Of a stretch of DNA of 64,000 bases, positions 1-64,000 are shown one piece after another. Numbering within the stretch: position 1 is the first letter of the stretch; the number at the start of each line of letters is the position of its first letter. The stretch covers positions 1,612,001 through 1,676,000 of the forward strand of contig NZ_AP027041.1 in NCBI RefSeq assembly GCF_027924565.1. Direction: 5' to 3'. The DNA comes from Lysobacter auxotrophicus. GTDB lineage: Bacteria; Pseudomonadota; Gammaproteobacteria; Xanthomonadales; Xanthomonadaceae. The translations under genes and the position numbers were made by a program. Under the pieces are notes generated by a model that did not search any database, was not told the origin of the DNA, and saw only the letters and a program-made list of their open reading frames with translations.

Positions 1-119
1 GCGACGACATCGGCGGTGACACTCAGCGCCGCGGTGCGCGAGGCGCCGGATGCAGGCAGGACGACGCCGGCGAGCACGAACCCGCATGCTGCGATCGTCG
101 AGCTGCGCTTGCGATTCAT
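1..119 (-). CDS. Secreted protein N-terminus, possibly spore coat U-like pilin (partial)
   Basis: Reading leftwards from an ATG at 119, the frame stays open to the window edge (39 residues). It starts with a short basic stretch (MNRKRSS), then a hydrophobic core ending in a likely signal peptidase site (ASGASR), then the strand-like segment TAALSVTADVVA. That pattern, signal peptide followed directly by a beta strand of the type 'a.f.VtA.V', is common at the start of spore coat U (SCPU/Csu-type) fimbrial subunits. The family call rests on about a dozen mature residues and is an inference; the secreted nature is better supported. It would be transcribed away from rluB, with about 260 bases between it and the rluB stop. 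Confidence 0.4.
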   Translation of the reverse strand, partial: MNRKRSSTIAACGFVLAGVVLPASGASRTAALSVTADVV

Positions 120-330
120 CGTCCATGGCCTGCCGGTGTCGCGGCGTCCCGGCATGCGGTGCGGCGTCCGCATGTGGTCGCCGTCACCGAGGCGTCACAT
201 GGTCGTCCCGCCAGCGTTCGGGGCCAGTGAAATGTGTGCCGTTTCCAATGCGCGGCGACGGACGGTATCGACCACGCGCAATGCGACACAGCGCCGTCGC
301 CCATGCAGGCGCCGGAAGTTTCCCGCACCC

Positions 331-360
331 AAAAAGAAACAGGGCGCCGAAGCGCCCTGT
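331..360 (-). terminator. Rho-independent terminator after rluB
   Basis: On the minus strand a perfect 9-bp stem (ACAGGGCGC / GCGCCCTGT, 339-347 and 352-360) with a TTCG loop is followed by a T-rich run (complement of 331-337). It lies 21 bases after the rluB stop and would end the scpA-scpB-rluB transcript. Confidence 0.9.
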
Positions 361-381
361 TGGATGTTGCACCGCGATGGA

Positions 382-2064
382 TCAGCCGCGCGGACCGCGA
401 CCACCGCCGGGGCGACCGCCGCCGCGCGGACCGCCCGGACGTGGGCCGGCCGGACGTGCGCCGCCGGGACGACCGCCCGGACGATTGCCCGCCGGGCCGT
501 TGCCGCCCGGTCGGTTGCCGGCCGGGCGCGGACCGCCCGGACGTGCGCCGCCGGGGCGCTGGCCGCCCGGGCTGCGCGGCTTGTCGCCGTACGGGTTGAA
601 GCTGCCGGGATTGGCGTGGTCGGACGGGAAGCTCGGCGCATTGCCCGGATGCCCGTACGGACGCGGGCTGCGCTGGCCCTGGCCGCCGCTGCGCTGACCG
701 CCGCCGCCACTGCGTTCGCCGCCGAAGCCGCCACCGCCGCTGCGCTCGCCACCGAAGCCGCCGCCGTACGCGCCACCGCGCTCGCCGCCGAAGCCGCCGC
801 GGTTGCCGCCGCCGCCACCGCCCGGACGCGGACCCTTGCCGCCCTGCGGCTTGCGCGGACCGCGCGCGCCGTCGGGGTTGCGATGGCCGCTCGGACCGGT
901 GGTCACGCCATCGGGCACGTACCAGGTGCGGAACGCCGCCGGATTGCCTTCCGGCAAGGGCTTGGGACCCTTTTCCTTGCGCTGCTTGAACGGCTTGTTG
1001 CCGGCCTTCGCCGCGGCTTCGCCACTGACCGTCAGGCCGCCGTGCTTGCGCGGACCGCCGCGACCGCGACCACCGCGATCCTCGCGCACGTGGTCGAAGC
1101 GGCGCAGTTCGCGGCCTTCGTCGGCGGTGTTGTGGCCGCCCACGTAACCGTGCGAGCGCGCCTTGCCGGTCAGGTCGATCGTCGCCTTGGTCGCCTTGCG
1201 CTGGCCGATCACCGGCTGCAGCGTCAGCGCCGACGGCGTGCCGTCTTCCAGGCCGAGCTTGCCGCGCAGCGATTCCACCGCGTCGGACGGCAGCTCACGC
1301 GACTGGCCGCGCAGCAGTTCGCGCGGCAGCGCGACCTCGCCGTAGCGGATGCGCTTGAGGCGGCTCACCTGGCAGCCCTGCGATTCCCACAGGCGGCGCA
1401 CTTCGCGGTTGCGGCCTTCCTTCACCACGACGCGGAACCAGTCGTGCGAATCGGTGCCGCCGATGCGTTCGATTTCCTCGAACTTCGCCGGGCCGTCTTC
1501 CAGCGCGACGCCGCGCGCGAGGCGGTCGACGATGTTGTCCGGCACCACGTCCTCGCCTTCCGGCGCGCGCACGCGGCAGACGTATTCGCGCTCGACTTCG
1601 AACGACGGATGCATCAGCGCATTGGCCAGCTCGCCGTCGGTGGTGAGCAGCAGCAGGCCGGTGGTGTTGATGTCGAGGCGGCCGATCGCGATCCAGCGGG
1701 CGCCCTTCAACGCGGGCAGGGCCTCGAACACCGTCGGACGGCCTTCGGGGTCTTCGCGCGTGGTCACTTCGCCTTCGGGCTTGTTGTACATCAGCACGCG
1801 CGAGGGATCGGTCAGCGCGCTGGCGACGAACTGGCGCCCGTCGAGCTCGATGCGGTCGCCGCTCTTGACGCTCACGCCGATCTGCGCGGTCTCGCCGTTG
1901 ACCTTCACCAGGCCGTCGGCGATGCGCTGTTCCAGCGCGCGTCGCGAACCCAGACCGGCCTGCGCGAGCACCTTGTGCAGGCGTTCTTCCAGGCGCGGGG
2001 CCTCGGTGGCGGCCGGATCGGCAGCGCGTTTGAGGGTGAGCTTGCGGCTCTTTTCTTCAGTCAT
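382..2064 (-). CDS. rluB: 23S rRNA pseudouridine synthase RluB with long Gly/Arg-rich tail
   Basis: RsuA/RluB-family enzyme that isomerises a uridine in 23S rRNA (U2605 in E. coli) during ribosome assembly. An S4 RNA-binding domain lies at about residues 25-70 (RLHKVLAQAGLGSRR) and the catalytic domain at about 85-260, with the active-site motif GRLDINTTGLLL (Asp131). The ATG at 2064 was chosen because it overlaps the scpB stop by 8 bases; an upstream start at 2103 would add 13 residues inside scpB. The predicted 560 residues are far longer than E. coli RluB (about 290). The extra length is a tail from about residue 300 rich in Gly, Arg and Pro, with FGGERSGGGG-type repeats. The catalytic core looks intact. 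RluB is often found after scpB. Confidence 0.93.
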   Translation of the reverse strand: MTEEKSRKLTLKRAADPAATEAPRLEERLHKVLAQAGLGSRRALEQRIADGLVKVNGETAQIGVSVKSGDRIELDGRQFVASALTDPSRVLMYNKPEGEVTTREDPEGRPTVFEALPALKGARWIAIGRLDINTTGLLLLTTDGELANALMHPSFEVEREYVCRVRAPEGEDVVPDNIVDRLARGVALEDGPAKFEEIERIGGTDSHDWFRVVVKEGRNREVRRLWESQGCQVSRLKRIRYGEVALPRELLRGQSRELPSDAVESLRGKLGLEDGTPSALTLQPVIGQRKATKATIDLTGKARSHGYVGGHNTADEGRELRRFDHVREDRGGRGRGGPRKHGGLTVSGEAAAKAGNKPFKQRKEKGPKPLPEGNPAAFRTWYVPDGVTTGPSGHRNPDGARGPRKPQGGKGPRPGGGGGGNRGGFGGERGGAYGGGFGGERSGGGGFGGERSGGGGQRSGGQGQRSPRPYGHPGNAPSFPSDHANPGSFNPYGDKPRSPGGQRPGGARPGGPRPAGNRPGGNGPAGNRPGGRPGGARPAGPRPGGPRGGGRPGGGRGPRG

Positions 2065-3112
2065 TTTTGTGTTGCTCCGACTCGGCCGTCTCGGCTTCGT
2101 CATCGGTGGGAACGGTCGTCGTCTCGACGGCGTTGTCTTGCTCGTGATCGTTCTCGTCCGCCGCGCGCTCTCCCGGCGCGGCTTCGGGCTCGCCCTGCAG
2201 GGCGTATTCGTTTTCGTCGAGGTCGAGGTCGGCGACCTCGGCGTCGATGGTGTCGGGGGTGTCGCTGCCGATCGCTTCGTCGGCGGCGGTCACATCGGCG
2301 TCGGCTCCGGTTTCGTCCGAAGCGGCGTCGTCATTCGCGCCGGCAACGTTTTCGGCCGTCGCGGTTTCGAGGTCGGTTTCAGCCTCGGGCTGGTCGCCCT
2401 GCGGCGCGCCGGTCTCGTTTGAGGCGTCCGCTTCCGATCCGCCATCGGCTTCGTTCGCCGCCGCGTCATCCGCACCGCTGCCGTCCGCGTCGGCATCGGA
2501 TGCCTCTGCGTTGGGGGCGCCATCGCCGACGCCCGCGGCGATCGGTGCCGGCGTGCCTTCGAACTGCAGTTGCGGCTCCAGCTCGCCGATGTCCTTCAGC
2601 TCCGACAGCGGCGGCAGTTCGTCCAGGCGCTTGAGGCCGAAGTAGTCGAGGAAGACCTTCGTCGTGCCGAACAGCGCCGGCTTGCCGGGCACGTCGCGAT
2701 GGCCGACGACGCGGATCCATTCGCGCTCTTCCAGCGCCTTGATGATGTTGCTGTTGACCGCCACGCCGCGGACCTGCTCGATCTCGCCGCGCGTGATCGG
2801 CTGGCGATAGGCGATCAGCGCCAGCGTTTCCAGCGTGGCGCGCGTGTAGCGCGTCTGGCGCTCGGTCCACAGGCGCGCGACCCACGGGTGCACGTCGGCC
2901 TTCACCTGGAAGCGGAAGCCGGACGACACCTCGACCAGCTCCACGCCGCGGTCCTCGCAACCGGCGCGAAGCGTTTCCAGCGCCTGTTCGACGCTGTCCG
3001 GCGGGGCCGGCTGGTCCTCGGGGAACAGCGCGTGCAGCTGCGCCAGCGTCAGCGGCTGGTTCGCGGCCAGCAGCGCGGCCTCGACGATGCGGGTGATCAG
3101 TTGTTGGTCCAT
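2057..3112 (-). CDS. scpB: Segregation and condensation protein B
   Basis: ScpB is the winged-helix (kite) dimer that binds the ScpA middle region in the Smc-ScpAB condensin, which organises and segregates the chromosome. The first ~190 residues match the family, with ETLALIAYRQPITRGEIEQV and the DVPGKPALFGTTKVFLDYFG block typical of the second winged helix. Residues ~190-351 form an Ala/Asp/Glu-rich, strongly acidic tail with no recognisable domain; typical ScpB proteins are about 170-220 residues. The start is an ATG at 3112. It is 110 bases downstream of scpA and overlaps rluB by 8 bases, so the three genes probably form one transcript. The acidic tail is long but the frame is clean. Confidence 0.95.
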   Translation of the reverse strand: MDQQLITRIVEAALLAANQPLTLAQLHALFPEDQPAPPDSVEQALETLRAGCEDRGVELVEVSSGFRFQVKADVHPWVARLWTERQTRYTRATLETLALIAYRQPITRGEIEQVRGVAVNSNIIKALEEREWIRVVGHRDVPGKPALFGTTKVFLDYFGLKRLDELPPLSELKDIGELEPQLQFEGTPAPIAAGVGDGAPNAEASDADADGSGADDAAANEADGGSEADASNETGAPQGDQPEAETDLETATAENVAGANDDAASDETGADADVTAADEAIGSDTPDTIDAEVADLDLDENEYALQGEPEAAPGERAADENDHEQDNAVETTTVPTDDEAETAESEQHKND

Positions 3113-3144
3113 GGATCGATCGGTTTCCAGCCTTGGGGCGTCAA

Positions 3145-3206
3145 TCCCGCACGCGCGGGAATCGGGTGCCTTTGGAACGGTTGAGACCGTCCCCGCCTGC
3201 GCGGGG
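3145..3206. repeat. Three small hairpins between scpA and scpB
   Basis: The 110-base gap between scpA and scpB holds three short perfect palindromes: TCCCGC/GCGGGA (3145-3160), ACGGT/ACCGT (3177-3190) and CCCCGC/GCGGGG (3191-3206). None has a T run, so they are not obvious terminators. They look like a REP-type remnant or an mRNA structure within the operon. Confidence 0.5.
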
Positions 3207-3222
3207 GAGACGACGGGCGTCG

Positions 3223-4137
3223 TCAGCCATCGTTGGCCGCCGGCTCGTCGAACTCGCTGCTCAGTTCGATCTCTTCCCCGTCCTTGAGCAGCGCGAGCGA
3301 CTTGACGTAGATCGGTGCGAACGGTGCTTCCTGCACGATCTCCACCAGTTGTTCCTTGGCCAGCGTGAGCATGCCCAGGAACGTCACCACGATGCCGAGC
3401 TTGCCTTCCTCGGCAGTAAACAACGTCTCGAAGCGGTAGAAGCTGCCGTCCTTCAAGCGCTCAAGCAGCTCGCCCATGCGCTGGCGGACGCTGAGCGCAT
3501 CGCGCTTGATCGCATGCTGGGTGAACAGCTCGGCGCGCTTGAGCACGTCGTGCAGGGCCAGCAGCATTTCCTTCAGGTCCACCGGCGGCGGCAGTCGCAC
3601 CGACGCGCGGTCCGGGACGAACGCCTGCACCGGCGCGGTATCGCGGTCCTGGCGGGGCAGGGCGTCGATATCCTCGGCGGCCTTCTTGAAGCGCTCGTAC
3701 TCCTGCAGGCGGCGGACCAGCTCGGCACGCGGATCCTCTTCCTCGCCCACCTCGTTGACCGCGCGCGGCAGCAGCATGCGCGACTTGATCTCGGCCAGCA
3801 TCGCGGCCATGACCAGGTAGTCGGCGGCCAGCTCGAAGCGCATCTCGTGCATGGCCTGGATGTAGTCGACGTACTGGCGGGTGATGTCCGCCACCGGAAT
3901 GTCGAGGATGTCCAGGTTCTGCCGGCGGATCAGGTACAGCAGCAGGTCGAGCGGGCCTTCGAACGCCTCGAGGATGACCTCCAGCGCGTCCGGCGGGATG
4001 TACAGGTCCTGCGGGATCTGCAGCACGGGCTGGCCATGGACCACCGCCAGCGGCATTTCCTGCTGCTGTGGCGCGGTGGAGGCCGGGGCGGCCACGGGTT
4101 GCGGATCGCTCGCGTCGGCTGCGCGTTCTTCGGTCAT
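3223..4137 (-). CDS. scpA: Segregation and condensation protein A
   Basis: ScpA is the kleisin subunit that bridges the Smc heads and binds ScpB. The kleisin signature is clear: [20 protein letters not shown] followed by [17 protein letters not shown], then the [20 protein letters not shown] helix, and a C-terminal winged helix containing [17 protein letters not shown]. The ATG at 4137 (protein starting MTEERAAD) gives 304 residues; an upstream start at 4167 would add 10 unconserved residues. About 50 N-terminal residues precede the conserved core and look disordered. It is first in the scpA-scpB-rluB cluster. The Smc ATPase partner is encoded at 29.4-32.9 kb on the other strand. Confidence 0.95.
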
Positions 4138-4547
4138 TCGGAGCCGGCCCCTCCGGGCCGTCGGCACTGCTATCGCTCAGGCTGGCGGTCGACGGACCAC
4201 CGTGGATGCAACGGACTTGCTGGGACGAACCTGCCGGGACCTGCCCGGTCGGGTTGGAAACTTCCCTTCAGGAATCTTCCCTTGGATCGGAACGCCGGGC
4301 CCGGCCCGGACGATCAACGCCGGCGCGTCACGCGGGGGCGTGGCGGGCGATGAAGTCTCGGGCGAGGCCGTCGGGGGCAGCGACGCACTGGGTGCGTGCG
4401 AGGCGACGGTGTGGGGAGCCGGTCGCGTCGGGCCGCTGCAGCCGGCCTTGTGAAGGCAAGGGTACGGCCTCGTCCGGGCCGTGTCCAGCCGCGGGGCGAC
4501 TACAATTCAGCCCGGTTATCCCCGGTATGGAAGGACGCACGACAAGC
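4138..4547. other. 410-base gap between scpA and the yciI-like gene
   Basis: This divergent gap should hold the promoters of scpA (leftward) and of the yciI-bolA pair (rightward). No convincing gene is visible on either strand: the open frames crossing it are antisense extensions without family-like composition. A possible -10 hexamer TACAAT lies at 4501-4506, about 40 bases before the yciI-like ATG, but I see no good -35 element. Confidence 0.4.
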
Positions 4548-4847
4548 ATGTGGTACGTGATCGAAGGTTATGACGGCAACGACGTCCTCGCGCAGCGCAT
4601 GGCGGCGCGCCCCGACCACCTGGCGCGCCTGGTCGCGCTGCGCGACGCCGGGCGCCTGCTGCTCGCCGGTCCGTGCCCGGCGATCGACGCCGAAGACCCG
4701 GGTCCGGCCGGCTTCACCGGCAGCGTGGTGATCGCCGAATTCGAATCGCTCGACGCCGCGCGCGCCTGGGCCGATGCGGATCCGTACGTCGTCGCCGGCG
4801 TCTACCAGCGCGTGGAGGTCCGGCCGTTCCGCAAGGTGCTGCCGTGA
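4548..4847 (+). CDS. YciI-family protein
   Basis: A 99-residue protein of the YciI/YCII (DABB-like ferredoxin fold) family. It begins [10 protein letters not shown] and has the family features: [22 protein letters not shown], a glycine-rich turn, then [21 protein letters not shown] (the conserved 'A..w...DPy..agv' helix) and [11 protein letters not shown] at the end. The His in RPDHL and the Asp in ADADPY are the positions discussed as catalytic-like in YciI proteins; the biochemical role of most members is unknown. The ATG at 4548 gives the usual family length. The stop overlaps the next start in a GTGA arrangement, so it is probably translationally coupled to the BolA-family gene. Confidence 0.88.
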
Positions 4848-5128
4848 GCCTCCCGCGCGAGCAGCGCGTCGCGGCGATCCGCTCCGCGCTCGAGGCGGCG
4901 CTCGCACCGGTTTGGCTGGAGATCGAGGACGAAAGCCATCGCCACGCCGGTCACGCCGGCGCGGCCGATGGGCGAGGGCACTTCCGGGTCGACGTGGTCA
5001 GCGAGGCGTTCGCGGGCCTGGGCCCGATCGCCCGCCATCGCGCGATCTACGCCGCGCTGGGCGAGCTGATGACCACGGACATCCACGCGCTCTCGATCAA
5101 GGCGCGCACCCCGGGCGAAGCGGGATAA
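4844..5128 (+). CDS. BolA-family protein
   Basis: BolA-like proteins partner with monothiol glutaredoxins in iron-sulfur cluster and iron handling, and some also bind DNA. The 94-residue product carries the signature: [15 protein letters not shown], then [20 protein letters not shown], and [20 protein letters not shown]. The conserved His in ESHRH and in IHALS (cluster ligands in BolA-Grx complexes) are present. The start is GTG at 4844, overlapping the previous stop by 4 bases (GTGA), which fits the family length; upstream in-frame codons would lie inside the YciI gene. The sequence is closer to BolA itself than to short IbaG-type proteins. Confidence 0.9.
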
Positions 5129-5248
5129 GCGACGCTCACCCGGTGCGTGACGTGTCGCGCTGCAGCATCCCCGCTGCCGGTTGCCTGCACGAAGGACGAA
5201 GAAGCCGACGTTTACCGCAGTCGCGTAACACCAGCTTTACACTTGAAA

Positions 5249-5264
5249 TTGGAAACGTTTACAG
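5249..5264. promoter_or_regulatory. LacI-type operator upstream of lacI-family gene
   Basis: TTGGAAACGTTTACAG contains the near-perfect palindrome GGAAACGTTTAC with a central CG, the classic shape of a LacI/GalR-family site. It is 34 bases before the regulator's GTG, suggesting autoregulation. Related boxes lie before the TonB receptor (6374) and the orphan ATPase gene (26741). Confidence 0.7.
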
Positions 5265-5297
5265 TCCGCGCGCATTGTCCGCAGAGGCCCTGACAGC

Positions 5298-6332
5298 GTG
5301 CCGAGCGTAACCATCAAAGACGTCGCCCGCGTCGCGCAGGTCTCCGTGGCCACCGTCTCGCGCGCATTGAACGGCCACGGCAACGTGGCCGAAGACGTAC
5401 GCAACCGCGTCCTCGCCGCCGCGCAGGAGCTGCGCTACACGCCGCATGCGGCCGCGCGCAGCCTCTCAAGCCGCCGCACCCAGACGCTCGGCGTCGTGCT
5501 GCCGGACCTGCACGGCGAATTCTTTTCCGAATTGATGCGCGGCATCGACCAGGTCGCCCGCGCGAAACGGCTGCACCTGCTGGTTTCGAGCTACCACGGC
5601 AATCCGGACGAGCAGGGCGCCGCGCTGCGTGCGATGCGCGGTCGCGTCGACGGCCTGCTGGTGTTGTCGCCCTTCGCCGAGATACCGACGCTGCTGGGCG
5701 AACACCTCGACCCCGCGCTGCCGACCGTGCTGATCAACAGCCAGTCCGGCCTGGACGGCACCGCCGTGCTTCGCGTGGACAACCACGGCGGCGCGGTGGC
5801 GATGGTCGAACACCTGGTCGAATGCGGCCACCGCAGGATCGCCTTCATCGCCGGCCCTGCCGACAATTTCGATGCGCACGAACGCCTTCGCGGTTATCGC
5901 GATGCGCTCGCGCGCCTGCTTCCCGGCACGCCCGAATGGGTCGTGCAGGGCGACTTCGACGAAGCATCGGGCCATCGCGCCGGTCACGAACTGCTCGGCG
6001 CCGCGCAACGTCCCGATGCCGTCTTCGCCGCGAACGACATGATGGCGCTGGGATGCCTGTTCGCGTTCGCGCACGAAGGCGTTCGCGTGCCCGCCGAGAT
6101 CGCCGTTGCGGGCTTCGATGACATCCCGCTTGCACGCTACGTGCACCCGGCCCTCACGACCATTCGCGTCAACATCGCCGAACTCGGCGCTCGCGCGGCG
6201 CGTTTGCTGATCTCGCAAATCGCCGGCGAAGCGGCCGCAGAGCCGTCAACGTCGCCTTCCGGCGTGCTGGCGACCGAGCTGATCGTGCGCGAGTCGGGCG
6301 GCACCCGCACGCCACCTCCGCCTTCTGCGTGA
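5298..6332 (+). CDS. LacI-family transcriptional regulator
   Basis: A 344-residue LacI/GalR-type regulator. The N-terminal helix-turn-helix is complete (VTIKDVARVAQVSVATVSRA, residues 4-23), followed by the hinge helix (HAAARSLSSRRTQTLGVVLP) and a periplasmic-binding-protein-like sensor domain to about residue 330, including the usual DAVFAANDMMALG and VAGFDDIPLARYVHPALTTI segments. The start is GTG at 5298. The gene heads a block of TonB receptor, glucanase, sugar ABC importer and glycosidase, all on the same strand, and a palindromic box of the type its HTH should bind lies before it, before the receptor gene and before the ATPase gene at 26.9 kb. It is probably a local repressor released by an imported sugar; the ligand is unknown. 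Confidence 0.93.
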   Translation: MPSVTIKDVARVAQVSVATVSRALNGHGNVAEDVRNRVLAAAQELRYTPHAAARSLSSRRTQTLGVVLPDLHGEFFSELMRGIDQVARAKRLHLLVSSYHGNPDEQGAALRAMRGRVDGLLVLSPFAEIPTLLGEHLDPALPTVLINSQSGLDGTAVLRVDNHGGAVAMVEHLVECGHRRIAFIAGPADNFDAHERLRGYRDALARLLPGTPEWVVQGDFDEASGHRAGHELLGAAQRPDAVFAANDMMALGCLFAFAHEGVRVPAEIAVAGFDDIPLARYVHPALTTIRVNIAELGARAARLLISQIAGEAAAEPSTSPSGVLATELIVRESGGTRTPPPPSA

Positions 6333-6373
6333 TACCCGTGCCCCGGGGCGTCACGGTTCCTTGTGTCTGTTCG

Positions 6374-6388
6374 CTGTAAACGATTCCA
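6374..6388. promoter_or_regulatory. LacI-type operator upstream of TonB receptor gene
   Basis: CTGTAAACGATTCCA. Read on the minus strand it is TGGAATCGTTTACAG, which differs from the box before the lacI-family gene (TGGAAACGTTTACAG) at one position. It lies 35 bases before the receptor ATG and 42 bases after the regulator's stop. Confidence 0.72.
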
Positions 6389-6422
6389 CGTGGTTCGACA
6401 TGCTTTTGGAGAGAGGAAGCAT

Positions 6423-9407
6423 ATGAATTCGAGGTTCCCCCGCTCGAGACATCCGTCGCGCCGGCTGCTTGCCTGCGCCCTTGCCAGCTGCCTTGCCGTC
6501 GCCGCCCCCGCGGTGATGGCGCAAAGTACTTCGGCGACCATCCGCGGCCAGATCACGGTCGATTCGGCGCCTGCCACCGAAGCCCAGGTCACCGCCACCA
6601 ATACCGCCACCGGCCTGACCCGGAAGGTCCAGGCCACCAACGGCACCTACAACCTCGGCGGCCTGCTGCCGGGTACGTACCGCATCGACGCGGTCGCGAA
6701 CGGCCAGGCGACCACCCGGACGGTGACGCTGCAGGTCGGCCAGACGGCCACCATCGATCTGTCCGCCGGCGGACTGCCGGAAACCGCGGCCGCGGGCGAC
6801 GCGACCACGGTCGATGCCGTCACCGTTACCAGCGAAGTCGTGGCGGAAACCAAGACGTCCGAGATCGCCACCTACGTCACCAACAAGCAGATCGAGTCGC
6901 TGCCGCAGGGCACGCGCAACTTCCTCGCCTTCGCCGACCTGGCGCCGGGCGTGGCGTTCGAAACCGGCAACGAAGGCTCCACGCGCATCAAGTCGGGCGC
7001 GCAGAACGCCAACGGCATCAACGTCTACATCGACGGCGTCGGCCAGAAGGATTACGTGTTGCGCGGCGGCATCAGCGGCCAGGATTCCAGCCGCGGCAAT
7101 CCGTTCCCGCAGTCGGCGATCGGCGAATACAAGGTCATCACCCAGAACTACAAGGCCGAGTACGACCAGCTGAGCAGCGCGGCGATCGTCGCCACCACGC
7201 GCTCGGGCACCAACAACTTCGAAGGCAGCTTCTTCTGGGACTACACCTCGACCGACTGGCGTACGCCGACCGTGTTCGAGGAGCGCGCCGACGAGAAGGT
7301 GCAGACCAAGGAAGAGCAGTACGGCGCCACCTTCGGCGGTCCGATCCTGCGCGATCGCGCGCACTTCTTCCTGTCGTACGAAGCCAAGGAATACGAGTCG
7401 CCCCGCACGCTCACGCCAGGTCGCGGCTATTCCATCGACGAGCTGCCCGACTTCCTGCAGGCCGAAGCGGGCTCCGGCCTGTTCAACGCGCCGTTCAAGG
7501 AAAACCTGTACTTCGGCAAGGTCGACTGGCTGATCGGTGAAAACCACTACTTCGAGTTCAGCGGCAAATACCGCGACGAGGAAGAGCTGACCAACACCGG
7601 CGGGCAGAACCTGCCCAGCTATGCGACCAACAAGCTCAACGAGGAAACGCGCGCGGACCTGCGTTACCAGTACACCAACGGCGCGTGGCTAAACGATTTC
7701 CACCTGACGTACGAAGACTCGACGTTCAATCCGAGCCCGTACACCAGCGGTATCGCGTACATCCTCAGCAACCGCAGCGACAACGGAAACGCGGATTTCA
7801 ACAACGTCATCGTGCGCAGCGGCGGCGGTTCGGATTTCCAAGACAAGGGCCAGAAGGGCTGGGGCCTCCAGAACGACCTGACGTTCACCGGCTTCCAGGG
7901 CCACACGTTGAAGATGGGCGTGAAGTTCAAGGACGTCGACGTCGACGCGACCGAACGCCAGCCGTACTACCCGCAGTTCACGTACGACGTCGGCACCAGC
8001 CTGGTGCAGCCGATCCACGTCAAGTTCGGCACCGCGCTGCCGGGCGTTGGCGACGGTTCGGCCTCGTCGGCGAACAAGCAGTACGGCATCTACTTCCAGG
8101 ACGACTGGGAGGTCAACGAGAACCTGATCCTCAACCTCGGCCTGCGCTACGACTACGAGAAGAGCCCGACGTACCTGGATTACGTCACGCCGGCCGACGT
8201 CGCCGCCGCGCTGCGTGGTTCGAGCGCGATCAACAACCCGAACTCGGGCATCAACGTCGAGAACTACATCAGCAACGGCAACAACCGCAAATCCTTCAAG
8301 GATGGCTGGCAGCCGCGCCTGGGCTTCTCGTACGACCTGTTCGCCAACCAGGAACACGTGATCTACGGCGGCGCCGGCCGTGCGTACGACCGCAACCTGT
8401 TCGACTGGCTGCAGCTGGAAATCACCAAGTCGACGTTCCCGACGACCGACATCGATTTCCGCCTCGCCGATGGCTCGTGCCCGCGTCCGCTGCCGGCCCC
8501 GGGCACGCCGTGCATCGACTGGAACGCGTCGTACTTCGATCCGGCCGTGCTGGCGACGCTCGCCTCGCAGGATGGCCTCGGGCGCGAAGTCTTCATGCTC
8601 GACAACAACCTGAAGACGCCGTACTCCGACCAGTTCAGCCTCGGCATGCGCAACCAGGTCGGCGAATGGCTCACCGACGTCACGATCTCGCGCGTGCAGA
8701 GCAAGGACGGGTTCGTGTTCCTGCTCGGCAATCGCCTGCCGGATGGCTCGTTCTTCCGCCCCGGCTTCAGCTGGGGACCGCCGTGGGGCCAGGGCTTCGC
8801 GCCGTTCGGCAACCTGATCCTGGGCACCAATGGCCTGGAGACCAAGACCAACGCGCTGTATCTGAAGGCCGAGAAGCCTTACACGGCCGAATCGGGCTGG
8901 AGCGTCACCGTCGCCTACACCTACCTCGATGCGCGCGAACAACGCGAGTCGCCGGAAGTCTTCTCGCTGGACTATCCGACCGTGCAGGCGCTGGGCTGGC
9001 ATGACGCAGAAGTGCCCGAGCATCGCCTCGTCGCCACCGGCATCTACGACGGCCCGTGGAACACGACGCTGTCGGCCAAGCTGACGCTGACCTCGCAGCC
9101 GCCGCGCTACTTCGTCAACTGCGTGGCCGTCGACCAGCCGGACAACTGCTTCATCGACCAGTACAAGCCCGATGGCACGTACGGGTACAAGCAGTTCGAC
9201 ATCGCGGCGATGAAGGAATTCGACACGGGTGCAGGCTTCCGGATGTGGGCCCGCGCCGACATCCTGAACGTGTTCGACTGGGCCAACTACAACAGCTACC
9301 AGGATTACCCGGGTGGCTTCAATTCGCCCAACCCCGAATTCGGCATCCCGCTCGCACAGGCCCTGCCAACCCGTACCTTCAAACTCTCGCTAGGCTTCAA
9401 CTTCTGA
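6423..9407 (+). CDS. TonB-dependent receptor with N-terminal carboxypeptidase-regulatory-like domain
   Basis: Outer-membrane receptor of the Oar-like type, 994 residues. A signal peptide (cleavage near VMAQ, residue ~34) is followed by a carboxypeptidase regulatory-like beta-sandwich at ~37-110 (SATIRGQITV ... LPGTYRIDAVANGQ). A plug domain (~125-250, with FLAFADLAPGV and GVGQKDYVLRGG) and a large beta-barrel follow, ending in the outer-membrane C-terminal Phe (KLSLGFNF). The ATG at 6423 has a purine-rich ribosome site (GAGAGGAAG). Such receptors take up oligosaccharides and other large substrates with TonB energy. The position between the LacI regulator and the glucanase and importer genes points to a glucan-derived oligosaccharide, by inference. 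Confidence 0.93.
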   Translation: MNSRFPRSRHPSRRLLACALASCLAVAAPAVMAQSTSATIRGQITVDSAPATEAQVTATNTATGLTRKVQATNGTYNLGGLLPGTYRIDAVANGQATTRTVTLQVGQTATIDLSAGGLPETAAAGDATTVDAVTVTSEVVAETKTSEIATYVTNKQIESLPQGTRNFLAFADLAPGVAFETGNEGSTRIKSGAQNANGINVYIDGVGQKDYVLRGGISGQDSSRGNPFPQSAIGEYKVITQNYKAEYDQLSSAAIVATTRSGTNNFEGSFFWDYTSTDWRTPTVFEERADEKVQTKEEQYGATFGGPILRDRAHFFLSYEAKEYESPRTLTPGRGYSIDELPDFLQAEAGSGLFNAPFKENLYFGKVDWLIGENHYFEFSGKYRDEEELTNTGGQNLPSYATNKLNEETRADLRYQYTNGAWLNDFHLTYEDSTFNPSPYTSGIAYILSNRSDNGNADFNNVIVRSGGGSDFQDKGQKGWGLQNDLTFTGFQGHTLKMGVKFKDVDVDATERQPYYPQFTYDVGTSLVQPIHVKFGTALPGVGDGSASSANKQYGIYFQDDWEVNENLILNLGLRYDYEKSPTYLDYVTPADVAAALRGSSAINNPNSGINVENYISNGNNRKSFKDGWQPRLGFSYDLFANQEHVIYGGAGRAYDRNLFDWLQLEITKSTFPTTDIDFRLADGSCPRPLPAPGTPCIDWNASYFDPAVLATLASQDGLGREVFMLDNNLKTPYSDQFSLGMRNQVGEWLTDVTISRVQSKDGFVFLLGNRLPDGSFFRPGFSWGPPWGQGFAPFGNLILGTNGLETKTNALYLKAEKPYTAESGWSVTVAYTYLDAREQRESPEVFSLDYPTVQALGWHDAEVPEHRLVATGIYDGPWNTTLSAKLTLTSQPPRYFVNCVAVDQPDNCFIDQYKPDGTYGYKQFDIAAMKEFDTGAGFRMWARADILNVFDWANYNSYQDYPGGFNSPNPEFGIPLAQALPTRTFKLSLGFNF

Positions 9408-9514
9408 CCCGGGCCGCCGGCCGCCTACCTCGTCGGGGCGGTCGGCGGTTTCGTGGTGCGGCCTTCGCCGGCCGGAAACCAAAGGCGACCCTCATTCGAC
9501 AAGATGGCGTGGTG

Positions 9515-11146
9515 ATGTTCGATTCGATACGACGCAGTGTGGGGACTGCATCGCTGGTGGCGGTGCTCGTGTTCATTTCGGGGTGCAAGCAGGAAGGGCC
9601 GGCGTCCACGGCGTACCCGATCGCGTCCGCGCCGCCGGTCGAGGTGGAGCCGTTGAAACCGACCAAGCTCGAACTGCCGCCGCTGTTCCGCGACGTCGAA
9701 AAGCGCACGTTCCAGTTCTTCTGGGACACCACGAACGAAGTGAACGGGTTGACGCCCGACCGCTATCCCTCGCGGCCGTTCGCGTCCATCGCGTCGGTCG
9801 GCTTCGCGCTGACCGCATACCCGATCGGCATCGAGAACGGCTGGGTGAGCCGCCGCCAGGCGGTGGATCGCACGCTCACCACGCTGAAGTTCTTCCGCGA
9901 CCTCCCCTCCGGCCCGCAGGCCGAAGGCAAGGGCGCCTACAACGGCTTCTACTACCACTTCCTCGACATGGACACCGGCGCCCGGTTCCAGAGCTGGGTG
10001 GAGCTTTCCAGCGTCGACACCGCGCTGCTGATGATGGGCGTGCTGTTCGCGCAGAGTTATTACGATCGCGACGATCCGCGCGAGAAGGAAATCCGCGATC
10101 TGGCCGACACGCTCTACAAGCGCGTCGACTGGCCGTGGCTGCAGCGCAACGCGCCGCTGATTTCGATGGGCTGGTTCCCGGAAAGCGGCTTCATCCAGCA
10201 CGACTGGACCGGCTACAACGAAGCGATGATGCTCTACATCCTCGCGATGGGTTCGCCGACGCATCCGGTCGCGCCGGAGTCGTGGTCGGTGTGGACGCGC
10301 ACGTACAACGATTCGTGGGGCGTGTACCAGGGCGAGGAATACCTGTCGTTCGGCCCGCTGTTCGGCCACCAGTACAGCCACGTCTGGATCGATTTCCGCG
10401 GCATCCAGGACGACTACATGCGCGAGCGCGGCATCGACTACTTCGAGAACAGCCGCCGCGCGGCGTATGCGCACCGTGCGTACGCCATCGCCAATCCGAT
10501 GAAGTGGAAGGACTACGGCCCGGAAGTGTGGGGCCTCACCGCGAGCGACGGCCCGCAGCAGACGCTGCAGGAGTTCCGCGGCGAACAGCGCCAGTTCCGC
10601 CATTACTCCGCGCGCGGCGCCGGCCTGCGCGACACCTTCGACGACGGCACCATCGCGCCGACCGCGGCCATCGCATCCCTGCCGTTCGCGCCGGAAATCG
10701 TGATTCCGTCGACCGTCGCCATGCACGAGCGCTACGGCGAATACCTGTACTCCAGCTACGGGTTCCTCGATTCGTTCAACCGCAGCTTCGACTTCGACAT
10801 CCCGCTCAAGACCGGCCGCCTGGTGCCGGGCGAAGGCTGGGTCGCGAGCGACTACATCGGCATCGACCAGGGCCCGATCCTGGCGATGATCAGCAACTAC
10901 CGCAACGAGTTCGTCTGGAACGTGATGAAGCGGAACAAGTACATCCGCGACGGATTGCAGAAGGCGGGCTTCAAGGGCGGCTGGCTGGAACCGGTGAAGG
11001 AAGGCGAGGCCGCGCCCACGCAACCCAAGCCGCAGACGAAGGCCGAGAAGGACGCGGCGACGGCGCGCGCGCTGGGCGAGGCGGAGTCGCGGGTGAACCG
11101 CGCTTCGCAGACGCCGCAGCCGACGCAGGAGCCAAAAACAAAGTGA
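9515..11146 (+). CDS. GH144-like lipoprotein (glycoamylase-domain glucanase)
   Basis: A 543-residue predicted lipoprotein: signal peptide with lipobox FISGC, then a Pro-rich linker, then an (alpha/alpha)6-barrel of the PF10091 'glycoamylase' type. Recognisable family segments are RTFQFFWDTTNEVNGLTPDR, VGFALTAYPIG, the WVELSSVDTALLMMG block, YNEAMMLYILAMG and the late GPILAMISNYR. Characterised bacterial relatives (family GH144) are endo-beta-1,2-glucanases; other PF10091 members differ, so the substrate is an inference. A C-terminal tail (~500-543) is low-complexity Lys/Glu/Ala/Thr. The ATG at 9515 was chosen for the signal peptide. The stop overlaps the next GTG by 4 bases, so it is co-translated with the binding protein. 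Confidence 0.85.
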   Translation: MFDSIRRSVGTASLVAVLVFISGCKQEGPASTAYPIASAPPVEVEPLKPTKLELPPLFRDVEKRTFQFFWDTTNEVNGLTPDRYPSRPFASIASVGFALTAYPIGIENGWVSRRQAVDRTLTTLKFFRDLPSGPQAEGKGAYNGFYYHFLDMDTGARFQSWVELSSVDTALLMMGVLFAQSYYDRDDPREKEIRDLADTLYKRVDWPWLQRNAPLISMGWFPESGFIQHDWTGYNEAMMLYILAMGSPTHPVAPESWSVWTRTYNDSWGVYQGEEYLSFGPLFGHQYSHVWIDFRGIQDDYMRERGIDYFENSRRAAYAHRAYAIANPMKWKDYGPEVWGLTASDGPQQTLQEFRGEQRQFRHYSARGAGLRDTFDDGTIAPTAAIASLPFAPEIVIPSTVAMHERYGEYLYSSYGFLDSFNRSFDFDIPLKTGRLVPGEGWVASDYIGIDQGPILAMISNYRNEFVWNVMKRNKYIRDGLQKAGFKGGWLEPVKEGEAAPTQPKPQTKAEKDAATARALGEAESRVNRASQTPQPTQEPKTK

Positions 11147-12435
11147 GCCGGCGGCGCACCATCGTCGCGATGACGGTTCTCGCCGTTGTCGCGCTGCTGT
11201 CCGCGTGCGGCGGCGAGCGCGATGAACGCACCGTCGTGCGCTTCTGGGCGATGGGCTTCGAAGGCGAGATGGTGCGCCAGCTCATCCCCGATTTCGAACG
11301 CGCCAATCCCGGTATCCGCGTCGAAGTGCAACAACTGCCGGTCACCGCCGCGCACGAGAAACTGCTGACCGCCTTCGCCGGCGACGGCCTGCCGGACGTG
11401 TGCGGCCTGGGCAACACGTGGCTGGCGGAGTTCGTCGAGCTGGACGCGGTGACGCCGCTGGAACCGTTCCTCGCACGTACGCCCTCGATGCCGGCGAGCG
11501 ATTATTTCGGCGGCTCGTGGGACACCGGCGTCATCGGCGGACATGTGTATGCGGTGCCGTGGTACGTCGAAACGCGCCTGCCGTTCTACCGGAAGGACAT
11601 CCTCGAAGCCGCCGGCGTGAAGCAGGTGCCGCGCACGTGGCAGGAATGGAACGACGCGATGGCTGCGGTGAAGCGCCATGTCGGGCCGGATCGTTTCGCC
11701 ATCCACCTGCCGCTCAACGAATACGAGCCGCTGCTCAACCTCGCCATCCAGCAACCCGATCCGCTGCTGCGCGACGACGGCCGCTACGGAAACTTCCGCA
11801 GCCCGGGGTTCAAGCGCACGCTCACCTTCTACAACGACATCTTCCAGCGCAAATGGGCGCCGGCGTTCGCGAACACGCAGATCGCCAACGTCTGGAACGA
11901 GTTCGGCCGCGGCTTCTTCACCTTCTACGTCAACGGGCCCTGGAACATCGCCGAGTTCCGCAAGCGCCTGCCACCGGAACTGGAAGGCAGGTGGGGCACG
12001 ATGCCGCTGCCCGGTCCCGACGGCCCCGGCGCGTCGGTCGCCGGCGGCGCGAGCTTCGTGGTGTTCAAGCAGTCCAAGCAGCAGGACGCTGCGTGGAAGC
12101 TCGTCGCGTTCCTGTCCGACCCGCAGGTGCAGGTGCGTTTCCACGCGCTCACCGGCAACCTGCCGCCGCGCCGCAGCGCGTGGGAAAGCAGCCAGGCGCT
12201 GGCGAGCGATCCCTACACGCTGCCGTTCCGCGAGCAGCTCGAACGCGCCAAACCCGCGCCGAAAGTGCCCGAGTGGGAGCGCATCGCGCAGGAGCTGCGC
12301 ATCGTCGGCGAGCAGATGGTCGCCGGTCGCTACACCGTCGATGAAGCCGCCGCCGAACTCGATCGCCGCGCCGATGCCATCCTCGAAAAACGCCGCTGGA
12401 TGCTGGAGCAGCACGCCGCCGGAGGTTCGCCATGA
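11143..12435 (+). CDS. Sugar ABC transporter substrate-binding lipoprotein
   Basis: Cluster B/family 1 extracellular sugar-binding protein, 430 residues. A lipobox (LLSAC, about residues 17-21) is followed by the SBP_bac_1 fold: VRFWAMGFEGEMVRQLIPDF, LPDVCGLGNTWLAEF, the PWYVETRLPFYRKDIL hinge segment and GASFVVFKQSKQQDAAWKL near the end. The GTG at 11143 overlaps the glucanase stop (GTGA); an internal ATG at 11170 would cut into the signal peptide. It should capture the imported oligosaccharide in the periplasm and deliver it to the two permeases just downstream. No ATPase gene follows in this operon. The ligand cannot be read from the sequence. Confidence 0.92.
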   Translation: MSRRRTIVAMTVLAVVALLSACGGERDERTVVRFWAMGFEGEMVRQLIPDFERANPGIRVEVQQLPVTAAHEKLLTAFAGDGLPDVCGLGNTWLAEFVELDAVTPLEPFLARTPSMPASDYFGGSWDTGVIGGHVYAVPWYVETRLPFYRKDILEAAGVKQVPRTWQEWNDAMAAVKRHVGPDRFAIHLPLNEYEPLLNLAIQQPDPLLRDDGRYGNFRSPGFKRTLTFYNDIFQRKWAPAFANTQIANVWNEFGRGFFTFYVNGPWNIAEFRKRLPPELEGRWGTMPLPGPDGPGASVAGGASFVVFKQSKQQDAAWKLVAFLSDPQVQVRFHALTGNLPPRRSAWESSQALASDPYTLPFREQLERAKPAPKVPEWERIAQELRIVGEQMVAGRYTVDEAAAELDRRADAILEKRRWMLEQHAAGGSP

Positions 12436-13331
12436 TTGCGACGCGCCGCGTGTCCGCCTCCACCGCCGGCTGGATGTTCGCCGCGCCCGCGCTCACGGTG
12501 ATCGGCGTGTTCTTCGGCCTGCCGGTGTTGGCGGCGTTCGCGCTGAGCCTGACGGACTTCGACATCTACTCGCTCGCCGACATCTCGAACCTGCGCTTCG
12601 TCGGTCTGCACAACTACGCGACGCTGCTGCAGGACCCGCTGTTCTGGAAGGCGCTGGGCAACACGATGTACTTCGTCGTGGTCGGTGTCCCGCTGTCGAT
12701 CACCGTCTCGCTCGGCGCCGCGCTGCTGCTGCATTCGAAGGCCGCGCGCTTCAAGCCGTTCTTCCGGACCGCGTACTTCGCGCCGGTGGTGACGACGGTG
12801 GTCGCTGTCGCGGTGATCTGGCGCTACCTGTTCCACACGCGCTACGGCCTGGTGAACTGGGGCCTGACCTCGCTGGGCCTGCCCGCCGTCGACTGGCTCG
12901 GCGATCCGACGTGGGCGATGCCGACGATCATCCTGTTCGCGGTGTGGAAGAACTTCGGCTACAACATGATCATCTTCATCGCCGGACTGCAGTCGATTCC
13001 CGAAGACCTCTACGAGGCCGCGCGCATCGACGGTGCGACGCCCGCGCAGCAGTTCTGGAACGTCACCTTGCCGCAGCTGGGCCCGGTGCTGCTGATGGTC
13101 TCCATCCTCACCTTGTCCGGGTATTTCCAGCTGTTCGCGGAGCCTTACGTGATCACGCAGGGTGGGCCGCTGCAGAGCACCGTGAGCGTGCTTTACCTGA
13201 TGTACGAGGAAGGCTTCAAGTGGTGGAACCTCGGTAATGCGTCCGCCGTGGCGTTCCTGCTGTTCGCGCTGATGTCGGTCGCCACCAGCGGCCTGCTGTG
13301 GTTCGCGCGCCGACGTGGAGCGGAAGCATGA
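12432..13331 (+). CDS. Sugar ABC transporter permease (MalF/UgpA type)
   Basis: A 299-residue inner-membrane permease with about six hydrophobic helices. The coupling-helix EAA motif is clear (EDLYEAARIDGATPAQQFWN, followed by VTLPQLGP), where the ATPase docks. The ATG at 12432 overlaps the binding-protein stop (ATGA), and the stop overlaps the next gene the same way. Its relatives carry di- and oligosaccharides. Together with the next permease it should form the heterodimeric channel of the importer. Confidence 0.93.
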   Translation: MIATRRVSASTAGWMFAAPALTVIGVFFGLPVLAAFALSLTDFDIYSLADISNLRFVGLHNYATLLQDPLFWKALGNTMYFVVVGVPLSITVSLGAALLLHSKAARFKPFFRTAYFAPVVTTVVAVAVIWRYLFHTRYGLVNWGLTSLGLPAVDWLGDPTWAMPTIILFAVWKNFGYNMIIFIAGLQSIPEDLYEAARIDGATPAQQFWNVTLPQLGPVLLMVSILTLSGYFQLFAEPYVITQGGPLQSTVSVLYLMYEEGFKWWNLGNASAVAFLLFALMSVATSGLLWFARRRGAEA

Positions 13332-14149
13332 GCCCGCGCCTGGCCCGCGCCATCGTCAACGGGCTGATGATCGCGCTGGCGGTGGTGAGCCTCGCGCCGC
13401 TGCTGTGGATGCTGTCGGTGTCGTTCATGCAGCCGGGCGAAGCGGCGCATTTCCCGCCGCCGCTGCTGCCCGCCGCACCGACGCTGCACAACTACCATGA
13501 GCTGTTCGCGCGCGCCGGCATGGGACGCTACCTGCTCAACAGCGCGATGATCGCCACCGCCGCGACGCTCATCGCGCTGATGCTCAACACGATGGCCGGC
13601 TATGCGTTCGCCAAGCTGAAGTTCGCCGGCCGCGAGCGCGTGTTCCGCCTGCTGCTGGGCGCGCTGATCATCCCGGCGCAGGTCACGATGATGCCGCTGT
13701 TCCTGATGCTCAAGCAGATGGGGCTGGTGAACACCTACGCCGGCGCGATCGTGCCGCTGATGGCGAGCGTGTTCGGCATTTTCCTCGTGCGCCAGTACGC
13801 GCGTTCGATTCCCGATGAACTGCTGGAAGCCGCCCGCATCGACGGCGCGAGCGAGACGCGGATCTTCTTCCAGATCGTGCTACCGGTGCTCAAGCCGATC
13901 CTCGTGACGCTGGCGATCTTCGTCTTTCTCGGCGCGTGGAACGACTTCATGTGGCCGCTGATCGTGCTGAGCGATTCCGGGCACTTCACGCTGCCGGTGG
14001 CGTTGGCATCGCTGTCGCGCGAGCACGTGCAGGACAACGAGATGATGATGGCCGGATCGGTGGTGACGGTGTTGCCGGTGCTGATCCTGTTCCTGGCGCT
14101 GCAGCGTTATTACCTGCAGGGCCTGCTGGTCGGGAGCGTGAAAGGGTGA
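13328..14149 (+). CDS. Carbohydrate ABC transporter permease (MalG/UgpE type)
   Basis: A 273-residue partner permease with six predicted helices and a canonical EAA loop (PDELLEAARIDGASETRIFF, then QIVLPVLKP). The ATG at 13328 overlaps the upstream stop (ATGA); an upstream in-frame start at 13298 would overlap the preceding gene by 34 bases and is less likely. A GTG overlapping its own stop (14146) could start the next gene, so the operon continues without a gap. Confidence 0.93.
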   Translation: MSPRLARAIVNGLMIALAVVSLAPLLWMLSVSFMQPGEAAHFPPPLLPAAPTLHNYHELFARAGMGRYLLNSAMIATAATLIALMLNTMAGYAFAKLKFAGRERVFRLLLGALIIPAQVTMMPLFLMLKQMGLVNTYAGAIVPLMASVFGIFLVRQYARSIPDELLEAARIDGASETRIFFQIVLPVLKPILVTLAIFVFLGAWNDFMWPLIVLSDSGHFTLPVALASLSREHVQDNEMMMAGSVVTVLPVLILFLALQRYYLQGLLVGSVKG

Positions 14150-14151
14150 GG

Positions 14152-17100
14152 ATGGCACGTCGGTTTGCATGGGCGTTCGCGCTGGTTCCGGTGACGGCGT
14201 GGGCGCAGGGAGTGGGCGAAGTGCGTGTGCTGGACGATTTCGAATCGACCACGCCGTGGCAGGTCGTGACCTCCGACCAGGTCACCGGCACGCTGCGCAA
14301 GGTGCCCGGCGCCGACGGCCAGGCCGTCTGCCTGGACTACGATTTCAACGGCGTTTCCGGTTACGCCGGTTTGCAGCGCGAATTGCTGATCGACTATCCG
14401 GACAACTACGCGTTCTCATTCCAGCTGCGTGGCGATTCGCCGCGCAACGACCTGCAATTCAAGGTCGTCGACGACAGCGGCGACAACGTGTGGTGGGTCA
14501 ACAAGCCGCGCTACGAGTTCCCGAAGAACTGGACGCCCGTCGTCTACAAGCAGCGCCATATCAGCCGCGCATGGGGCCCCGCGCCGGATCCCACGCTGCG
14601 CCGCAGCCGGAAGATCGAATTCACGATCTACAACAGCGCCGGCGGCAAGGGCTCGGTGTGTTTCGACCAGCTCACGTTCCGCAAGCTGCCGCCGCAGGAT
14701 GATTCGCCTCTGACGGGCGACGCGAGCGCAACGGTCGAAAGCGGAAACGGTCCCGCGCGTAACGCCATCGACGGCGATGCCACGACCGCATGGCGCGCCG
14801 CGCCTGGCGCGGCGACGGCGCCGCAGTTCACGCTCGACCTGCGCAAGCCGCGCGAGTTCGGCGGACTCGTGCTCGACTGGCTGCCGCGCGAACACGCCAG
14901 CGATTACCGCATCGAGTTGTCCGACGATGGCGCGCAATGGCGCGTCGCGCGCGAAGTGAGTGGAAGCAATGGCGGTCGCGATCACATCGCATTGCCCGAG
15001 TCCGAAGCGCGCTTCGTCCGGTTGACCGCAACGAAGGCGCCGGCGCAGCGCATCGCGCTGGCGAACTTCCAGGTGATGCCGCTCGCGTTCGCGGCGACCC
15101 CCAACGATTTCGTCCGCTCTGTCGCGAAGGATGCACCGCGTGGCCGTTGGCCGCGCGGGTTCTTCGGCGAGCAGCCGTACTGGACGATTCTCGGAATTGA
15201 CGGTGGCGTCGAGCAGGGGTTGATCGGTGAGGATGGTGCGGTCGAAGTGGGCAAGGGCGCCTTCAGCATCGAGCCGTTCGTGGTGAGCGACGGCACGCTG
15301 GTGACCTGGGCCGACGTGAAGATCACGCAGTCGCTGCAGGACGGTTACCTGCCGATTCCGTCGGTCCACTGGAAGCACGCGGACTTCGCGCTGGACACCA
15401 CGGCGTTCGCACATGGCACGCGCGACGATTCGCATCTCACCGCCCGCTACGTGCTGCGCAACACGAGCGATCGTCCGCGCCGCTACGTCCTCGCGCTAGC
15501 CGCGCGGCCGATGCAGGTGAATCCGCCGACGCAGTTCCTGAGCACCGTCGGCGGTGTCAGCCAGATCGGTTCGATCAACGCGAAACCGGACGCGATCGCG
15601 GTCGCCGGCCGCTTCCCCGTGCGCGCCACGGCATCCGATGCCGCCTTCGTGAGTCGGTTCGACGAAGGCGAAGTGGTGCAGCGACTGGCCCGCGCAAACT
15701 GGAAAGCGTTCTGCGCGCAAGGTTGCGAACGCAAGGCGTTCGGTCCCGTGGAAAGCCAGGTCGATGACGTGACCGGCCTCGCGTCCGGCGCGCTGCTGTA
15801 CTCGGTGGAGCTTGCGCCCGGGCAATCCCGGGAGTTCGACTGGAGCGTGCGATTGACCGGTCGCGACGAGGCGGAGCCGAAGCGCATCGATGCGGCGAAA
15901 GCGCAGGCCGCCACTGCGGCGCTGTGGCGCGACAAGCTCGACCGCGTACAGCTTCGCGTGCCGGAACAGGGCCAGCACGTGGTCGACACGTTGCGCACCG
16001 CGCTGGCGCACATGCTGATCAGCCGCATCGGGCCGCGCCTGCAGCCGGGTACGCGGTCGTACTCGCGCGCGTGGATCCGCGACGGCGCGATGATCGGCGA
16101 AGGCCTGCTGCGCATGGGCCGCGAGGACGTCGCCACCGAATTCCTGCGCTGGTATGCGCCGTACCAGTTCGACAACGGCAAGGTGCCGTGCTGCGTGGAC
16201 GATCGCGGCAGCGATCCGGTGCCGGAGAACGACAGCCACGGCGAGCTGATCTTCACCATCGCGCAGGTGTACCGCTTCAACCGCGATCGCGAGTTGCTCG
16301 ACGCGATGTGGCCGCATGTAGTCGGCGCGTTCGACTACATGGAGAAGCTGCGCCTGAGCGAACGCACCGAAGCGAACCGCGCACGCAATCCGGCGTTCTA
16401 CGGAATGATGCCGGCGTCGATCAGCCACGAAGGCTATTCGGCCAAGCCGATGCATTCGTACTGGGACAACTTCTGGGCGCTGCGCGGTTACAAGGATGCG
16501 GTGGAAATCGCGCAGTGGCTCGGCAAGGACGCGGATGCCAAGCGCTTTGCCGCCTCGCGCGACCAGTTCCGCGACGACCTGTATGCCTCGCTTCGCAGCG
16601 CCACGCAGCAGCACGGCATCGATTTCCTGCCGGGCGCGGCAGAACTGGGCGATTTCGATGCGACGTCCACGACGATCGCGCTCGCACCGGGCGGCGAACA
16701 GGGGCTGCTGCCGAAGGACCTGCTCGACAACACCTTCGAGCGTTACTGGCGCGAGTTCGTGTCGCGTCGCGACGGCGCGCGCGAATGGAAGGACTACACG
16801 CCGTACGAGCTGCGCACCATCGGCACGTTCGTTCGCCTGGGCTGGCGCGATCGCGCGCACGAGGCGCTGGCGTTCTTCTTCGCCGACCAGCAGCCGCGTA
16901 CCTGGAACCAGTGGGCCGAGGTCGTCTCGCGCACGCCGCGCAAGCCGTTCTTCGTCGGCGACCTGCCGCATGCGTGGGTCGGTTCGGATTACGTGCGGTC
17001 GGCGCTGGACCTGTTCGCGTATTCGCGCGACCTGGACGATGCGCTGGTTGTCGCCGCGGGCATCCCGGCGGACTGGCTGGCGGGCGAGGGCGTGAGCGTG

Positions 17101-17334
17101 GCGAACCTGCGCACGCAGTACGGGCCGGTGGGGTATTCGCTGAAGGAGCGCGACGGGCGCATGCTGTTCACGTTGTCGCCCGATACGAAATTGCCGCCCG
17201 GCGGCGTGGTGCTGACGTGGCCGTATGCGTCCGCGCCCGGCGCGACGCGAATCGACGGGAAGATCGCCCGTTGGATGAATGGCGAGCTGAAGATCGCGCG
17301 GGCCGGGGCGAAGGTGGACGTGGAGCTGCGCTGA
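14152..17334 (+). CDS. Large secreted discoidin-domain (alpha/alpha)6-barrel glycosidase
   Basis: A 1060-residue secreted protein. A signal peptide (to about AWAQG) is followed by a beta-sandwich resembling carbohydrate-binding modules at ~25-185 (DDFESTTPW ... SVCFDQLTF), a discoidin/F5-8-type C domain at ~195-325 (ARNAIDGDATTAWRA), a further beta-rich region to ~600, and a six-hairpin glycosidase-like domain at ~610-1010. The barrel has a glucoamylase-like WIRDGAM motif (641-647), an acidic loop PENDSHGE (691-698) and WNQWAE (918-923); Glu692, Asp694, Glu698 and Glu923 are candidate catalytic residues by position only. The start is the ATG at 14152 or the in-frame GTG at 14146. I cannot assign a GH family. 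Context suggests it trims or debranches the oligosaccharide in the periplasm. Confidence 0.82.
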   Translation: MARRFAWAFALVPVTAWAQGVGEVRVLDDFESTTPWQVVTSDQVTGTLRKVPGADGQAVCLDYDFNGVSGYAGLQRELLIDYPDNYAFSFQLRGDSPRNDLQFKVVDDSGDNVWWVNKPRYEFPKNWTPVVYKQRHISRAWGPAPDPTLRRSRKIEFTIYNSAGGKGSVCFDQLTFRKLPPQDDSPLTGDASATVESGNGPARNAIDGDATTAWRAAPGAATAPQFTLDLRKPREFGGLVLDWLPREHASDYRIELSDDGAQWRVAREVSGSNGGRDHIALPESEARFVRLTATKAPAQRIALANFQVMPLAFAATPNDFVRSVAKDAPRGRWPRGFFGEQPYWTILGIDGGVEQGLIGEDGAVEVGKGAFSIEPFVVSDGTLVTWADVKITQSLQDGYLPIPSVHWKHADFALDTTAFAHGTRDDSHLTARYVLRNTSDRPRRYVLALAARPMQVNPPTQFLSTVGGVSQIGSINAKPDAIAVAGRFPVRATASDAAFVSRFDEGEVVQRLARANWKAFCAQGCERKAFGPVESQVDDVTGLASGALLYSVELAPGQSREFDWSVRLTGRDEAEPKRIDAAKAQAATAALWRDKLDRVQLRVPEQGQHVVDTLRTALAHMLISRIGPRLQPGTRSYSRAWIRDGAMIGEGLLRMGREDVATEFLRWYAPYQFDNGKVPCCVDDRGSDPVPENDSHGELIFTIAQVYRFNRDRELLDAMWPHVVGAFDYMEKLRLSERTEANRARNPAFYGMMPASISHEGYSAKPMHSYWDNFWALRGYKDAVEIAQWLGKDADAKRFAASRDQFRDDLYASLRSATQQHGIDFLPGAAELGDFDATSTTIALAPGGEQGLLPKDLLDNTFERYWREFVSRRDGAREWKDYTPYELRTIGTFVRLGWRDRAHEALAFFFADQQPRTWNQWAEVVSRTPRKPFFVGDLPHAWVGSDYVRSALDLFAYSRDLDDALVVAAGIPADWLAGEGVSVANLRTQYGPVGYSLKERDGRMLFTLSPDTKLPPGGVVLTWPYASAPGATRIDGKIARWMNGELKIARAGAKVDVELR

Positions 17335-17345
17335 GCGTCCATTCA

Positions 17346-17413
17346 TAGCCCGGGCAAGCGAAGCGTAGTTGGTGCCTTGATGGGGCGTCGTCCCGCTTCG
17401 CTTCCCCGGGTTA
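17346..17413. repeat. GTAGCCCGGG-family palindromic repeat, copy 1
   Basis: TAGCCCGGGCAAGCGAAGCG at the left is matched in inverted form by CGCTTCGCTTCCCCGGG at the right. It lies after the glycosidase stop and overlaps the earliest possible start codons of the next gene, which argues for a later start there. It may also act as a transcription end for the sugar operon. Confidence 0.75.
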
Positions 17414-17421
17414 CGGACGCG

Positions 17422-18447
17422 GTGAACATTGACGCGCTCTGGACCGCCCCTGCGGCAACGTTCGAACCTCCGCAGCAGGAAAACGCGGCCTTGGCCCGTA
17501 CCCCGCATCGCGTCATCCCCGCCGTCGAAAGCGCGCGCCAGCACGCGCTGGACCGGTACCACGTCGTCGATACACCCAGCGAATCGGTCTACGACGACCT
17601 GGTGCGCATCGCCGCGCACCTGTGCGATGCGCCCATCGCGCTGTTGTCGCTGATCGATCGCGACCGCCAGTGGTTCAAGGCGCGCCTGGGCCTGGCCGAA
17701 CACGAAACGCCGCGCAACGTCGCGGTCTGCGCGCACGCGATCCTGGAGCCGGGCGAGTTGATGGAGGTGCCCGACCTCGCCCGCGATCCGCGCTTTGCGA
17801 TGTTCCCGATCGTCATCGGCGAGGTGCGCGCGCGCTTCTACGCGAGCATGCCGCTCACCACCGCGGACGGGCAGGCGATCGGCACGCTCTGCGTCGTCGA
17901 TCGCCAGCCGCGCACGCTCGAGCCGGCCCAGCGCGACTGGCTGGAATCGCTCGGTCGTGTCGCCATGGGTTTGCTGGACGGCCACGCGCGGCGCTACCAG
18001 GACGAGGTGCGCGTCGCGCTGACGACGCGTCGCGAGCCCGAGCCGGCGCCGGTACCCGTGGCGAAGGAGAACTTCCGCATCGCGATCCTCGAAGTGCAAC
18101 GCTACGCGGCGCTGGTCGAACGCGACGGCGAGCGGACGGTCGAGAAGACCTTGCAGGCGCTGGAATCGCGCTTCGAAAGCTGCCTGGATCTCGCCGCCGG
18201 CGATCGCGTGAACCGCGTCAGCGACAGCGCCGAGTTCGTCGCCGTGCTGACGGGCGACGCGGGCGAAGCGCGCCTGGGCGCGCTGCGCGAGGTGGCGTCC
18301 GAATCGGCGCAGGGCGGGTTGTCGGTACTGGTCGGCAGCGCGGTGTCGGCGCATGGCGAGGAGGCGCTCGGCGCAGTGTTCCTTCGCGCCGAGGCGGATC
18401 TGAGTCGTCGGAAGGATGAAGCAGGGGCTGCCGCTCCAACCGCCTGA
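17422..18447 (+). CDS. GAF-domain protein with degenerate GGDEF-like C-terminus
   Basis: About 341 residues, apparently cytoplasmic. A GAF domain covers ~40-195 (DLVRIAAHLCDAPIALLSLI, RDRQWFKARLGL, FYASMPLTTADGQAIGTLCV), of the kind common in diguanylate cyclases and sensor proteins. The C-terminal ~120 residues resemble a worn GGDEF domain: RIAILEVQRYAALVERDGE matches the early strand, and DRVNRVSDSAEFVAVL sits where 'R.GGDEF.vll' would be, with SDSAEF replacing GGDEF. It is therefore unlikely to make cyclic-di-GMP. The GTG at 17422 is my preferred start because the upstream TTG/ATG (17377/17380) lie inside a palindromic repeat. Ligand and partner are unknown. Confidence 0.72.
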   Translation: MNIDALWTAPAATFEPPQQENAALARTPHRVIPAVESARQHALDRYHVVDTPSESVYDDLVRIAAHLCDAPIALLSLIDRDRQWFKARLGLAEHETPRNVAVCAHAILEPGELMEVPDLARDPRFAMFPIVIGEVRARFYASMPLTTADGQAIGTLCVVDRQPRTLEPAQRDWLESLGRVAMGLLDGHARRYQDEVRVALTTRREPEPAPVPVAKENFRIAILEVQRYAALVERDGERTVEKTLQALESRFESCLDLAAGDRVNRVSDSAEFVAVLTGDAGEARLGALREVASESAQGGLSVLVGSAVSAHGEEALGAVFLRAEADLSRRKDEAGAAAPTA

Positions 18448-18463
18448 CCAATGCGATGTTTTG

Positions 18464-18493
18464 GTAGCCCGGGTAAGCGCAGCGCAGCCGGGA
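18464..18493. repeat. GTAGCCCGGG-family repeat, copy 2 (single arm)
   Basis: GTAGCCCGGGTAAGCGCAGC followed by GCAGCCGGGA, a hairpin-forming half element in the convergent gap between the GAF gene and the RND adaptor gene. It may work as a bidirectional transcription end. Confidence 0.7.
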
Positions 18494-18555
18494 TGACGCC
18501 CATCACGGCTGACCCGAGCGCGGCCTGCGGCCCACGCGGGCAACAAGAGTTCGCG

Positions 18556-19692
18556 TTACTGCTTCTTCTGCTCCGCCAACGCGCGCGCCTTCACCGGGCT
18601 TCCGTCCGTCAACAATGCATTGGGCGCCAGCACGACGGTGTCGTTCGCCGACACGCCCGACAGCACTTCGATTTCGTTCCCGAGGTTGCGGCCGAGGGTG
18701 ACGTCGTGGAAAGCGAGCTTCCCGTTCGACACCGTCGCCACCTGCGCGACCGTGCCGCGCTGCACGACGGTGGAGACCGGCACGACGATCGCCGGCACCG
18801 CACGCTGCAGGTGCAGCGCGACGGTTCCGACCATGCCCGCCGGGATGCGGCTGTCGGGATTGGGCAGGCGCAACTCGGTGCGCATGACGCCGGCATCGCG
18901 CGAGATCGCCTGCGCGCTGCGCACGACCTGCGCCTTGAACGTCTGGTCGGGGAGTTCCGGGAAGGTGACGTCGCCTTCGACGCCGGGACGGATCTGCAGC
19001 GCCACGTTCTGCGGCACATCGACGACCACGCGCAGCGGATCGAGCGCGTTGATCTCGAACATCGGCTGCGCGCTCGCCGCATCGCCGACCACGCGATCGC
19101 CGCGTTCGACGTTGCGCGCCACGACCACGCCGGAGAACGGCGCGCGCACGGTCTGGAAGCCCTGGCGTTCGCGCGCCGCGGCCAGTCGCGCCTCGGCGGC
19201 GCCGCGCGCGGCGACGGCCACGTCGAAGTTCGCCTTGCGGTCGCTGTACAGCTCCTTCGAGATCGCGCCGGAGCCGATGAGCACCTGCGCGCGGTCGTAG
19301 TTCACCTTCGCCAGTTCCTGGTCGGCCTTCGCCTGCGCGAGCACGGCGGCGGCTTCGCGCACGGCCTGGTCGGATTCCGGCGCGGCGATCACCGCCAGCA
19401 CCTGGCCCGCGACGACGCTGTCGCCCAGATCCGCGCGGCGCTCGCTCACGAACCCGGTCGCGCGCGGATACAGCTGCGCGGATTCACCGGCGAGCGCGCG
19501 CGCGGGCAGGCGCAGCTCGAACGCCGCGTCGGCCGGCTTGGCCTGCACGGTCAGCACTTCGGGAATCGTCTGCGCGGGCGTGGTTTCGGCCGAACTGCGG
19601 TTGCAGCCGGCAAGCCCGACGCTCAGCGCAATGGCGATCGACAGCGCGCTGGCGGCGAACAGGGCGGCCCGTGCGGGAAGGGCGGTCGTCAT
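18556..19692 (-). CDS. RND efflux periplasmic adaptor (membrane fusion lipoprotein)
   Basis: A 378-residue HlyD/AcrA-type adaptor linking the inner-membrane RND pump to an outer-membrane channel. The signal peptide ends in a lipobox (VGLAGC, near residue 30), so it is probably anchored by lipid. A barrel-sandwich lipoyl-like domain (YPRATGFVSERRADLGDSVV, AGQVLAVIAAPESDQ), a short helical hairpin (REAAAVLAQAKADQELAKVN), the matching second half (VRAPFSGVVVARNVERGD), and beta-barrel and membrane-proximal domains follow. The ATG at 19692 overlaps the RND gene's stop by 4 bases. No outer-membrane factor gene is nearby, so the pump must borrow one. Substrate unknown. Confidence 0.92.
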   Translation of the reverse strand: MTTALPARAALFAASALSIAIALSVGLAGCNRSSAETTPAQTIPEVLTVQAKPADAAFELRLPARALAGESAQLYPRATGFVSERRADLGDSVVAGQVLAVIAAPESDQAVREAAAVLAQAKADQELAKVNYDRAQVLIGSGAISKELYSDRKANFDVAVAARGAAEARLAAARERQGFQTVRAPFSGVVVARNVERGDRVVGDAASAQPMFEINALDPLRVVVDVPQNVALQIRPGVEGDVTFPELPDQTFKAQVVRSAQAISRDAGVMRTELRLPNPDSRIPAGMVGTVALHLQRAVPAIVVPVSTVVQRGTVAQVATVSNGKLAFHDVTLGRNLGNEIEVLSGVSANDTVVLAPNALLTDGSPVKARALAEQKKQ

Positions 19693-22600
19693 GGCGTAAC
19701 TCCTGCACCGGCGTCGTCGGCGCCGGGGATGGCTTCGGGATGGGCGGCGTGGCGCACGGCGGCCGGATTGCGGCGACCGAGCACGGCAAGGATGGACGGA
19801 ACCAGGATCAGCGTGGCCGGCGTGCCGAACAGCAAACCGCCGATGACCGCGCGGCCGAGCGGCGCGTTCTGTTCGCCACCTTCGCCCAGCCCGAGCGCCA
19901 TCGGGATGATGCCGAGCACCATCGCGCTGGCGGTCATCAGCACCGGGCGCAGGCGCACGGCGGCGGATTCGTAGGCGGCCAGCTCCGGGTCGTGGCCGTC
20001 GGCGACGAGGCCGCGCGCGAAGCTGGTGACCAGCACCGAGTTCGCGGTGGACACGCCGATCACCATCATCACGCCCATCAGCGCCGGCACGCTCAACGGC
20101 GTGCCGGTGACGAACAAACCGATGGCGGCGCCGGCGATCGCGATCGGCAGGCCCGACATCGCCACCAGCGGCTGGATCCAGGACTGGAAGTTGACCACGA
20201 GGACGAGGAACACGAGCGCGGCCGACATCAGCAGGCCCGCGGCGAGTTCGCCGTACGCACTCTGCATCTCGCCGGCCTGGCCGACGATCTCGATGCGGTT
20301 GCCGGGCTTGAGGCGACCTTCCATCTGCTTCGTGATGCCGGTGAGCGCGTCGTATACCGAGCCCAGGTCCGTGCCCTCGACATTGGCCAGCACGCTGATC
20401 GTCGGCGCGAGCGTGGTGCGCGCGATGCTGGCCGGCACGCGGCGCGGCGTCACCGTCGCGATGTTGCGCAACAGCACCGCCTGGCCGTCGCTGCCGATGC
20501 GCAGCGGCGCGTTGAGCAGCTGGTCGATGCTGGTCATGTTCACCGGCGGCGCCTGCACCTGCACGGTGTAGGCGAGCGCGTTGACGGTGTCGGTCCAGTA
20601 CACCGGCGACACCGTGCCCGCCGAACCGAGCACCGCGAGCACGGCGCGACTGGCCTGCTGCGCATCGAGGCCCAGCTGCGCGGCGCGCGTGCGGTCGATG
20701 TGCACCTGGTACTCGGGCAGGTCGAGCACCTGTCGAAGCGCGACGTCCACCGCGCCGGGCACCTGGCCGAGTCGCTGTTCGATGTCGCGCGCGATGGCGA
20801 GGTTGCCCGCGCTGTCGCGGCCGATGATGCGCACCTCGAACGCGGCGGCGGCCGAGCCCGCGAGCGTGCGGCTGGTCGCATCCGGCGGGCGCTCGAACAT
20901 CTTCACGTCCGGGAATTTCTGCGCGATGCGGTGGCGGATCTGCGACAGGTATTCATGGCTCGGGCCGTGCGGCGTCTTCAGCTGCAGCATGATCTCGGCT
21001 TCGAACGATCCCACCACCGCGCTGTCCACCAGCGACAGGTTCACTGCGTCGGGCACGCCGATCTGCTCGTACACGGTATCCAGTTCGGCCGGCGGCACGA
21101 TCCTGCGGATCTCGCGCTGGATCTCCGTCACGCGCGCCGCGGTTTCTTCGAGCCGCGTGCCGGACGGGAACCGCACCTGGAAGCGAAGCTGCCCCGCATC
21201 CACGTGCGGGAAGTACTCGCGGCCCAGCGACGCCGCGGCGAGGCCGCCGGCGATCAGCACGACCAGCGCACACACAGCGAGCACGCCGCCGTGGTGGCCG
21301 AGTTTCACCAGCAGCGCGTGGTGCTTCTCGCGCAGTGAATCCAGGCGATGTTCGACGACGTGGTTGATCTTCAGCAGCGCCTTTTCCGGCGCCCAGCGCG
21401 GGTTCGCGCGGCTCCTGATGTCCGCCGGCAACAGCAGGTAGCACAGCACGGGAATCAGCGTGCGCGACAGCAGGAAGGACGCGAGCATCGCGAAGATCAC
21501 CGCCAGCGCCAGCGGCGTGAACACCCACGCCGACAGGCCGGTCATCAGCAGGATGGGCGTGAGCACGATGCAGATGGCGATGGTGGACACCATCTCCGGG
21601 AACACCACTTCCTTCGCGCTGTCGAGGATGGCGGTGCTCACGTCCTTGCCGAGCGCGATGTTGCGGTTGGTGTTCTCCACGTCCACCACCGCGTTGTCCA
21701 CCAGGATGCCGATGGCGAGCGCGAGGCCGCCCAGCGTCATCACGTTGAACGTGTAGCCCAGCAGGCTGAGCATCGCGACGGAGGCCAGCAGCGCGAGTGG
21801 GATGGCGGACAGCACGATCAGGCTGGATCGCCACGAGCCGATGAAGACCAGCACGACCAGCGCGACGAGCAGGCCGACCAGCAGCGCTTCGTGGCGGATC
21901 GAACCGATGGCGTTGTCGACGAACACCGACTGGTCGAAGATCGGCTGGATGCGCGTGCCCGGCGGCGCGGACGCTTCGATTTCGGGCAGGCGTTCGCGCA
22001 CCGAACGCACCAGCTCCACCGCCGATGCATTGCCCAGTTTGATGAGCGCAACGGCGACCGCGCTGGATCCGTCCATGCGCGCGACGTTGGTCTGCAGCGC
22101 GCCGCCGTCGCGCACGGACGCGACGTCCCGGACGTACACCAGCGTGCCGTTGCGCGAGGCGACGGGGATGTCGAGGAAGTCCGCGGCCGTCGCCGGGCTG
22201 GAATCGAGCGAGATCTGCATCTCGCGCGCGTTCTCGCGGATCGAACCCGACGGCAGGGTGGGGCTGCCGCGTTCCAGCGCGCCGGTGACGTCGGCCGGCG
22301 TAAGGCCGTAGGTCTGCAACGCGGCGGGATTGAGGTCGACCATGATCTGCCGCGCCGCGCCGCCGTAGGGCAGCGACATGCGGATGCCGGGAATGGTCTG
22401 GATCTGCGAGCGCAACTGCAGGCGCGCGTAGTCGTACAGCTGCGCCTCGGTGAGCGAATCCGACGACAGCACCAGCATCAGCACCGGCGTGGACGAGACG
22501 TTGTTGCGGATCACCAGCGGCGGCGACGTGCCCGGCGGCATGCGGCGCAGGATCGTCTGCGAGACCGAGGTGATCTGGCCGAGCGCGCGGTCCAGGCTCA

Positions 22601-22898
22601 CGTTCGGCTGGAAGTCGATGCGCACGATGCTCGCGCCGTTGATCGTGTCGGAGCGGACTTCCTTGAGGTCATCGACCGTGTTGAGGATCGCCGCCTCGGA
22701 GAACGAGGTCAGCTTGGCCGCCATGTCCGCCGCGGGCAGGCCGTTGTAGGTCCACACCAGGTTGATCGAGGGGATGCCGACTTCCGGCAGGATGTCGGTC
22801 GGCATGCGCCGCGCGGCAAGGGTGCCGAACAGCAGGATCAGGATCGCGAGCACGCCGATGGTGTACCGGCGGCTCAGGGCGTACTGGACAATCCACAT
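19689..22898 (-). CDS. RND-superfamily efflux permease
   Basis: A 1069-residue inner-membrane pump with the usual two repeats of six helices and large periplasmic porter loops. The N-terminal helix (YALSRRYTIGVLAILILLFG) and the TM4 motif GLALAIGILVDNAVVDVENT are clear. AcrB-type pumps have a DD pair in TM4; here it is Asp-Asn, as in many HAE1-like and uncharacterised members, so proton coupling uses one acid at this site. The ATG at 22898 (MWIVQYAL) is preferred over an upstream start at 22949 that adds a Pro-rich stretch. It is the first gene of a two-gene operon and is divergent from an AraC-family gene, its likely regulator. It may export drugs, solvents or other amphiphiles; the sequence does not say which. 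Confidence 0.93.
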   Translation of the reverse strand: MWIVQYALSRRYTIGVLAILILLFGTLAARRMPTDILPEVGIPSINLVWTYNGLPAADMAAKLTSFSEAAILNTVDDLKEVRSDTINGASIVRIDFQPNVSLDRALGQITSVSQTILRRMPPGTSPPLVIRNNVSSTPVLMLVLSSDSLTEAQLYDYARLQLRSQIQTIPGIRMSLPYGGAARQIMVDLNPAALQTYGLTPADVTGALERGSPTLPSGSIRENAREMQISLDSSPATAADFLDIPVASRNGTLVYVRDVASVRDGGALQTNVARMDGSSAVAVALIKLGNASAVELVRSVRERLPEIEASAPPGTRIQPIFDQSVFVDNAIGSIRHEALLVGLLVALVVLVFIGSWRSSLIVLSAIPLALLASVAMLSLLGYTFNVMTLGGLALAIGILVDNAVVDVENTNRNIALGKDVSTAILDSAKEVVFPEMVSTIAICIVLTPILLMTGLSAWVFTPLALAVIFAMLASFLLSRTLIPVLCYLLLPADIRSRANPRWAPEKALLKINHVVEHRLDSLREKHHALLVKLGHHGGVLAVCALVVLIAGGLAAASLGREYFPHVDAGQLRFQVRFPSGTRLEETAARVTEIQREIRRIVPPAELDTVYEQIGVPDAVNLSLVDSAVVGSFEAEIMLQLKTPHGPSHEYLSQIRHRIAQKFPDVKMFERPPDATSRTLAGSAAAAFEVRIIGRDSAGNLAIARDIEQRLGQVPGAVDVALRQVLDLPEYQVHIDRTRAAQLGLDAQQASRAVLAVLGSAGTVSPVYWTDTVNALAYTVQVQAPPVNMTSIDQLLNAPLRIGSDGQAVLLRNIATVTPRRVPASIARTTLAPTISVLANVEGTDLGSVYDALTGITKQMEGRLKPGNRIEIVGQAGEMQSAYGELAAGLLMSAALVFLVLVVNFQSWIQPLVAMSGLPIAIAGAAIGLFVTGTPLSVPALMGVMMVIGVSTANSVLVTSFARGLVADGHDPELAAYESAAVRLRPVLMTASAMVLGIIPMALGLGEGGEQNAPLGRAVIGGLLFGTPATLILVPSILAVLGRRNPAAVRHAAHPEAIPGADDAGAGVTP

Positions 22899-23061
22899 CG
22901 GGCGGACGGCCTCTGGTGGGCGAAGCGTCGGGGGAGGGGCGCCGCGCACCCGGGCGCGCCGCAGCCGCGCGGGTCGGCGTTGCAGGCGGGTCGGCGTGGG
23001 GCGTTCCGTGTACCGGCTACGTTAGTCCGCGGCGATTGCACGCGATAGTCCATTGCTGCTG

Positions 23062-23080
23062 GATCATTGCCCGATCCTGC
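23062..23080. promoter_or_regulatory. Candidate AraC-type binding site (direct repeat, 11-bp phase)
   Basis: Two direct copies of GATC-n-TGC (GATCATTGC at 23062 and GATCCTGC at 23073) start 11 bases apart, one helical turn, as expected for two HTH motifs of an AraC-family protein. The site lies in the 269-base divergent region between the RND pump gene and the AraC gene. This is pattern-based only. Confidence 0.35.
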
Positions 23081-23167
23081 AAATCCGCCCCAAGCCGGCA
23101 CGATCGGCAACATCCGCCATAGCCCGGAAGTCATAATCGGGGCGGCTCACGGAACGCCGGAACTCCA

Positions 23168-24115
23168 ATGCCTCCAGTCGATTCCCCGAACACCCGCGCC
23201 GGCTGCGCCGCGTTGCCGGAACTCGCCGCGCGGATTGCCCGATCGACACCGTCCGACGGCGTCCACGCCACCGCCTTCGCGCCGCTGAGCCTGGTCCGCC
23301 TGAGCGGGCCGACCGCGTGCACGCCGGCGGTGTACGAGCCGCGGCTGGTGATCGTGGCGCAAGGCAGCAAGACCGCGACGCTCGCCGGGCAGACCTACGT
23401 CTACAACCCGCTCAACTACCTGGTGGTGTCGGTGACGTTGCCGGTGACGGGGCAGGTGATCGAGGCGACGCCGGAGGAGCCGTACCTGTGCCTGCGCCTG
23501 GACATCGACCCGGACGACGTCGCGGCGCTGATCGCCGAAGCCGGGCAGTCCGGCCAGCCGCAGCCGCTTTCGTCCGATGCGACGCAGGGGCTGGACCTGG
23601 GCCTTTATGCAGCACGGGTCAACGCACCGCTGATGGATGCCGTGCTGCGCCTGATGCGCCTGCTCGATACGCCCGAGGATTTGCCGGTGCTCGGCCCGAT
23701 GGCGCGGCGCGAGATCCTCTATCGCGTGCTGACCGGCGAACTCGGCCATCGCCTGCGCGCGTTGGCCACGACCGATACGCGCTCCAGCCGCATCGCACGC
23801 GCCGTCGCGCGGCTGCGCGAGGAGTACCTGGAACCGCTGAGCATCGACGAGCTCGCGCGCACCGTGCACATGAGCACGTCCTCGTTCCACCATCAGTTCA
23901 AGGCGGTGACGACCATGTCGCCGCTGCAGTTCCAGAAGCACCTGCGCCTGCACGAAGCGCGTCGCCTGATGATGGCCGGCGGCATGGAGGCGTTGTCGGC
24001 CGCGCGCCACGTCGGCTACGAAAGCCCGTCGCAGTTCAGTCGCGAATACAAGCGCCTGTTCGGCGCACCGCCGCGCTCGGAAGTCGGTCGCTCGCGCGGC
24101 GTGCCGCAGGTGTGA
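23168..24115 (+). CDS. AraC-family transcriptional regulator (AraC_N type)
   Basis: A 315-residue regulator. The N-terminal half is a cupin-like sensor of the AraC_N (PF06719) type: YEPRLVIVAQGSKTATLAGQ, then YNPLNYLVVSVTLPVTGQVI, and later GPMARREILYRVLTGELGHR. The C-terminal ~100 residues hold two helix-turn-helix motifs (LSIDELARTVHMSTSSFHHQ and the ALSAARHVGYESPSQFSREY region), the standard AraC/XylS DNA-binding domain. The ATG at 23168 gives the normal family length. It is divergent from the RND pump operon across 269 bases containing a candidate direct-repeat site, so control of the pump is likely. Related proteins often control oxidoreductase genes in response to aldehydes or quinones, which is an alternative. 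Confidence 0.92.
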   Translation: MPPVDSPNTRAGCAALPELAARIARSTPSDGVHATAFAPLSLVRLSGPTACTPAVYEPRLVIVAQGSKTATLAGQTYVYNPLNYLVVSVTLPVTGQVIEATPEEPYLCLRLDIDPDDVAALIAEAGQSGQPQPLSSDATQGLDLGLYAARVNAPLMDAVLRLMRLLDTPEDLPVLGPMARREILYRVLTGELGHRLRALATTDTRSSRIARAVARLREEYLEPLSIDELARTVHMSTSSFHHQFKAVTTMSPLQFQKHLRLHEARRLMMAGGMEALSAARHVGYESPSQFSREYKRLFGAPPRSEVGRSRGVPQV

Positions 24116-24134
24116 CCGCAGATCGCCCGGTGTC

Positions 24135-24225
24135 GTAGCCCGGGTAAGCGAAGCGCACCCGGGAAGCCGATGGATCCAGTCCATCGCAGCTTTGCGATCT
24201 GATGCGCTTCGACGCCCCGGGCTAC
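24135..24225. repeat. GTAGCCCGGG-family paired inverted repeat, copy 3
   Basis: Full paired element: GTAGCCCGGGTAAGCGAAGC at the left end and, in inverted form, GCGCTTCGACGCCCCGGGCT at the right end, with about 45 bases between. It lies after the AraC gene stop and may end its transcript. Confidence 0.8.
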
Positions 24226-24257
24226 AGTGACGCCTGGCTTCCGCCCCCTCGGCCCGC

Positions 24258-24896
24258 ATGGATCGCGACGAACTCCTCCGCCAACTCGCCCGCACCCGCG
24301 CGGGCCTGATCCGCACCTACGTGTTGCACGTGGTCTGGTTCGCGGTCATGTGCACCGCGACCGCGATGCAATGGCGCCAGGACGGCCTGACGGCCTCGGT
24401 CCTGCTGACGCTCGTGACGGTGCCGCCGGTGCTGTTCTACACGGTGCGCGCGCACCGGCTCTGCCGCGCGCTCGATCCACCTGCGCGTACCGTCGGCCTC
24501 GTGCCCGTGCTGATCATCACCGTGATCCTGAGCCCCTTCGAATCCGGCCTGGTGCTACCGCTGAAGAACCTGCTCGCGACCAATCGCGTGCTACGCACCG
24601 CGCGTGCAGCGAACCACGCGCGCATTCAAGACAGCGAAACCGTCTTCGCCGCACGACGCCCTGGGCGTCGTAGGCCGGGTAAGCGAAGCGCACCCGGGGA
24701 ATGGAACGCGTCCGCGCGGCGCTTCACGCGCACCAATGCACGTCCAGCGGCGTGCCATAGCTGCTGTCCAGCGTCACCAGCACCGGCCACCGCTGCCGGT
24801 CGCCCGCGGCGACGGCCTGCTCGAACACCGCGCGCTTCCGTTCGCCCTGGATCAGCAGCAGGCGATGCGCGATGCGCGCGATCCCGCGCGGCGTGA
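24258..24896 (+). CDS. Small membrane protein of unknown function, C-terminus doubtful
   Basis: I do not recognise this family. The first ~125 residues look like a real membrane protein: a charged start (MDRDELLRQLARTRAG) and three hydrophobic segments at about 17-38, 46-64 and 80-100. After about residue 130 the composition changes to Arg/Pro/Ala, because the frame reads through a palindromic repeat (24670-24699) and then antisense to the last 173 bases of pgl. The open frame (212 residues) therefore probably ends in added, non-native sequence. Either the original stop was lost when the repeat inserted, or the annotated protein is functional with a random tail. The ATG at 24258 is well placed. 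Confidence 0.5.
   Translation: MDRDELLRQLARTRAGLIRTYVLHVVWFAVMCTATAMQWRQDGLTASVLLTLVTVPPVLFYTVRAHRLCRALDPPARTVGLVPVLIITVILSPFESGLVLPLKNLLATNRVLRTARAANHARIQDSETVFAARRPGRRRPGKRSAPGEWNASARRFTRTNARPAACHSCCPASPAPATAAGRPRRRPARTPRASVRPGSAAGDARCARSRAA
24670..24699. repeat. GTAGCCCGGG-family repeat, copy 4 (single arm)
   Basis: GTAGGCCGGGTAAGCGAAGC plus GCACCCGGGG. It lies inside the open frame of the small membrane protein (from about codon 138) and just beyond the pgl stop. Confidence 0.75.
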
Positions 24897-25464
24897 GGCT
24901 GATGCGACGCGTCCACTGTCGCGCGCCCGGGCACCCCTGCGCGTCGACGGCGACGTAGTCGCGCGGGCTGGCGAGGACGCGTTCGGCGTCGTTCATGCCG
25001 GGGAACAGCGATGCCGTATGCCCGTCATCGCCCATGCCGAACACGGCGACCGTCGCTTCGCGGCGCGCGTGCGCGTTGGCGGTGGCGACCGCGCCTTCGA
25101 GGTTGCGACCGGCCTGCGTCATCGGTTCGAAGTGCGCGACGGCCGCGTGGTCGCGCAGGAATTCGCGATGCACGAGGTACGCGTTGCTGTCCGGATCGTC
25201 CGGCAGCAGCCAGCGTTCGTCGACGAGGCCGACGTCCACGCGCTCCCAGTCCAGCGGCGCCTGCGACAGGGCGCGGTAGACCGGGCCGGGCGTTTCGCCG
25301 CCGGACAACAGCAGCCGCGCGCGCGGCTGGACGATCAGCTCGCGGCGCAGTTCCGCCGCGATGGACACCGCCGCCGCCCAAGTCCAGACCTCGCGGTTCG
25401 CGTGGGCATGGAAGACGTACGTCGCCCCGGCTTCGGGCGTCGGAAGGGGCGTGCGGTCGGCCAT
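24724..25464 (-). CDS. pgl: 6-phosphogluconolactonase
   Basis: A 246-residue DevB-type enzyme hydrolysing 6-phosphogluconolactone to 6-phosphogluconate, feeding the pentose phosphate and Entner-Doudoroff routes. Family motifs: LLLSGGETPGPVYRAL, VDVGLVDERWLLPDDPDSN and GMGDDGHTASLFPG. It lies 43 bases downstream of glk on the same strand, so the two are probably one transcript turning glucose to 6-phosphogluconate (glucose-6-phosphate dehydrogenase is not in the window). The start is the ATG at 25464. The last 173 bases overlap an antisense open frame of the small membrane protein gene. Confidence 0.95.
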   Translation of the reverse strand: MADRTPLPTPEAGATYVFHAHANREVWTWAAAVSIAAELRRELIVQPRARLLLSGGETPGPVYRALSQAPLDWERVDVGLVDERWLLPDDPDSNAYLVHREFLRDHAAVAHFEPMTQAGRNLEGAVATANAHARREATVAVFGMGDDGHTASLFPGMNDAERVLASPRDYVAVDAQGCPGARQWTRRISLTPRGIARIAHRLLLIQGERKRAVFEQAVAAGDRQRWPVLVTLDSSYGTPLDVHWCA

Positions 25465-25507
25465 GCGCCGGATCCTCGCACAGCGCCCCGAAAGACCACG
25501 TGTGGTG

Positions 25508-26515
25508 TCAGGTGCCTTCCAGGGCCAGCGCGGCGGCGCCCAGCAGGCCCGGTTGCGGGTGGATGACCGCGAGCGTCGGGATCCGCGCCATCACCGGCGA
25601 GAAGCGGCCCTTGTATTCGAAGCGCTGGCGGAAGGCCGAATGGGCGATGGACGGCAGCAGCTTCGGCACGAGGCCGCCGGTGAGGAACACGCCGTCCCAG
25701 GCGCCCAGCGTCAGCACCAGGTCGCCGGCGGCCGCGCCGAACACCGCGCAGAACACGTCGATCGTGCGCAGGCTGCGCTCGTCGCCGCCTGATGCGCGTG
25801 CGGTGATGTCGGCCGGCTTGAGCGGGCCGGGGTCTTCGCCGGCAATGTTGCTCAACGCGCGGTGCAGGTTCACCAGGCCCTGGCCGCTCACCAGGCGCTC
25901 GTTCGACACGCGGCCGAATTCGGCGGACATCTGCTGGAGGATCTCGATTTCCTCCGGCGAGTTCGGCGCGAAACTCACGTGGCCGCCTTCGGTCTGCAGC
26001 GGAAAATAGCGGCCGCCGCGGCGCAGCAGCCCGCCCACGCCCAGGCCCGTGCCCGCGCCGATGATGCCGAAGGTGCGGTCCTGTGCATCGTGGCCGTTCC
26101 AGCCGATGCCGCCGACCGGCACCACGTCTTGCGGGCGCAGCAGCGACGCGCCCATCGCCTGCGCGGCGAAGTCGTTCACCAGGCGCAGCGAGGTCAGGCC
26201 CAGCGCTTCGCCGGTCCGCGCGGCGGAAATCACCCAGGGATGGTTGGTGATGCGCGCCTCGTCGCCGTCCACGCGGCCTGCGACCGCGAACACGCCGGTG
26301 CTCGCGATGGCGCCGGTGGTGTCGAGGTAATGGCGCGCGGCGTCGGCCAGCGAGGGGAAATCGGCGACCACGAACTCGCGCACGCTCTCCATCAGCAGCG
26401 GATCGACCGCGTCGGGTCGCGCGAGCGCGAACCGCGCGTTGGTGCCGCCGATGTCGGCGAGCAGGGCGTGGGTGTCGGTCGGGGGGATCTCGCTCAAGGC
26501 ATCACCGGAAGGCAT
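25508..26515 (-). CDS. glk: Glucokinase
   Basis: A 335-residue Glk-family (non-ROK) kinase that phosphorylates glucose to glucose-6-phosphate in the cytoplasm. The ATP-binding phosphate-1 motif ALLADIGGTNARFALA is at about 17-32. RLVNDFAAQAMG holds the family's substrate-loop Asn-Asp, and FGIIGAGTGLGVGGLL the adenosine region. ATG at 26515; a TTG one codon earlier is possible. It heads a glk-pgl operon and is divergent from the MsmX-type ATPase gene, with a LacI-type box between them about 230 bases before glk. This fits use of glucose released from the imported oligosaccharide. Confidence 0.95.
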   Translation of the reverse strand: MPSGDALSEIPPTDTHALLADIGGTNARFALARPDAVDPLLMESVREFVVADFPSLADAARHYLDTTGAIASTGVFAVAGRVDGDEARITNHPWVISAARTGEALGLTSLRLVNDFAAQAMGASLLRPQDVVPVGGIGWNGHDAQDRTFGIIGAGTGLGVGGLLRRGGRYFPLQTEGGHVSFAPNSPEEIEILQQMSAEFGRVSNERLVSGQGLVNLHRALSNIAGEDPGPLKPADITARASGGDERSLRTIDVFCAVFGAAAGDLVLTLGAWDGVFLTGGLVPKLLPSIAHSAFRQRFEYKGRFSPVMARIPTLAVIHPQPGLLGAAALALEGT

Positions 26516-26740
26516 CAACGCGGATGGGTCCGCAGCGTAATGGAGCGGCCGGCGCCTGTCTGCGATGCCGTCGCGCCGGGCCGTGCGGCGTGCGCTGAAT
26601 ACGAAATCAGTGCCGCGGTCGTGCGGGGAGAAAGAACGCGGCGGGATCCGATGCCGTGGGAGGGAAGGGCAACGGATCCCGTCGCGAAAAACGTCCGCGT
26701 TCCGGCCCCGTGGTCGGGCGTCGTCGGCGGGTGATAGGCA

Positions 26741-26756
26741 TGAAAACGGTTACATG
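26741..26756. promoter_or_regulatory. LacI-type operator between glk and the ABC ATPase gene
   Basis: TGAAAACGGTTACATG has the same layout as the boxes at 5249 and 6374 (A-rich half, central CG, GTTACA half) with a few mismatches. It is about 96 bases before the ATPase ATG and about 225 bases before glk, so it could control either or both. Confidence 0.6.
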
Positions 26757-26851
26757 GCAGGATAACGAAGGCCGGCGCCATTTGCATTGCCGGAACGAAC
26801 ACAATGCGAGCGCCGTCCCGCTTGGACCGCAGGGCTCACCCGAGGAACTCA

Positions 26852-27952
<1,101 letters not shown>

Positions 27953-27955
27953 TCG

Positions 27956-29122
27956 TCAGCCGGGGTGCGTCGTTTCGCGCACCACATCCGCCGCATTCAC
28001 ATCCTCCGCCCCCGGCGAGGTCGTCGTCGCCGCGGGTACATGCGCCCGGTACACCCGCGAGTCCGCGTCCTCTGCCGCGCGGATCGCCCGCGCGACGCGC
28101 ACGCGCGGCAACGCGTACGGGTGCGAGGCGTTGAGGAATTCGATCATGCGTTCGCGCACGGCGCAGCGCAGGTCGAAGAGGTCGCCGGAGTTGCGGGCGC
28201 TCACCAGCAATCGCACCTGCACGGTCGAGCGGTCCGAGTCGGTGATCTGCGCGACGCAGACGCGGCCATCCCAGCGCTCGTCGGTTTCGCAGATGTGTTG
28301 CAGCGCCTTGCGTACTTCGCCCATCGGCGTGCGGTAGTCGAGCCACAGGAATGCCGTGCCGAGCAGTTGCGACGTCGTGCGTGTCCAGTTCTCGAACGGG
28401 TTTTCGATGAACCATTGCAGCGGTACCACGAGGCGGCGTTCGTCCCAGATGCGCACGACCACGTAGGTGCTGTCGATTTCCTCGATGCGGCCCCATTCGC
28501 CCTGCACGATGACCACGTCGTCCAGGCGGATCGGCTGGGTGAGGGCGATCTGCAAGCCGGCGATGAGGTTGCCGAACACCGGCTTGGCCGCGATGCCCGC
28601 CACCAGGCCGATGATGCCGGCCGAGGCGAGCAGGGTCGTGCCGAGCTGGCGGATCGCGGGGAACGTCATCAGCGCGATCGAGACGCCGCCGAGGATGACG
28701 GCGCCCTGGGCGATGCGGCTCAACACACGCGTCTGCGTCTGCACGCGTCGGGCTTCGAGGTTGTCGGCGACCTCCACCGGGTGCTGGCGCAGGATGCGTC
28801 GCTCGATCGCGCCGATCGCCCGCACCAGCAGCCAGGTCACGCAGAGCAGGCCGCCGACGCCGAGCCAATGCTGGATGCGGTCGATCCAGTCCTCCGGCAG
28901 CGGCACGGCCCGCACCGCGATGCTGAGGAAGAACAGCGGCAGCGCCACGGCCGCGGGCAGGGCGATGACCTGCACGATCCGGGCGCGCATCCGCGTGGCG
29001 AGGTGGGCATCCGCCCGGCGAGCCAGCGCCAGCAGGGCGCCATGGACCACCAGGCCCAGCACCAGCGCGATCGTCAGTGGCCACGCGATCGCGCCAGCCT
29101 GCAACCAGAAACCTCGATCCAT
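27956..29122 (-). CDS. MscS-family mechanosensitive ion channel
   Basis: A 388-residue inner-membrane protein with about five hydrophobic helices in the first ~190 residues and the MscS core after them. The pore helix and following segment read TTLLASAGIIGLVAGIAAKP then VFGNLIAGLQIALTQPIRLD, followed by the beta domain (DVVIVQGEWGRIEEIDSTYV, VPLQWFIENPFENW). It releases solutes on hypo-osmotic shock. It is larger than E. coli MscS (286) but smaller than MscK. The ATG at 29122 is used. It converges on the ABC ATPase gene with only 3 bases between stops, so no terminator separates them. Confidence 0.92.
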   Translation of the reverse strand: MDRGFWLQAGAIAWPLTIALVLGLVVHGALLALARRADAHLATRMRARIVQVIALPAAVALPLFFLSIAVRAVPLPEDWIDRIQHWLGVGGLLCVTWLLVRAIGAIERRILRQHPVEVADNLEARRVQTQTRVLSRIAQGAVILGGVSIALMTFPAIRQLGTTLLASAGIIGLVAGIAAKPVFGNLIAGLQIALTQPIRLDDVVIVQGEWGRIEEIDSTYVVVRIWDERRLVVPLQWFIENPFENWTRTTSQLLGTAFLWLDYRTPMGEVRKALQHICETDERWDGRVCVAQITDSDRSTVQVRLLVSARNSGDLFDLRCAVRERMIEFLNASHPYALPRVRVARAIRAAEDADSRVYRAHVPAATTTSPGAEDVNAADVVRETTHPG

Positions 29123-29367
29123 GGCCCCAGCCTCGCAGCGGCGCCGTAAATGCCGCGTCGACCGGACCCGCCTGCCGTACGGGGCCTGTCCCGACGGGCC
29201 ATCCGGCCCCGCAGCGCCGGCCAGCCTCGCTATACTCTTTCATCTTTCGGCTGAAACGCCGAACCTTCGCTATACCGATCAAGCAGTTAGCGTAGATAAG
29301 TCATCCACCTCACGAGGATGCGCGCGCGGTCAGGCGACACGCATCGAGCCCGAGAACCCATCGACGC

Positions 29368-32300
29368 ATGCGTCTGTCCACGATCAAGCTGTCCGGCTTC
29401 AAATCCTTCGTCGATCCGACCACGCTGCATTTGCCGACCAACATGACCGGCATCGTCGGTCCCAACGGCTGCGGCAAGTCCAACATCATCGACGCCGTGC
29501 GCTGGGTGATGGGCGAGAGCTCCGCCAGCCGCCTGCGCGGCGATTCGCTGACCGACGTGATCTTCGCCGGTTCCTCGGCACGCAAGCCCGTCTCGCAGGC
29601 GATGGTCGAGCTGATCTTCGACAACTCCGACCACACCATCACCGGTGAATACGCGGCGTTCAACGAGATCTCGGTCAAGCGCACCGTCAGCCGCGACGGC
29701 AGCAACCAGTACTACCTCAACGGCGCCAAGTGCCGCCGCCGCGACATCACCGACCTGTTCCTCGGCACGGGCCTGGGCCCGCGCAGTTACTCGATCATCG
29801 AGCAGGGCATGATCTCGCAGGTCATCGAGGCCAAGCCCGAGGAACTGCGCGTCTACCTGGAAGAAGCCGCCGGCATCTCCAAGTACAAGGAACGGCGCAA
29901 GGAAACCGAAACGCGCATCCGCCACACGCGCGAGAACCTGGATCGCCTGAACGACCTGCGCGAGGAAGTCGGCAAGCAGCTCGAACACCTCAAGCGCCAG
30001 GCGCGCCAAGCCGAGCAGTACCAGGCGATCCAGGCCGAGCGGAAGGTCAAGGACGCGCAGTGGAAGGCGCTGGAACACCGCGCCCTCGACCAGAAACTGC
30101 AGGGCCAGCGCGAGAAGCTCGCGCAGCAGGAAACCCGCCTGCAACAGCTCATCGCCGAACAGCGCGAGGCCGAGCGCGAGATCGAAGTCGGCCGCGTGAA
30201 GCGCGAAGAGGCCGCCGAGGCGCTCAACAAGGCGCAGGCCGCCAGCTACGAGGTCAGCGGTTCGCTGGCCCGCATCGAACAGCAGATCCAGCACCAGCGC
30301 GAAATGGCCAGCCGCCTGCACAAGGCGCGCGACGAGGCCATGACCGCGCTGGCCGAGCTCGGCCAGCACATGGGCAGCGACCAGTCCAAGCTGGACGTGC
30401 TTCGCGAAGCCGTGGGCGAGTCCGAACCGCGCCTGGAGCAATTGCGCGAAGAAGACGTCATGCGCCAGGAGACGTTGCGCGAGGCCGAGGCCGCGCTCAC
30501 CGACTGGCAGCAGCGCTGGGAAGCGCACAGCCGCGCGCAGGCCGAGGCCTCGCGTGCCGCCGACGTGGAGCGCACGCGCATCGAGCACCTGGACCGCCAG
30601 GTACTGGAAGCCGATCGCCGCCGCGAATCGCTCAATGCCGAACGTTCCGGCCTCGACCTGACCGCGCTGTCGGACTCGTTCGCCGAGCTGCAGGAAAAGC
30701 ACGAAACGCAGAAGTTCTCCATCGACAGCCTCAGCGAGGAACTGGAGACGCGCAAGGGAACGCTGGCGCAGCTGCAGGAACAGCAGCGCACCACGCAGTC
30801 CGAACTGGCCGATGCCCGCAAGCAGGCGCAGGCCGCGCGCGGTCGGTTGTCGTCGCTGGAAACCCTGCAGCACGCGGCACTGGGCCAGGAGCAGGGCGCC
30901 GCGCTGGCCTGGCTCAAGGCGCGCGAACTGGATTCGGCCACGCGCGTGGGCGAAGCGCTCGACGTCGATGCCGGCTGGGAAAACGCGGTCGAAAGCGCGC
31001 TCGGCCAGATGATCGAAGGCGTGCTGGTCGAATCGCCGGAAACGCTGGTGGAAGCCATCGGCGAACTGGGCGAAGGGCGCCTCGCGCTGGTCGATCCGCA
31101 GAACGATTCGGTGCAGTTCGCGCCGACGTCGCTCGCATCGAAGGTACGCGGCCCGATCGCGATCCGCCGCATCCTCGCGAAACTGCATGCGGCCGACGAC
31201 CTGACGCAGGCGCGCGCGTTGCTGCCGCAGCTGGGCGAAGGCGAATCGGTCATCACCCGCACCGGCGAGCGCCTCGGCGCGGGCTGGGTGCGCGTGCTGC
31301 GCTCGGGCGCGGCCCAGCAGGGCGCGCTGCTGCGCGAGCGCGAAATCCAGACGCTGCGCGGCGAAATCGAAACGCTGCTGTCGCGCGAAAAGGAACTCGA
31401 ATCGCTGCTGGTCCAACTGCGCGACCGTACGCTTGCCGCCGAGCAGCAGCGCGAGGACGCGCAGCGCACGCTGTACATGGCGCATCGCAGCGTGTCCGAG
31501 CTCGCGGGCCAGCTGCAGAGCCAGCAGGGCCGCCTCGACAACGCGCGCTCGCGCATCGAGAAGATCGACGCCGAACTCGCGCAGCTCGAACAGACGCTGG
31601 AAGCCGCGCAGGACCAGGGGCGCGAGGCACGCAACCGCCAGGAAGAGGCGGTGGTGCGCATGAGCGAACTGGAGGACACGCGCCACGCGCTGGAAGGCGA
31701 ACGCCGCAACCTCACCGACGCGCGCGACCAGGCCCGCAACATCGCCCGCGAAACGCGCGATACCGCGCATGCGCTGGCGCTCACGCTGGAGTCGCAGCGT
31801 ACGCAGATCGCCGCGCTGGAACAGGCGCTGTCGCGCATGGGCGGCCAGCGCGGCCAGCTCGATACGCGGCTGGAGGAACTCTCGCTGCAGCTGGCCGAAG
31901 GCGACGATCCGGTGGTGACGCTGGAAGAACAGCGGCAGGTCGCGCTGGAGCAGCGCGTGCTCACCGAGCAGAACCTCACCCTGGCGCGCACCACGCTGGA
32001 CGGCATCGACAACGACCTGCGCCGTTTCGAACAGGTCCGCCACCAGCGCGACGACCAGGCGATCCAGCAGCGCGAAGCGATCGGGCAGCGCCGCCTCGAA
32101 CAGCAGGCGCTGGTGCTGAAGGCCGAGCAGCTCGTCGCGGCCGTGGTCGAAGCCGGCTTCGTGCTGGAAGACGTGTTGAACACGCTCACCGACGACATGG
32201 ACGTGGACGTGTGGGGCCGCAGCGTCAACGAACTGGACGCCAAGCTGCGCCGCCTGGAGCCGGTGAACCTCGCCGCCATCGCCGAACACGCCGAGGCCGA

Positions 32301-32871
32301 GCAGCGCAAGGACTACCTCGACGCGCAGAACACCGACCTCACCACCGCGCTGGAAACGCTGGAAGAAGCCATCCGCAAGATCGACCGCGAAACCCGCGGC
32401 CGCTTCAAGGACACCTTCGACCGCGTCAACAGTGGCGTGCAGGAGCTGTATCCGCGCCTGTTCGGCGGCGGCCACGCGTACCTGGAACTCACCGGCGAGG
32501 ACCTGCTGGACACCGGCGTCTCGATCATGGCCCGCCCGCCGGGCAAGCGCGTGTCGAACATCTCGCTGCTGTCCGGCGGCGAGAAGGCGATGACCGCCGT
32601 GGCGCTGGTGTTCGCGATCTTCCGCCTCAATCCCGCGCCGTTCTGCCTGCTCGACGAGGTGGACGCGCCGCTGGACGAAGCCAACGTCGGGCGCCTCGCG
32701 CAGATGGTCAGCGAGATGAGCGAGGCGGTACAGTTCCTCTTCGTCACCCACAACAAGGCGACGATGGAAGCCGCGCAACAGCTGTCGGGCGTGACCATGC
32801 GCGAGCCGGGCGTCAGCCGCCTGGTGTCGGTGGACCTGGCCGAGGCCTCGCGACTGGCAGGCGTGGCGTGA
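29368..32871 (+). CDS. smc: Chromosome segregation ATPase Smc
   Basis: The core of bacterial condensin, 1167 residues. N-terminal head with Walker A GPNGCGKSN (31-39) and GTGLGPRSYSIIEQGMI; first coiled coil ~165-490; hinge ~500-660 (ALAWLKARELDSATRVGEAL is at its start); second coiled coil ~660-1000; C-terminal head with signature LSGGEKAM (from 1068), Walker B FCLLDEVDAPLDEANV and the His switch FVTHNK. All ATPase motifs are intact and the length is normal. ATG at 29368, 245 bases downstream of the divergent mscS. zipA follows after 46 bases. Its partners ScpA and ScpB are encoded 25 kb away at 2.1-4.1 kb. Confidence 0.97.
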   Translation: MRLSTIKLSGFKSFVDPTTLHLPTNMTGIVGPNGCGKSNIIDAVRWVMGESSASRLRGDSLTDVIFAGSSARKPVSQAMVELIFDNSDHTITGEYAAFNEISVKRTVSRDGSNQYYLNGAKCRRRDITDLFLGTGLGPRSYSIIEQGMISQVIEAKPEELRVYLEEAAGISKYKERRKETETRIRHTRENLDRLNDLREEVGKQLEHLKRQARQAEQYQAIQAERKVKDAQWKALEHRALDQKLQGQREKLAQQETRLQQLIAEQREAEREIEVGRVKREEAAEALNKAQAASYEVSGSLARIEQQIQHQREMASRLHKARDEAMTALAELGQHMGSDQSKLDVLREAVGESEPRLEQLREEDVMRQETLREAEAALTDWQQRWEAHSRAQAEASRAADVERTRIEHLDRQVLEADRRRESLNAERSGLDLTALSDSFAELQEKHETQKFSIDSLSEELETRKGTLAQLQEQQRTTQSELADARKQAQAARGRLSSLETLQHAALGQEQGAALAWLKARELDSATRVGEALDVDAGWENAVESALGQMIEGVLVESPETLVEAIGELGEGRLALVDPQNDSVQFAPTSLASKVRGPIAIRRILAKLHAADDLTQARALLPQLGEGESVITRTGERLGAGWVRVLRSGAAQQGALLREREIQTLRGEIETLLSREKELESLLVQLRDRTLAAEQQREDAQRTLYMAHRSVSELAGQLQSQQGRLDNARSRIEKIDAELAQLEQTLEAAQDQGREARNRQEEAVVRMSELEDTRHALEGERRNLTDARDQARNIARETRDTAHALALTLESQRTQIAALEQALSRMGGQRGQLDTRLEELSLQLAEGDDPVVTLEEQRQVALEQRVLTEQNLTLARTTLDGIDNDLRRFEQVRHQRDDQAIQQREAIGQRRLEQQALVLKAEQLVAAVVEAGFVLEDVLNTLTDDMDVDVWGRSVNELDAKLRRLEPVNLAAIAEHAEAEQRKDYLDAQNTDLTTALETLEEAIRKIDRETRGRFKDTFDRVNSGVQELYPRLFGGGHAYLELTGEDLLDTGVSIMARPPGKRVSNISLLSGGEKAMTAVALVFAIFRLNPAPFCLLDEVDAPLDEANVGRLAQMVSEMSEAVQFLFVTHNKATMEAAQQLSGVTMREPGVSRLVSVDLAEASRLAGVA

Positions 32872-32917
32872 CCGGCCGCGTGTTCCGTGCAAACCCCATC
32901 GTGAAGGAGTCCATCTG

Positions 32918-33661
32918 ATGTCCGACGTGACCCTGCTGCGGATCGGCATCCTGATCGCGGGACTGATCCTCGTCGCCGCCATCGTCTTCTTCGGCCGTCC
33001 GCGCAAGCCGGGGCAGGGCAAGCGCCTCCCGCGCGAACCGGCGTCCTCCGCCGGCGCGCCGCGCCAGGAACCCACGCTGGGCGAGCAGATCGAACGCGAC
33101 GCAGCGCAGGGTGCGGCGGGCGGCTCGACCGCGCAGGCCGAACTGGAGCTGTTCGACCGCACGCTCGAAGGCGGCGCGAACAGCGAACTCGGCCGTCGCG
33201 TCACCGAGGAATTCGACAAGATCGTGACCCTGTACCTGGCCGCCCGCGCCGGACAGAAGCTGCACGGCCCGGACATCGTCGTCGCCGCCGAAAAGGCCGG
33301 CCTGGTCTACGGCTACATGGGCGTGTTCCACCGCCTGGTCGAGAACCACCCCGACCGCGGCCCGGTGTTCAGCGTGGCCAACATCATGAAGCCCGGCAGC
33401 TTCGACATGGCCAACATCCAGTCGATGGAAACGCCGGCCATCGCGTTCTTCCTCACGTTGCCCGCGCCGGTGAACGCGCTGGACGCGTGGGAGACCATGC
33501 TGCCCACCGCGCAGCGCATGGCCGAACTGCTGGACGGCGTGGTGCTGGACGAACAGCGCAACGCGCTCGGCCGCCAGCGCATCGCGCACATCCGCGACGA
33601 ACTGCGCGCCTACGACCGCCAGCGCGAAGCCCCACCGCTGACGAAGCCGGCGCGCTGGTGA
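32918..33661 (+). CDS. zipA: Cell division protein ZipA
   Basis: Inner-membrane anchor for FtsZ. An N-terminal transmembrane helix (LRIGILIAGLILVAAIVFFG, about 7-26) is followed by a basic Pro/Gly-rich linker and the ZipA C-terminal FtsZ-binding domain at ~105-235 (EFDKIVTLYLAARAGQKLHG, GYMGVFHRL, SVANIMKPGSFDMANIQSME). At 247 residues it is shorter than E. coli ZipA (328): the disordered linker is only about 75 residues. Order smc-zipA-ligA is shared with other gammaproteobacteria. ATG at 32918 preceded by AAGGAG. Confidence in the family is high. Confidence 0.93.
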   Translation: MSDVTLLRIGILIAGLILVAAIVFFGRPRKPGQGKRLPREPASSAGAPRQEPTLGEQIERDAAQGAAGGSTAQAELELFDRTLEGGANSELGRRVTEEFDKIVTLYLAARAGQKLHGPDIVVAAEKAGLVYGYMGVFHRLVENHPDRGPVFSVANIMKPGSFDMANIQSMETPAIAFFLTLPAPVNALDAWETMLPTAQRMAELLDGVVLDEQRNALGRQRIAHIRDELRAYDRQREAPPLTKPARW

Positions 33662-36329
<2,668 letters not shown>

Positions 36330-36332
36330 GGC

Positions 36333-37304
36333 ATGGGCGACTGGCAACCGTCGGCGTCGTTCGACGTCCTGCGCCTGCGCGCGCGGCTCAACGCGACCGT
36401 GCGCGCGTTCTTCGCGCAACGCGACGTGGTCGAAGTGGAAACGCCGGTGATGTCGATGGCCGGCAACAGCGACCCGAACATCGCGTCGTTCCATCTGGAA
36501 TTCAGCGGCCGCACCGACGGCGCGCCGCGCACGCGTTGGCTGCGCACCTCGCCGGAGTACCCGTTGAAGCGGCTGCTCGCGGCGGGCTTCGGCGATTGCT
36601 ACGAGCTTGGCCGCGTGTTCCGCGACGGCGAAGCCGGTGGCCGCCACAATCCCGAATTCACGATGCTGGAGTGGTATCGCCTCGGCTGGGACCACACGCG
36701 TCTAGTCGACGAAACCGCCGCGCTGGTGCGGGCGGCGCTCGCGCTGGTCGGCCGCACGGCGACGCTGTCGCGCATCACGTATCACGACCTGTATCGCGAA
36801 CGACTGGGCATCGATCCGGCCAGCGCGAGCGAGGCACAACTGCGAGCGGCGCTTGGCGATGTGGTGATCGATCCGGCGGGGCTGACCCGCGACGACTGGC
36901 TCGACCTGCTGATGACCCACCGCCTGCAACCGTCGTTCGATCCGGACGAACTGCTGGCCGTGTACGACTACCCGGCCTCGCAGTGCGCGCTGGCGCGCAT
37001 CCGTGCGGGCGAGCCGCCGGTGGCCGAGCGCTTCGAGCTGTACCTGGGGCCGCTGGAGTTGGCGAACGGCTATCACGAACTGGCCGACGCGGCGGAGCAG
37101 GGCGCGAGGTTCGAGCGCGATCGCAGCGTGCGCCGAGGTCGGGGCGACATCGAGCCGCCGCGCGACGAGCGCCTGCTGCATGCGCTGTCGGCGGGGTTCC
37201 CCGCATGCGCCGGCGTCGCGCTGGGCATGGACCGCCTGATGATGGCGATGCTGCGCACCGGCCGCATCGCCGATGTGCTGGCCTTCGACTTCGCCCGCGC
37301 CTGA
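36333..37304 (+). CDS. epmA: Elongation factor P-(R)-beta-lysine ligase
   Basis: EpmA (PoxA/GenX) is a truncated class II lysyl-tRNA synthetase that attaches (R)-beta-lysine to elongation factor P, which helps ribosomes through polyproline stretches. 323 residues, with the class II motifs: DVVEVETPVMSMAGNSDPNI, LRTSPEYPLKRLLAAGFGDC, YELGRVFRDGEAGGRHNPEF followed by TMLEWYRLGW, and GVALGMDRLMMAML. The anticodon-binding domain of true LysS is absent, as expected. It is immediately downstream of ligA (3-base gap). EF-P and EpmB are not in the window. Confidence 0.95.
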   Translation: MGDWQPSASFDVLRLRARLNATVRAFFAQRDVVEVETPVMSMAGNSDPNIASFHLEFSGRTDGAPRTRWLRTSPEYPLKRLLAAGFGDCYELGRVFRDGEAGGRHNPEFTMLEWYRLGWDHTRLVDETAALVRAALALVGRTATLSRITYHDLYRERLGIDPASASEAQLRAALGDVVIDPAGLTRDDWLDLLMTHRLQPSFDPDELLAVYDYPASQCALARIRAGEPPVAERFELYLGPLELANGYHELADAAEQGARFERDRSVRRGRGDIEPPRDERLLHALSAGFPACAGVALGMDRLMMAMLRTGRIADVLAFDFARA

Positions 37305-37387
37305 CGTCCCGTTTTCGCGATCCGCCGGGTTCTTGATGCCCGTTTACGCGCGGACCCGATACAGTGGCGTCTGGAAGACAGGGGTGC

Positions 37388-38113
37388 ATGATGCGCGGCT
37401 TGGCAGTCTCGACGTTGCTTGCGGCATGTGTGGTGGTCGCACCTGACGCGTTCGCGCAGGAGGAAGGCGGGCGTTTCCTCGGCGACCGGATCCTGCGCTG
37501 CGAATCCAAGGACGGCGAAGACAACCTCTGCCCGGCCGACATCCGCGGCGGCGTGCGCCTGTTGCGCACGCTCTCGCGCACCGACTGCGACGAGAACAAG
37601 ACCTGGGGCGTCAGCTCCGCCGGCGTCTGGGTGAAGGACGGCTGCCGCGGCGATTTCGTGCTCGGCTACGGCGGCAGCGTGGGCGGCGGCACCGGTTCGC
37701 GCGTGATGCGCTGCGAATCCAAGGGCAATCGCTGGACGCACTGCCCGTCCGAAACGCGCGCCGGCGTCGAGCTGGTCCGGCAGCTTTCCAAGAACCCGTG
37801 CATGCGCGGCCAGAACTGGGGCGCCGACGCCCGCGGCGTGTGGGTGTCGGGCGGTTGCCGGGCCGAATTCCGCATGATGGTCGACGTCGCCAACGAAGCG
37901 CCCCGCGAGATCGTGCGCTGCGATTCGGTCGACAAACGCCCGCGCCATTGCCCCATCGACACCAAGGGCGGCGTGCGCGTGTTCCGCCAGCTGTCGCGCG
38001 CGGCCTGCGTGGAAGGCCGCAGCTGGGGCGTGGACGACAACGGCATCTGGGTCGAGGACGGCTGCCGCGCGGAGTTCGAGATCCACCAGAAGCCGCAGCA
38101 ATCCGGCGGCTGA
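37388..38113 (+). CDS. Secreted protein with three DUF3011 repeats (first of two paralogs)
   Basis: A 241-residue exported protein: signal peptide to about residue 24 (DAFAQ), then three copies of a ~57-residue DUF3011 unit at about 34-95, 103-160 and 173-232. Each unit has four Cys in the same pattern (RCES..., C, a third C, then WV..GCR.[ED]F) and a TWG/NWG/SWG motif, consistent with two disulfides per unit in the periplasm. The function of DUF3011 is not known to me. The ATG at 37388 (MMRG) gives a proper signal peptide; an earlier in-frame start at 37364 adds 8 residues. A paralog of the same design follows 90 bases downstream. Confidence 0.85.
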   Translation: MMRGLAVSTLLAACVVVAPDAFAQEEGGRFLGDRILRCESKDGEDNLCPADIRGGVRLLRTLSRTDCDENKTWGVSSAGVWVKDGCRGDFVLGYGGSVGGGTGSRVMRCESKGNRWTHCPSETRAGVELVRQLSKNPCMRGQNWGADARGVWVSGGCRAEFRMMVDVANEAPREIVRCDSVDKRPRHCPIDTKGGVRVFRQLSRAACVEGRSWGVDDNGIWVEDGCRAEFEIHQKPQQSGG

Positions 38114-38203
38114 ACCGCCGTGATCCGGGCCCGCCCGGTGCGGCCCCCGTTAAGCCTCGCGCGTTAGTCTGAGAAAAATTCTCATCGCACGCAGGGGGCT
38201 TCG

Positions 38204-38983
38204 ATGATCGCGCAATCGCTCAGGGCTTTTGGCTTCTTGTCCGTCCTCGCCGTCGGCGCGCTCTGGGCGCAGGCCGCGCAGGCACAGGTGGATGCGCAGC
38301 GTTACGGCTCGGACCGGACCGTGCGCTGCGATTCCAACGACAGCCGCCTGCATCGCTGCAATGCCGACACGCGCGGCGGTGTGCAACTGCTCCGGCAGGT
38401 GTCTAAGGCCTCGTGCATCGAGGGCCGCACCTGGGGCTACGACCGCTCGGGCATCTGGGTCAACAACGGATGCCGGGCGGAATTCGCGCTCGGTCGCGAC
38501 AACGGCTGGGGTAACGGCTGGGGTAACGGCGGTGGCGGTGGCGATGGCCGCACCGTCCGCTGCGATTCCAACGACAACCGCTATCGGCAGTGCGCCATCG
38601 ACGGCCGCGGCGCGACGCTCGTTCGCCGGTACTCCAAGTCCGCCTGCGTCGAAGGCCGCAGCTGGGGCGTGGGCCGCGGTTTCGTCTGGGTGGACAACGG
38701 ATGCCGCGCCGAATTCGCGACCGGCTACGGCGGCGGCTGGGGCGGTGGCAACGGCGGCGGGCACGGCGGTGGCTGGAATGGCCCCGGCGGCGGCAACGTC
38801 CAGACGCTCTACTGCGGCTCCGACGACCATCGTGAACGCCGCTGCAACGTCACCATCCGCCGTGATGCGCGCCTGGTCCGCCAGGCCTCGAAGTCCGCCT
38901 GCATCGAAGGCCGCAGTTGGGGCTGGGACCGCAATGGCGTCTGGGTAAGCAACGGCTGCCGCGGCGACTTCCAGGTGCGCTAG
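38204..38983 (+). CDS. Secreted protein with three DUF3011 repeats and glycine-rich linkers (second paralog)
   Basis: A 259-residue paralog of the preceding protein. A signal peptide (to about QAAQAQ, residue 28) is followed by three DUF3011 units at about 38-97, 113-168 and 198-257, again with four Cys each and the EGR[ST]WG motif. Here the units are joined by Gly/Trp/Asn-rich linkers (NGWGNGWGNGGGGG; GGGWGGGNGGGHGGG), absent from the first paralog. The linkers look flexible and surface-type. The ATG at 38204 follows AGGGGG. Function unknown; the tandem pair probably arose by duplication. Confidence 0.85.
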   Translation: MIAQSLRAFGFLSVLAVGALWAQAAQAQVDAQRYGSDRTVRCDSNDSRLHRCNADTRGGVQLLRQVSKASCIEGRTWGYDRSGIWVNNGCRAEFALGRDNGWGNGWGNGGGGGDGRTVRCDSNDNRYRQCAIDGRGATLVRRYSKSACVEGRSWGVGRGFVWVDNGCRAEFATGYGGGWGGGNGGGHGGGWNGPGGGNVQTLYCGSDDHRERRCNVTIRRDARLVRQASKSACIEGRSWGWDRNGVWVSNGCRGDFQVR

Positions 38984-39091
38984 GCCGCAAACGCGAGCAC
39001 GCGGAAACGAACGAGTGGCCGGCCGCTCGTTCTGGTTCCCGTTCACCCGCTCCGGGCGGTGGCGCTGCGCAGCGGCCTGTAAACTGGCCGC

Positions 39092-40150
39092 ATGAACACC
39101 AACGCCATAGATTTCGACCGCTACGACCGCATCCGTCCGATCCGCTGGACCGGAGACGCCCTCGAACTGCTGGACCAGCGCAAGCTGCCGTTCGTGGTGG
39201 AATACGTCACCTGCGCCGACAGCGACGCCGTCGCCGCGGCGATCCACGCGCTCACCGTGCGCGGCGCACCGGCCATCGGCATCGCTGCTGCCTGGGGCGT
39301 GGTGCTCGCCTCGCGCACGATTGAAGCAAACGACGGCCGGGAAGCGGCTGCGAAGCTCGAACCCGCGCTGCAACGCCTCAACGCCGCCCGTCCCACCGCG
39401 GTGAACCTCGCCTGGGCGCTGGCGCGCATGCGCCGCGTGCTCGCCGTCGCTGGCAGCGACTGGCGCGAGGTGCTCGAACGCGAGGCGCAGGCCATCGCCG
39501 ACGAAGACCTCGCCGCCAATCGCCGCATGGGCGCGCTCGGCGCCGCGCTGATTCCGCCGGGCAGCGGCGTGCTCACGCACTGCAACACCGGTTCGCTGGC
39601 GACCGCGGGCTTCGGCACGGCGCTGGGCGTCATCCGCGCGGGCGTGGCCGAAGGCCGCATCGACAAGGTGTTCGCCGGCGAAACGCGCCCGTGGCTGCAG
39701 GGCGCGCGCCTGACGGTGTGGGAACTCCAGCAGGACGGCATCTCGCCCACGCTGATCGCCGACGCCGCCGCCTCGCACCTGATGAAGTCCGGCGACGTGC
39801 AGTGGGTGGTCGTCGGCGCCGACCGCATCTGCGCCAACGGCGATACCGCCAACAAGATCGGCACCTACCAGCTCGCCATCGCCGCCCGCCATCACGGGTT
39901 GAAGTTCATGGTCGTCGCGCCGTCGTCCACGGTCGACATGGAAACGCCTTCGGGCGATGCCATCCACATCGAGGAGCGCGATCCCGGCGAGCTGTTCGCC
40001 GTGGGCGGCATGCGCACGGCGGCCGAGGAAATCGGCGCCTGGAACCCCGTCTTCGACGTGACGCCGCATGAGCTGATCGACGCCATCGTGACCGAGCGCG
40101 GCGTCATCGAGCGCCCGGACGAAGCGGCGATGAGGGCGGCGTTTGGTTGA
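39092..40150 (+). CDS. mtnA: S-methyl-5-thioribose-1-phosphate isomerase
   Basis: Converts methylthioribose-1-phosphate to methylthioribulose-1-phosphate in methionine salvage. 352 residues of the MtnA/eIF2B-alpha-like fold. Motifs: [18 protein letters not shown], the catalytic Cys in [39 protein letters not shown], and the catalytic Asp in [20 protein letters not shown]. The [11 protein letters not shown] block near the end is also typical. The ATG at 39092 gives the usual length. No other salvage gene is adjacent, so it stands alone before gyrA. Confidence 0.95.
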
Positions 40151-40535
40151 TCGTCGACCGCCCCGTTCCTGACGGGAGAGGGTCGGCGCAGGTGGCGTTG
40201 GCCAAGCGCACCTGATCGCCTACCAGCGCGGCCGTGACCGCAAGCCCCCGCATGCGCATCGGTGCATGGCGGGAGCTTTCGCCGTGCGCGGGCCTCGCCT
40301 CGCCGGCAACACCGCGCCTGATGCGCGGAAAACCGGCCGATTGCTTCGCAAGTCATTGTTTCTGCCCAAGAAACGGGTGTCTCGAAACCCCGTTCCGTGC
40401 TATCATTTCCTGTCGATCCGACACCGCCCGCAGCGGACTGGAACGCCAGCCCGCAAGGGGTGTTTTGCGGCTGAAACTTCGTGCTGAGCGAACCGCCGGT
40501 TCGGCCGCGCGCAAACAAACAAACACGGAAACCCG
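40151..40535 (+). promoter_or_regulatory. 385-base gap with the probable gyrA promoter
   Basis: No gene seen. A -10-like TATCAT is at 40401-40406 with a weak -35 (TGTCTC, 40378-40383, 17-base spacing), which would give a leader of about 125 bases before the gyrA ATG. The leader is otherwise unremarkable. This promoter call is tentative. Confidence 0.35.
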
Positions 40536-43229
<2,694 letters not shown>

Positions 43230-43254
43230 TCCAACGCGTTACGGCATCAACAGG

Positions 43255-43283
43255 AACGCCGCCTTCGGGCGGCGTTTTTGTTT
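43255..43283 (+). terminator. Rho-independent terminator after gyrA
   Basis: A 9-bp perfect stem (AACGCCGCC / GGCGGCGTT, 43255-43263 and 43268-43276) with a TTCG loop, followed by TTTTGTTT. It lies 26 bases after the gyrA stop. Confidence 0.92.
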
Positions 43284-43335
43284 GGTGCAGTCGCAGGCGC
43301 GGCCGCGGTCGCCGTCGCCGTCGCCGTGGTTCTAG

Positions 43336-43446
43336 CCCGTCATCCCGGCGAAGGCCGGGACCCAGGCCGACACGCCTTCCGAAAGGCCGTGGGATTGCAC
43401 GTCACGCGTCGCATGCCTGGGTCCCGGTTTTCGCCGGGATGACGGG
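43336..43446. repeat. CGTCATCCCGG-family paired inverted repeat, copy 1
   Basis: A 111-bp element. The left arm (CCCGTCATCCCGGCGAAGGC then CGGGACCCAGGC) is matched by an inverted right arm (GCCTGGGTCCCGG ... CGCCGGGATGACGGG) with about 50 bases between. It lies in the convergent gap between gyrA and the MOSC gene, after a short GCCGTC microsatellite (43304-43325). Confidence 0.85.
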
Positions 43447-43475
43447 AAAGCGGATGGAGTGAAACGCCGCTGCGC

Positions 43476-44270
43476 CTACCCCAACACCCGCACCGCATCT
43501 CCACGGCGCACCACGCCGAACGACCGCGGAATCAGATGCCGCCCGAACGTCACGCCGGCGTCGAACCGCCTGTAACCGGTCAGCGTCTTCAACGGTTGGC
43601 CGTCGTGCGACCGGCGCCCCGTCGCCGGATCGATGTTGACGAAGTTGCAGCGCGTGCAGTCCTTCGCCACATCGAATTCCAGCTCGCCGATCGCGATCCG
43701 CGTCCACGCATCTTCGGCGTGTGGCTCGTCGACATCGACCACGAAATTCGGGCGGAAGCGCGTCATCGACACCGGCACGTCGAGCTGCGAATTGAGCCGG
43801 TCCAGCGAACCGCGGCCCAGCAGCATGATCGGGAAGCTGTCCGCGAAGCCGACGATGTCGCCCTCGCGTGCGAACGTCGGATCGACCTGCCGCAGTACGG
43901 TGTCGTCCATGTAGACCAGCCGCACGGCGCTGCCGAGATAGCGGCTGAGCCAGTCCCCGGCATCGTCGGATGCGAACGTCGCGCCGACCGGCTTCTTCCA
44001 GATTTCCACCACGGAATGTTCTGAGGGCGCCGGGAGGGGCACGGAAAGCGTCGGCATGCCGGGCGCGTCGAACGTCAGCCCATTGTCCGCAGGGCGCGCG
44101 CGCAGCAGCGTGAGTTCCGGAAACTGGCGACCGGTGACGAAGCGACCATCGGCGTCGACGATCATCCAGCGGCGGTCGCCGGCGAGTCCGCGCGATTCCA
44201 CCCGCGCTTCCTCCAGCGCCAGCGGCGCGCACGACTTCACGGGGTACAGGTACAGGTCGCTCAGCTTCAT
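43476..44270 (-). CDS. MOSC-domain protein (YcbX-like, no ferredoxin domain)
   Basis: A 264-residue protein with an N-terminal MOSC beta-barrel domain (MKLSDLYLYPVKSCAPLALE, GLAGDRRWMIVDADGRFVTG) and a MOSC domain (~105-262) with FPIMLLGRGSLDRLNSQL, FRPNFVVDV and the conserved Cys motif CTRCNFVNIDPATG that in this superfamily contacts the molybdenum cofactor. E. coli YcbX has a C-terminal 2Fe-2S ferredoxin domain; this protein ends before it, like mARC-type and other short members. It may reduce N-hydroxylated compounds with a separate redox partner. The ATG at 44270 is preferred over one four codons earlier. Confidence 0.9.
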   Translation of the reverse strand: MKLSDLYLYPVKSCAPLALEEARVESRGLAGDRRWMIVDADGRFVTGRQFPELTLLRARPADNGLTFDAPGMPTLSVPLPAPSEHSVVEIWKKPVGATFASDDAGDWLSRYLGSAVRLVYMDDTVLRQVDPTFAREGDIVGFADSFPIMLLGRGSLDRLNSQLDVPVSMTRFRPNFVVDVDEPHAEDAWTRIAIGELEFDVAKDCTRCNFVNIDPATGRRSHDGQPLKTLTGYRRFDAGVTFGRHLIPRSFGVVRRGDAVRVLG

Positions 44271-44330
44271 GTCGGATCGCACGCGCGGGGACGCCGCATC
44301 GTGACCGCCGCGGGCGCGGCGGTAAAGCCG

Positions 44331-45329
44331 TCAGGCGTGCGGCAGGCGACGCAGCACGTCCGCGAGCACGGTCTCGACCGGCAACTGCGCGAGGTCGGAC
44401 ACCTGGATCGCCTCGAAGGCGCGCATGCGGATGCCGGTGCGCTCGACCGACGTGTGCGAACCGAACAACGCCAACCCCGGGACGCCGAGCGCCGCCGCGA
44501 GGTGGGTCGGCCCCGTGTCGTTGCCCACGACGAACGCTGCGCGCTGCAGCACGCCGGCGAGCGCGAACCAGTCCAGAAAGCCGCCGTCCGGTCGGGTCAG
44601 CACGTGGCAGGGCAGGCTGCGGGCGAGTTCGAGTTCGTCCGGCCCCGGCACGACGACGACCGCATGCCCGAGCTCGCCCAGGCGCCGGGCGAGAGCGGCA
44701 TGGCCGGGCCAGCGCTTGTGCGCGTGCCGCGCGGCGCTGCCCGGGATCAGGACGATGTAGTCCGAAGGCACGCCCGCGCCGGCGAGCAGGGCGCCGGCGT
44801 CCTCGGCCATCCACGCCGGGTCCGGGGCGTCGGCATGGCGGACCCGGATGCCGGCCTGCGCCAGCATCCACGCGTAGGCCAGGCGGTCGGGCGTGCCGCT
44901 GCCCGACGGATTGTGCTTGCGCAGCCACTGGGGCGTTTCCGGCATCAGCCGGCGGTAGAGCGCGGTGCGGTCGCTGCCCTGCAGGTCGTAGACGCGCTCG
45001 AAGCCGCGCTCGCGCAAGGTGCGCAGCAGCGACAGGTTGCGGCCGAGTTGCAGCAGCGGGGCGCGCGGATCGGCGATCACCTCGTCCACGTGCGGGCAGC
45101 GCGACATCAGCCGCGTGTAGGGCGAGGAGGCGAGCAGGGCGATGTGCCGGTCGCGATGGTGCTCGCGAAGATCGCGCAGCGCGCCGTCGGCCTGCAGCAG
45201 GTCGCCGAATGCACCGTGGCGGATGACGAGCACCGGACTTCGGGTTCGCGCGGCGTCGTCCGGAACGGCGGCCGGGTGCGCCGGCGGTTCGGTTTCGGCG
45301 ATGGCAGGACGCGGTACGTCGCGCGACAT
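44331..45329 (-). CDS. Glycosyltransferase family 9 (heptosyltransferase-like)
   Basis: A 332-residue GT9 enzyme with two Rossmann halves: VLVIRHGAFGDLLQADGALR at the N-terminal half, VYDLQGSDRTALYRRL, then IVLIPGSAARHAHKRWPGHA and FVVGNDTGPTHLAAALGVPG, which is the nucleotide-sugar site. GT9 enzymes add heptose to the lipopolysaccharide inner core from ADP-heptose; this one is not clearly WaaC, WaaF or WaaQ and stands apart from other LPS genes here. The ATG at 45329 is used; about 30 N-terminal residues look disordered. It is divergent from the alpha-2-macroglobulin gene with about 150 bases between. Confidence 0.9.
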   Translation of the reverse strand: MSRDVPRPAIAETEPPAHPAAVPDDAARTRSPVLVIRHGAFGDLLQADGALRDLREHHRDRHIALLASSPYTRLMSRCPHVDEVIADPRAPLLQLGRNLSLLRTLRERGFERVYDLQGSDRTALYRRLMPETPQWLRKHNPSGSGTPDRLAYAWMLAQAGIRVRHADAPDPAWMAEDAGALLAGAGVPSDYIVLIPGSAARHAHKRWPGHAALARRLGELGHAVVVVPGPDELELARSLPCHVLTRPDGGFLDWFALAGVLQRAAFVVGNDTGPTHLAAALGVPGLALFGSHTSVERTGIRMRAFEAIQVSDLAQLPVETVLADVLRRLPHA

Positions 45330-45447
45330 GCAGTGGGTCGGGAAAGTCGAGGCGGCCGATGATCGCACACGCCATGTGACAACCCCGACAGGCGTTCCGG
45401 CCCGCTGTGCACGGCGTCCGGCCGGCGAAGTTTTCGTGGCCGGAATC

Positions 45448-45453
45448 TATACT
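45448..45453 (+). promoter_or_regulatory. Possible -10 element for the alpha-2-macroglobulin gene
   Basis: TATACT, 23 bases before the ATG at 45477, with GGGGAGA in between as ribosome site. I see no clear -35 hexamer at the right distance. If used, the leader would be very short (about 15-18 bases). Confidence 0.4.
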
Positions 45454-45476
45454 CGGCGCACCTCTGGGGAGATCGC

Positions 45477-48400
45477 ATGAAGCGCGCAGCCGAAGCATTC
45501 GTCCACGCCCGACTGGACCACGGCCGCGTGATGCGGTGGTTCGCCTTCCTTGTGCTTGCCGCCGCGTTGCTCGCCGGCTGCAAGCGCGATGCGAACGGCC
45601 AGCTTCCCGCACCGAGCGGCGAGGCGATACAGGCGAAAGCGCAAACGGTGCAGGGCTTCGCGCTGCTCGCGGCGTATCCCGACCAGAAGGGCGACGAGCA
45701 GCTCGCCATCGCGCTGGAATTCAGCAAGCCGCTGGTGGGCACGCAATCGTTCGACGAACTGATCGCCGTGACCGACAAGAACGGCGCGGTCGTCAAAGGC
45801 AGCTGGGTGCTGGCGGACGACGCGAAGGTGCTGCGTTTCCCGCACGTGGAAGCGAGCAAGGACTACGTCGTCGCGATCAAGGCCGGGCTGACCGCCGCGT
45901 CGGGCGATCGCCTCGCACAGCCGCTGCGCAAGGAGATCTACACCGGTCCGCTCGATCCGGTCGTCGGTTTCGCCTCGCAGGGCAGCGTGCTGCCGGCTCG
46001 CGAAAGCCGCGGCCTGCCGGTGGTCTCGGTCAACGTGCAGGAAGTGGACGTCGAATTCCTGCGCGTGCGCGAGAAGGAGCTGCCGAAGTTCTTCGCCGAA
46101 TACCAGCGCGGCGGGCGTCGCGGCAGTTGGGAACTGGCCAGCGAATACAGCGAGAAGACGCCGCTGGACCAGCTTGCAGAACCGGTCTACGTCAATCGTT
46201 TCGTGCTCGGCGGCAAGCCCAACGAACGCGTGCTGACCTACCTGCCGGTGCAGGACATCAAGGAACTGCAGGAACCCGGCCTGTACTTCGCGGTGATGAA
46301 GCGCGCAGGCCAGTTCCAGGACCAGTACGAGACCGCGTTCTTCACCGTCAGCGACCTCGGCCTGCACGTGCGCGCCTACAAGGACACGCTGTTCGTGCAC
46401 ACCGCATCGCTGCAAAACGGCAGCGCCGTGTCGGGCGTCGAGCTGCGCATCCTGGACTCGCGCGGCGAGCCGGTGATGAAGGCCGAAACCGACGGCAACG
46501 GCAACGCGCTGCTGAAGTACAAGCTCGATGCCGCCTACGTGCTGGTCGCGAGCAAGGGCCGCGACGTCTCGATGCTGCCGTTCAACCAGCCGGCGCTGGA
46601 CCTGTCGGAGTTCGCCGTCAGCGGGCGCGAGCAGGCGTGGTTCGACGTGTTCGCCTGGTCCGGTCGCGATCTGTACCGGCCGGGCGAAACGGTGCGCTTG
46701 TCGGCGCTGCTGCGCGACCAGGACGGCAATCCGGTCGCGGCGAAAACGGGCAAGGCGCCGCAGCCGGTGTTCCTGCGTTACGTGCAGCCGGACGGCAAGA
46801 CCTTCCTGGAAACGCGCCTGCAGCCCGACGCGCAGGGTTACGTGCGCCACGAGCAGGTCATTCCGGTGGACGCCGCGACCGGCCGCTGGCGCGTGGAATT
46901 CCGCACCGATCCGGGCAGCAAGGACGCCGTGCAGGGCATGACGCTGCGCGTGGAGGAATTCCTCCCGGAACGCCTCAAGCTCGACCTCGATGCGCAGCCG
47001 GTGCTCAAGCCGGGCGAAGCGCTGAACCTGCGCGTCGACGGCGCGTACCTGTACGGCGCGCCCGCCGCGGGCAACCGCTTCACCGCGAAGCTTGCCGTGG
47101 CCATCGAGCAGCATCCGCTCGAGCAGCTGCCCGGCTGGTTCTTCGGCGATCCCACGCTGTCGCTGCCGAAGGAAGCCGCCGACGTCGTCGATACCGAACT
47201 CGACGCGCAGGGCAAGCTCGAGCAGGAGATCGCGCTGCCGGACGAAGCCAAACCCGTGAGCACGATCGCCGCGATCGTCACCGGCAGCGTGTACGAGACG
47301 GGCGGGCGCAGCGTCAATCGCAGCCTCAAGCGCGTGCTGTGGCCGGCCGATGCGCTGGTCGGCGTGCGTCCGTTGTTCGACGACAAGGATGGCGCCGACG
47401 CGAACGCGCGCGTCGGCTTCGAGATCGGCCGCTACGGCAGCGACGCACAGCCGCGTCCGGCGAAGGCGCTGCGCGTGACGCTGGTGCGCGAGCACCGCGA
47501 CTACCACTGGAACCACGGCGACGACGGCTGGGATTACGACTTCACCCGCCGCTACGAGGACATCGAGACGAAGACGGTCGACGTGGGCACCGCGTCGGCA
47601 CGCGTCGATTTCCCGGTCGAGTGGGGCGATTACCGCCTCGACGTGTTCGATCCGGCGACGAAACTCACCACGCGCTATCCCTTCACCGCCGGCTGGAGCT
47701 GGAACGATGAGAACCGCGGCCTGGATGCGCGCCCCGACAAGGTGAAGCTCGCGCTCGACAAGACCGCCTACCGCGCCGGCGACACGCTCAAGGTCACGCT
47801 GACGCCGCCGCATGCGGGCAAGGGCCTGCTGATGGTCGAGACCGACCGCATGCTCTACGTGCAGGATATCGACGCGAAAGCCGGCAGCACGTTCGAGATC
47901 CCGGTGACCAAGGACTGGGAGCGCCACGACGTCTACGTCACCGCGCTGGTGTTCCGCGGCGGCAGCGCGCCGAGCAGGATCACGCCGGCGCGTGCGGTGG
48001 GCGTGGCGTTCGTGCCGATGGACCGTCGCGATCGCAAGGTGGCCGTCGGCCTGTCCGTGCCGAAGCAGATGCAGCCCGAGCGCGACCTGCCGGTCACGGT
48101 GAGCGTGCCGCAGCTGGCCGGCAAGGACGCGTTCGTGACGGTCTCGGCGGTGGACGTGGGCATCCTCAACATCACGCGCTTCCCGGTGCCCGATGCCGCC
48201 GCGCACTTCTTCGCGCAGCGCCGCCTCGGCGTGGATGCGTACGACGTCTACGGTCGCGTGATCGAGAGCTTCGAAGGCAACATGGCGAAGATCCGCTTCG
48301 GTGGCGACATGGCGCTGACCGCGCTGCCGCAGGCGCGGCGCCCGACGGCGAAGGTGCAGACGGTCGACCTGTTCGCAGGTCCGGTGAAGCTCGACGCGAA

Positions 48401-50438
48401 GGGCAATGCGCGCGTTCGCCTCGCCGTTCCGGACTTCAACGGCACGCTGCGCGTCTCGGCGCTGGTGTACTCGGCCAGCACGTATGGCAGCCGCGCGGCG
48501 GACACCATCGTGCGCGCGCCCGTGCTCGCCGAAGCCAGCCTGCCGCGCGTGCTCGCGCCGGGCGACCGGAGCAACGTCACGCTGGACGTGCAGAACTTCA
48601 CCGGCCGCGCCGGCACGTTCAAGGTGCAGGTGACGGGCGAGGGGCCGATCGCGATTTCCGAGGGCACGCGCACCGCGCAGCTCGCGTCGGAGGCGAAGAC
48701 CACCTACACCTTCCCGCTGCAGGCCCGCCCCGGCATGACCGTCGCGCAGGTGCGTGTGCGCGTGGACGGGAACGGCGTGAAGGTCGATCGTCGCTACGAC
48801 CTGCCGGTCCGCCCGGCGTGGCCGTCGGTGGTGCGTGCGCGCACGAAGGTGCTCGATTCGCTGGGCGAGATCGCCCTCGACCAGGCGCTGGCCGAGGGCC
48901 TGATGCCCGAGTCGGTCAACGCGCGCCTGTCGGTCAGCGCATTGCCGCCGATTCCGTTCGCCACCGCGTTGCAGGGCGCGCTCGAGTATCCCTACGGTTG
49001 CGCCGAGCAGACCACCAGCAAGGGCTTCGCCGCGCTCGAACTCGACGACGCCACGGCGAAGATGCTCGGCACGACGGGCCTTGATGCGGGCAAGCGTCGC
49101 GCGCGGATGGAAGGCGCGTTCGGGCGGCTGGCCGCGATGCAGATCGGCTCGGGCCATTTCTCGATGTGGGGCGATGGCGATTACGTCAATCCGCTGATCA
49201 CGCCGTACGTCGTCGAGTTCCTCCTCGACGCGCGGGACGCCGGCTTCGCGGTGCCCGACGCGATGTTGCAGAAGGCGTTGAAGGTGCTCAACGAGGACCT
49301 GCTTTCCGGCGGCTCGCCGTTCTTCGGCTACGACCGGCGCGAACACCTCAAGTTCGCCTACCAGGCCTACGCCGGTTACGCGCTCGCGCGCGTCAACCGC
49401 GCGCCGCTGGGCACGCTGCGCGCGCTGTACGACAACGAGCGCAAGCAGAGCCTCACCGGCCTGCCGCTGGTGCACCTGGGCATCGCGCTGTCGCTGCAGG
49501 GCGACAAGGCGCGCGGTGCCAAGGCGATCGCCGAAGGCTTCGCGCGCGATGCGGCGGATCGTCCGGAGTACCTGGGCGACTACGGCAGCCGCCTGCGCGA
49601 CGACGCGCTGATGATCGCGCTGGTGCACGAGCACAAGCTGGCGAAGCCCGAATTCGACGCCCGCGCGGTCGCGCTGGGCCGCGAACTCGACGCGCGGCGC
49701 AACAACAGCTGGCTGTGGCTCAGCACGCAGGAGCAGGTCGCCATCGCGCGTCTGGGCAAGGCCTTGATGGCCGAGCAGGGCAGGCAGGTGTCCGGCGAAT
49801 GGAAGGTCGGCGACGCGACCAGCGAGGCTGGCCCGGCACGCCTGATCGGACGGTTGTTCGATGCGGCCGCGGTCGCGCGTGGCGTGAGCTTCGCGCCGAA
49901 GGGCGAGCCGCCGCTGTACGCCAGCTTCGAAATCGCCGGCGTGCCGCGCACCGCACCGGCGCCGGACAAGTCGGTCATCGACATCGATCGCAAGTACTAC
50001 ACGACCGACGGCACGCCGTGGACCGGCGGCACCCTGGCCGAAGGCGACGCGCTGATCGTGCAGGTGAACGTGCGTGCGAGCCGTCCGATGCCCGACGCGC
50101 TGCTCACCGACCTGTTGCCGGCGGGACTGGAGATCGAGAACTTCAATCTCGGCGACGGCAAGCAGTGGGCCGGTGTGGTGATCGACGGGATCGAGCTGAG
50201 CGATCGCGACGACGCCGCCGAAGTGCGCCACGAGGAGTTCCGCGACGACCGCTACGTGGCCGCGCTCAAGCTCGACGTGGGCGATACGGCGCGCGTGTTC
50301 TACCTCGTGCGCGCGGTGACGCCGGGCACCTACACGGTGCCGCCATCGCTGGTGGAAGACATGTACCGCCCGGAGCTTCGCGGCGTGGGCCGGGTCATTC
50401 CGGCGACGCTTACGGTGACGCAGCCGGGAGGGAAGTGA
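45477..50438 (+). CDS. Bacterial alpha-2-macroglobulin family lipoprotein (YfhM type)
   Basis: A 1653-residue periplasmic protease trap. Signal region with lipobox LLAGC (around residue 35), then the MG1-MG10 macroglobulin domains (for example DLYRPGETVRLSALLRDQDG and DKTAYRAGDTLKVTLTPPHA), a Pro/Gly-rich bait-like region, the thioester domain with intact YGCAEQTTSKGF (Cys1175, Gln1178), and a C-terminal MG domain ending LTVTQPGGK. The thioester can bind an attacking protease covalently. E. coli YfhM is similar in size and design. The ATG at 45477 has a ribosome site; a later ATG at 45531 would give a shorter, more typical signal peptide. pbpC follows, its usual partner. Confidence 0.94.
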   Translation: MKRAAEAFVHARLDHGRVMRWFAFLVLAAALLAGCKRDANGQLPAPSGEAIQAKAQTVQGFALLAAYPDQKGDEQLAIALEFSKPLVGTQSFDELIAVTDKNGAVVKGSWVLADDAKVLRFPHVEASKDYVVAIKAGLTAASGDRLAQPLRKEIYTGPLDPVVGFASQGSVLPARESRGLPVVSVNVQEVDVEFLRVREKELPKFFAEYQRGGRRGSWELASEYSEKTPLDQLAEPVYVNRFVLGGKPNERVLTYLPVQDIKELQEPGLYFAVMKRAGQFQDQYETAFFTVSDLGLHVRAYKDTLFVHTASLQNGSAVSGVELRILDSRGEPVMKAETDGNGNALLKYKLDAAYVLVASKGRDVSMLPFNQPALDLSEFAVSGREQAWFDVFAWSGRDLYRPGETVRLSALLRDQDGNPVAAKTGKAPQPVFLRYVQPDGKTFLETRLQPDAQGYVRHEQVIPVDAATGRWRVEFRTDPGSKDAVQGMTLRVEEFLPERLKLDLDAQPVLKPGEALNLRVDGAYLYGAPAAGNRFTAKLAVAIEQHPLEQLPGWFFGDPTLSLPKEAADVVDTELDAQGKLEQEIALPDEAKPVSTIAAIVTGSVYETGGRSVNRSLKRVLWPADALVGVRPLFDDKDGADANARVGFEIGRYGSDAQPRPAKALRVTLVREHRDYHWNHGDDGWDYDFTRRYEDIETKTVDVGTASARVDFPVEWGDYRLDVFDPATKLTTRYPFTAGWSWNDENRGLDARPDKVKLALDKTAYRAGDTLKVTLTPPHAGKGLLMVETDRMLYVQDIDAKAGSTFEIPVTKDWERHDVYVTALVFRGGSAPSRITPARAVGVAFVPMDRRDRKVAVGLSVPKQMQPERDLPVTVSVPQLAGKDAFVTVSAVDVGILNITRFPVPDAAAHFFAQRRLGVDAYDVYGRVIESFEGNMAKIRFGGDMALTALPQARRPTAKVQTVDLFAGPVKLDAKGNARVRLAVPDFNGTLRVSALVYSASTYGSRAADTIVRAPVLAEASLPRVLAPGDRSNVTLDVQNFTGRAGTFKVQVTGEGPIAISEGTRTAQLASEAKTTYTFPLQARPGMTVAQVRVRVDGNGVKVDRRYDLPVRPAWPSVVRARTKVLDSLGEIALDQALAEGLMPESVNARLSVSALPPIPFATALQGALEYPYGCAEQTTSKGFAALELDDATAKMLGTTGLDAGKRRARMEGAFGRLAAMQIGSGHFSMWGDGDYVNPLITPYVVEFLLDARDAGFAVPDAMLQKALKVLNEDLLSGGSPFFGYDRREHLKFAYQAYAGYALARVNRAPLGTLRALYDNERKQSLTGLPLVHLGIALSLQGDKARGAKAIAEGFARDAADRPEYLGDYGSRLRDDALMIALVHEHKLAKPEFDARAVALGRELDARRNNSWLWLSTQEQVAIARLGKALMAEQGRQVSGEWKVGDATSEAGPARLIGRLFDAAAVARGVSFAPKGEPPLYASFEIAGVPRTAPAPDKSVIDIDRKYYTTDGTPWTGGTLAEGDALIVQVNVRASRPMPDALLTDLLPAGLEIENFNLGDGKQWAGVVIDGIELSDRDDAAEVRHEEFRDDRYVAALKLDVGDTARVFYLVRAVTPGTYTVPPSLVEDMYRPELRGVGRVIPATLTVTQPGGK

Positions 50439-50510
50439 GGCTCCAGGTGTTGCAGCACCACAATCCGTCAATGTGTGGGTTGCACTCGTGCAGCCCGCAT
50501 CGCCCATCTA

Positions 50511-50618
50511 CCGTCATCCCGGCGAAGGCCGGGATCCAGGCCGTCACGGCCGACGAAGAGCGGATGGCGGCACCGGACGCGCATTCGGCCTGGATCCCGG
50601 CCTTCGCCGGGATGACGG
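50511..50618. repeat. CGTCATCCCGG-family paired inverted repeat, copy 2
   Basis: A 108-bp element with arms CCGTCATCCCGGCGAAGGCC (then GGGATCCAGGCC) and the inverse GGCCTGGATCCC then GGCCTTCGCCGGGATGACGG, separated by about 45 bases. It sits between the alpha-2-macroglobulin stop and the pbpC GTG (10 bases downstream), that is, inside a two-gene operon. Confidence 0.88.
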
Positions 50619-50627
50619 GTACCGGAC

Positions 50628-53045
50628 GTGAGTAGACACGGCACCGGCAATGGCGTTCACGAGGCGCCGCACTTCGGACGCCGCCGACTCGCCCTGAAAA
50701 CCCTCCTCGCCGCGCAACTGCTGCTCATCGCGGCGATGCTGGCGGACCTCGCGTTCCCGCTTCCATTGCCAGATGAACGCGATCGCGGCGCGCTCGTCAC
50801 CGCGGCCGATGGCACGCCGCTGCGCGCGTTCGCCGACGCGGGCGGCATCTGGCGCTATCCGGTGGACACCAGGCAGGTGTCGCCGCTGTACGTGCAGGCG
50901 CTGCTGACCTACGAGGACTGCTGGTTCTGGCGGCATCCGGGTATCAATCCGGTCGCGATGCTGCGCGCCGCCGGACAGTGGGTGCGCAGTGGGCGCGTGA
51001 TATCCGGTGGCTCCACGCTGACGATGCAGGTCGCGCGCATCCTCGACGCGAAGCAGGAGGCGCAGGCGGCGAACCGCCGCACGCCGATGCGCAAACTGCG
51101 CCAGATGCTGCGTGCGGTGCAGCTGGAAGTGCATCTGTCCAAGCGCGAGATCCTGTCGCTCTACCTCAACCACGCGCCGTTCGGCGGCACCGTCGAAGGC
51201 GTGGACGCGGCGAGCTGGGCGTACCTGGGCAAACCGTCGTCGCGCCTGTCGCACGCCGAAGCGGCGCTGCTGGCCGTGTTGCCGCAGTCGCCCAGCCGGC
51301 TTCGCCCCGATCGCGAACCCGAGCGCGCGCGCATCGCGCGCGACAAGGTGCTCGCGCGCATGCGGCAGATGCAGGTCTGGACGGCGGAACAGGTGGCCGA
51401 TGCGCGCGTGGAGCCGGTCGTCGCGCGCTCGCTGCAACCGCCGCGCTACGCGCCGTTGCTCGCGCAGCGGCTGCGCTCCGAACGGCCCGACGCGGTGCGC
51501 ATCGTCTCCACGCTCGACCTGGACCTGCAACGCACGCTGGAAGACCGCGTCGCCGCGTATTTCTCGCAACTGCCCGAACGCACGTCCGCCGCGTTGCTGG
51601 TCGTCGACAACGCCACGCTGGAAGCGCGTGCCTACGTCGGTTCGCTCGCGTTCGCCGATGTCGCGCGCGTGGGGCACGTCGACATGGTGAAAGCCTGGCG
51701 CTCGCCCGGATCGACGCTCAAGCCGTTCCTCTACGGTCTGGCGCTGGACGACGGGCTGATCCATTCGGAGAGCCTGCTGGTCGATGCGCCCCAGGCGTTC
51801 GGCGACTACCGGCCCGGCAACTTCGACGCTGCATTCAACGGCCCCGTGGGCGCGGCGCAGGCATTGCGGCTTTCGCTCAACGTGCCGGCGGTGGACCTGC
51901 TCGACCGCGTCGGCCCGTCGCGTTTCTCCGCACGGCTCGCGCACGCCGGCATCCGCCTGCAATGGCCGCCGGGCGCGACGCCGAACCTGTCGATGATCCT
52001 CGGCGGCACCGGCGCGCGGCTTGAAGACCTGGTCGGCGCGTACGCCGCACTGAATCGCGACGGCATCGCCGGGCGCGTGCGCTACACGCGCGATGCGCCG
52101 CGCGTGGACCGGCGCCTGCTCTCGCCCGGCGCGGCGTGGATCGTGCGCGAGATGCTGGAAGCCAATCCGCGCCCCGGCAGCGCGGCCGACACGTTCGACC
52201 CGCGCGGTCGCCCGCGCGTGGCGTGGAAGACGGGCACGAGTTTCGGGTTCCGCGACGCGTGGGCGCTCGGCGGCACGCGTCGCTACACGGTGGGCGTGTG
52301 GGTGGGGCGGCCGGACGGCACGCCGCTGCCCGGGCAGTACGGCGCGATCACCGCGCTGCCGCTGATGTTCGAAGTGATCGACAGCCTCCCGCGTGCGCGT
52401 GCCGATGGCGCGCCGCGCCCGCCGCCGGCGAGCGTGGCCAGCCTCGAGATCTGCTGGCCGCTCGGCCTGCCGCCGGACCCGTCCGCGCCGCAGTTGTGCC
52501 GGCAGCGGCGCGAGGCGTGGACGCTCGATGGCTCGGTGCCGCCGACCTTCGCCGAGCGCGACGCGCGACTGTGGAATGCGGGTGTCGAGCGCTTCGACGT
52601 CGATGCGCGTACCGGTTTGCGCCTGTCGGCGGACTGCTCGGCCACGCACGTGCGCGAAACCCGCGAGATCGCGCGCTGGCCGGCGCTCGCGTCGCCGTGG
52701 CTGTCCAGTTCGGCGCGTGCCGCATCGCGGCTGCCGTCGTTGTCGCCCGACTGCGTTGCCGACGGGCGCGATGCCGTGCAGGAGCTGCGCATCGAAGGAT
52801 TGAACGATCGCGCCACGCTCGCGCCCGCGCCCGGCGGCGCGCAGCACGTGCGGCTATCGCTGCGTGCGCTGGGCGCCGACGCGCGCGTGCGCTGGTTGCT
52901 CGACGGCCGCCTCATCGGCGAATCGATCGGGCAGGGCACGTTCGTGCACGACTTCGACCAGCCCGGCGAACACACGCTGACCGCGCTGGCCGACAGCGGT
53001 GCGTGGTCGCGGCTGGGCTTTCGCTTGCAGTCCGCCAACCAATAG
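50628..53045 (+). CDS. pbpC: Penicillin-binding protein 1C
   Basis: Bifunctional peptidoglycan synthase, 805 residues: a short cytoplasmic tail, one transmembrane helix (~24-44), a GT51 glycosyltransferase (TYEDCWFWRHPGINPVAMLR, then ISGGSTLTMQVARIL), a transpeptidase with SxxK in SPGSTLKPF (Ser362), the SLN motif (RLSLNVPAVDLL) and WKTGTSFGFRDAW (Lys534), and the C-terminal BiPBP_C domain typical of PBP1C. The start is GTG at 50628, only 10 bases after a palindromic repeat, so its ribosome site is partly made of repeat DNA. It is paired with the alpha-2-macroglobulin gene, as in many gammaproteobacteria, where a role in defending or repairing the wall is proposed. Confidence 0.95.
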   Translation: MSRHGTGNGVHEAPHFGRRRLALKTLLAAQLLLIAAMLADLAFPLPLPDERDRGALVTAADGTPLRAFADAGGIWRYPVDTRQVSPLYVQALLTYEDCWFWRHPGINPVAMLRAAGQWVRSGRVISGGSTLTMQVARILDAKQEAQAANRRTPMRKLRQMLRAVQLEVHLSKREILSLYLNHAPFGGTVEGVDAASWAYLGKPSSRLSHAEAALLAVLPQSPSRLRPDREPERARIARDKVLARMRQMQVWTAEQVADARVEPVVARSLQPPRYAPLLAQRLRSERPDAVRIVSTLDLDLQRTLEDRVAAYFSQLPERTSAALLVVDNATLEARAYVGSLAFADVARVGHVDMVKAWRSPGSTLKPFLYGLALDDGLIHSESLLVDAPQAFGDYRPGNFDAAFNGPVGAAQALRLSLNVPAVDLLDRVGPSRFSARLAHAGIRLQWPPGATPNLSMILGGTGARLEDLVGAYAALNRDGIAGRVRYTRDAPRVDRRLLSPGAAWIVREMLEANPRPGSAADTFDPRGRPRVAWKTGTSFGFRDAWALGGTRRYTVGVWVGRPDGTPLPGQYGAITALPLMFEVIDSLPRARADGAPRPPPASVASLEICWPLGLPPDPSAPQLCRQRREAWTLDGSVPPTFAERDARLWNAGVERFDVDARTGLRLSADCSATHVRETREIARWPALASPWLSSSARAASRLPSLSPDCVADGRDAVQELRIEGLNDRATLAPAPGGAQHVRLSLRALGADARVRWLLDGRLIGESIGQGTFVHDFDQPGEHTLTALADSGAWSRLGFRLQSANQ

Positions 53046-53075
53046 CCGGACGCGCCGGGGACATCGCACGCGTTT

Positions 53076-53150
53076 GTAGCCCGGGTAAGCAGAACGCACC
53101 CGGGGCAGCGGAGAGCGTTCCCGGGTGCGCGTTCGCATACCCGGGCGACA
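53076..53150. repeat. GTAGCCCGGG-family paired repeat, copy 5
   Basis: GTAGCCCGGGTAAGCAGAAC with GCACCCGGGG, then an inverted part (TTCCCGGGTGCGCGTTCGCA, TACCCGGGCGACA). It fills the convergent gap between pbpC and the peroxiredoxin gene and may end both transcripts. Confidence 0.78.
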
Positions 53151-53158
53151 GCAGCCGG

Positions 53159-53644
53159 TTACAGGTGCTTGAGCTGCTCGAGCACGTGCTCGGCCGAGGA
53201 CACGCGGAATTCGCCCGGCGCTTCGACGTTGAGCAGCTTCACCACGCCGTCGTCGGCATAGAGCGCGAAGCGCTTGGCGCGGCGGCCCATGCCGTAGGCG
53301 CTGGCGTCCAGTTCCAGGCCGAGCGCGCGCGCGAAGTCGCCGTTGCCGTCTGCGAGCATCATCAGCCCGTCGGGCACGTTCTGGCTTTCGCCCCAGGCCT
53401 GCATCACGAACGGATCGTTGACCGCCATGCACGCGACCTCGACGCCGCGGCTGCGGAATTCGTCGAAATGCTGCACGAAACCGGGAAGGTGCTTTTCCGA
53501 GCAGGTCGGGGTGAACGCGCCGGGCACCGCGAACAGGACGATCTTGCGGCCGTCGAACAGCGCGTTGGTGTCGAGCGTCTCCACGCCCTCGCGGATGCGC
53601 TGGAGCGGGACCTCGGGGATGCGTTCGCCGATCTGGATCGTCAT
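53159..53644 (-). CDS. Peroxiredoxin (Prx5-type)
   Basis: A 161-residue thiol peroxidase of the redoxin/Prx5 group that reduces hydrogen peroxide and organic peroxides. The peroxidatic Cys lies in VPGAFTPTCSEKHLPGF with the conserved Pro, Thr and later Arg. FALYADDGVVKLLNVEAPGE near the end is also typical. Prx5 members regenerate with glutathione/glutaredoxin or an internal Cys; I see no clear second resolving Cys, so this is probably 1-Cys acting. The ATG at 53644 gives the normal length; upstream in-frame starts add a basic low-complexity stretch. Single gene, no operon partner visible. Confidence 0.92.
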   Translation of the reverse strand: MTIQIGERIPEVPLQRIREGVETLDTNALFDGRKIVLFAVPGAFTPTCSEKHLPGFVQHFDEFRSRGVEVACMAVNDPFVMQAWGESQNVPDGLMMLADGNGDFARALGLELDASAYGMGRRAKRFALYADDGVVKLLNVEAPGEFRVSSAEHVLEQLKHL

Positions 53645-53864
53645 GGCCGTTCCTGTGTGTATGCGGATTCCCGACGATTCTAGACCCCGCGGCCCGGTAA
53701 CCGGCGTCAACGGGTGCTTGAAAGCCCGGCGGGCGGCGCCAATCTGTTCGGCGCGGCGCGACCGGCGAGCCCGGCAGCGCCGGAACACCTCGGCTTCGCC
53801 GCGGGTGCGCTAACCTCCCGCCTTCGCGGCGAACCGCGTACAGCCTTTCCGGGACGGATCATCG

Positions 53865-54767
53865 ATGCAGTTCAAGGATTACTACGACACCCTGGGCGTT
53901 GAGCCCGGCGCCGGCGACGCCGAGATCAAGACGGCGTACCGCCGGCTCGCGCGCAAATACCATCCCGACGTCAGCAAGGAAGCCGGCGCCGAAGAGAAGT
54001 TCAAGGCCGTCAACGAGGCCTACGAAGCGTTGCGCGATCCGCAGAAGCGCGCTGCTTACGACCAGCTCCGTGCGCGCGGTTATCGTCCCGGCGACGAAGT
54101 GCAGCCGCCGCCGGGCGGTTTCGGCGGCAACGGGTATGGCAACCCGGACTTCGAGGAAATCTTCGCCGGCGGTGGCGCGGGCGGCGGGTTCTCGGACTTC
54201 TTCGAAAGCCTGTTCGGACGCGGCGGCTTCGGCCAGCAGCGTGGCGCCGGCCCGCAGCCGCGCGGGGATTCGCGCGCCAAGCTCGCCGTGTCGCTGGAGA
54301 CCGTCTACGAGGGCGGCACGGTGCGCATCTCGGTCAACAACCGCACGCTCGACGTCCGCGTGCCCAAGGGCATCCGGCCGGGCCAGGTGATCCGCCTGGC
54401 CGGGCAGGGCGCGCATGGCGACCTCCTGCTGGAGATCGAATACGCCGCCAACCCGCAGTTCGAAGTGGACGGCCGCAACGTGATCCATGTGCTGGCGATC
54501 GCGCCGTGGGAAGCCGCGCTCGGTGCGACGGTGAGCGTGCCGACACTGGGCGGCGCGGTGGAGCTGAAGATTCCCGCCAATTCCGAAGCCGGCCGCAAGC
54601 TGCGCCTGCGCGGCCGCGGCCTGCCGAACGATCCCACCGGCAAGCAGCCGCCGGGCGACCAGATCGTCGAGCTGGAAGTGTTGGCGCCGCGTCCCAACAC
54701 GGACGCCGAGCGGGAGGCCTACGAGCGGCTGCGTGATGCGTTCGGCGACGATTGGCGACGCGCCTGA
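53865..54767 (+). CDS. cbpA: DnaJ-domain co-chaperone of CbpA type
   Basis: A 300-residue J-domain protein lacking the zinc-finger of DnaJ. J domain at 4-70 with the HPD motif (LARKYHPDVS) and KFKAVNEAYEALRDPQKRAAYDQL is followed by a Gly/Phe region (GGFGGNGYGNPDFEEIFAGG) and two C-terminal substrate-binding beta domains (KLAVSLETVYEGGTVRISVN; GAVELKIPANSEAGRKLRLR). It recruits DnaK/Hsp70 and, in E. coli, CbpA also binds curved DNA. The ATG at 53865 is used. A bidirectional hairpin terminator follows; the neighbour is convergent. Confidence 0.9.
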   Translation: MQFKDYYDTLGVEPGAGDAEIKTAYRRLARKYHPDVSKEAGAEEKFKAVNEAYEALRDPQKRAAYDQLRARGYRPGDEVQPPPGGFGGNGYGNPDFEEIFAGGGAGGGFSDFFESLFGRGGFGQQRGAGPQPRGDSRAKLAVSLETVYEGGTVRISVNNRTLDVRVPKGIRPGQVIRLAGQGAHGDLLLEIEYAANPQFEVDGRNVIHVLAIAPWEAALGATVSVPTLGGAVELKIPANSEAGRKLRLRGRGLPNDPTGKQPPGDQIVELEVLAPRPNTDAEREAYERLRDAFGDDWRRA

Positions 54768-54789
54768 GTCGCGACTCGTCGGAAATGAA

Positions 54790-54810
54790 AAGGCGCCCAT
54801 CGGGCGCCTT
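54790..54810. terminator. Bidirectional terminator between cbpA and the response regulator gene
   Basis: A 9-bp perfect stem (AAGGCGCCC / GGGCGCCTT) with a 3-base loop. On the minus strand it is followed by TTTTCATTTCC, and on the plus strand by CTCGTTTCC, so it may serve both converging genes, better for the minus strand. Confidence 0.8.
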
Positions 54811-54846
54811 CTCGTTTCCCGCCAGCGACAGGCGCGGGGCGTTCGC

Positions 54847-55212
54847 TCAGCGTTTCATCACCTGGCCGATCACGTCGGACAGGTCGCCTTCGCTGAAGGG
54901 CTTGGTGAGGTAGGCCTTCGCGCCCTGGCGCATGCCCCAGACGCGGTCGGTGTCCTGGTCCTTAGTGGTCACCAGCACGACCGGGATGTGCGAGGTCGCT
55001 GGGTCGCGCGTGATCGAGCGCGTCGCCTGGAAGCCGTTGAGATTCGGCATCACCACGTCCATGAGGATCATGTCGGGCAGCTCGCGCTTGGCGGCCTCGA
55101 CACCCGCGGCGCCGTCCTCGGCAGTGAGGGCCTCGTGGCCGAGCTTCTCGACGATGCGCCGGATGCCCATGAGCTGCGACGGCGAATCGTCGACGATGAG
55201 AATGCGCGCCAT
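54847..55212 (-). CDS. pilH: Response regulator receiver protein, PilH-like
   Basis: A 121-residue single receiver domain. Acidic pocket in ILIVDDSPSQLM, phospho-acceptor Asp52 (MILMDVVMPNLNG), Thr82/83 switch (VVLVTTKDQDTDRVWG) and Lys104 (AYLTKPFSEGDL). The FQATRSITRD and TTKDQDTDRVWGMRQGAKAY stretches are very close to PilH of the Pil-Chp type IV pilus twitching system, where it acts against PilG in signalling to PilB/PilT. No pil gene is next to it here, so PilH by similarity only; another CheY-like role is possible. ATG at 55212. Confidence 0.8.
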   Translation of the reverse strand: MARILIVDDSPSQLMGIRRIVEKLGHEALTAEDGAAGVEAAKRELPDMILMDVVMPNLNGFQATRSITRDPATSHIPVVLVTTKDQDTDRVWGMRQGAKAYLTKPFSEGDLSDVIGQVMKR

Positions 55213-55302
55213 AAATGTCCCCCTGAACGTTTGGGGATTGTAGCCAGCGTCCGGGCTGTCGCAACAGCGGGCGGCGGACGTTCCGCGCGCCCAATCCGTG
55301 CG

Positions 55303-56295
55303 TCAGATCACGACCAGCGTACGTCCCAGCGAACCGCCGGCCAGCATCGTCGAGAACACGTCCGGCAATTGCTGCAGTCCGACCTCGCGCATGCAGATGC
55401 GCTCCAGGTGCTGCGGCTTCCAGTCATCGGCGAGGTGCTGCCAGACGCGCTCGCGGATGTCGCGCGCCGTGCCGGCCGACGCGACGCCCAGCAGCGACAC
55501 GCCGCGGATGATGAAGGGCATGACGGTGGTGTCCAGCTCGGCGCTCGCGGCCAGGCCCGCGCTGGCGACGTTGCCGTACGGCGTGGTCTGGGCGAGCAGG
55601 CTGGCGAGCATCGGACCGCCGACGTTGTCGAGGCCGCCACCGAACTGCGCCGATTCCATCGGCCGCGTGGTCGACAACGCATCGCGCCCGAGCACCTGCG
55701 TCGCGCCGATTTCCTTGAGGTAATCGGCGTGTTCGGGCTTGCCGCTGATGGCGTGCACCTCGAAGCCTGCGCGGCTGAAGATGTCGACCGCGAGCGAGCC
55801 AACGCCACCGGTCGCGCCGGTGACCGCGAGCGGACCGAGGTCGGGTGTCTGGCGGTTTTCGGTCATGCGCAGCAACGCGAGCGCGGCGGTGAACCCGGCG
55901 GTGCCCAGGATCATGCTTTCGCGCAGGCTGAGGCCGCTGGGCAGCGGGATGACCCACTTCGCTTCCAGGCGCGCGTATTCGCCGTACCCGCCGTCGCGCG
56001 TTTCGCTCAGCCCGCAACCGGTGACCAGCACCGCGTCGCCTTCCTTGAACCTGGCGTCGGTGGAGGCGACCACGTGACCGGAGACGTCGATGCCGCCCAC
56101 GAGCGGAAACCGACGCAGGATCTTGCCCTGTCCCGTGCCGGCGAGCGCGTCCTTGAAGTTGACGGACGAGTAGGCGGCCTTGACGACCACCTCGCCCGGC
56201 GCGAGATCGTCGAGGCCGACCTGCTCCAGCCCGCTGCGATAACCGCTGGCGTCGTTGTGGATGCGAAAGGTGGAGAAGGTGGTGGGGATGGTCAT
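55303..56295 (-). CDS. AcuI/YhdH-type acrylyl-CoA reductase-like oxidoreductase
   Basis: A 330-residue zinc-independent medium-chain dehydrogenase/reductase of the YhdH/AcuI family (NADPH-dependent quinone or enoyl-CoA reduction; AcuI of Rhodobacter reduces acryloyl-CoA). Family features: SSVNFKDALAGTGQGKILRR, FPLVGGIDVSGHV, GDAVLVTGCGLSETRDGGYG, the Rossmann motif VTGATGGVGSLAVDI, and LDNVGGPMLASLLAQT. The catalytic zinc ligands of alcohol dehydrogenases are absent, as expected. The ATG at 56295 was chosen; the open frame extends another 60 residues upstream without family similarity, antisense to the GIY-YIG region. Confidence 0.92.
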   Translation of the reverse strand: MTIPTTFSTFRIHNDASGYRSGLEQVGLDDLAPGEVVVKAAYSSVNFKDALAGTGQGKILRRFPLVGGIDVSGHVVASTDARFKEGDAVLVTGCGLSETRDGGYGEYARLEAKWVIPLPSGLSLRESMILGTAGFTAALALLRMTENRQTPDLGPLAVTGATGGVGSLAVDIFSRAGFEVHAISGKPEHADYLKEIGATQVLGRDALSTTRPMESAQFGGGLDNVGGPMLASLLAQTTPYGNVASAGLAASAELDTTVMPFIIRGVSLLGVASAGTARDIRERVWQHLADDWKPQHLERICMREVGLQQLPDVFSTMLAGGSLGRTLVVI

Positions 56296-56320
56296 GGCGT
56301 CATCCGGATGTGGAGCCGTG

Positions 56321-56605
56321 TCAGAGGATATCGGGAGAAAGGTCGCGCCATTGTGGATTCGTGGATTCGATGAGCTGGATTTTCCAGCTGCGGCGCCATT
56401 CCTTGATGCGCTTCTCGCGACGAATGCCTTCGACGATGGATTCGTGTGGTTCGAACCAGACCAGCGTGTGTACACCGTACCGCCGGGTGAAACCAGGCAC
56501 CACGTTGGTCACGTGCTGATGGATGCGCTGGACGAGGTCTCCGGTTACACCCACGTATAGCGTGCCGTTGCGTTGGCTTGCCAGGATGTACACGCATGGA
56601 TGCAT
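56321..56605 (-). CDS. Small GIY-YIG nuclease-superfamily protein
   Basis: A 94-residue single-domain GIY-YIG/URI protein. The core reads CVYILASQRNGTLYVGVTGD (the 'VYI...LYVGvT' equivalent of GIY-YIG), then LVQRIHQHV with the conserved Arg, and a terminal helix EGIRREKRIKEWRRSWKIQL with the family's Glu. Bacterial members are poorly characterised; the fold is a DNA endonuclease. The ATG at 56605 (MHPCVYI) is preferred because the upstream ATG at 56626 lies within the end of a palindromic repeat (56620-56758). It sits between acuI-like and LOG genes on the same strand and may be mobile or repeat-linked. Confidence 0.88.
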   Translation of the reverse strand: MHPCVYILASQRNGTLYVGVTGDLVQRIHQHVTNVVPGFTRRYGVHTLVWFEPHESIVEGIRREKRIKEWRRSWKIQLIESTNPQWRDLSPDIL

Positions 56606-56619
56606 CACCACTTTTAGCT

Positions 56620-56758
56620 CCGTCATCCCGGCGAACGCCGGGACCCAGGCTCGTAGCGTGCAACGTTGCGCAAGCCCCGCTCTATCGGAAAGTGCCGCGA
56701 GAGCGCGTCGGGTTTGCGAGGTCCCCGGCCTGGGTCCCGGCGTTCGCCGGGATGACGG
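56620..56758. repeat. CGTCATCCCGG-family paired inverted repeat, copy 3, beside the GIY-YIG gene
   Basis: A 139-bp element. The left arm (CCGTCATCCCGGCGAACGCC, GGGACCCAGGC) is inverted at the right (GCCTGGGTCCC, GGCGTTCGCCGGGATGACGG) with about 77 bases between, longer than in copies 1 and 2. It lies 14 bases upstream of the GIY-YIG start codon. Confidence 0.87.
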
Positions 56759-56800
56759 CTTTTCTTTTAGTAGGTCACCGCCCGAGCGGGTGACCTCTCC

Positions 56801-57394
56801 TCACCGCATCGCCCCACGCCGCTTCTCATCCATCCACTTGTCCGCCTGCGCGGGCTTGTACGCCTGCATCCAGGCGAGCATCGCGTCCATGTCGTCGCCG
56901 TGCCACAGGTCGTCGCGCTGGTCGGGGTGCAGGAAGCGTTCGGCAACCATGCGGTCGAGCATGCCCATCAGCGGCGAATAGAAGCCGTCGACGTCGAAGA
57001 ACGCGCACGGCTTGTCGCCGATGCCGAGCTGGCGCCAGGTGAGCATCTCGAACATTTCATCCAGCGTGCCGAAGCCGCCGGGCAGGGCGACGAAACCGTC
57101 GGACAGATCGAACATGCGCGCCTTGCGCTCGTGCATGGAGCCGACGACTTCCAGGCGTGTCAGGCCCTTGTGCGCGACTTCCCAGTTGACCAGTTGCTCG
57201 GGAATCACGCCGACCACCTCGCCGCCCGCCGCGAGCACCGAATCGGCGACCACGCCCATCAGGCCGACATTGCCGCCGCCGTAGACCAGCGTGATGCCGT
57301 CCTTCGCCAAGCGCGTGCCGAGGGCGATGGCACGTTCGGTGTAGATCGGCCTGGAGCCGGAGTTGGAGCCGCAGTAGACGCAAAGGGAACGCAT
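56801..57394 (-). CDS. LOG-family nucleotide hydrolase (TIGR00730, phosphoribohydrolase-like)
   Basis: A 197-residue Rossmann-fold protein of the LOG family. Motifs: YCGSNSGSRPIYTERAIALG, LVYGGGNVGLMGVVADSVLA, and the signature PGGFGTLDEMFEMLTW (PGGxGTxxE). MHERKARM is the conserved 'hxRK' segment. Plant LOG enzymes release cytokinin bases from riboside monophosphates; bacterial members also hydrolyse AMP or pyrimidine 5'-nucleotides. It is a lone gene here, starting with ATG at 57394 and followed by a palindromic repeat downstream. The exact substrate is not readable. Confidence 0.93.
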   Translation of the reverse strand: MRSLCVYCGSNSGSRPIYTERAIALGTRLAKDGITLVYGGGNVGLMGVVADSVLAAGGEVVGVIPEQLVNWEVAHKGLTRLEVVGSMHERKARMFDLSDGFVALPGGFGTLDEMFEMLTWRQLGIGDKPCAFFDVDGFYSPLMGMLDRMVAERFLHPDQRDDLWHGDDMDAMLAWMQAYKPAQADKWMDEKRRGAMR

Positions 57395-57425
57395 GGTTTG
57401 AACTCGCTGGGGTCGTGGTTCTGGA

Positions 57426-58280
57426 TCAGTTGGCGTGCATCAGCACGATGCCGGACATGCGACGCATCTCCTCACGTTTGCGCGCAGGCTGGAGGCGGTC
57501 GAGCAGCTTCCACAGCCAGATGTTCGGCATGGTGCGATCAAGGCGCAGCGATTCGTCCCAGGTCGAACGGAACTCGCTTTCCTTCCAGCCATGCGGCGCG
57601 AAGAACGCCGTGCCTTCGGCCGGCCCGAAGCGGAACGGCGCGTTGCCCGCATTGAGTTGCGGCTGCCAGCGGCGCTTGAGCATCTTCAGCAGGCGCGGCG
57701 AGGCGAGGTCGGTCAACCACCATCGCGCGTGGGCGATGTCGTGCAGGTCGGCGGCGAGTTCGGACACGTTCTCCGCCTCCAGGTAGACCAGCAGCCCCTC
57801 GGTGATCGCCAGCACCGGGCCATTTTCCGCAGCGCGGGCGAACACATCGCGTCGCGTCTGCGCATCACGCAGGTCCGCGCCGATGTATTCGACCTCGCAG
57901 CGCGGCGTTTCGCCGGCCATCTGTTCGCGGAAGTCGGCCACGGAGTCGGGCAGGTCGACGTGCATCCAGCGCAGCGTCGGCGGCAACGGCAAGCGGTACG
58001 CACGCGCGTCCAGCCCGGCCGCGAGGTTGAGCACGGTTGCCGCGCCGTCGCGCACGCAGCGCATGACGATCTCGTCCATCACCGCGGTGCGCACGACCAT
58101 CGGCCAGCTCATCGACGCGCCGCGCGGCATCGCGCGCACGATCGCCTCGCCGCGCGCGCCGCCGAGCCGTCGCGCGTAGGGATCGTGGAAGAGGGCGTCC
58201 GGGCGTTCGCTTTCCATCGCGCGATAGATCGCGACCCAGGCGGCGGTATCGGACACGTTGCGGATCGGAGTGCCGGTCAC
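57426..58280 (-). CDS. SAM-dependent methyltransferase, TIGR00027/PPM family
   Basis: A 284-residue class I methyltransferase of the leucine carboxyl methyltransferase-like (TIGR00027, S-adenosyl-methionine) group. Segments: RAMESERPDALFHDPYARRL near the N-terminus, LNLAAGLDARAYRLPLPPT (SAM-binding glycine-rich loop) and VLAITEGLLVYLEAENVSEL. The target is unknown for most bacterial members. I use the GTG at 58280; an earlier TTG at 58298 would begin inside the T-run of the lpd terminator. It is downstream of lpd on the same strand but separated by that terminator, so it needs its own promoter. Confidence 0.85.
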   Translation of the reverse strand: MTGTPIRNVSDTAAWVAIYRAMESERPDALFHDPYARRLGGARGEAIVRAMPRGASMSWPMVVRTAVMDEIVMRCVRDGAATVLNLAAGLDARAYRLPLPPTLRWMHVDLPDSVADFREQMAGETPRCEVEYIGADLRDAQTRRDVFARAAENGPVLAITEGLLVYLEAENVSELAADLHDIAHARWWLTDLASPRLLKMLKRRWQPQLNAGNAPFRFGPAEGTAFFAPHGWKESEFRSTWDESLRLDRTMPNIWLWKLLDRLQPARKREEMRRMSGIVLMHAN

Positions 58281-58290
58281 GGTGACCCCC

Positions 58291-58330
58291 AAAAACAAAA
58301 GGCCGCCAGCACCGTGAAGTGATGGCGGCC
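58291..58330 (-). terminator. Rho-independent terminator after lpd
   Basis: On the minus strand, GGCCGCCA and TGGCGGCC form a perfect 8-bp stem (58301-58308 with 58323-58330) and are followed by TTTTGTTTTT. It ends the sucA-sucB-lpd transcript, 26 bases after the lpd stop. Confidence 0.92.
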
Positions 58331-58356
58331 CGGTTGCGGCGCGAGGCCGGTCGCGA

Positions 58357-61126
<2,770 letters not shown>

Positions 61127-61184
61127 GGGGCGCGCATCCTGGATGACTTGATCGGTGTTCGAGTTTGGGGTTCGAAGGTCGGAC

Positions 61185-61215
61185 GCTGGCGGGTCGTGTT
61201 CGACCACCCGCCAGC
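61185..61215. repeat. Hairpin between sucA and sucB
   Basis: A perfect 10-bp stem GCTGGCGGGT / ACCCGCCAGC with an 11-base loop, in the 97-base spacer just after the sucA stop. There is no T run, so it is more likely an mRNA processing or stability element than a terminator. Confidence 0.6.
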
Positions 61216-61223
61216 TACCGGCT

Positions 61224-64000
61224 TCATTCGGCGGTGATTTCGCCGCGCAGCGGGTTCTTCAGTGCATCGGCGACCAGCGCGGCCTGCTCGGCGACGTGGT
61301 CGGCGAGGTGACCGGCGGCCGGCGACGGCGAGCGCGCGCGACCTGCGTAATGCAGCGTCTGGCCCGACTGCAGGCAGGCGGCCAGGTGGTGGCGGATCTG
61401 GTACCACGCGCCCTGGTTCTGCGGCTCTTCCTGGCACCACACCACGTCGGTGGCGTTCTTGAAGCGCGCAAGCTCGGCCTGCAGCATCGCGCGCGGGAAC
61501 GGATAGAGCTGCTCGACGCGCAGGATCGCGACGTCCTCGACGCCCTGCTTCTGCTGTTCTTCCAGCAGGTCGTAGTAGACCTTGCCGCCGCAGACGACGA
61601 CGCGCTTGACCTTCTTCACGTCCGCCGAGGCGTCCGGGATCAGGTGCTGGAACTCGCCCTTGGCCAGTTCGTCCAGCGTCGACACCGCGAGCTTGTGGCG
61701 CAGCAGCGACTTGGGCGTCATGACCACCAGCGGCTTGCGCGTGGTCATGCGCATCTGGCGGCGGATCATGTGATACGCCTGCGCCGGGGTGGTGGGCGTG
61801 CAGACGATCATGTTCTCCAGCGCGCACAGCTGCAGGAAGCGCTCAAGGCGCGCGGAGGAGTGCTCTGGGCCCTGGCCTTCGTAGCCGTGCGGCAGGAACA
61901 GCGCCAGGCCGCACAGGCGACCCCACTTGGCCTCGCCGGAGGACAGGAACTGGTCGATCACCACCTGCGCGCCATTGGCGAAGTCGCCGAACTGCGCTTC
62001 CCAGATGTCCAGCGTCATGGGATCGGCCGTGGCGTAGCCGTATTCGAAGCCCATCACCGCTTCCTCGCTGAGCAGCGAGTCGATGATGGTCACGTCGGTC
62101 GGGTTCTTCACCAGGCGGCGCAGCGGCAGGACGTACTCGTCGTTGCTCTGCTCGTGCAGGATCGCGTGGCGGTGGAAGAACGTGCCGCGACCGCAGTCCT
62201 GGCCGACCAGGCGCAGCTTGTAGCCTTCGTCCAGCAGCGTGGCGTAGGCGAGGTTCTCCGCGAAGCCCCAGTCGCCCGGCTGCTCACCGGCGGACATCTT
62301 GCGGCGGTCCTCGTAGATCTTCGCCACGCGCGGGTGCAGCTTGAGGTCGGCCGGCACGTCGTTGATGGTGGCGGCGAGCTTGTCGAGCTTCTTGCGGTCG
62401 AACGTGGTGTCCACCGGGTCGGTGAGCTTGCCCGAGAGGTACTTCGACCAGTCGATGGTGAACTCGTCCGGCTTCACTTCGACCACTTCGGTGGTGACCA
62501 CGCCGTCGTCGAGCTTCTGGCGGTAGCCGTCGACCAGCGCCTGCGCCTCGTCGGCGCTGAGCGTGCCTTCGGCGACGAGCTGCTGCGCGTAGAGTTCGCG
62601 CGGCGTCTTGTGCTTGCGGATGACCTGGTACATCACCGGCTGCGTCGCCGCCGGCTCGTCGGCCTCGTTGTGGCCGTGGCGGCGGTAGCAGACCAGGTCG
62701 ATGACCACGTCCTTGCCGAACGCGTTGCGGAAGTCCAGCGCCAGCTCGGCGCAGAACACGACCGCTTCCGGGTTGTCGCCGTTCACGTGCAGCACCGGCG
62801 CGCCGACCATCTTGGCCACGTCCGTGCAGTACAGCGTCGAACGCGCGTCCTGCATCGCGCTGGTGGTGAAGCCCACCTGGTTGTTGATGACGATGTGCAC
62901 CGTGCCGCCGACGCGGAAACCGCGTGCCTGCGACATCTGGAACAGCTCCATCACCACGCCCTGGCCGGCGAACGCGGCGTCGCCGTGGATCAGGATCGGC
63001 AGCACCTGCTGCGCGCCCTTCTCGCCGCGACGCGACTGGCGCGAACGCACGGAGCCGGCGACGACCGGGTCGACGATTTCCAGGTGCGACGGGTTGAACG
63101 CCAGCGCCAGGTGCACCGGGCCGCCCGGGGTGGCGACGTCGGCGGAGAAGCCCATGTGGTACTTCACGTCGCCCTGGTGGGCGAGGTCGCTGTGGACGTG
63201 CTCGAACTTGCCTTCGAACTCGTCGAACAGGTGGCGCGGCGGCTTGCCGAGCGTGTTGATCAGGACGTTGAGGCGGCCGCGGTGGGCCATGCCGATCACG
63301 ACGTCCTTCGCACCCTGCTCGCCGGCGCGGCGGATCGTGGTGTCCATCAGCGGGATCAGCGCATCGCCGCCTTCCAGCGAGAAGCGCTTCTGGCCGACGT
63401 ACTTGGTGCCCAGGTAGCGTTCCAGGCCATCGGCGGCCGTCAGGCGCTCCAGGATCCGCTTCTTGTCCTCGGCGGTGCGGCCGAACTTGCCGCCGGCCTT
63501 CTCCAGGCGCTCATACAGCCAGCGACGCTGTTCGGCGTCGGAGATGTGCATGAACTCGGCGCCGATCGGGCCGGTGTAGGTGGCCTTGAGCAGGGCGAAC
63601 AGGTCGCCGAGCTTCATGCGGTCGTTGCCGCCCACGCCGCCGGTGCTGAACTCGGCGTTGAGGTCGTTGTTGGTGAGCTGGTGGAACGCCAGGTCGAGGT
63701 CCGGCGCGTCCGGCTTCTGCCACAGGCCCAGCGGGTCGATGTTGGCGCCCAGGTGGCCGCGCGAGCGGTAGGCCGTGATCAGGCGGCCGACGTGGCGCTC
63801 GCGCTCATCGCCGGCACCGGCTGCGACCGAAACCACGCCGCGGGCGGCCTGGCGGCCGGCTTCGGCGATCTGCTCGATCACCGCCGAATGCGGGATGTCG
63901 CCGGCCTCGCGACCCTTGAAGCCGTCGAAATACGCCTTCCATTTGGGATCGACACTGTCGGGTGCAACCAGGTACTGCTCGTACAGGTCTTCGACGAAAG
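61224..64000 (-). CDS. sucA: 2-oxoglutarate dehydrogenase E1, 5' end beyond window
   Basis: Thiamine-diphosphate enzyme that decarboxylates 2-oxoglutarate and succinylates lipoyl-E2 in the TCA cycle. The visible part covers about 925 codons, with the frame open to the right edge ([20 protein letters not shown] near the cut, a typical SucA N-terminal segment), so only about 10-20 residues are missing. Family blocks: [56 protein letters not shown] (ThDP site region), [18 protein letters not shown] and [20 protein letters not shown]. Stop at 61224. It heads the sucA-sucB-lpd operon. Confidence 0.96.

Follow-up and report, generated by a model that had tools for sequence, protein, structure and literature searches.

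A conserved LacI-controlled locus predicted to take up and degrade beta-1,2-glucan in Lysobacter auxotrophicus

Gene content and conservation of the locus

The window analysed is a 64,000-nucleotide stretch of the Lysobacter auxotrophicus genome (NZ_AP027041.1, positions 1,612,001 to 1,676,000), to which all coordinates refer unless stated otherwise. Gene models and Pfam define a seven-gene array comprising a LacI-family regulator, a TonB-dependent receptor, a GH144 lipoprotein, a binding protein, two permeases and a giant glycosidase (Table 1). An earlier note on this DNA had described the same LacI-led order ending in a 1060-residue glycosidase, with starts overlapping the previous stops from the lipoprotein gene onward. 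Both descriptions hold: 4-nt overlaps are found at all four junctions from the GH144 gene through the glycosidase gene, and true intergenic gaps lie between LacI and receptor (90 nt) and between receptor and GH144 (107 nt). The glycosidase has two possible starts, GTG at 14146 (1062 aa) or ATG at 14152 (1060 aa). A signal peptide of the receptor and the lipoboxes of the GH144 protein (ISGC) and the binding protein (LSAC) were recognised by eye.

Table 1. Predicted genes and operators of the locus and its downstream neighbourhood (window coordinates).
Feature	Position	Strand	Evidence or remark
Operator TGGAAACGTTTACA	5250..5263		34 nt before LacI gene
LacI-family regulator	5298..6332	+	GTG start; PF00356, PF13377 (LacI + Peripla_BP_3)
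Operator TGTAAACGATTCCA	6375..6388		34 nt before receptor gene
Oar-like TonB-dependent receptor, 994 aa	6423..9407	+	PF13620, PF25183, PF00593 (CarboxypepD_reg + OMP_b-brl_4)
GH144 endo-beta-1,2-glucanase-like lipoprotein	9515..11146	+	PF10091; 8XUL / XCC2207 905 bits
ABC solute-binding lipoprotein	11143..12435	+	GTG start; SBP_bac_1; 3UOR 548 bits, Lin1841 221 bits
ABC permease 1	12432..13331	+	PF00528 (BPD_transp_1)
ABC permease 2	13328..14149	+	PF00528 (BPD_transp_1)
Giant glycosidase, apparent signal peptide	14146..17334	+	CBM11-like + F5/8C + beta-sandwich + (alpha/alpha)6 barrel
6-Phosphogluconolactonase (pgl)	24724..25464	-	TIGR01198 above cut-off
Glucokinase (glk)	25508..26497	-	PF02685; TIGR00749 above cut-off
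Operator TGAAAACGGTTACA	26741..26754		97 nt before ATPase gene
UgpC/MalK-type ABC ATPase	26852..27952	+	NF008653 UgpC subfamily 481 bits, cut-off 432

With a degrading enzyme, an inner-membrane transporter and a sugar-related regulator beside the TonB receptor (Pfam), the array has the gene content of a CUT locus. Pfam matched no SusD family among the operon proteins, as the note had said, so this is not a polysaccharide utilisation locus (PUL) of the Bacteroides SusC/SusD type. The ABC importer of the earlier description is present as a binding protein and two permeases, but Pfam found no ABC ATPase gene inside the operon (5298-17334), which that description had overlooked. A UgpC-type ATPase gene lies 9.5 kb downstream, and its shared operator and its neighbourhood in relatives suggest that its product powers the operon's importer.

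The seven-gene order, whose conservation in Xanthomonadaceae the note had proposed to check, is kept in 67 of 80 named relatives' loci, these being the best 80 of 509 and selected by the giant glycosidase, which is thus present by design; three more are cut by contig ends. This recurrence argues against a chance array. The order from receptor to glycosidase also occurs in two genomes outside the family, in a phylum survey limited to two scored candidates per genome, which may overlook relatives. Gene calling in the relatives relied on a simple script with this operon as its training set, and some starts are wrong. Downstream of the glycosidase in these 80 loci (best of 509; several cut by contig ends) stand the ATPase (50), glucokinase (50), edd (41), eda (40), pgl (36), GH1 (26) and zwf (26). 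Of 79 genomes carrying a GH144-type gene, 6 have no giant.

The GH144 lipoprotein and the binding protein

The lipoprotein matches PF10091, which Pfam describes as a putative glucoamylase, at 296 bits against a cut-off of 27, and thereby carries the GH144 domain. Its best solved relative is XcSGL of Xanthomonas campestris (XCC2207, PDB 8XUL; next PDB sequence, 205 bits), and the SGL-clan residues E239, F286 and Y367 of XcSGL are kept as E236, F283 and Y364 in the alignment, bearing out the GH144 likeness noticed earlier. The available text on XcSGL reports beta-1,2-glucanase activity and none detectable on the other glucans listed there. The lipoprotein would likewise cut beta-1,2-glucan endolytically. 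Xanthomonas GH144 copies in the relatives' loci (best 80 of 509) show 71-73% identity to XcSGL.

Among solved structures, the binding protein is closest to Xanthomonas citri 'MalE' (3UOR), followed by Lin1841, a beta-1,2-oligoglucan binder of Listeria, and a third chain at 104 bits. Sequence scores group it with Lin1841, well above maltose binders, and point to a beta-1,2-gluco-oligosaccharide binder. In the part of its record used here, 3UOR is an apo structure named Xac-MalE; its match to the corresponding binding protein in the X. hortorum operon, whose gene stands with GH144, reaches 927 bits. The ligand of the X. citri 'MalE' would thus be a beta-1,2-oligoglucan and not maltose.

A predicted operator and its regulon

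The pattern TGNAAACGNTTNCA occurs at five places in the 4.155 Mb genome (0.28 expected with independent bases; reversed control, 0). Four lie before LacI, the receptor, the UgpC-type ATPase and an unlinked GH3 beta-glucosidase; the fifth, at cysJ, fits no reading and, given the expected number, is probably due to chance. A central CG is described, in the portion of the source drawn on, as a rule for LacI-family operators (PMC4052901), and the sites found here are palindromes with a central CG before regulator and target genes, as in a local LacI-family regulon. The start quoted in the earlier note, 5249, is one base ahead of the first of these operators.

In the relatives' loci (best 80 of 509), exact strand-counted matches number 190; 200 letter-shuffled patterns average 0.165 and reach 4 at most. 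Allowing at most one mismatch, 205 of 209 sites in these best 80 of 509 loci precede LacI, GH144, receptor, ATPase, GH1 or a paralogue of the giant, and none of the 252 unassigned genes there has one. Within the same set (best 80 of 509), an operator stands upstream of 70 of 71 LacI genes, and 48 of 77 GH144 genes have their own; in the present window none precedes the GH144 gene, where the best site has 5 mismatches. Fetched GH3 orthologues carry the operator (at most one mismatch) in 24 of 30 cases, this genome's own included, and lack it in 6. These data support a small LacI regulon, marked by the predicted operator, that includes the ATPase and a beta-glucosidase; the LacI control proposed earlier is supported by this regulon, but these two members had been overlooked.

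Beta-glucosidases of the predicted regulon

The unlinked GH3 beta-glucosidase (G000:C1:4076506-4078686) has no apparent signal peptide. Among 73 sampled genomes with the giant, 39 have GH1 and 34 a close GH3, none having both and none neither, compared with GH1 in 4 and close GH3 in none of 76 genomes without it; the limit for a close GH3 (at least 66% versus at most 59% identity) was drawn after the list was seen, and the count omits six genomes assigned to the cyclic-glucan-synthase type (G002, G004, G011, G022, G094 and G119) as well as G110, in which the match to PF10091 is fragmentary and may be GH144. More distant GH3 proteins (47-59%) are also present in 9 of 43 GH1 genomes. Both types occur within each of three sampled genera (g1, g16 and g17), which argues against a single ancient GH1/GH3 split. 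The strict alternation in this sample offers a clean case of enzyme replacement within one regulon. Fisher tests on co-occurrence with the giant, for beta-glucosidase and for glucan synthesis, ignore kinship.

The giant glycosidase

Pfam identified an F5/8C domain in the giant and gave a borderline match to a six-hairpin domain (PF17389, GH78-type; 24.9-25.0 bits against a gathering cut-off of 24.5, with partial model coverage); PF17389 was matched at E up to 1 in 43 of 44 members of its family. The protein is an (alpha/alpha)6 enzyme, probably periplasmic, outside any beta-glucanase family, a feature that the earlier note had overlooked. By sequence models it lies nearer to GH15 and debranching enzymes, whereas the structure search (Foldseek) favours GH94. 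GH15 membership was rejected: PF00723 has no Pfam match in the giant's family, TIGR01577 matches 44 of 44 members but reaches 26 bits where its cut-off is 820.7, and hhalign gives a weak probability of 38. Membership of GH94 was likewise rejected, with no match among Pfam and NCBIfam families and an hhalign probability of 10, also weak, although the fold is close.

Invariant D644, D772 and E923 (numbered from ATG 14152) are candidate catalytic residues, proposed from motif and spacing only. Their spacings are 128 and 151, compared with 124 and 165 for the Asp, acid and base of an aligned bacterial GH15 protein, and both structure models are of low confidence in the loops around the putative active site. 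In a debranching enzyme, Asp is the acid and Glu the base.

There is a real possibility, somewhat short of an even chance, that, instead of attacking an alpha linkage, the giant works as an exo-acting beta-1,2-glucosidase or releases oligosaccharides. Foldseek ranks GH94 phosphorylases first, the highest TM-score among the 50 matches listed (0.61) belonging to the beta-1,2-specific cyclic glucan synthase 8rf0, and such an activity would suit a pathway in which all bonds are beta-1,2; on the other side stand the GH94 results above, hhalign preferring GH15, and the apparent signal peptide, which speaks against a phosphorylase. The second proposal concerns alpha-1,6-cyclised beta-1,2-glucans of the kind known from Xanthomonas and Ralstonia, which contain a single alpha-1,6 bond. 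Because of its (alpha/alpha)6 fold, its GH15- and debranching-like traits, the residue spacing and a pathway otherwise devoted to beta-1,2 bonds, we tentatively suggest that the giant might found a new glycoside hydrolase family breaking this bond, though we hold this to be less likely than not. If true, it would provide the first known route digesting such rings completely. The locus points out an unclassified enzyme whose substrate would be directly testable.

A predicted beta-1,2-glucan pathway

Among bacterial sugar polymers, beta-1,2-glucan is rare. Glucans with this linkage, including the cyclic forms, serve bacteria as symbiosis and virulence factors. To our knowledge, few complete routes for their breakdown have been described. 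The likeness of the GH144 protein to the assayed XcSGL, the grouping of the binding protein with Lin1841, the small regulon marked by the operator, and a gene order conserved together with beta-glucosidase, glucokinase and ATPase make it very probable, as judged from sequence, that the locus is a regulated, family-wide conserved pathway for beta-1,2-glucan uptake and breakdown under LacI control. The same evidence favours the earlier suggestion of a dedicated beta-glucan pathway, possibly for beta-1,2-glucan.

The TonB-dependent receptor would carry the glucan, whole or in fragments, through the outer membrane. The GH144 lipoprotein would make its endolytic cuts, and the giant may act, in the periplasm, on the part of the glucan that GH144 cannot cut. 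The ABC importer, driven by the UgpC-type ATPase, would bring beta-1,2-gluco-oligosaccharides into the cytoplasm, to be split to glucose by the GH3 beta-glucosidase (GH1 in other genomes) and passed through glucokinase to the Entner-Doudoroff enzymes. LacI is predicted to act through the operator sites as a repressor of the operon, of the ATPase and GH3 genes and of its own expression, until a pathway sugar binds it. The proposed route is complete from the outer membrane to central metabolism, and its regulon can be tested.

Recycling of the cell's own osmoregulated periplasmic glucans, in place of a foreign glucan, appears improbable as the role of the locus. Of the 73 genomes that carry the giant, 53 have an OpgG/D-type (MdoG) gene, compared with 5 of the 76 that do not, a co-occurrence that is strong in the raw counts but ignores kinship and is not used as proof; this genome has an MdoG gene too, and the degrading enzymes are exported. 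However, 15 of the 73 giant genomes lack both MdoG and a long cyclic-glucan-synthase reading frame of the PF10091 type, and the presence of an outer-membrane receptor points to a sugar taken up from the surroundings. A maltose or alpha-glucan system, to which the name Xac-MalE, the weak GH15-type matches of the giant and Pfam's wording for PF10091 might point, is rejected as very improbable, since 3UOR is apo and has its relatives in this operon and beside GH144 in X. hortorum, Lin1841 scores above known maltose binders, XcSGL acts on beta-1,2-glucan, and the regulon includes a GH3- or GH1-type beta-glucosidase.

Relation to described systems

The beta-1,2-glucan pathway predicted here has partial counterparts, compared below as far as the available parts of the published accounts describe them. 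XcSGL appears there as an isolated enzyme, with operon, regulon and transporter undescribed. The Listeria innocua cluster Lin1839-1841 (SOGP, GH3 and an oligosaccharide binder), which serves beta-1,2-oligoglucans, shares a related binding protein and a GH3 beta-glucosidase, but is Gram-positive, has a phosphorylase replacing GH144, and lacks a TonB receptor and a giant glycosidase. In the SGL cluster of Ignavibacterium album, GH144, a TonB receptor and an ABC importer are proposed as one route, as here; it differs in having a GH35 transferase and GH94, and its account reports no such regulon or giant. The CUT loci of Xanthomonas (carbohydrate utilisation loci with TonB receptor) combine the same four components as this locus, the receptor standing together with a degrading enzyme, a transporter of the inner membrane and a regulator (PMC1790865), yet beta-1,2-glucan is the target of none of the six in the portion consulted. 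XCC2208, whose number adjoins XCC2207, figures in that portion solely among receptors that lack a canonical plug.

Organization and conservation of the operon

The seven genes of the LacI-controlled glucan locus claimed by the earlier note, whose start lies one base ahead of a LacI-type operator, were all found as described by gene models and domain matches. Likewise, the start/stop overlaps from the GH144 lipoprotein onward were confirmed, at 4 nt for each of the four junctions between GH144 and the large glycosidase (the giant). None of the genes of the operon encodes an ABC ATPase.

Using the giant as query, 509 relatives were retrieved, the closest named ones being Lysobacter species, and the best 80 were retained with up to 10 kb of flank per side. 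All seven genes occur in order in 67 of these 80 loci. A LacI match is missing in six (some cut by the locus end), three (L092, L116 and L137) are without the receptor between LacI and GH144, one (L094) has it 3' of permease 2, and three are incomplete because of contig ends. Across the phylum, the giant or its paralogue is present in 7/299 sampled genomes; the two outside the family both keep the order receptor, GH144, binding protein, permeases, giant.

In many of the 80 loci, the opposite strand downstream of the giant encodes eda, edd, pgl (6-phosphogluconolactonase), glucokinase (glk), zwf and GH1, followed by an ATPase gene; the window has a reduced version, with pgl, glucokinase and ATPase only. 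Between these genes and the operon lie genes for a GAF-domain protein, for an RND transporter and its membrane-fusion protein, and for an AraC regulator; some closely related genomes show the same separation.

Features and their locations. Plain positions count from the start of the window (G000:C1:1612001-1676000, in a single-contig genome of 4.155 Mb); L numbers are fetched loci of relatives
Feature	Location	Strand	Remark
GH144 lipoprotein	9515-11146		PF10091
GAF/RND/AraC genes between operon and glucose genes	17377-24115		
UgpC-subfamily ATPase	26852-27952		adjoins glucokinase; has the operator
Regulon GH3	C1:4076506-4078686	minus	operator 13 nt before ATG
Fifth exact operator match	G000:C1:3193038		at or just within cysJ
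Operator before second giant-family gene	L101:22810, L105:18662, L106:18644		
Giant paralogue	L153:7680-10745, L154:8241-11309, L157:7948-10968		32-34% identical
Tryptophan-halogenase-like flavoprotein	L162:10947-12476, L233:11870-13393, L234:11914-13437		operons without giant
GH144 followed by GH3	L165:5737-9461		without giant; one genome

The lipoprotein and the importer

The top solved relative of the lipoprotein is, by far, 8XUL (XCC2207), at 905 bits against 205 for the next. In the portion of PMC12102758 drawn on here, XCC2207 is XcSGL, active on beta-1,2-glucan; none of CM-cellulose, barley glucan, glucomannan, xyloglucan, lichenan, laminarin and CM-curdlan gave detectable activity. The three residues stated there to define the SGL clan align with E236, F283 and Y364 of the lipoprotein; the crystallised 8XUL protein has Gln at the first position because a mutant was used.

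Among the best 60 of 286 PDB matches, the binding protein scored 548 bits with 3UOR, 221 with Lin1841, which is described as binding beta-1,2-oligoglucans three to five units long, and 104 with the third-ranked chain. Since the binding protein of a Xanthomonas hortorum operon (L129) reaches 927 bits against 3UOR, Xac-MalE (3UOR, listed as apo in the part of PMC13084667 used) is, by sequence comparison, very probably the binding protein of the corresponding X. citri operon. The ATPase missing from the operon is best explained by the UgpC-subfamily gene beside glucokinase (481 bits; cut-off 432).

XcSGL itself is already published, as is the idea of TonB receptor and ABC import of beta-1,2-oligoglucans (PMC8861115, in part). 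The open-access matches listed showed no account of the giant or of this regulon with its ATPase and beta-glucosidase, and the portion of the LacI-regulon survey PMC4052901 used has no Xanthomonas entry.

Operator and predicted regulon

The operator TGNAAACGNTTNCA occurs at five places genome-wide, where 0.28 would be expected from independent bases, and its reversed control at none. The window holds six strand-counted matches at three places against a shuffle mean of 0.37, and 0/100 shuffles reached six. The match at cysJ is probably due to chance.

In the 80 loci, 209 sites were found at no more than one mismatch: 79 before LacI, 49 before GH144, 45 before the ATPase (in 43 cases also in front of a divergent GH1, glk or zwf), 28 before the receptor, three before a giant paralogue, one before GH1 alone and four unassigned. 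Counted by gene, the operator lies upstream of LacI in 70/71 cases, GH1 in 23/26, ATPase in 44/50, GH144 in 48/77, zwf in 9/26, receptor in 27/78 and glk in 11/50, and of 0/252 genes without assignment. The window has no operator before GH144, which counts against the regulon. Where the same operator precedes a second giant-family gene (three loci), this paralogue may join the regulon.

No GH1 gene was found in this genome, which has three GH3 genes. The regulon GH3 begins MSSARVEALL, with no apparent signal peptide; Lin1840 relates to it at 525 bits, and the best among other beta-glucosidases at 580. The operator, at no more than one mismatch, precedes 24/30 fetched orthologues (the query's own locus counted) and is absent in six. 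The 73 of 149 family genomes that bear the giant divide into 39 with a cluster-type GH1 and 34 with a close GH3 (at least 66% identity, a line drawn after the list was seen), none having both or neither; the 76 without it have GH1 in four and close GH3 in none. Nine GH1 genomes additionally hold a more distant GH3 (47-59% identity). As both types occur within each of the genera g1, g16 and g17, replacement probably happened several times. X. citri 306 is credited with zero GH1 and three GH3 enzymes in the section of PMC10714752 used.

The giant and its paralogues

The AlphaFold2 model of the giant (mean pLDDT 84; catalytic half 87) starts with an N-terminal beta domain, which matches CBM11 weakly, and runs through F5/8C, a beta-sandwich and an (alpha/alpha)6 barrel to a beta domain at the C terminus. 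Foldseek placed GH94 phosphorylases at the top, then GH15 (dextran dextrinase, glucodextranase and others), GH116 and others, at about 8-14% identity throughout; sequence search found no PDB relative for the catalytic part. Weak sequence-model matches across 44 members were to alpha-acting families: TIGR01577 (44/44), PF17389 (43/44), GDE_C (30/44), GH95 (26/44), archaeal debranching enzyme (20/44) and trehalase (17/44). D644, D772 and E923 do not vary among the 44 aligned members, and D644 sits in an RDG motif that hhalign pairs with the WxRD motif of GH15.

We know of no alpha bond in this glucan class other than the alpha-1,6 closure, hence the reading of the giant as cleaving alpha-1,6; the closure of cyclised beta-1,2-glucan is a tentative and rather doubtful target. 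Xanthomonas, Ralstonia and Cereibacter produce glucans closed in this way (PMC11842490, in part). In the amylo-alpha-1,6-glucosidase site, Asp1241 and Glu1492 are reported as acid and base, and Asp1078 as holding the glucosyl group (PMC4837477, in part); D772 and E923 of the giant are proposed as candidate acid and base from motif and spacing.

Within the 149 family genomes the giant never occurs without GH144. It is missing from 6/79 GH144-type genomes, and G016 and G091 have the operon otherwise present, with GH1 and glucokinase nearby; the giant is therefore accessory to the core route.

The paralogue in L153, L154 and L157 heads a separate set that also has a LacI gene and a TonB receptor and may form a sister pathway for a different glycan; in two of these three genomes, a tryptophan-halogenase-like flavoprotein follows. 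In some operons without the giant, a gene of this type lies between receptor and GH144, and in L165 the GH3 after GH144 has an apparent signal peptide.
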